In this document: one piece after another, positions 1 to 23,263 of the stretch
How the letters are laid out: every line of letters begins with the position of its first letter
How positions within the stretch are numbered: the first letter of the stretch is position 1
From: a virus
Virus record (IMG/VR): IMGVR_UViG_3300032282_003939
Location: 1-23,263 of that record
DNA: 23,263 nt
Direction: 5' to 3' (one strand)
Notes under the pieces: model-generated
The model's database searches: none
Seen by the model: only the letters and a program-made list of their open reading frames with translations
Told to the model about the DNA's origin: nothing
Translations under genes and position numbers: made by a program

Positions 1-36
1 ACGAAGCTCAGTAGCACCTACCAATCACCCGTAAAG

Positions 37-77
37 AAATACCCCTTTGTCTATCCGCAGGCTTAGGGGTATTTTTT
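37..77 (+). terminator. Rho-independent terminator of an upstream unit
   Basis: A perfect 10-bp stem (AAATACCCCT at 37-46 with AGGGGTATTT at 65-74) encloses an 18-nt loop and runs into a T tract at 72-78. It would end rightward transcription entering from the left of the window and insulate the operon that starts at 182. No complete gene is visible upstream of it. The only reading frames there are open fragments, one of which stops at 32-34. Confidence 0.8.
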
Positions 78-107
78 TATTTACGGCATAGTCAATCTCC
101 ATGCGAA

Positions 108-156
108 CCCGATTTTCGGGTGTCGGGCAAACTTGGGTGTCGGGCAGACCTGCCCG
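108..156 (+). promoter_or_regulatory. 5' leader with two copies of the TCGGGTGTCGGGC motif and a hairpin
   Basis: The 13-nt motif occurs at 116-128 (exact) and 133-145 (one mismatch, TT for TC). The second copy runs into a 6-bp hairpin, CGGGCA 141-146 with TGCCCG 151-156, with a 4-nt loop. Upstream, CCCGA 108-112 can pair with TCGGG 116-120. The same motif precedes the units at 3708 and 4611. All copies have the same orientation and lie 36-64 nt before an ATG that has a good SD. The motif may act on DNA as an operator or promoter element, or in the 5' UTR as RNA; the sequence does not decide which. Confidence 0.6.
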
Positions 157-181
157 CCATAACCAACAGGGAGACAACACC

Positions 182-655
182 ATGTCAATATCAAGCGAGG
201 TACTGTCACGAGGCGAGAACGCTTTGTATCAGTTAGACAAATCAAAAGGCATGGCCTTTGATTCACATAGTGCAAGGTTATTCCACATCGATGATGATGG
301 TTTATTCACACTCATTGACCACGACAGAGATGTCTATGACCTATTAGACAACGACGATGTAGCCAATGACTTGTCCAAGACAGACAACATCAGCATTGGT
401 GTGCTTACTTATGGTTGGGCATCACCATTGACTGATGACAACAGAGATGACCACACTCCGCCTAGTCAGCGTGATGACAGAAAGCGTGTCCGTGTGCTTG
501 TCACTGCTTGTGACCATGGCAAGTTCGTTACATTCCTAAGGTTTGAGGCAGACCCAGACACCGTAGATACACAAGGTGGTGGCGAAGGCTCAATGGCTGA
601 TGCAATTCAGCAACTAATCAACAAAATCCAAACAAAAAAGGCAGGCAACAAATGA
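182..655 (+). CDS. Unknown 157-aa protein, first gene of the MoxR/VWA operon
   Basis: I do not recognise this protein and propose no function. ATG 182 is chosen because AGGGAG at 168-173 lies 8 nt upstream; the frame stays open to ATG 101, but that codon has no SD and would put the leader motifs inside the gene. The product is soluble, has no membrane segment, and is acidic in its first two thirds, with Asp-rich stretches such as HIDDDG and LLDNDD. A mixed beta segment (VRVLVTACDHGKFVTFLRF) follows, then a basic C-terminus ending in KTKKAGNK-like residues. It overlaps the MoxR-like gene by 4 nt (ATGA), so the two are probably translationally coupled. As leading gene of the operon it may be an adaptor or substrate of the ATPase; that is inference from position only. 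Confidence 0.8.
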   Translation: MSISSEVLSRGENALYQLDKSKGMAFDSHSARLFHIDDDGLFTLIDHDRDVYDLLDNDDVANDLSKTDNISIGVLTYGWASPLTDDNRDDHTPPSQRDDRKRVRVLVTACDHGKFVTFLRFEADPDTVDTQGGGEGSMADAIQQLINKIQTKKAGNK

Positions 656-1407
656 CAACATCAACCCTTACTACTGGCTGGGAGACAGCCAATTTCGCAA
701 TGGCTAACGGCTTAGACCGTGTATTGCTTTACGGCAAGCCAGGCACAGGCAAGACCTACTTTGGTCTCAACTACCACCTAGGTACAAGCAAGTCGTACCG
801 CCTCATCTGCACAGACGAAATGACAGACGGCGACATGATCGGCAAGTACAAGCAGAACGACAACGGCATCTGGCGCTTTGAGGAAGGCGTAGCAATCAAG
901 GCATGGCGTACAGGTGGTCGTCTTGTTGTGGACGAGATCAATCGTGTGAACGGTGACATTGAGGCACGCCTCATGGCAATCATTGACACAGTCGCATCGT
1001 CATCGTTTGAGCACCCAGAAACTGGCGAGATTATTCGCCCAGCACAGGGCTTTAGCGTTGTTGCAACGATGAACGGTGAGCCAGATGACCTGTCTCCTGC
1101 TGTTCTTGACCGCCTTGTTGTTCGTGTAGAGATTGAGCAACCACATCCTGATGCTATTGCAGCATTGCCAGCCGAATTGCGAGACATTGCACTTGAGTAC
1201 GCCATGCGTGATGACGCAGATCGCTACTCGTTGCGTTCGTTCTTTGCTTTTGCTGGCTTGCTTAAGGCTAGTGGCAATCTAGAAGCGTCTGCCCATGTGT
1301 GCTTGCCCCGCATTGCTAAGAGCATTGTTGGCGCATTGTCAATCACGCAGTCAGAAGCGGTATCTGTTGAACGCCCTGTGGTAATCACAGAACCGAGCCC
1401 ATTCTGA
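652..1407 (+). CDS. MoxR-like AAA+ ATPase
   Basis: A 251-aa AAA+ ATPase of the MoxR/RavA/NorQ (AAA_5) type. Visible motifs are Walker A GKPGTGKT at residues 28-35, Walker B RLVVDEINR at 90-98, sensor 1 VVATMNG at 136-142 with Asn141, and LDR with a candidate arginine finger at 154. The segment SSFEHPETGE, about residue 117-126, fits the insertion hairpin region of the class. It starts at an ATGA overlap with the upstream gene and shares 1 nt (TGATG) with the following VWA gene. MoxR ATPases generally work with a VWA partner to remodel or mature target complexes, and the neighbour here is such a partner. The protein is a little shorter than typical cellular MoxR proteins of about 300 aa, with a reduced C-terminal lid. 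The family call is secure; the target is unknown. Confidence 0.93.
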   Translation: MTTSTLTTGWETANFAMANGLDRVLLYGKPGTGKTYFGLNYHLGTSKSYRLICTDEMTDGDMIGKYKQNDNGIWRFEEGVAIKAWRTGGRLVVDEINRVNGDIEARLMAIIDTVASSSFEHPETGEIIRPAQGFSVVATMNGEPDDLSPAVLDRLVVRVEIEQPHPDAIAALPAELRDIALEYAMRDDADRYSLRSFFAFAGLLKASGNLEASAHVCLPRIAKSIVGALSITQSEAVSVERPVVITEPSPF

Positions 1408-2750
1408 TGAACACACCCCGTCAGAGCGTAAAGCGCAATATTGTTGCGCCTGAAGTGCTACCTGACAGACCGTTGCTCAAGGAAAATACCTATCAGACCG
1501 GTGGAGAGGCATACTCCATCGACTCTGTAGGTGTTTCTTTTAGCACATCTGCTAAGAAAAAGCACCTTATTACAGCCCCAACTGGAGACAGCGATGTTGC
1601 AGAGACCTTACGCAGGTATGTTCTTGTTCGCAGTCGTTATGACTTGCCAGACGCAGCCAAGTATGCAAAGCGTTGGTCAGTGTCAGAGACATCAGTAGAA
1701 ACTGCTTGTCGCACACTTGCTAATGCTCGCTATTTCCATGCGTTTGGTCAAGACCCAAGCATTGGCACTACCGAAACCACTATCCTTGCGCGAGTGCTTA
1801 GCGAAGGCAACCCCCCAAAGGCTGCTATTCTTTCTGCACTTAGCCATAGCGGTACACAAGCGTTTGACGACTTGATGGGTAAAGTCGCAGACCCACAGTT
1901 AGTCATAGAGTTAAAAGAACTTGAGCAACAGATCATTTCTTTTCTTTATGACTATAACGCTGCTCGTGACTTGCCACTTATCAACTCACCTAACCCTCGT
2001 TATCAAAAGCGTGGCGTGAAAGAGTGGGCTTGGTATGTCAAGCACATTGACTCATTGGCTACAAACCAAGTGTCTGAGCAAAGGGGCAGGCTACAACAGA
2101 AGCAACAAGAGGCTGATGCACCGCAAAAGGCATACCCCAAGGACAGCAACCTCGTTGGCGACTGGGAACAACTTGTTGTTTCTAAGCCTGAACTAAGCAT
2201 CAACCACACAGGCAAGTTAGGACGCAGGACTATTGCGGCAGACAGTGGCAGAGAGATCCGCTACATCAACCGCATGGTTAGCGACCCAGACAGGCGTGTG
2301 TTCAGTCGCAAGACCAGAGCACTCGGTGGCGTTGTGTGCATAGATGCTTCTGGCTCTATGTCGTTGTCAGAGAGCGACCTAGATCGTTTGCTTAAGGCAT
2401 CGGCAGGCGCAACTGTGCTTATGTACTCAGGTGGTCTTGACAATCCATCTAAGCCAAATGTATGGGTTATTGCTAAGAAGGGTCGTATGGTTAGACACCT
2501 ACCAGATCCTCCTGGTGATAACGCTGTCGATGGTCCTGCGCTTGTCTATGCCTCATCACTCAGGGATCGTGGCTCACAGCCATTGATTTGGGTCAGCGAT
2601 GGCTATGTGACAGGTCGTAGGTCTGGCTCAAGCAACACCAACTTGCTCAATGACATAGAGATGATCCGTCGCCAGCACAAAGTTATTCAGGTGCGCAATG
2701 TCTATGAAGCAGAACAACTAATGAAGCGCCTACAAGGAGGTAGCAGATGA
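1407..2750 (+). CDS. VWA (von Willebrand A) domain protein, MoxR partner
   Basis: A 447-aa protein with a C-terminal VWA domain starting near residue 305. The MIDAS motif DxSxS is intact (Asp313-Ala-Ser315-Gly-Ser317 in CIDASGSMS), and a late strand IWVSDGYVTG with Asp398 matches the third metal-site element. The N-terminal two thirds match no family I know. Residues 66-110 look helical and could form a winged-helix-like fold, and 215-235 is Gln/Lys-rich. Its start overlaps the ATPase stop by 1 nt, and its end overlaps the next gene by 4 nt (ATGA). By analogy with RavA-ViaA, NorQ-NorD and CoxD-CoxE, it is expected to bind the ATPase and present a substrate through the MIDAS metal. The pairing is established for the families; the phage role is not known. 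Confidence 0.88.
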   Translation: MNTPRQSVKRNIVAPEVLPDRPLLKENTYQTGGEAYSIDSVGVSFSTSAKKKHLITAPTGDSDVAETLRRYVLVRSRYDLPDAAKYAKRWSVSETSVETACRTLANARYFHAFGQDPSIGTTETTILARVLSEGNPPKAAILSALSHSGTQAFDDLMGKVADPQLVIELKELEQQIISFLYDYNAARDLPLINSPNPRYQKRGVKEWAWYVKHIDSLATNQVSEQRGRLQQKQQEADAPQKAYPKDSNLVGDWEQLVVSKPELSINHTGKLGRRTIAADSGREIRYINRMVSDPDRRVFSRKTRALGGVVCIDASGSMSLSESDLDRLLKASAGATVLMYSGGLDNPSKPNVWVIAKKGRMVRHLPDPPGDNAVDGPALVYASSLRDRGSQPLIWVSDGYVTGRRSGSSNTNLLNDIEMIRRQHKVIQVRNVYEAEQLMKRLQGGSR

Positions 2751-3463
2751 GCAAGGACGATGAGTTTGATGTACTCCACCAGTTGGAGGCTATAGCAAAT
2801 GACGCTGGCAAGGTCATTGACGACGAGTGGAAGGCATTACAGATGCGCCTTATGCAAGAGTCAAGGGTTATCTCCCAGAACCTGTTCCAAGACCAAGGGG
2901 AGGCAGTTAGCGCTGTCCTTTGCGTTGGCTATCAGATTGACAAAGAGCAATTTGATGCTGACGATGGTGTAGAGCAGATTGGTCCTAAAGGTAGCGAATA
3001 CCCTACCTCTGGCGCTAACTCTGGCTATGCCCGTATGACACCTGCTGTTGGGGTCAAGTTGCCAGGGGAGATGTACAAGTTCCTTAGCGACAAGACCTTG
3101 GTTTGCTCGTTGTACGAGGTCACTAACTATGTGTCTTTGTTTATGCACGTCAAGTACAAGCAGTCACAACTCATAGCCATGACCACTCCAGCTGGGATAG
3201 CAATAACGCTAGAGCCCAAAGACGGAGAGGCTGTTCAGTTCTACCTCAAGTTTGACATCATTGACAAAGACATAGCCAAAGAGACATTGGCAAAACTCAG
3301 TGACAAGCAGAGAGAGGTAATCATGGAACTGTGTGAGGCGCAGATGATAGCCCCAGAACTCAAGGCAAAGCATCCAAAGATGTGGAACTTGATGATTGAG
3401 GCAATCAAAGAGAACGGCTCTAACGCATTTCTAAACGGAGACGACACGGAAGGAGATGAGTAA
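2747..3463 (+). CDS. Unknown 238-aa protein of the MoxR/VWA operon
   Basis: I do not recognise this protein. It starts at an ATGA overlap with the VWA gene and ends in TAATG shared with the micropeptide gene, so it is part of the same translationally coupled operon. AAGGAGG at 2732-2738 gives it a convincing SD. The product is soluble and mixed alpha/beta: a helical acidic N-terminus (residues 1-50), a beta-rich centre with several hydrophobic strands (SLFMHVKYKQSQLIAMTT and AVQFYLKFDII), a helical segment near 180-225 and an acidic tail (DDTEGDE). No catalytic motif is apparent. It could be a substrate, adaptor or effector of the MoxR/VWA pair; only the conserved gene order, if confirmed elsewhere, would support that. 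Confidence 0.8.
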   Translation: MSKDDEFDVLHQLEAIANDAGKVIDDEWKALQMRLMQESRVISQNLFQDQGEAVSAVLCVGYQIDKEQFDADDGVEQIGPKGSEYPTSGANSGYARMTPAVGVKLPGEMYKFLSDKTLVCSLYEVTNYVSLFMHVKYKQSQLIAMTTPAGIAITLEPKDGEAVQFYLKFDIIDKDIAKETLAKLSDKQREVIMELCEAQMIAPELKAKHPKMWNLMIEAIKENGSNAFLNGDDTEGDE

Positions 3464-3531
3464 TGGTCTGGTGGATAACCCTTGTGCTAGTTGTCGGCGC
3501 ATGGATTATCTACATCGATAGTGGTCGATAG
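3463..3531 (+). CDS. 22-aa single-span membrane micropeptide
   Basis: A very short frame beginning at the ATG of the TAATG that ends the preceding gene. AAGGAG at 3450-3455 is an excellent SD with 7-nt spacing. The peptide is almost entirely one hydrophobic helix: MVWW, then ITLVLVVGAWIIYI, ending in a short polar DSGR before TAG. Strong SD, coupled start and a coherent transmembrane composition with three Trp make chance less likely, although short frames always carry that risk. Such peptides often anchor or regulate a membrane complex. Here it might tether the MoxR/VWA machinery to the membrane or act on the host envelope; this is speculation from position. Confidence 0.6.
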   Translation: MVWWITLVLVVGAWIIYIDSGR

Positions 3532-3630
3532 CGAGAACCACTACCTATAGCACTGGTCGTCGCGTATGTGGAACCATACGCCCATACGCTGACGGCTGGT
3601 GTCTATGCAATACCCATGCTCGCCCTCATT
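3532..3630 (+). other. Intergenic segment with alternative hairpins
   Basis: No gene is seen here. GCGTATG 3562-3568 pairs perfectly with CATACGC 3575-3581 (6-nt loop) or equally with a second CATACGC at 3583-3589. GCGAG at 3531-3535 could pair with CTCGC at 3619-3623 to enclose the whole segment. There is no T tract, so a simple intrinsic terminator is not supported. TATGCAAT at 3604-3611 is a weak -10 candidate for the next unit. Confidence 0.35.
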
Positions 3631-3688
3631 TCGGGTGTCGGGCACAATGAAAACAGCGAGGAACGCCCTCGTAACGGCATAGATGCCG
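3631..3688 (+). promoter_or_regulatory. 5' leader with TCGGGTGTCGGGC motif and two hairpins
   Basis: The exact 13-nt motif is at 3631-3643. It is followed by a 5-bp hairpin CGAGG 3657-3661 with CCTCG 3667-3671, and a second CGGCA 3675-3679 with TGCCG 3684-3688. The SD AAGGAG is at 3695-3700 and the ATG at 3708. The order motif, hairpin, SD, ATG matches the leaders at 108-182 and 4548-4611. Confidence 0.55.
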
Positions 3689-3707
3689 AGAAACAAGGAG
3701 ATCAGTT

Positions 3708-4232
3708 ATGTTAGCCCATCAGTTTAGTGTTAGTAAGCCCCCAAGTAAGCCCAAACCATCAGTTGGCAAGAAGCAACTGATGCGCAATACCGTAGAAGCA
3801 GCGATGTCTTTTACCTTTAGTCATCTTGGCGAGTGGTGTCTAGTTGGCACATATCCAGTCCGTGGTGGTCAGCGCAAGAAGTTGGTTTATAACCATGCCA
3901 AGTACTACCGTGACAAATTGGAAACGCACTTTGCCGAGATGCTGAACTATCACGCTGACGCATATCCAGTCATGTGGAATATCCACTGGAACAAGAACAA
4001 AGCCCAGTACGAAGTCCGTGTTATCGCTGACTATCGCCCTGACTTTGCCTATAACGAGGCTGGTGAAGCCCCAGTTGTCAAGCAGTTTGAGGCTGATATG
4101 CAAGAGGCAAAGCGTTTGCTAGACGAGACAGAAGCCGATCTCTTGGCTATCCGTGATCGCTTGGTAGAGCAGAAGCAAACCAACGCTGTCAAGCAAGCAA
4201 TGGACAGCCTCTTCTTCGGTGGGCAGTCGTGA
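3708..4232 (+). CDS. Unknown 174-aa protein with C-terminal coiled coil
   Basis: I do not recognise this protein. ATG 3708 follows the SD AAGGAG with 7-nt spacing. The N-terminal 25 residues are Pro/Lys/Ser-rich and likely disordered. Residues 30-110 form a mixed domain rich in aromatic residues (GEWCLVGTYPVRGG, VMWNIHWNKNKAQYEVRVIA). Residues 122-165 are a charged helix with heptad-like spacing (FEADMQEAKRLLDETEADLL), consistent with a coiled coil and oligomerisation. The gene ends in a GTGA overlap with the following 55-aa gene. It opens the second unit that carries the shared leader motif. No membrane segment or enzymatic signature is visible. Confidence 0.8.
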   Translation: MLAHQFSVSKPPSKPKPSVGKKQLMRNTVEAAMSFTFSHLGEWCLVGTYPVRGGQRKKLVYNHAKYYRDKLETHFAEMLNYHADAYPVMWNIHWNKNKAQYEVRVIADYRPDFAYNEAGEAPVVKQFEADMQEAKRLLDETEADLLAIRDRLVEQKQTNAVKQAMDSLFFGGQS

Positions 4233-4396
4233 ACCGCCAGAAAGTACACAAAGCCATCAAGTATTGGCAGAGTGTGATGGATAGCGGTGTCAAAGAGTTC
4301 TACGACCCTGATTACAACCATGTCGGCTTAGTTAGCGACTTGGTGTACGAACTCAAGAGTGCTCTAGCCAATGACAAGGCTAAGTCAAGAGTGTAG
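4229..4396 (+). CDS. Unknown 55-aa protein, GTG start
   Basis: A short frame that starts with GTG in a 4-nt GTGA overlap with the upstream stop, the same coupling geometry used elsewhere in this genome. There is only a weak SD (GGTGGG about 4219-4224). The product is a basic, helical, soluble peptide beginning MNRQKVHKAIKYWQSVMDSG and containing an aromatic stretch EFYDPDYNHVGL, followed by a helix SDLVYELKSAL. No family is recognised. Its good amino-acid composition and coupled start favour a real gene. Confidence 0.6.
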   Translation: MNRQKVHKAIKYWQSVMDSGVKEFYDPDYNHVGLVSDLVYELKSALANDKAKSRV

Positions 4397-4398
4397 CG

Positions 4399-4494
4399 AT
4401 GGGCTACCACTACCACTGTCAGTGCGCATCCCCCATGTGCATTGGCAGTGGCATTAGTGCTACCGATTACACCACAAGTGATCTATGCCCATAG
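4399..4494 (+). CDS. Possible 31-aa Cys/His-rich peptide
   Basis: A short frame beginning 2 nt after the stop of the 55-aa gene (TAG, CG, ATG). The peptide starts MGYHYHCQCASPMC and ends LCP, giving four Cys (7, 9, 14, 30) and two His. This could bind a metal but matches no spacing I know. No convincing SD is present, so translation would depend on coupling. It may be chance; if it is not coding, 4397-4506 holds no gene. Confidence 0.3.
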   Translation: MGYHYHCQCASPMCIGSGISATDYTTSDLCP

Positions 4495-4506
4495 CCCATA
4501 GGCAAG

Positions 4507-4587
4507 GCTATGCGCCATAGCATATATATAAGGAATAAGCCCGTTTTTCGGGTGTCGGGTAAACTGAAGTAGTGAGGAGAACCTCAC
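4507..4587 (+). promoter_or_regulatory. Promoter-leader region with TCGGGTGTCGGGT motif
   Basis: A hairpin-forming repeat GCTATG 4507-4512 with CATAGC 4516-4521 is followed by an AT-rich TATATATA stretch at 4523-4530 that could serve as a -10. The 13-nt motif is at 4548-4560 with T in its last position. A 6-bp hairpin GTGAGG 4572-4577 with CCTCAC 4582-4587 (loop AGAA) precedes the SD AAGGAGA at 4599-4605. Over 26 nt (4540-4565) this copy differs from 108-133 at only two positions, which is strong evidence of a common element. Confidence 0.55.
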
Positions 4588-4610
4588 CTAAACCAAACAA
4601 GGAGACAGCA

Positions 4611-4862
4611 ATGAACGCTGTATGGTGCGTTATAGGCAATAATGGCAATAAGAAAATCTTTGGCTTGGCAGTAGCCGAGACGGAGAACCCAACGACAGGG
4701 GACACGGTAACGGCATATAACCGTCACGGTGCTTCACAGGTCAAGGTACTAGGTGCAATGGCAACTAATCCCGATGGATCAGCAATGTCCCGCAGTGTCA
4801 CGACAAGCGTGAACGGTATCCCTACCGCAATGAAGCAGGTCATCTTTACCGTTCAGCAATGA
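4611..4862 (+). CDS. Unknown 83-aa protein
   Basis: I do not recognise this small protein. ATG 4611 is chosen for its SD AAGGAGA at 4599-4605; the upstream in-frame ATG 4572 lies inside the leader hairpin and has no SD. The product looks beta-rich: MNAVWCVIGNNGNKKIFGLA, then repeated short strands separated by Gly/Asn turns, and a C-terminal strand QVIFTVQQ. It is soluble and close to neutral. It is a monocistronic unit followed by a strong hairpin at 4886-4923. Its private leader suggests it is made in quantity or under the same regulator as the two upstream units. Confidence 0.75.
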   Translation: MNAVWCVIGNNGNKKIFGLAVAETENPTTGDTVTAYNRHGASQVKVLGAMATNPDGSAMSRSVTTSVNGIPTAMKQVIFTVQQ

Positions 4863-4885
4863 CTAGACGGTAATGACCAAGTACT

Positions 4886-4923
4886 GGCACTATCTCAGTG
4901 GCGCAAGCCACTGGGGTAGTGCC
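4886..4923 (+). terminator. 17-bp hairpin with GCAA tetraloop after the left block
   Basis: Bases 4886-4902 pair with 4907-4923 as a continuous 17-bp helix with two G-U wobbles and a GCAA (GNRA) loop at 4903-4906. It begins 24 nt after the stop at 4862. Only TTT follows, so it is a poor classical intrinsic terminator, but many actinobacterial terminators lack a T tract. It could instead be an mRNA 3'-end stabiliser. A further weak stem AGCCCC 4952-4957 with GGGGCT 4977-4982 lies downstream. Confidence 0.55.
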
Positions 4924-4985
4924 TTTACAAGGGGGAGCCGGTATCCTAATTAGCCCCTCTCGACATCTGTATATTTGGGGCTCTT

Positions 4986-5009
4986 ATATATCACCAGATA
5001 TATCACTGG
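4986..5009. repeat. Tandem ATATATCAC repeat in the control region
   Basis: ATATATCAC occurs at 4986-4994 and 4998-5006, 12 nt apart, about one helical turn. Read on the minus strand, each copy is GTGATATAT, which is contained in the 13-nt GTGTGATATATTA found at the promoters near 7275 and 22370. The copies could be operator half-sites or leftward extended -10 boxes. On the minus strand, TTGGCG lies 17 nt before the TATATC of the right-hand copy. Confidence 0.45.
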
Positions 5010-5021
5010 GAGGCGTCGGCG

Positions 5022-5077
5022 CCAAAACAGAAAAACAAAAAAAATAAAAAAAAAAGAAGCACTCACTAGTGTGAGTG
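5022..5077 (-). terminator. Leftward intrinsic terminator
   Basis: CACTCAC 5060-5066 pairs with GTGAGTG 5071-5077 around a 4-nt loop. To its left on the + strand is a nearly pure A tract (about 5028-5058), which on the minus strand is a long T run following the hairpin. This is the standard layout of an intrinsic terminator for leftward transcription. No minus-strand gene is seen to its right in this window. Confidence 0.6.
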
Positions 5078-5178
5078 TGTAAAGCCCCCCACGGTTTACC
5101 ACCAATTGGGAGGAAGGTCGCCGTAGCCAATTTTTCTAGCCGACACCTAATTAGTGAAATGACGTTCACAACGCTGCT

Positions 5179-5197
5179 TGATCTAGTACATAGATCA
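5179..5197. promoter_or_regulatory. Operator-like dyad upstream of the terminase promoter
   Basis: TGATCTA 5179-5185 and TAGATCA 5191-5197 are perfect inverted 7-mers separated by GTACA. The site is about 95 nt upstream of the terminase -10 box. It could bind a dimeric regulator or be part of a packaging recognition site; nothing in the sequence distinguishes these. Confidence 0.35.
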
Positions 5198-5266
5198 TCA
5201 ACCCAGGTTCCCCTGTTTACTGCCCGCCTCATGCAAAAGAGGTACGCACGTGATTCTTGCCGGTTG

Positions 5267-5298
5267 TTGCACATGAGTGTACACCATCGTGTTACAAT
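5267..5298 (+). promoter_or_regulatory. Promoter of the terminase gene
   Basis: An extended -10, TG-T-TACAAT, ends at 5298 and lies 9 nt before ATG 5308. A weak -35 candidate TTGCAC is at 5267-5272 with a long 20-nt spacer. The expected transcription start is about 5305-5308, so the terminase mRNA would be leaderless or nearly so, consistent with the lack of any SD before the ATG. Confidence 0.5.
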
Positions 5299-5307
5299 TT
5301 CAAACAC

Positions 5308-7269
5308 ATGAAAAAAGGAAAAAGGGTTATCTCTGCTGAGGACCGCGCACTCTTTTGGCAGTCTAGGCAATCAGGAATGGGTATACGAGAGTGTGCTCGC
5401 ATATCAGGAATCTCTTATCAGACAGCATTGTCGTGGGTAAAAAAAGCTGAGACTATTAGTACTCAGATAGAACAAGACAAGCTAATGGGTGATGCAACTG
5501 GTGCTGGTGGTGGCAAACAGCGTGTCAATAGAGCAAACGTTGTTGAACGAGATATGCCACCGGTCATCCCACAGGGTAAATTGTGTGAACGTGCACAACG
5601 TGGGCTAGAAGATTTTGACTATTTCCGCCGTGTATACCTAGGCCGTGTGCCTTCTCCATGGCAAGTAGACGCTGCATACAAGATTGTAGAGATGCTGCAG
5701 CACCCAGAAAAGCAATTCTGTGTATTGAACGTACCACCTGGTGCTGGTAAATCAACTCTATTCCATGACGTAGCTGTGTGGATGATCGTAAAGAACCGCC
5801 ATATTCGAGTCATGATCGGGTCTGTATCGCAGACTTTGGCCAAGATGTATAGCCGTCGTATCCGTGAAACCCTAGAAAGGACCATCCCACTCAAGCCGGA
5901 CCCTGAAATGGTTAAGCGCGGACTGGCTATTGACGCTGAAGCATGCCTTGCAATTGACTATGGACGCTTTAGGCCATCTGCTTTGGGTGCTTTGTGGCGT
6001 GCAGAAGAGTTTATTGTGGAGCAATACATTGGAGAAGGCCTTGACAACAAGGAACCTACCGTGTCTGCGTACGGTATTGAGTCCGAATTCATCGGTCACC
6101 GTGCTGACTTGTGCTTATTTGACGACGTTGCGTCACCTGAGAACTCTAAAGAGTCCATTGCCAGGGACAAACTGCTAGAAAGATGGGACTCTATGGCTGA
6201 AGCCCGCTGTGATCCGGGCGGTTTGCTAGCTGTTATTGGTCAAAGGCTTGGCCCACTGGACCTTTACGCCCATTGCTTGGCCAAAACCTCGTACGAAATC
6301 GACGATGACACCTACACGGGTGAGGATGTCACCCAAAAAACGGACGATATAGAGCCAGTCAAGTCATACAAGTACAAGCACTTGATCTACAAGGCATATT
6401 ACGATGAACTTGACACCGGACCGGAGTCTCGAAAGATGACTGCACCAGCTTGGCCCAACGGACCGCTACTGGAACCATTCCGTTTGTCGTGGAAAGACCT
6501 ATCGTACGTAAAGCACAGCTCAATCAACAAGTTTAAAATTGTTTATCAGCAAGAAGATCTAGCAGAAGGCCACTACCTCATTGAGCGTGTGTGGGCAACA
6601 GGAGGTATTGGTAATGACGGAGTACTTTATCCAGGATGCATCGACAAAGACCGGTCGTATGGGTACATACCGCCAGGACTCGCGCCGCCGGTCATTAGTA
6701 TTGCTTCAGTCGACCCAAGCCCTACAGAGTTCTGGGGGATACAGTGGTGGCTTTATCAACCGGAGACTAATCTTCGATATCTAATTGAAATGGCTCGTAT
6801 CAAACTTACGGCCGAGGAGCTACTTGGATTTGATACACAGTCAAAAGCGTATTCGGGGATTATGGAAGAGTGGCAGAACACGTCTTTTGAGATGGGCTAC
6901 CCAATATCACACTGGATTGTGGAAGTAAACGCAGCCCAGCGATTCTTGCTAGCACACGACTTTATACGCAAGTGGCAAGCCCTGCATAACGTAAACATCG
7001 TTCCTCACACTACGTCTAGGAATAAGCTTGACGAAAGCCTTGGCATCGAAGCTTTGTTGCCACCGCTGTGGAGAACCGGACAAGTGCGCATTCCTAACAT
7101 GCGTGACAACTGGAAGACCATGGCGTTTGTAGATGAGATGAGTACATGGTCACGTGGTAAGAAACACGGAACCGACTTGGTGATGGCACACTGGTTCTCT
7201 GAGTTGCATGTTCCACAAATGATTAACCCGTCACCACCGCCGAAACAGTGGCGTCCGTCGTGGTATTAG
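5308..7269 (+). CDS. terL: Terminase large subunit with N-terminal helix-turn-helix
   Basis: The DNA-packaging motor, 653 aa from ATG 5308. Residues 8-45 form a helix-turn-helix (GIRECARISGISYQTALSWV), a DNA-recognition part usually carried by a separate small terminase. The ATPase has Walker A PPGAGKST (143-150) and Walker B LCLFDD (268-273). The RNase H-like nuclease has candidate acidic residues Asp469 (SVDPSP), Glu539 (IVEVNAAQ) and Asp623 (HGTDLV). It cleaves concatemers and pumps DNA through the portal. The upstream in-frame TTG at 5257 would add 17 residues, but it lies upstream of the predicted -10 and has no SD; the ATG sits just after that -10. No separate small terminase gene is visible nearby. 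Confidence 0.93.
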   Translation: MKKGKRVISAEDRALFWQSRQSGMGIRECARISGISYQTALSWVKKAETISTQIEQDKLMGDATGAGGGKQRVNRANVVERDMPPVIPQGKLCERAQRGLEDFDYFRRVYLGRVPSPWQVDAAYKIVEMLQHPEKQFCVLNVPPGAGKSTLFHDVAVWMIVKNRHIRVMIGSVSQTLAKMYSRRIRETLERTIPLKPDPEMVKRGLAIDAEACLAIDYGRFRPSALGALWRAEEFIVEQYIGEGLDNKEPTVSAYGIESEFIGHRADLCLFDDVASPENSKESIARDKLLERWDSMAEARCDPGGLLAVIGQRLGPLDLYAHCLAKTSYEIDDDTYTGEDVTQKTDDIEPVKSYKYKHLIYKAYYDELDTGPESRKMTAPAWPNGPLLEPFRLSWKDLSYVKHSSINKFKIVYQQEDLAEGHYLIERVWATGGIGNDGVLYPGCIDKDRSYGYIPPGLAPPVISIASVDPSPTEFWGIQWWLYQPETNLRYLIEMARIKLTAEELLGFDTQSKAYSGIMEEWQNTSFEMGYPISHWIVEVNAAQRFLLAHDFIRKWQALHNVNIVPHTTSRNKLDESLGIEALLPPLWRTGQVRIPNMRDNWKTMAFVDEMSTWSRGKKHGTDLVMAHWFSELHVPQMINPSPPPKQWRPSWY

Positions 7270-7281
7270 TGTGATATATTA
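7269..7281 (+). promoter_or_regulatory. Extended -10 promoter for the 1583-aa gene (leaderless)
   Basis: GTGTGATATATTA contains an extended -10, TG-A-TATATT (TATATT 7275-7280). The GTG start codon begins at 7287, 7 nt downstream, exactly where transcription should start, and there is no SD. No good -35 is visible. The identical 13 nt recur at 22364-22376 before the scaffold gene. Confidence 0.55.
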
Positions 7282-7286
7282 GCGAC

Positions 7287-10200
7287 GTGGCTAAAGGAAA
7301 AAAGCAGGAAGATCCTAACAAAGTCGCGCAACGTAAAGCGGAGCGCGTAGCATTCGTACAGTCACATCCCAACCTTGCTCCAGAGGTGGCACGTCAACGT
7401 TATTATGTGCAGACTCGTGCAGCCGAACTGGAAGCAGCTGGCAAACAGGTTGATCGTGCGGCACTACGTGAAAAATTTCAAACCGGTGGTGTAACTCGTG
7501 AAGGTTTTTATACACCAGCAGACGTAACCCGTTTTAATTCTGCAAATAACGGAAGCTCACTTGCTGACTCTAAGAGCACATCAACACCACCTGTTGTTTC
7601 TAATGTTCCCGTAGCACCAAGTGCTACAAATGTGCCAACTCCGGTTAGGCGAGAAACAAGTTCTGTTAAGACTCCTTCTTCTTCGTATCAAGCCCCACAA
7701 ACAACTACTTCTCTTGGGCAGGTCGTTCAACCGCCTACGTCCTATATGGACAAACAACCTGGCACACCAGTACGTGGTGGAGAACCAGGCCGTGGAGTAA
7801 CGCCTCCTGCTCTTGTTCGTCCACAAGGAACACCAGTACCCGGTGGAGAACCTCGTCCTCCAGTATGGGCATCCGGAGAACCCGTAATTGGCAATATTAC
7901 AAGACCAGGGCAAATGTACGCCGCAGAAAAAAATGATCTCCGCGAATTCAAGGCTGCTACTGCTCGGGTTTCACCACAAGCACCTGCCAATCCAAAAGCC
8001 TTGCGTCAACAACAGCAAACTAGATGGCAAACTGTTGACGTCCCACGAATTCAAGCTCAAATGCGCAGAGACAACCCTATCTATGCAGCTAGACAAGCAA
8101 AGATTGATGCCGGATTTGTAGAAGCTCCATACGACTGGACAAATCTTTATAAAACTGCTGCTGGTGGAACTGTGATAGCTGCCGAAATGTTTGGTATGAG
8201 AGGCGGACCTGTTGGCGGTGCTCTTGCTGCCGGAACTGCATACAACTTAACAAACAGACTCGGAAACTTGTTGGAACAAAAAACAGGTTTTGGTGGTGTT
8301 GAAGGAGATCCTGGTTTTAAAGGTGACACAAGTGCAAAAGGATTTGCAATTATTGCTGGAGGATCTCTTGCTGGTTCTGGGATTGGAGCTCTTGGAGCTA
8401 AGGCTATTTCTAAAATCCCAGGCATCCCATCAGCAATCGGGAAAAGCTGGAGGGCAGTACAGAAGTGGGCTGATGACACACCTCAGGTTCCAGCAACTCC
8501 TTGGAAAGAAGCTGGAGCTGGCAGTCCTGGAATATCAACAGGCATAACACCAAGAACCCCATGGAGAGAAGGACCAATCACTGGAGGAAGTAAATCACCA
8601 CGTCGAGTTGGTGCTCCTAAAGTTGAAGTCGAAACACCAAAGCCAACAAAAATTGATTTGCCTGGTGAAACACAAACCGAATCTGGAATTATTATTCCAG
8701 CACCAAGTACCAGAGCAAGAGCTGGAAGAACAGCTGCAGAAAATCAAACACTTGATGAGATGGCTGCAACTAATTACAACGCATTTGATGCAGTTACTGG
8801 CAAAAAAGGATCATCGGAACCACTATCTCTTGGTGAATCAAAAGCTGCAACGACCAAAGCTATGGCTGAAGATGGTGTTGAAGAGTTAACTCCTCGTCAA
8901 ATCGCTGCTCGAAAAGGCGCTGCTACAAGGAAAGCAAATAAGGAAGCAGCTCTTAAACTGCAAGAAACAAATGTTGAAGTGAAGGGTCCAGAACCAACCA
9001 ATCTTGGAGATGAATTTGGTGTTGTGCATTTTGGGCCAAAGGAACCTCAATTTTCTGAAATAGACCCTAGGACTGTTGAGGTTGATTTAACCGCTCCAGA
9101 AAATAAACATTTGTTTAATGACAAGGGCGAAAGAATTTATTTGAAGTATGAGCATGATCCATCAATTCCAAAAGATGAGTGGCTAAATGCACCAGAACCA
9201 GCAGTCACTGCACCTGAGGCTCCAAACAAATTAGCTCGTAAGCCATTTGAAACAAATGCTCAATACGACTCTCGCATGAGGGCTGAGACGCTAAAAAACT
9301 CTGGTTCCGTAACAAAGATCGACGCTGGCATGGACCTTCCGCGCTTGACAGGCAAAGATAAAGTTGTTGGACAAGTAGAAGCTGGTATGTCTCGTAGCAA
9401 CAGACTGTCATTTGTTGACGACATGAGTGGTGAATCACGACCAAGATTTGGTGTTGTACAGGGAGAGTCTCCAGAACGACTTGCAATGATGCGCAATCAT
9501 CCTGCATTTACTTCAAAGCTTCCTGAATCACCAGCAAATTTGGCTGAAGTAAAAGCTCCACGTATGCGTGATCGTTTTGCTGACATTAATGCAGCTGGTG
9601 AATTCGATGCTATGACTCCACAAGGTTTCCCAATGAGTGAACCAGGTGAGACGGTAAGGCAATTCAACGAACGTGTAAATAGGTTCCAGGCTGCTAGGGG
9701 CAAGCCAACGGTTTCGCAAGAAGGAAACTATCCGGTTAGTGGAGCCGCACCAGAGGCACCAACTCAAGCGCCAAAGAGCCTGGAAGGAAACGTTGAACCA
9801 AAACGCCCTTCTGTAAACAAGTTTGGTCAGCGACTAAAAGCTGGGGCAAAAATTAACCCTGATACGGGTGAATTCCATAACGTAAAGATTGATCCAACTA
9901 CTGGTGAAGAAGCGTTTGTGATGCCACGTGTAAAGGGTCAACAGCGAACTAACGCTGAAAAGCAAGCTGCAAAACGATTGAATCAAAAAGTTGCAGTTGA
10001 AGTTAAAGAAGTACCTGGTGCTGTAAAGGGCGAATTTACGTTTGCAGGTGAAACAATTCAGGGTACAAAGACCGTTCTACCTAGGGGTGTGAGTGGAACC
10101 GGAAAATTTGTTGGTGAAAACATTCCATCAGATTCTTCGTTGCTAAGAATGAGTGCGGAAGAACGAGTTGCATTTGCTCAGGCAAACCCAAAGATGGACA

Positions 10201-12038
10201 TAGAGGGATGGGCTTCAAAGAATCTTTCTCCAGATGAGCAACAACTGTTCAAGAATCTTCGTGATGCACAAGGAACACGTGCTAGTCGTCGAGTCGCAGA
10301 GCCAGTCAAAGGCAAGAGAGCAATGAAGCCTGGCAGTGAACTTGCAGCCTATGAGCAACGTTACACAGAAATTTTAAAGAACCAAGGAGAAATCAACCAC
10401 GTTTCTTTCATGCGTTCAAAGCAGCAAGTAGCACTTGAAAGAGAAATTGAAAACGCTTTTGGTACTGATGCAATGGTTGCACTTCGTAATCGATTTGCAA
10501 CTGCAGCTGAATCAATTCCTACATCTGGCATTGGCGTAGAAGCCGCACCTGCTTCATTCTCTGAAGTATTACCGTCACAACTTCCTCAAGAACTCCCAGT
10601 AAAACCTGGTGGGAATTTACGCGAACAAGCAGCGCAGTTGTTTAATAAAGATGGATTATTGAAGGGCAAGACTGGACCTGGCCGTGCACGTAGGTGGCAG
10701 CAAGTAAAAGAAAGCTCATGGTTCCGTGAGCTAGTAGCCAAAGAGCCTACATTTGCAAACTACCTAATGAAGCAAAACGCCGATCTTGCTGCTGGTTACA
10801 GGGACATCAGTTTGTCTCAGGGTATTGGTGGTCCTCGTACACCAAGGCTTATGGGTCAAGAAAGATATGCAGGCAAACTTACAGAAGAACAAGCTGCAGC
10901 TCAAATAGCAAGAGAAGAATTGCGTACCGCAAACGCAGCAACAAGCACTGGGGCATTGGCTGAGTCAAGAGATGCTCGACGCGCCACGAGCCAGTTATTC
11001 CCTGCAGAAGACGCTGCATTTGGGCAAATCAACCAAGCTCGAATTGCTCGTGAAACTGGAGTGTCGCTTACTCCAGAACAGCAATCAGTTCTAAAAGACT
11101 TTGGTGTTCTTGACCCATCTGGAAGCTTGACTGCAACGTATTCTGACATTGCTGCTGTCCGAAGGGAAATTGCTCAACCGATACGTCCTGGAACACGTGT
11201 TGCTCCAGAACTATCAAACGAAGTTCTTGTTGCTAGGAAGCAAGCATTTTACGATCAGTTCGGTGAAGCTCCAGCAAAAGATAAAGCAAACAGTAAGGGT
11301 TGGATGAAAGACCAGTGGTTGCAAAAGAAAGAAGAATATATGGGGGCTCTTATGGATGCTCCAGCAACTTCTACTATTTTGAATCCAGAACCATTCTCGA
11401 CTCGAATTGACCCAAACCTTGTAGATCCAAACATGCCTATTAGGCCTGAAGCTATTGAAAACGCTTCTAAGTGGAGGGCTGAACAGCAAAAAGCTGCTGT
11501 TAAAGCTGCAGAAAAACAATCAGCTCAAGCAAAACTTACAGCTGAAACAGAAGCTGCTCGCAAGGCCGGACTGTTAAAAGAACCAAACATTGATGATTTC
11601 TTGAACCCAAGGCCAGCAAGAAACGTTCCTCCTCCAACGCTTGAGCAGATGAAACAACGATTCTTGATTGAAGAACAAACACGCCGTGAGGGGCTGGCAC
11701 GAGCAGCAGCAAAAGCAAAGGCTGCATCTTTTGAGGTAAAAACAAATAACCCATTCGAGCAACTTGGAAAATACGATCCAAAAACAGACACTTACATTGA
11801 AGACATTCTTCATCCTACTGGCTCGGTAATGAGGATAGAAACAAAACTTGGAATCGGTCCACCTTCACCTCAAGACAAGACTAAGTTCTTTATTCAAGAA
11901 AGAAACTTCAGCTGGCCATCACGCAACGAATCTGCAAAGATGACTGCTTCGGAAGCTGAGGCTCTTATGGAAGATTTCAAAAAGACTGAGCTAACAAATA
12001 TGCAAGAAGTTCTTAAAGACTGGATGAGCGGCGACTAA
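7287..12038 (+). CDS. Giant 1583-aa putative virion protein between terminase and portal
   Basis: I do not recognise a family. The frame starts with GTG 7287 (MAKGKK), with no SD, directly after a -10 box, so it is probably leaderless. Seen in order: a charged helical N-terminus (1-85), a Pro/Thr/Ser-rich linker (about 95-220) with an imperfect GTPVxGGEP repeat, a Gly/Ala-rich hydrophobic region (about 285-380, for example GGPVGGALAAGTAYN and IIAGGSLAGSGIGALGA), a long low-complexity acidic/Pro region, a more ordered part around 1090-1360, and a Lys/Glu/Ala-rich coiled-coil stretch (about 1395-1490). It overlaps the portal gene by 1 nt. Position and composition suggest a capsid-internal or ejection protein, the Gly/Ala-rich segments possibly contacting membrane. 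No peptidoglycan-hydrolase, protease or polymerase motif was seen. Confidence 0.75.
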   Translation: MAKGKKQEDPNKVAQRKAERVAFVQSHPNLAPEVARQRYYVQTRAAELEAAGKQVDRAALREKFQTGGVTREGFYTPADVTRFNSANNGSSLADSKSTSTPPVVSNVPVAPSATNVPTPVRRETSSVKTPSSSYQAPQTTTSLGQVVQPPTSYMDKQPGTPVRGGEPGRGVTPPALVRPQGTPVPGGEPRPPVWASGEPVIGNITRPGQMYAAEKNDLREFKAATARVSPQAPANPKALRQQQQTRWQTVDVPRIQAQMRRDNPIYAARQAKIDAGFVEAPYDWTNLYKTAAGGTVIAAEMFGMRGGPVGGALAAGTAYNLTNRLGNLLEQKTGFGGVEGDPGFKGDTSAKGFAIIAGGSLAGSGIGALGAKAISKIPGIPSAIGKSWRAVQKWADDTPQVPATPWKEAGAGSPGISTGITPRTPWREGPITGGSKSPRRVGAPKVEVETPKPTKIDLPGETQTESGIIIPAPSTRARAGRTAAENQTLDEMAATNYNAFDAVTGKKGSSEPLSLGESKAATTKAMAEDGVEELTPRQIAARKGAATRKANKEAALKLQETNVEVKGPEPTNLGDEFGVVHFGPKEPQFSEIDPRTVEVDLTAPENKHLFNDKGERIYLKYEHDPSIPKDEWLNAPEPAVTAPEAPNKLARKPFETNAQYDSRMRAETLKNSGSVTKIDAGMDLPRLTGKDKVVGQVEAGMSRSNRLSFVDDMSGESRPRFGVVQGESPERLAMMRNHPAFTSKLPESPANLAEVKAPRMRDRFADINAAGEFDAMTPQGFPMSEPGETVRQFNERVNRFQAARGKPTVSQEGNYPVSGAAPEAPTQAPKSLEGNVEPKRPSVNKFGQRLKAGAKINPDTGEFHNVKIDPTTGEEAFVMPRVKGQQRTNAEKQAAKRLNQKVAVEVKEVPGAVKGEFTFAGETIQGTKTVLPRGVSGTGKFVGENIPSDSSLLRMSAEERVAFAQANPKMDIEGWASKNLSPDEQQLFKNLRDAQGTRASRRVAEPVKGKRAMKPGSELAAYEQRYTEILKNQGEINHVSFMRSKQQVALEREIENAFGTDAMVALRNRFATAAESIPTSGIGVEAAPASFSEVLPSQLPQELPVKPGGNLREQAAQLFNKDGLLKGKTGPGRARRWQQVKESSWFRELVAKEPTFANYLMKQNADLAAGYRDISLSQGIGGPRTPRLMGQERYAGKLTEEQAAAQIAREELRTANAATSTGALAESRDARRATSQLFPAEDAAFGQINQARIARETGVSLTPEQQSVLKDFGVLDPSGSLTATYSDIAAVRREIAQPIRPGTRVAPELSNEVLVARKQAFYDQFGEAPAKDKANSKGWMKDQWLQKKEEYMGALMDAPATSTILNPEPFSTRIDPNLVDPNMPIRPEAIENASKWRAEQQKAAVKAAEKQSAQAKLTAETEAARKAGLLKEPNIDDFLNPRPARNVPPPTLEQMKQRFLIEEQTRREGLARAAAKAKAASFEVKTNNPFEQLGKYDPKTDTYIEDILHPTGSVMRIETKLGIGPPSPQDKTKFFIQERNFSWPSRNESAKMTASEAEALMEDFKKTELTNMQEVLKDWMSGD
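7762..7852 (+). repeat. Imperfect 26-nt direct repeat encoding GTPVxGGEP
   Basis: Bases 7762-7787 and 7827-7852 match at 23 of 26 positions, 65 nt apart and in frame. Both encode GTPV(R or P)GGEP in the proline-rich linker of the 1583-aa protein. This looks like a small in-frame duplication within a disordered region. Confidence 0.7.
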
Positions 12039-13801
12039 TGGCAATTCTTAATGCGGATCAAATAGTCCAGCTGTACGAACAGCGCAAACGTGCTGCTGGT
12101 CCTATCCATGACCAAATGAAAAAGATCCGCGAGCTTGCCAATGGTGATGTTGTCATCCCATTAAATGAACTTGACAAAAGTGCACAGTCGTCTGTTGCTA
12201 ACTTGCTTGTTATTGGTCTGGATCAAATGTCGATGCGCGTTGCTTCGACCATGCCAACTCCATATTTCCCACCGATTAAGGACGGCAATGAAGGAAGTAA
12301 AATCAATGCAAAGATTCGTAAACAAGCTATGCAAGCTATGTGGACTCATAACCGTATGCCACAAAAAATGCGACGTCGAGCCCGCCATCTTTTGGGATAC
12401 TCTTCGTCACCCGTCTATCTAAAGCCAGACTTCGGAACGCTTATACCTAAATGGACAGTTGCAGACCCACTAAACACATACGCTGCTCCAGTTGATGACC
12501 CAGATAACGTCCTCCCTGACGATTGCATTTTTACTTACAAAGTAACTGCTAACTACCTAATGACTCGCTACGGGCAAGATGTAGTTGGTCAATTGCGCAT
12601 GGGTCAGGTGGATGCAGACTCCAAGTACCAGATGCTTGAGTATGTGTCAGCTGATGCCATTCAGCTTGTTCTTATGGGTGCAGAAGATGACCCATCATTA
12701 AGCATGGCCCAGCGTTCTGGAATCCCTCAGATGATCCTTGAAGAAATCCCTAATCGCACCGGTCGCCCTCTTGTTGTAATGCCACAACGCATTACGCTTG
12801 ATAAGCCACGTGGTCAGTTTGACGGTATCCTCGGCATGTACTACACACGTGCGCGGCTGCAAGCCTTGACAGAGATTGCTATTGAACGTGGTATTTTCCC
12901 TGAAGAGTATCTGGTTGCTCGACCTGGAGAAAACCCAGTTATTGTTCAGGTTGCTGACGGCAAGAAAGGACAGCTCGGTGTTGTAAAGGGCGGAGACATC
13001 CAGCAGAACCAAATTAACCCTGGATATAAGACCGATACAGCACTTGACCGTTTGGAGCGTCAGGAACGCTTAGAGGGGTCAATCCCGGCAGAATTTGGTG
13101 GCGAGTCAGCATCAAATATTCGTACTGGTCGTCGTGGAGAAAACGTATTGTCTTCAACTGTTGACTTCCGTATTCAAGAAGCGCAGTCGTTGTTTGAAGT
13201 ATCAATGCTTGAAGAAGACAAAATTGCTATTGCCATTGAGCAAGCTTACTGGGGCAAGGAAAAGAAGTCGTTCTACATCCCAGGCAAAGCCGGTGGATAC
13301 ACCTCTAGTTACGTACCAAACAAGATTTGGGAAACAGACTTCCACTACGTGTCATACTCGGCAGCTGGATCTGACGTTAACTCACTTGTAGTTAGCCTTG
13401 GTCAACGTCTTGGAGCTGGACTCATCTCAAAGGAAACAGCTCGCGAAACTGATCCGTTGATTTCTGATCCGGACATGGAGCACGACCGTTTAGTAGCAGA
13501 AGGCGTTGAGTCAGCGCTTCTTGCTTCTATCCAGTCGCAGGCTGCGGACCCAATGGGCCCGTATCAGCCAGATGATCTTGCTTTCTTGACCCGCATGGTA
13601 CTGGAAAAAGATCTTCCGTTGTACGAAGCTGTAGCTAGAACACAACAACGAGCACAAGATAGGCAAGCAGCGATGGTCGCAGCAAACGCACCTGAAGCGC
13701 AACCTGGATTAGCAATGCCGGGGACTGGAGCTACTTCACAGGTAGCACCTGCTCAAGGCGGAGGTCTTGATGCTCTGTTGTCACAACTTGGAGGACAGTA
13801 A
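12038..13801 (+). CDS. Portal protein
   Basis: A 587-aa protein, within the usual 450-700-aa range of phage portals. Its position after terminase and before scaffold and capsid, together with its content, supports the call: an N-terminal helix, a hydrophobic core with VADPLNTYAAPVDDP (a typical wing/crown region), a central helical stretch near GSIPAEFGGESASNIRTGRR where many portals carry the stem and clip, then EEDKIAIAIEQAYWG, and a Gln/Ala/Pro-rich C-terminal tail. Twelve copies would form the ring through which DNA enters and leaves the capsid and which docks terminase. It begins in TAATG overlapping the preceding stop by 1 nt and ends in another TAATG. The call rests on overall resemblance, not on a diagnostic motif. 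Confidence 0.85.
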   Translation: MAILNADQIVQLYEQRKRAAGPIHDQMKKIRELANGDVVIPLNELDKSAQSSVANLLVIGLDQMSMRVASTMPTPYFPPIKDGNEGSKINAKIRKQAMQAMWTHNRMPQKMRRRARHLLGYSSSPVYLKPDFGTLIPKWTVADPLNTYAAPVDDPDNVLPDDCIFTYKVTANYLMTRYGQDVVGQLRMGQVDADSKYQMLEYVSADAIQLVLMGAEDDPSLSMAQRSGIPQMILEEIPNRTGRPLVVMPQRITLDKPRGQFDGILGMYYTRARLQALTEIAIERGIFPEEYLVARPGENPVIVQVADGKKGQLGVVKGGDIQQNQINPGYKTDTALDRLERQERLEGSIPAEFGGESASNIRTGRRGENVLSSTVDFRIQEAQSLFEVSMLEEDKIAIAIEQAYWGKEKKSFYIPGKAGGYTSSYVPNKIWETDFHYVSYSAAGSDVNSLVVSLGQRLGAGLISKETARETDPLISDPDMEHDRLVAEGVESALLASIQSQAADPMGPYQPDDLAFLTRMVLEKDLPLYEAVARTQQRAQDRQAAMVAANAPEAQPGLAMPGTGATSQVAPAQGGGLDALLSQLGGQ

Positions 13802-14157
13802 TGGCGCAGCCAGTAAATAATAGAACAGATCTTTTGAACCCACCAACCTATGGTGACAAAGTTAAATTGCAACGTGCTCAGCAGGCTGTACCTGCTGGGC
13901 CAAGTCCTGTTGATGCACAGCGTCAAGCTCCTGCTGTGCAGCCCGGATCACTTCCGCCATTGCTTGGTCCAACAAATCGACCGAATGAGCCAATTACCGC
14001 TGGTGCAAATTTTGGTCCTGGACCATCGGCTTTACAAGCGGGTGTACCATTAAGAAGTGAAAGCCAGTTTGCTGTTGACGAACTTCGAGCAATTGCACAA
14101 CTGCACCCAACTGAAGAACTAACAATGATGCTTGATAAGTGGGGATTGCTTAAGTGA
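13801..14157 (+). CDS. 118-aa proline-rich protein after portal
   Basis: I do not recognise a family. The start ATG overlaps the portal stop by 1 nt, with SD GGAGGA at 13790-13795. About the first 85 residues are Pro/Gln/Ala/Gly-rich and probably disordered. The last 30 form an amphipathic helical segment (FAVDELRAIAQLHPTEELTM) ending in WGLLK. It overlaps the next gene by 4 nt (GTGA). A disordered protein with one C-terminal helix between portal and giant protein could be an adaptor or portal accessory factor; this is inference from order. Confidence 0.75.
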   Translation: MAQPVNNRTDLLNPPTYGDKVKLQRAQQAVPAGPSPVDAQRQAPAVQPGSLPPLLGPTNRPNEPITAGANFGPGPSALQAGVPLRSESQFAVDELRAIAQLHPTEELTMMLDKWGLLK

Positions 14158-17100
14158 GATGGCAGGATAGCCTAGACCCAGCAACGCTTGATGCAATAAC
14201 AAACCAGAATAAACCTAATTCTGTACAAGCGCTCGATGACGGTGGATACATATCTAGTCGTGTATCAAAAATCTATGGACAGAACCCATGGCTAAAACCA
14301 GAGACTGTTCTCTCTTTAGCACGTTCTAATGCAACTGACTCAGCAATAGACACTGCCGGATACATCTCTGGAGTACAAAAAGCCCAGGAGATGCCAACGC
14401 ATTCTTCTGTGTTTGGAATGAATACATTGCTTAAATCTGTAGGTAAAGTATTTGATGTTGCTGGATTTGCTGGCAAGTGGGTCGGCAAAGGCCTTGGACT
14501 ACTTACTCCGGATCAACTAGAGAAACCATTACGCGCAATCGGAAACGCTTTGTACAGCGTCCCTCAGGACTTGAAGCCTGTTGCTAGGTGGGGAACTGCA
14601 GCCCTTGACGTAATTCCAGAAATGGCACAATACGCGGAGTCACGTGTGTACGACGCACTTGGCGGGACTGTTGAATACAAGCAAGAGCCGCAGGGTGGGT
14701 TCTGGGAGTCAACATCAATAGGACAACTTCTTGCACACCCAGAGGACCAAGGATCTGGATTCTTCTTAAGTGAAACATTACGCGAAGCACAGGCGCGTGA
14801 GGCACGAGCTCGACGTGGAACAATAAACGGTTCAGCTTTTACGATTGGTCGAGCAGCAGCATCACTATTTTTTGAACCTGAATCTTCAATGTATGCAAGT
14901 GTTTCAGGAGCTATTGACGCAGCTCAATTGATCTATCTGCCAGACCCAACAAAATGGTTGACAAAGGGAATCGAAACTGGCCTTGTTGCAATGCGTGGCG
15001 GTTTGGTTCCATTGGTATCTGAAGCAAGTAGAGCTGAATCCGGAATTGATGATTGGCTAAAAGCACTACAGGAAACAAACCCTGGTACCCCACAAACAGC
15101 TCTTGTTGCAATGGAAGCTGGATTAAAGACTGGGCTCAATGGGCCACAAGTAGACATACAAAAGTTTGATTCGTTTATGCGTAATAACACTTTGGGCAAG
15201 CGACTAGTGGATCATTTAGTCCAAGAAGAAGACGCTGGAAAGATTTTTACTCAAGTTTTCAAGGGACAAGGAAGCACCGATGTTGCTTATAATCTGTCTA
15301 AAGCAAAAACAGAGGACCAGGTTATTGCTTCTTTGATGGGGGCGTACACATTTGGCGATACTCCAATCAGCCGCAACTTGGCCACATACGCTCCAAAAGT
15401 AACAGTTATGAAACCGCTTGAGGGATTGCGTCAAATCTCACAGCGATCACGTTTACTTGCTCAAGTCCCAGACGAAGCTGTTGTCATATCAGGAGATGCT
15501 TTAGACAATACAAAAGCCGTTAACAACTTCATGAATTCGCTGCGTACAGCTGGAGTTCCAAAAGAAGAAGTAGACAAGTTTGCTACAGCAGCTGTTGGCG
15601 CTTTGCGTTCACACGGATCTGCAGTAGACAAATATGCTCTTGACAATCTTTACAACACTCTGATTGAAAAAAGCCTTATACAAAATAAGGTGCGTAAAGA
15701 AGTTGTTGATTCTGTTCTTGAAGAAAGCAAAGCAAGCGTCACCATGATGCGTTCATACTTCAAGGACCGAATGGGGATGGACACCGATAACGGCTTCATG
15801 CAGGCAATGCTTAATCTTCCTGTTGTTAAATCAAGTATGACTCAGCAGACATGGGATGATTTGATGACGAGGGTAAGCACCTCTGGTGGCGGGTTTGGAA
15901 ATGATCTTGCATTTAATAGCGCTATTCAGCACTCAGATCTAATCAATAGAATGCGAATTCTCCCTGACCACAGAACGCTACGAAGGCTTACGCGTAACCC
16001 GTTGGTTACACGGGTACTCGCTGCTGCCCCTGGAGGTGGAGAAGCAATGGTCGGCGGAGAGATAGTGCGTAAAGCAACTATTGGCAAGCTGCCAATTTTA
16101 AGCAAAAACGAACAAGTTGAAATCATCACTAACCGTATGCGCTGGTCTGAAATCGATAAAGAACGTGATGCAATCAAAGCAACTTACGCTGCTGCTAAAG
16201 CCCCAATACCATCAAGCGCACTTGCAGACTTGAGTAAACTTGACGCAGAACAAGCTTCATTAAAGCAATTTAAGCGTGTTAAAACTGGAGAGCAAAGGGC
16301 TCTTATAACAGTTGCTGAGCTTCTACAAAATGACTTGTGGAAAAGAATGACACTCATGACTGGTGGTTATTCAATTCGTAACATGATTGATGCTCAGGTG
16401 CGTATGACATTCGGTGGAACTGGTTCAATACTTCGCCACCCTATGGAGTACATCTCACTGGTTATTGGAAGAAACCCAATATCTCCATTCCGTCAAGCCG
16501 GTGGAGCAATGAGGGATATCCTTGGTGAAAGCCTTATGGCTGGTGGAAAAATAACTGATGAAAAAGCTGCAATCAACCAGTTAAGCGCAGAGCTGCGAGA
16601 CAGAATATCTTCGACAACAAGAATCAAAGGGATGGGTAGTGCTGACTATGCTCAGCATCTAAGAGGTCTTGGTACTTTTGCTGACGTCAGTCGCAGTATG
16701 CCAAAGAACGGAATGGCTCTACATACCGAGGGAGTTGTACAGCAGCTTGCAAAAATAAACTCAAGTCCGCTATCTCGTGTTGCTGCTAGGTCTCTTCTTA
16801 CCAGCAAGAGTACTGATGTTGCGATTGGCAGAATTGTAAATGCACTTAAATCACCAGATAATGCTGACGTCTATAACGACGTAAAAAAACTATTTATGGG
16901 TGGTATTGAAGAGTTAGACAAGGCCACTGGAAACGTAATCAAATTCCCTCCTATTGATATTGACGCTTTGATTAGGTCTAACAACCCTGCGGAAGTGGAT
17001 AGAATTTTAAAGACGTACGCTGAAAAGATTGTTCTTGGCAACGCTATAACTCATACGGGCAACCTTGATGCAATGCGATTTGTTGCTGGCTATGATGCAG

Positions 17101-19256
17101 TTCCGTCAATGGTGAATGGAAACATTGAGAGATTGATTGCAAAGTCAAGTGAATTAACAGATGAAACCGGTGCAATCCTTGCTCCTGGAACACTTGAGGT
17201 TGGCCAGGAAGCCATTATGAAAGATGGTCGTAGGGGCATCATCATCATGACCGGCAACAAAAAATCCGAAGCAACCATTGTCCCAATTATGGAAAAGGGT
17301 GCTGTCACAAAATTTAGAACCGGAACGGAACAAACAAAAGTGTTAGTACGTTCACAGCCGCTATGGGATGACGGTGTAAAACAAGGTCTTCCTGTTAGCG
17401 TCTCTAGAGAAATAACTGGATCTACTAGTGAAGACAGAGGCATTTGGGCGCGTACACAAGCGCACATGGATAAATCTGCGAACTGGTTCTTTGTGTCACT
17501 TAACGCACGTCAGAGCCGAGTGCTTGAGCGTTCCCCTGTGTTTAGGCAGTTTTATTATCAAACTGTTTTAGAACACGCAAACGAACTATCACCAAAAGAT
17601 GCACAGTCAATCATCACTCGTTTATCAACAGCCGCAGCACGTGAAGGTACTGACGCTGGAAGCTACATTGGAAACAAAAAACTAATGCCTTTGCTGGAGA
17701 AGATTGTTGCAAACCCAGCACACCCAGGCAAATTGACTGTCGGCAATCTTGACGAGTACGCAAAAGCTTTGAGTCTCAATTCAATGGAGGACATGTTGTT
17801 TAATGCCTCGAACACAAACAACATAAAAGACATCCTTCGAATTGTTGTCCCATTTGGTAATGCATGGTCAGAGGTGGTTGGGCACTATTTGACTAACTCA
17901 ATGGTTGACGGAGTGCACAAGTATCGCACGTTCCAACGCTTCTACTCTGGAGCTGTCAACGCTGATCCAGATCAAGACGGACGAGGGTTCTTTTACAAAG
18001 ACCCACAAACAAATGAATTGATGTTTACATTCCCTATGTCTGGTGCTATCTCAAAGGTTATTACTGGTGGTGACTATGTTGCTGGCTTGGCGGCCCCAGT
18101 GAAACGTCTGTCGCAGGGCATCAACGTGTACCCAGGTATTGGTCCATTTGCACAAGTTGTTGCAAACAAGTTGATTTCAGATACTCCAAAAAACGATGAG
18201 ATCAGAGCAATGCTTTTGCCTTATGGTTCTCCAAAAGATTTCAACGCTATTCTTCCTGGATGGCTTAGCAAGACAATGGAAGCACTGGCAGCAGATCAGA
18301 CAAAGACAACTGGCGTGTATGCCAACACATACTTTGAGACAATAAAAGCCGAAGCCAACACTGGGCACTACGACCTATCGCTTCCAGCTGAAGTAGAACG
18401 CCTGAAAGACAATGCAGGTCAAAAGGCAAAATGGTTAACGATGATGCGAGCAATGTCTCAGTTCATTGGTCCAACATCTGGACAGTCTGAATTCAAAATC
18501 CCAACGGATCAGGGCGACGTGTACGTGCGTGAAATTGTAAAGGAATTCCACGACATGCAGCTCCAGGACTATGACTCAGCAGTAGAGCGTTTCTTGAGTT
18601 TGCACGGAGAGAATGCCGCTTTGTATGTTTCCTCAAAGAGCAAGTCCAACCAACCAGGCCTTGAAACAACTGATGACTTTAATGACTGGACCAGGAATAA
18701 CGAAGACCTCATTAGTTCATACAAGAGAACAGCAAACTTCTTAGCTCCGTCGTTTGGGGAGTTTGACTTTAAAGCCCAGGAACGCCAGATAGAAAGCGGA
18801 GCACGTCAAGCTTTGAACGCTGACGAAATGATCGCACTTGCACAGAACCGTATTGGTTCGTCAAGGTATCGCGCTGCAAAACTCGCTCTTGGAGCGTACC
18901 CAACAAAAGCTGACTCACAGAGGCTGGCTGAATTCCGTGTTGGTCTTAGCCAGAAGTATCCAGGGTTTAAGGCAAAGTCTGAGTTTGTTACTAACCAGTA
19001 CGAGAACGATCTGGTAGAGCTTGGTCGTTTGGTCAATGATCCACGCGTTGGATGGAATCAAGCTGTTCCAACTATTAAGCAGTACTTGAAAATGCGTCAA
19101 TCAATGCTTGACGCTTCTGGATCAAAGACACTTCAACAAAAAAAACTTGCTTCTACTCGTCAGCAGCTGTTTGTCGCCGGTGAGGCTCTAGCTAAGTCAA
19201 ACCCATATTTTGATAGAATCTGGCAGCGATTGCTCGCACGAGAAGTTGAGGACTGA
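14154..19256 (+). CDS. Giant 1700-aa putative internal virion or ejection protein
   Basis: Starts at GTG 14154 in a GTGA overlap with the previous gene. No named family is certain, but the sequence reminds me of very large structural proteins in actinophages. Seen: an N-terminal helical part with GFAGKWVGKGLGLL (about 108-121), a long helix-rich middle, KRMTLMTGGYSIRNMIDAQ near 730-750, a hydrophobic segment IVVPFGNAWSEVVGHYL with PFGNAW at 1233-1238, a following FFYKDPQTNELMFTFP segment, and a charged helical C-terminus. Unlike a tape measure it lies before the capsid gene and shows no tape-like repeats or frameshift pair upstream, so a capsid-internal or ejection protein is more likely. I saw no polymerase, lysozyme or protease motif. 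It shares 1 nt with the next gene. Confidence 0.78.
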   Translation: MRWQDSLDPATLDAITNQNKPNSVQALDDGGYISSRVSKIYGQNPWLKPETVLSLARSNATDSAIDTAGYISGVQKAQEMPTHSSVFGMNTLLKSVGKVFDVAGFAGKWVGKGLGLLTPDQLEKPLRAIGNALYSVPQDLKPVARWGTAALDVIPEMAQYAESRVYDALGGTVEYKQEPQGGFWESTSIGQLLAHPEDQGSGFFLSETLREAQAREARARRGTINGSAFTIGRAAASLFFEPESSMYASVSGAIDAAQLIYLPDPTKWLTKGIETGLVAMRGGLVPLVSEASRAESGIDDWLKALQETNPGTPQTALVAMEAGLKTGLNGPQVDIQKFDSFMRNNTLGKRLVDHLVQEEDAGKIFTQVFKGQGSTDVAYNLSKAKTEDQVIASLMGAYTFGDTPISRNLATYAPKVTVMKPLEGLRQISQRSRLLAQVPDEAVVISGDALDNTKAVNNFMNSLRTAGVPKEEVDKFATAAVGALRSHGSAVDKYALDNLYNTLIEKSLIQNKVRKEVVDSVLEESKASVTMMRSYFKDRMGMDTDNGFMQAMLNLPVVKSSMTQQTWDDLMTRVSTSGGGFGNDLAFNSAIQHSDLINRMRILPDHRTLRRLTRNPLVTRVLAAAPGGGEAMVGGEIVRKATIGKLPILSKNEQVEIITNRMRWSEIDKERDAIKATYAAAKAPIPSSALADLSKLDAEQASLKQFKRVKTGEQRALITVAELLQNDLWKRMTLMTGGYSIRNMIDAQVRMTFGGTGSILRHPMEYISLVIGRNPISPFRQAGGAMRDILGESLMAGGKITDEKAAINQLSAELRDRISSTTRIKGMGSADYAQHLRGLGTFADVSRSMPKNGMALHTEGVVQQLAKINSSPLSRVAARSLLTSKSTDVAIGRIVNALKSPDNADVYNDVKKLFMGGIEELDKATGNVIKFPPIDIDALIRSNNPAEVDRILKTYAEKIVLGNAITHTGNLDAMRFVAGYDAVPSMVNGNIERLIAKSSELTDETGAILAPGTLEVGQEAIMKDGRRGIIIMTGNKKSEATIVPIMEKGAVTKFRTGTEQTKVLVRSQPLWDDGVKQGLPVSVSREITGSTSEDRGIWARTQAHMDKSANWFFVSLNARQSRVLERSPVFRQFYYQTVLEHANELSPKDAQSIITRLSTAAAREGTDAGSYIGNKKLMPLLEKIVANPAHPGKLTVGNLDEYAKALSLNSMEDMLFNASNTNNIKDILRIVVPFGNAWSEVVGHYLTNSMVDGVHKYRTFQRFYSGAVNADPDQDGRGFFYKDPQTNELMFTFPMSGAISKVITGGDYVAGLAAPVKRLSQGINVYPGIGPFAQVVANKLISDTPKNDEIRAMLLPYGSPKDFNAILPGWLSKTMEALAADQTKTTGVYANTYFETIKAEANTGHYDLSLPAEVERLKDNAGQKAKWLTMMRAMSQFIGPTSGQSEFKIPTDQGDVYVREIVKEFHDMQLQDYDSAVERFLSLHGENAALYVSSKSKSNQPGLETTDDFNDWTRNNEDLISSYKRTANFLAPSFGEFDFKAQERQIESGARQALNADEMIALAQNRIGSSRYRAAKLALGAYPTKADSQRLAEFRVGLSQKYPGFKAKSEFVTNQYENDLVELGRLVNDPRVGWNQAVPTIKQYLKMRQSMLDASGSKTLQQKKLASTRQQLFVAGEALAKSNPYFDRIWQRLLAREVED

Positions 19257-20251
19257 TGGACCCTATTCAAATAACTGAGGAAGAACTCAACGCGAAAGTT
19301 CTTGAATGGGAACGCAAGAAAGGTCGCAAAGCCACGCAGGGCGATGTTGACGATATCTACCAGCAAATGCTGAGCGATAACTCTGGACAAACTGACGCAG
19401 AAAAGAAAGCTGAAGAGGCCAGGAAGAAGCAACCTCTTACAGAAAACAATAGGTCTGCTTACATAAAGCAGTTAACTTCTGGAACTGCAGCCACTACTGC
19501 AGTCACTGAACAACCGGCGATACCACGCGCAATTGTTGGTGACGTTAAAAACATCATTGACCCAGTGACCCAAAAGCCACTTGAAGGCGTGATGCAGTCT
19601 CAGCGACGTGGATCAATGGCAGGTTCATATAACTATTCCGGGATGAACTTGGTTGACGAAAATAACAGAATCGTGAATCAAACAATTACGGATAACAGTG
19701 GTGGCGCTGCAGCAAATCTTTTGTTCCAACAAATGAAGGCAGACAACAAATTGCCTCAGTTTTTGCAAGCTCTCAAATCAAGCAACCATTACCAGAGCAA
19801 GTCCCCATCTAACTTGGCTGTTAGCGGCAAGGGCATGACCGACACTGACTACGCTGCAATTGATTCGTTTATCAACTCTGCAAACCTTGCTCGATATACG
19901 CCAAAAGGGTATTTGAAACAGATGGAGATAAGCCCATCTTCTTTCTCTGTCGTAAGCAGCGGTGGTAGCGGCAGCTCTGCTGCTTACCCAAACAGGATGG
20001 ACACTGTTAGGACTTTAAGGGATGAGTCGTTCAGGGTTCTTGGTCGACCAATGACCCCACAAGAAATCAAAGCAGCAGTTGGGTTTGTAAATCATGCATA
20101 CATCTCTGCTGGTGCAGCTGGAGGAGAGCAGGCCCCAAGCTTGCAATCAGCGGCAGAAGTGGCCGTTTCTAAAACGGCAGGAGAAGAAGCAGCTGTATAC
20201 GGACTAGGGACTGCACTAGACAGAATATTTAAGCGTGGAGGCTCTATCTAA
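19256..20251 (+). CDS. 331-aa putative structural protein
   Basis: No family is securely recognised. ATG 19256 overlaps the giant gene stop by 1 nt (TGATG). The N-terminus is highly charged and helical (ITEEELNAKVLEWERKKGRK). The middle is Ser/Asn/Gly-rich with a flexible SSGGSGSSAA linker near residue 235. The C-terminal 90 residues form a compact domain containing RVLGRPMTPQEIKAAVGFVN, a GRPxTxxE pattern that I recall from large phage virion proteins. It is one of three successive 330-365-aa proteins in a tightly overlapping chain, probably all virion components. It may be a separated module of a formerly larger protein. Confidence 0.7.
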   Translation: MDPIQITEEELNAKVLEWERKKGRKATQGDVDDIYQQMLSDNSGQTDAEKKAEEARKKQPLTENNRSAYIKQLTSGTAATTAVTEQPAIPRAIVGDVKNIIDPVTQKPLEGVMQSQRRGSMAGSYNYSGMNLVDENNRIVNQTITDNSGGAAANLLFQQMKADNKLPQFLQALKSSNHYQSKSPSNLAVSGKGMTDTDYAAIDSFINSANLARYTPKGYLKQMEISPSSFSVVSSGGSGSSAAYPNRMDTVRTLRDESFRVLGRPMTPQEIKAAVGFVNHAYISAGAAGGEQAPSLQSAAEVAVSKTAGEEAAVYGLGTALDRIFKRGGSI

Positions 20252-21243
20252 TGGTTGCAACAAAACCAGTACCTGTTGACAAAGCGAAAAATGTACAGGC
20301 TCAAAAAGAGCTTCTCATGGCTCGCTTCCCTGCTTTTAAGGGGTTGTTTAATGGCAGCGCAGAAGATATGGCCAAGCTTGTCTCTGAGTTTGGACAAGAT
20401 CTAGTCAACTTGCTTTTGTCCGTAGTCGAGGATGGAAAGAAAAAACTGGAAAACAGGCAATTTGATTTCAGTAGTCAAGCTGGCCTTGACGCGTTTGATG
20501 CAAAATTTTCAGCTACAAAGTACTACACGTCTAGCACTGCTACCCAGAGAAGCTTTGAGCTTAGTGCAGAAACAGATAAAGCACAGCAAGTCAGCGACAT
20601 GATTGACTCTATTGCCGGTTCATATGGAGACCTTAAACTAAGCCGACCAGTTTTAGAGAAGGTGGCAAACGAAGCTTTGCGCAAGGGTTACAAAGTTGGA
20701 TCAATATCCCTTGACCACATCATTAACTCTGAGGCAATTGCTACTCCTTCCGCTGCTGATCCAACGGTTTCTGTTCTTGCTGGAAGCAATGACGTAAATG
20801 ATTTGATGACTATTGCAAAAAACTATGCCTACACCCCAATAGATATCACAAGTCAGATTGAATCTGTGCTCACAGGGAGACCATACAACGGTGTAATCCT
20901 CACAAAAGACGGCTTTACAAACATGGCTAAACAACAAGCTATTGGCATGTACGGCCACCTGAAGGATCGCATTGATGCTGGGTCTAGCCTTGAAGATATC
21001 TTTGGTGGGTACAGAAATAAGATTGCTAGCATTCTTGAGCTAGATCCAAAGTCTGTGCAGATAACAAATCCTCTTTATGCAAAAGTTTTGGGGACATATG
21101 AAACCGGCCAAATGAGCCTTGCTGATGTTGAGACAATGGTCAAAACAGACGAGCGATACGGGTATCAGTACACAAAGAAGGCCAATAGAGATGCAATAAG
21201 CATTGGATCTTCTCTAGCAAGAATGTTTGGAGAGTACAAGTAA
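20251..21243 (+). CDS. 330-aa putative structural protein
   Basis: No family is securely recognised. ATG 20251 overlaps the upstream stop by 1 nt, with a GGAGG at 20236-20240 as SD. The product is mostly helical: an N-terminal basic segment, a hydrophobic helix QDLVNLLLSVVEDG near 50-62, a central domain with KLSRPVLEKVANEALRKGYK, and a C-terminus YGYQYTKKANRDAISIGSSL followed by ARMFGEYK. The pattern of an aromatic/Thr element followed by a long terminal helix ending in a Phe-Gly is one I recall at the ends of large actinophage virion proteins. No enzymatic motif is seen. It ends in TAATG shared with the next gene. Confidence 0.7.
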   Translation: MVATKPVPVDKAKNVQAQKELLMARFPAFKGLFNGSAEDMAKLVSEFGQDLVNLLLSVVEDGKKKLENRQFDFSSQAGLDAFDAKFSATKYYTSSTATQRSFELSAETDKAQQVSDMIDSIAGSYGDLKLSRPVLEKVANEALRKGYKVGSISLDHIINSEAIATPSAADPTVSVLAGSNDVNDLMTIAKNYAYTPIDITSQIESVLTGRPYNGVILTKDGFTNMAKQQAIGMYGHLKDRIDAGSSLEDIFGGYRNKIASILELDPKSVQITNPLYAKVLGTYETGQMSLADVETMVKTDERYGYQYTKKANRDAISIGSSLARMFGEYK

Positions 21244-22340
21244 TGTCTGAGATTGGAATTGGCTGGGACGCCAACTTTGGATTTGACCAAATGAACGCTG
21301 ACTTGATTGCTTATTTTGGCACCCCAGAAGGGCAGCAATCATTGATAGATATGGGGATAACGGACAGCCCTTATCTTGATACAACAAACATTGATGCTGG
21401 ATTCAGCAAAGGCACAACGGCCAAAACGCCAAGCACAATCACTGATGCATTTGGAAGAACCCCAGATAATCCAAACTATGGGGTTGATCTAAATGCTAAA
21501 CGCACAGATGCTCGCATGTCGATCCAGGCACTTTTGGCTAAGTACAAACTTGAGTCTTTGTTTGACACCGTATGGGGGAACTACACCTCAGACATGGTGG
21601 ACTATACGGACACAGATGCCCTTGCTATGTCGATTAGAGAAACCGAAGCGTACAAGACAAGATTTGCAGGTAACGAGGCGCGTCGAGCCAAGGGTCTTGG
21701 CGATTTAAGCCCTGCCACGTATCTAGCATTAGAAGATTCCTTTAAAAGTACAATGAGGTCAAACGGTATACCAGATAGTTTTTACGATAAGCCGGATGAC
21801 TTCGCTCAATTGATAGCGAACGACGTGAGCATAGCAGAGTTTAACGACAGGATCAGTTACGTGCGCAGCATTGTCCAGGATGCCCCGGCATCGGTGAAGA
21901 ATCAAATGGCTCAGTTGTACAACGTAAGTGAGGGGCAACTTATTGCTTATTTTATCGATCCAGAGAAAGCCACACCTATTCTTAAGGAACAAGAACGTGC
22001 TGCCCGCATTGGCGCCGCTGCCAAAGAAAACGCAAATATTCAACTTGAAAGAACTACTGCAGAGGACCTTGCCAAGCGCAACATCAGTGATTCCCAAGCC
22101 GCACAAGGGTTTGGAAATATCAGTCAAATGGGCGAGTTGACTCAGGCGTTTACCGGAGAGGCAGACATTAGCCAGCAGGACATCATTTCTGCACAGTTTG
22201 GTTTTAACACCGACGCTGAGAAAAAACTATTGCAGCGTAGGCAACAAAGGCTTAACGAGTTCAAGGGCGGCGGTTCATTTTCTCGTACTAGCGGCGCGTC
22301 ATCTGGCTCAATTGAAAGCGGTATTGGTAAAGCGCAATAG
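21243..22340 (+). CDS. 365-aa putative structural protein
   Basis: ATG 21243 overlaps the upstream stop by 1 nt. Residues 135-205 contain an ordered motif, KTRFAGNEARRAKGLGDLSP followed by ATYLALEDSF, then GIPDSFYDKPDDFAQLIAND and VSIAEFNDRI. I recall this sequence pattern as recurrent in large structural proteins of actinobacterial phages, without a proven function. The C-terminal third is Gln/Glu/Arg-rich and helical, ending in a Gly/Ser-rich tail. It is the last gene of the overlapping chain; the scaffold promoter begins 5 nt after its stop. It is probably a virion protein, and separation from a giant ancestor is possible. Confidence 0.73.
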   Translation: MSEIGIGWDANFGFDQMNADLIAYFGTPEGQQSLIDMGITDSPYLDTTNIDAGFSKGTTAKTPSTITDAFGRTPDNPNYGVDLNAKRTDARMSIQALLAKYKLESLFDTVWGNYTSDMVDYTDTDALAMSIRETEAYKTRFAGNEARRAKGLGDLSPATYLALEDSFKSTMRSNGIPDSFYDKPDDFAQLIANDVSIAEFNDRISYVRSIVQDAPASVKNQMAQLYNVSEGQLIAYFIDPEKATPILKEQERAARIGAAAKENANIQLERTTAEDLAKRNISDSQAAQGFGNISQMGELTQAFTGEADISQQDIISAQFGFNTDAEKKLLQRRQQRLNEFKGGGSFSRTSGASSGSIESGIGKAQ

Positions 22341-22344
22341 GTAC

Positions 22345-22376
22345 TTGACACGCTCTTATATGCGTGTGATATATTA
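22345..22376 (+). promoter_or_regulatory. Promoter of the scaffold-capsid unit with operator-like dyad
   Basis: A consensus -35 TTGACA (22345-22350) is followed by TATATT (22370-22375) preceded by TG-A, an extended -10, with 19-nt spacing; the alternative GATATA (22368-22373) gives 17 nt. ACACGC 22348-22353 and GCGTGT 22362-22367 form a perfect 6-bp inverted repeat inside the promoter, positioned like a repressor or activator site. Bases 22364-22376 equal 7269-7281. Confidence 0.75.
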
Positions 22377-22381
22377 AGCAC

Positions 22382-22442
22382 ATCTCATTAGAGATAACTG
22401 TTGGAGAGTCCCTCGACTTCAACATGTAAAAAGAGGTGAGAT
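22382..22442 (+). promoter_or_regulatory. Structured scaffold leader with possible SD switch
   Basis: ATCTC 22382-22386 pairs with GAGAT 22391-22395 (loop ATTA). Alternatively ATCTCA 22382-22387 pairs with TGAGAT 22437-22442, which overlaps the SD-like GAGGTGAG at 22433-22440. A second stem joins GTTG and GAGTC (22400-22410) to GACTT and CAAC (22415-22423). ATG TAA at 22424-22429 is a start-stop codon pair. The pairings are small and unproven. Confidence 0.4.
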
Positions 22443-22493
22443 TTGCAGCCGGTCTGGAACCTCCAACCAGAACGTGGGCAGAAGGAGTGGGTC

Positions 22494-22955
22494 ATGTCAG
22501 ATTCGATTGAAGAGTTCGAGGACGAAATTCAGACCGAAGGTACACGAGATCCAGTGCGCGCACAATTGCGCAAAGTGGAACAACAGTTGAAGGCATCTGA
22601 GGCTAAAGCCAAGGAGCTCGAAACCGCAGCACGAGAGTTGGCCTTTGTCAAGGCGGGCGTTGATACCAACGCTCCAATTGCAAAGTACTTCGTTAAAGGC
22701 TACGACGGAGAGTTATCGCCAGAAGCAATTCGTGTAGCAGCTCAAGAAGCAAATCTCATCCAACCTGCTCCGCAGGATAAAGTCCAGGCAAGCGAACAGC
22801 AGGCTTGGGCAAGAGTGAATAGTGCATCTCAAGCAGGCGAGAAGTTCGAGCCAGTCACAGACTGGTCGGCAAAAATGTCGACAGCCAAGAACCAATCAGA
22901 ATTGGATCAACTCATGGCGCAGTACAACGCCGAAATGGCAAAAAACCAAATCTAA
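22494..22955 (+). CDS. Capsid scaffolding protein
   Basis: A 153-aa protein directly before the major capsid gene. ATG 22494 has the SD AAGGAG at 22482-22487. The acidic N-terminus (SIEEFEDEIQTEG) leads into a charged coiled coil (about residues 20-50, RAQLRKVEQQLKASEAKAKE). A short conserved-looking segment PIAKYFVKGYDGELSPEAIR comes next, then a Gln/Ala-rich helical C-terminus. This composition and position are typical of scaffolds that template capsid assembly and leave before DNA packaging. An in-frame TTG at 22443 with its own SD-like GAGGTGAG could add 17 residues. Its own promoter lies about 120 nt upstream. The call rests on context and coiled-coil content, since scaffold sequences diverge rapidly. 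Confidence 0.8.
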   Translation: MSDSIEEFEDEIQTEGTRDPVRAQLRKVEQQLKASEAKAKELETAARELAFVKAGVDTNAPIAKYFVKGYDGELSPEAIRVAAQEANLIQPAPQDKVQASEQQAWARVNSASQAGEKFEPVTDWSAKMSTAKNQSELDQLMAQYNAEMAKNQI

Positions 22956-23004
22956 CTTCCCCAGCTGGGCGCACTACCCATTGGGCTATCACTAAGGAAA
23001 TACA

Positions 23005-23263
23005 GTGGCTTATACCCAACAATCGTCACTTGGCGTAGACCAGGCGGCATATGACCGGATGGCGTACTTCGCCCTTCGTTCAGAACTCTTGTTCGATCAG
23101 GCAGCTGACGTACAAGCAAGCAACCAGACCATGCCAGGTTCTTCGGTGATCTTCACGATCTTCTCGGAACTTGCAGTTGCAACCACCCCACTTACTGAGA
23201 CCAGCGATGTTGATCCAGTAGCAATGGGCGACAGCAACGTAACCGTAAGCCTCACGGAATACG
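23005..23263 (+). CDS. Major capsid protein, N-terminal part (N4-gp56-like family)
   Basis: The gene runs off the window; 86 codons are visible. GTG 23005 follows AAGGA at 22994-22998 with 6-nt spacing. The product begins MAYTQQSSLG and continues with ALRSELLFDQAADVQASNQT, then MPGSSVIFTIFSELAVATTP, LTETSDVDPVAM and VTVSLTEY. The order of a helical LRxELLFDQ segment, MPGSSV(I)FT strand and T(E/D)xxDVxPVA segment is what I recall from the N4-gp56-type capsid proteins, HK97-fold proteins common in actinophages. It would form the head shell together with the preceding scaffold. A 10-nt palindrome CCCAGCTGGG at 22960-22969 sits between the two genes. Confidence 0.82.
   Translation, partial: MAYTQQSSLGVDQAAYDRMAYFALRSELLFDQAADVQASNQTMPGSSVIFTIFSELAVATTPLTETSDVDPVAMGDSNVTVSLTEY

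Follow-up and report, generated by a model that had tools for sequence, protein, structure and literature searches.

The window, a 23,263-nt stretch of viral DNA (positions 1 to 23,263 of IMG/VR record IMGVR_UViG_3300032282_003939), carries promoter-like units ahead of three gene blocks, in each of which a repeated, lineage-specific sequence abuts a -10-like hexamer and a -35 is missing. The explanation that we favor, with some reservation, is that these sites belong to a small regulon of -35-less promoters served by host RNA polymerase together with a co-evolving factor, and that the exact motif copies are the upstream halves of phage promoters. The architecture of the unit, its register, the missing -35, and the concerted change of the repeat among relatives are all established by sequence comparison.

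The initial annotation described four copies of a 13-nt motif, on the + strand and only in gaps, 36 to 64 nt before an ATG and each followed by a hairpin. There are three exact copies of TCGGGTGTCGGG in the window (116-128, 3631-3643, and 4548-4560), all on the + strand and all in gaps, together with a + strand copy with one mismatch at 133-145 (copy 2), and the distances to the ATG are indeed 53, 36, 64, and 50 nt for copies 1 to 4. No exact copy lies within a gene, which rules out random occurrence inside genes, and when up to two mismatches are allowed there are five matches, as against a mean of 0.57 and a largest value of 4 in 100 shuffles; the fifth is at 15882, within the 14154-19256 reading frame. 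With gaps taken as 5.4% of the window (boundaries as we drew them), a simple area argument puts at ∼2e-5 the chance that three sites placed at random would all land in + strand gaps. The reported match between the surroundings of copies 1 and 4 (24 of 26 positions identical between 108-133 and 4540-4565) was recovered on recomputation. The three exact copies stand as sites, but copy 2 probably does not stand as a separate one: it overlaps the 5' arm of the first leader hairpin (CGGGCA-GACC-TGCCCG, 141-156), and its letters are mostly retained in the four closest relatives, while in L010 to L013 its place is taken by a hairpin of different letters with no motif copy. Copy 2 is probably part of the leader hairpin. 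The 13-nt repeat itself is real, but the conserved unit is longer and runs on through the -10-like hexamer.

Comparison with relatives in IMG/VR defines an element of 25 bp, composed of a lineage-specific block of ∼19 bp and a sigma70-type -10 hexamer. On the + strand of the window, the putative promoter A has its upstream block at 109-127 (holding positions 116-127 of copy 1) and the hexamer CAAACT at 128-133, promoter B has its block at 3624-3642 (holding 3631-3642 of copy 3) and CACAAT at 3643-3648, and promoter C has its block at 4541-4559 (holding 4548-4559 of copy 4) and TAAACT at 4560-4565. In the register that the motif sets, the second base of the hexamer is A in 23 of 23 aligned sites and the sixth is T in 21, both exceptions being in L016, and one leader (D of L010) has a perfect TATAAT. 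The seventh base after the hexamer, the predicted +1, is G in 19/23 sites, and predicted starts in the window are at about 140, 3655, and 4572. Counting against a sigma70 reading, the first hexamer position is C in 12 of the 23 sites, which is unusual for a -10. As the motif lies directly 5' of the hexamer and the predicted start, it is probably not itself transcribed.

Each unit is preceded by a strong hairpin and followed by another one in the leader. Just 5' of promoter A, an intrinsic-terminator-like hairpin at 38-78 (-17.8 kcal/mol, z -5.1) is followed by TTTTTTT, although a simple scan with a loop limit of 8 did not list it; long terminator-like hairpins that have no U run separate block A from promoter B (3546-3607; -33.3 kcal/mol, z -4.8) and block B from promoter C (4408-4459; -35.1 kcal/mol for the stretch 4394-4460, z -5.4). 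Block A codes for a 157-aa protein of unassigned function (182-655), an AAA ATPase (652-1407; PF07728, 4.7e-15; phrog_16448, 2.2e-68), a 447-aa protein matching phrog_33218, of unknown function (1407-2750), and a 238-aa protein as its last gene (2747-3463); the first gene of block B (3708-4232, 174 aa) and the block C gene (4611-4862, 83 aa) are unassigned in function, and all of these genes are on the + strand. The leader hairpins, correctly described as following each site, are also on the + strand and begin at about +1 for A (141-156) and B (3656-3672) and at +1 for C (4572-4587). A hairpin of at least 5 bp starting at the fourth to ninth base after the hexamer is present in 27 of 37 nonredundant leaders (15/22 in the close set and 12/15 in the distant set, counted from the listing), compared with a mean of 2.2 and a maximum of 7 in 500 shuffle runs. 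Over the 37 leaders, the first 45 nt past the hexamer have a mean fold energy z of -1.41, no different from that of an upstream stretch (z -1.49); stability is thus uninformative by itself, and it is the register of the hairpin that counts.

The best match to TTGACA at a spacing of 15 to 19 reaches only two or three of six positions in all 37 close-set sites, which are thus without a -35, and a simple -35/-10 scan of positions 1 to 5400 reports nothing at the three sites and two sites overall, versus 6.1 in shuffles. Among 15 distant leaders, which were positioned by eye, seven reach five or six of six positions and seven only two or three, so that loss of the -35 is not limited to the lineage of the window. 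Three of the distant relatives (L142, L144, and L150) have TTGACG-N17-CATACT 5' of the ATPase gene. The spacer there ends in GGTCGGG, which links the motif to the region between the two hexamers of a sigma70 promoter. The window also contains a contrasting site on the + strand (22345-22375), TTGACA-N19-TATATT with a hairpin at about +1, ahead of the gene at 22443/22494, and TTGACA at a spacing of 16 to 19 precedes the leader of a virion-region gene in six of six genomes tested (G013 by eye); it is absent from this position in G011 and G015, and this contrast promoter is not universal. A "-35, -10, hairpin" rule applied to the relatives gave 59 units on + strands as against 24 on - strands; many of these lay within genes, so single matches from that list prove little.

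The way in which the block varies makes a regulator acting in trans likely. The exact 12-mer is absent from the leaders of close relatives; those leaders instead carry a version particular to each close lineage. Block identity is 0.891 between different leaders of one genome (n = 29), 0.474 between the same leader in different genomes (n = 58), and 0.484 when both leader and genome differ (n = 166), whereas the flanks, at 0.27 to 0.36 in all three groups, show no such pattern; none of 2,000 label shuffles was as strong as the observed arrangement. The within-genome value is partly built in because the sites were found as repeats, and the independent signal is that same-leader identity across genomes is no higher than that between unrelated pairs. 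A single switch sequence ahead of three gene blocks, differing between related phages, suggests that some regulator turns the three blocks on together.

We found only two to four such sites per relative's record, and a 20-nt pattern, with three mismatches tolerated, matches four places in each of two 41-kb records, G007 and G009, always on the + strand and in leaders D, A, B, and C. A fixed-rule search for repeat units found them in 3 of 43 further contigs (two lineages), with none on the other strand or in reversed sequence; the same search recovered 8 of 24 contigs already seen, and one pair (L103) looks false. Relatives were found through the 83-aa protein (three loci), the AAA ATPase (48), and an ATPase alignment (80 kept of 160), and none through the 174-aa or 447-aa proteins. 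The exact 18-base pattern of motif plus hexamer has one match in the viral collection, in the 232-kb contig L004, which may be due to chance. The ATPase alignment matches 15 loci among the genomes of 84,980 species (24 to 47% identity over part of the protein), and among GenBank phages none matches the window closely at the DNA level, with ATPase matches of 27 to 33% in 3 records and terminase matches below 60% in 457. The phage probably infects actinobacteria.

From these comparisons we infer promoter activity, an activator and its identity, the role of the hairpin, and the timing of expression. In the proposed scheme each unit would consist, 5' to 3', of a strong hairpin or terminator ending the previous block, the ∼19-bp block spanning -13 to about -31 and containing repeats of TCGG/CGG, a YANNNT -10 hexamer, six bases, mostly G at +1, a 5' RNA hairpin, a Shine-Dalgarno sequence, and the start codon. 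The -10 would be opened by host RNA polymerase with the principal sigma factor, and as there is no -35 at a spacing of 15 to 19 the block would have to stand in for it, most likely being read by a factor that contacts sigma region 4 or RNA polymerase, by analogy with AsiA/MotA at T4 middle promoters. The factor is probably phage encoded, since the copies of the block within a genome have changed jointly, and the 5' hairpin would probably shield the mRNA end.

It is also conceivable, though unlikely, that host RNA polymerase suffices, using a type of -10 whose adjoining 5' CGG is read by sigma or beta', with no activator. The two bases before the hexamer are nearly always G (23/23 and 19/23), and a CGG just 5' of the hexamer is shared with distant relatives that retain a -35. 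However, an element read by the host is expected to be constant across related phages, and here all 19 bp of the block vary jointly within each genome, an objection that is weakened if the lineages infect different hosts; moreover, a TGN extended -10 is present in none of the 23 sites, as the base three positions 5' of the hexamer is never T.

If a phage factor reads the block, a WhiB-like protein is the leading candidate, although a tentative one. Such proteins are coded by 21 of 23 relatives in a search of the relatives' records, and the gene is not seen for the phage of the window, presumably because its record is a fragment, seemingly starting downstream of the gene. For the one phage protein tested, the nearest solved sequences are WhiB1 and the WhiB of 8dy7/8dy9. 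It is possible, if doubtful, that the phage WhiB captures the principal sigma of the host and creates a class of -35-less promoters through a GC-rich box that co-evolves with it; WhiB-like proteins are present also in relatives whose promoters retain a -35, which counts against the link. An association between GVWGG/GIWGG in WhiB and -35 loss, seen in a first set, was dropped: L138, L142, and L144 have GVWGG with a -35, and L134 has GIWGG yet no -35 by eye. A WhiA-type GTGTC occurs in the motif of the window but is missing from that of G001 and G004. As an alternative factor we considered a small conserved protein with an HTH-like-looking C-terminal helix, present in eight of eight genomes searched; its predicted structure has five helices (pLDDT 85), with no fold match at E ≤ 0.001.

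An improbable alternative is that the block is the operator of a phage repressor over promoters, in the manner of the stoperators of cluster A or of a Cro/CI-like switch. There are up to four near-identical sites per genome overlapping promoters, and LexA-type boxes adjoin the same promoters in some relatives, making repression of such leaders plausible in the wider family. However, an operator does not account for why all 37 close-set sites lack a -35, the sites are on one strand at a single fixed distance from the -10, and the proteins searched, which cover those of the relatives in part, gave no named repressor or integrase.

Two further readings have very little probability. A promoter for a phage-encoded polymerase or sigma factor is suggested by an uninterrupted element of ∼25 bp whose end is close to the predicted start and by the sigma-70 factor reported for two Planktophila phages (PMC10202952), but the hexamer resembles that of sigma70, no sigma region 2 or 4 was detected in 12 of 12 records by a search that did detect its positive controls, and no T7-type polymerase was found in 12 of 12 records, though that search detected no control, nor in G000, G001, and G009 in a rerun of four records that did detect the T7 control. 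An RNA element (a protein-binding leader, translation control, or antitermination) fits the placement ahead of Shine-Dalgarno-led ATGs with a hairpin following, but the hairpin and predicted +1 keep their register downstream of motif and hexamer, there is no Rfam match at the gathering threshold, and the motif is conserved as primary sequence: its CCCGA..TCGGG self-pairing is present at promoter A of the window, leaders D and A of G001, and A to C of L009, shortened at promoter C, and broken at promoter B and leaders B and C of G001, so a palindromic operator or RNA hairpin was rejected. Of the phage regulator or RNA-level control initially proposed, concerted change makes a trans-acting regulator likely, and RNA control by the motif is unsupported.

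Phages that lack a polymerase or sigma factor of their own must redirect host RNA polymerase, and a defined promoter-like set of two to four sites per record, with a box that changes in concert with the lineage, makes the question of which protein reads it testable. For the uncultured members of this phage group, the cassette of terminator, promoter, and 5' hairpin also offers a rule for locating transcription units.

Cluster A (L5) stoperators are numerous asymmetric sites bound by one repressor, mostly in one orientation and within transcribed regions, where they block elongation; here the sites are few and all at one distance from the -10. The start-associated sequences of cluster K phages are similarly 13-bp asymmetric repeats, mostly in one orientation ahead of genes, but they lie immediately 5' of gene starts, number 11 to 19 per genome, and have one sequence across subclusters (PMC3203893), whereas the present sites are 36 to 64 nt from the start, lineage specific, and two to four per record (three exact in the window fragment). 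The likeness to either in logic, proposed in the initial annotation, is not supported, as the motif adjoins a -10-like hexamer away from the start codon, and by its sequence features the element belongs to neither of these two classes. The Planktophila phages E7 and F5 and their kin ("Ca. Nanopelagicales") have genomes of ∼39 kb, a GC content near 45%, and a whiB-like gene; the relatives of the window are 36 to 41 kb where long and carry whiB, a resemblance in size and gene content. The accessible text on those phages describes no such promoters (PMC10202952), nor did we find an account of them in open-licence PMC literature. The role of WhiB-like genes in actinobacterial phages is described as needing further experiments (PMC8612146). 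At the Wbl-dependent promoters of actinobacteria (WhiB7 and WhiB3), a Wbl protein binds region 4 of sigmaA and regulates with RNA polymerase, and WhiB7 uses an A/T-rich stretch 5' of the -35 (PMC10245118); relatives of the window likewise encode a Wbl, a putative reader of the block, but the block is G/C rich, nearer the -10, and without a -35. In T4 middle promoters, the host -10 is retained and a phage-specific box replaces the -35, giving several promoters one switch (PMC2988021, PMC6755090). The units described here appear similar in keeping a -10 and replacing the -35, but by analogy only, as the MotA box is found 12 ± 1 bp upstream of the -10 and the block here abuts that hexamer. If WhiB does read the block, it would be an actinobacterial counterpart of sigma appropriation by T4, and the phage WhiB would gain a defined target.

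A motif scan of the window shows three exact copies of TCGGGTGTCGGG, all on the + strand and all in gaps, at 116, 3631, and 4548; these lie before the ATPase block, a 174-aa gene, and an 83-aa gene (leaders A, B, and C, respectively). A one-mismatch copy (133-145) directly follows the first and shares bases with the 5' arm of the leader hairpin. We are confident that the three exact sites are promoters of some kind. The window, a virus record of 23,263 b, codes for an AAA ATPase (652-1407). Beside the ATPase lies a gene of unknown function, and profile searches also identify a portal protein and a terminase. There are two very long reading frames, one of 1583 aa (7287-12038) for which no PHROG family was found, and one of 1700 aa (14154-19256) for which no Pfam family was found. 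No near DNA match to the window is present among 50,697 phage records.

Relatives were collected from IMG/VR, with 48 loci from an ATPase search and 80 from an ATPase alignment, and nine were read as whole contigs. The window's 12-mer is absent from the four closest relatives (93% identity), which carry TCGGCGGTCGGG, slightly varied, in the same leaders. Several relatives have their own repeated word, seen as 11-mers repeated within each genome, in the corresponding leaders: A, B, C, and a fourth, leader D, whose gene immediately precedes the ATPase block. The window shows three sites, and leader D would fall to its left. In two relatives of about 41 kb, G007 and G009 (the latter with a 127-b end repeat), a 20-nt pattern with no more than three mismatches occurs at four places each, all on the + strand and all in the four leaders; some relatives have fewer sites (two each found in G011 and L016, three in G015).

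When 23 sites from seven lineages are aligned on the motif's 3' end, position 2 of the hexamer that follows is A in all 23 and position 6 is T in 21, which at the sequence level is the signature of a -10 element; in leader D of the L010 contig the hexamer is TATAAT. The seventh base after the hexamer, the expected transcription start, is G in 19/23 sites. In 27 of 37 nonredundant leaders, a hairpin with 5 bp or more begins at the fourth to ninth base after the hexamer (15/22 in the close set and 12/15 among the distant leaders, as counted from the listing), compared with a mean of 2.2 and a maximum of 7 in 500 runs of shuffled leaders. The hairpin letters vary between leaders, and it is thus the structure and register that are kept; by mean folding energy alone the leaders are not distinctive.

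Over the 19-base block preceding the hexamer, identity is 89% between different leaders of one genome (n=29), a value partly built in because the sites were found as repeats, 47% between the same leader in two lineages (n=58), and 48% in unrelated pairs (n=166). Finding sites as repeats does not account for orthologous leaders having no extra identity. The flanks (20 bases further upstream and 20 after the hexamer) have no such pattern, at 27 to 36% in all three groups. With gene conversion, the flanks would probably have been copied too. One trans-acting reader per genome would be the simplest cause of this concerted change.

At spacings of 15 to 19, all 37 close-set sites match TTGACA at three or fewer of six positions. 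Among the 15 distant leaders, placed by eye, seven have 5 to 6 matches, one has 4, and seven have 2 to 3. Upstream of the ATPase, three other distant relatives (L142, L144, and L150) have TTGACG-N17-CATACT, in which the last bases of the spacer are GGTCGGG. The motif therefore corresponds to a promoter spacer, and the window's lineage either lost the -35 of that promoter or never gained it. Elsewhere in the window there is a promoter-like site with TTGACA at 22345, TATATT at 22370, and a hairpin at about +1. Similar sites are present in G001, G004, G007, G009, and G012 (6/6 tested including the window, spacings 16 to 19) and, judged by eye, in G013; TTGACA was not seen at the corresponding position in G011 and G015. 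Because TTGACA is present elsewhere in several of the same genomes, the -35 loss looks specific to the motif promoter class. We note that in two lineages, L016 (TTGACG at 916 and 3895) and L123 (hexamers at 5761 and 10098), the distance from TTGAC to the downstream -10-like hexamer is just 7 bp in both repeated leaders, shorter than usual by one helical turn. GTGTGATATATTA has two copies in the window (7269-7281 and 22364-22376), of which the second covers the TTGACA promoter's -10. G001 and G004 also have two copies each, and seven other records have none.

The TTGACA promoter is followed by a leader of ~69 nt (22382-22450), before the gene at 22443/22494, that is conserved in 9/9 genomes shown (the window, G001, G004, G007, G009, G011, G012, G013, and G015). 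By eye, both arms of its stem differ from lineage to lineage (TGTTG/CAACA, CATTG/CAATG, and CACAG/CTGTG), and there is a possible CCCTC/GAGG pseudoknot. Rfam gives no family for it at the gathering threshold and a weak match to an overlapping neighbor (22461-22487, E 0.47), and it is possibly an undescribed structured leader RNA. In several relatives, boxes of GAAC-N4-GTTC or near, which we take to be LexA-type, directly adjoin the motif promoters (28125, 31847, and 31862 in G015 and 11462 and 11477 in G009, both reverse-complemented; 5901 and 9052 in L039; and the L034 leader), and these leaders may be damage-controlled. A conserved stretch, CGCCGTAGC..TTTCTAGCCGACACC, lies upstream of the terminase gene (5119-5147) and is also in G007 and G009 among nine records searched.

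A fixed rule combining hexamer, hairpin, SD, and paired 19-base blocks, run on 43 further contigs, found + strand pairs in three (two lineages), while the opposite strand and reversed sequence gave none; in contigs already seen it found pairs in 8/24. The rule is specific. Most of the 43 do not show the repeated promoter class in this form, and the finding is thus limited to the window's part of the family. Each of the window's three sites is preceded by a strong hairpin (z -5.1, -4.8, and -5.4), one with a U run. Upstream of 23/23 sites there is a 60-nt segment that folds at -15 kcal/mol or better, a figure with no shuffle control behind it; the weakest segments are those of the four D leaders (-16 to -20) and of leader B of L010 (-15.6). 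Consensus scans of 1-5400, which are blind to -35-less promoters and long-loop hairpins, gave 2 promoters versus 6.1 in shuffles and 7 terminators versus 4.8.

A WhiB protein (PF02467) is encoded in 21/23 relatives' records, the other two being fragments of 7 to 8 kb. WhiB-like proteins are restricted to actinobacteria (PMC10202952), and an actinobacterial host is inferred from this. Sigma regions 2 and 4 are absent from 12/12 records, with positive controls detected. T7-type polymerase was not found in the same number of records in a run whose control gave no signal; rerun with T7 alongside, T7 was detected and three records were negative. A single phage WhiB was compared, and it is similar to WhiB1 and to a WhiB of entries 8dy7/8dy9. 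According to PMC10245118, WhiB7 targets A/T-rich DNA upstream of a -35, and WhiB3 contacts G/C pairs. WhiB is a putative candidate reader of these promoters, and another candidate is a small conserved protein with five helices.

The initial annotation had likened the motif, in logic but not in sequence, to stoperators and start-associated sequences, and we reject both readings. The best explanation, which we favor with some reservation, is a promoter class that is most likely factor-dependent. Because the box lies elsewhere, these sites do not belong to the T4 middle promoter family, which they nonetheless resemble in the logic of working.
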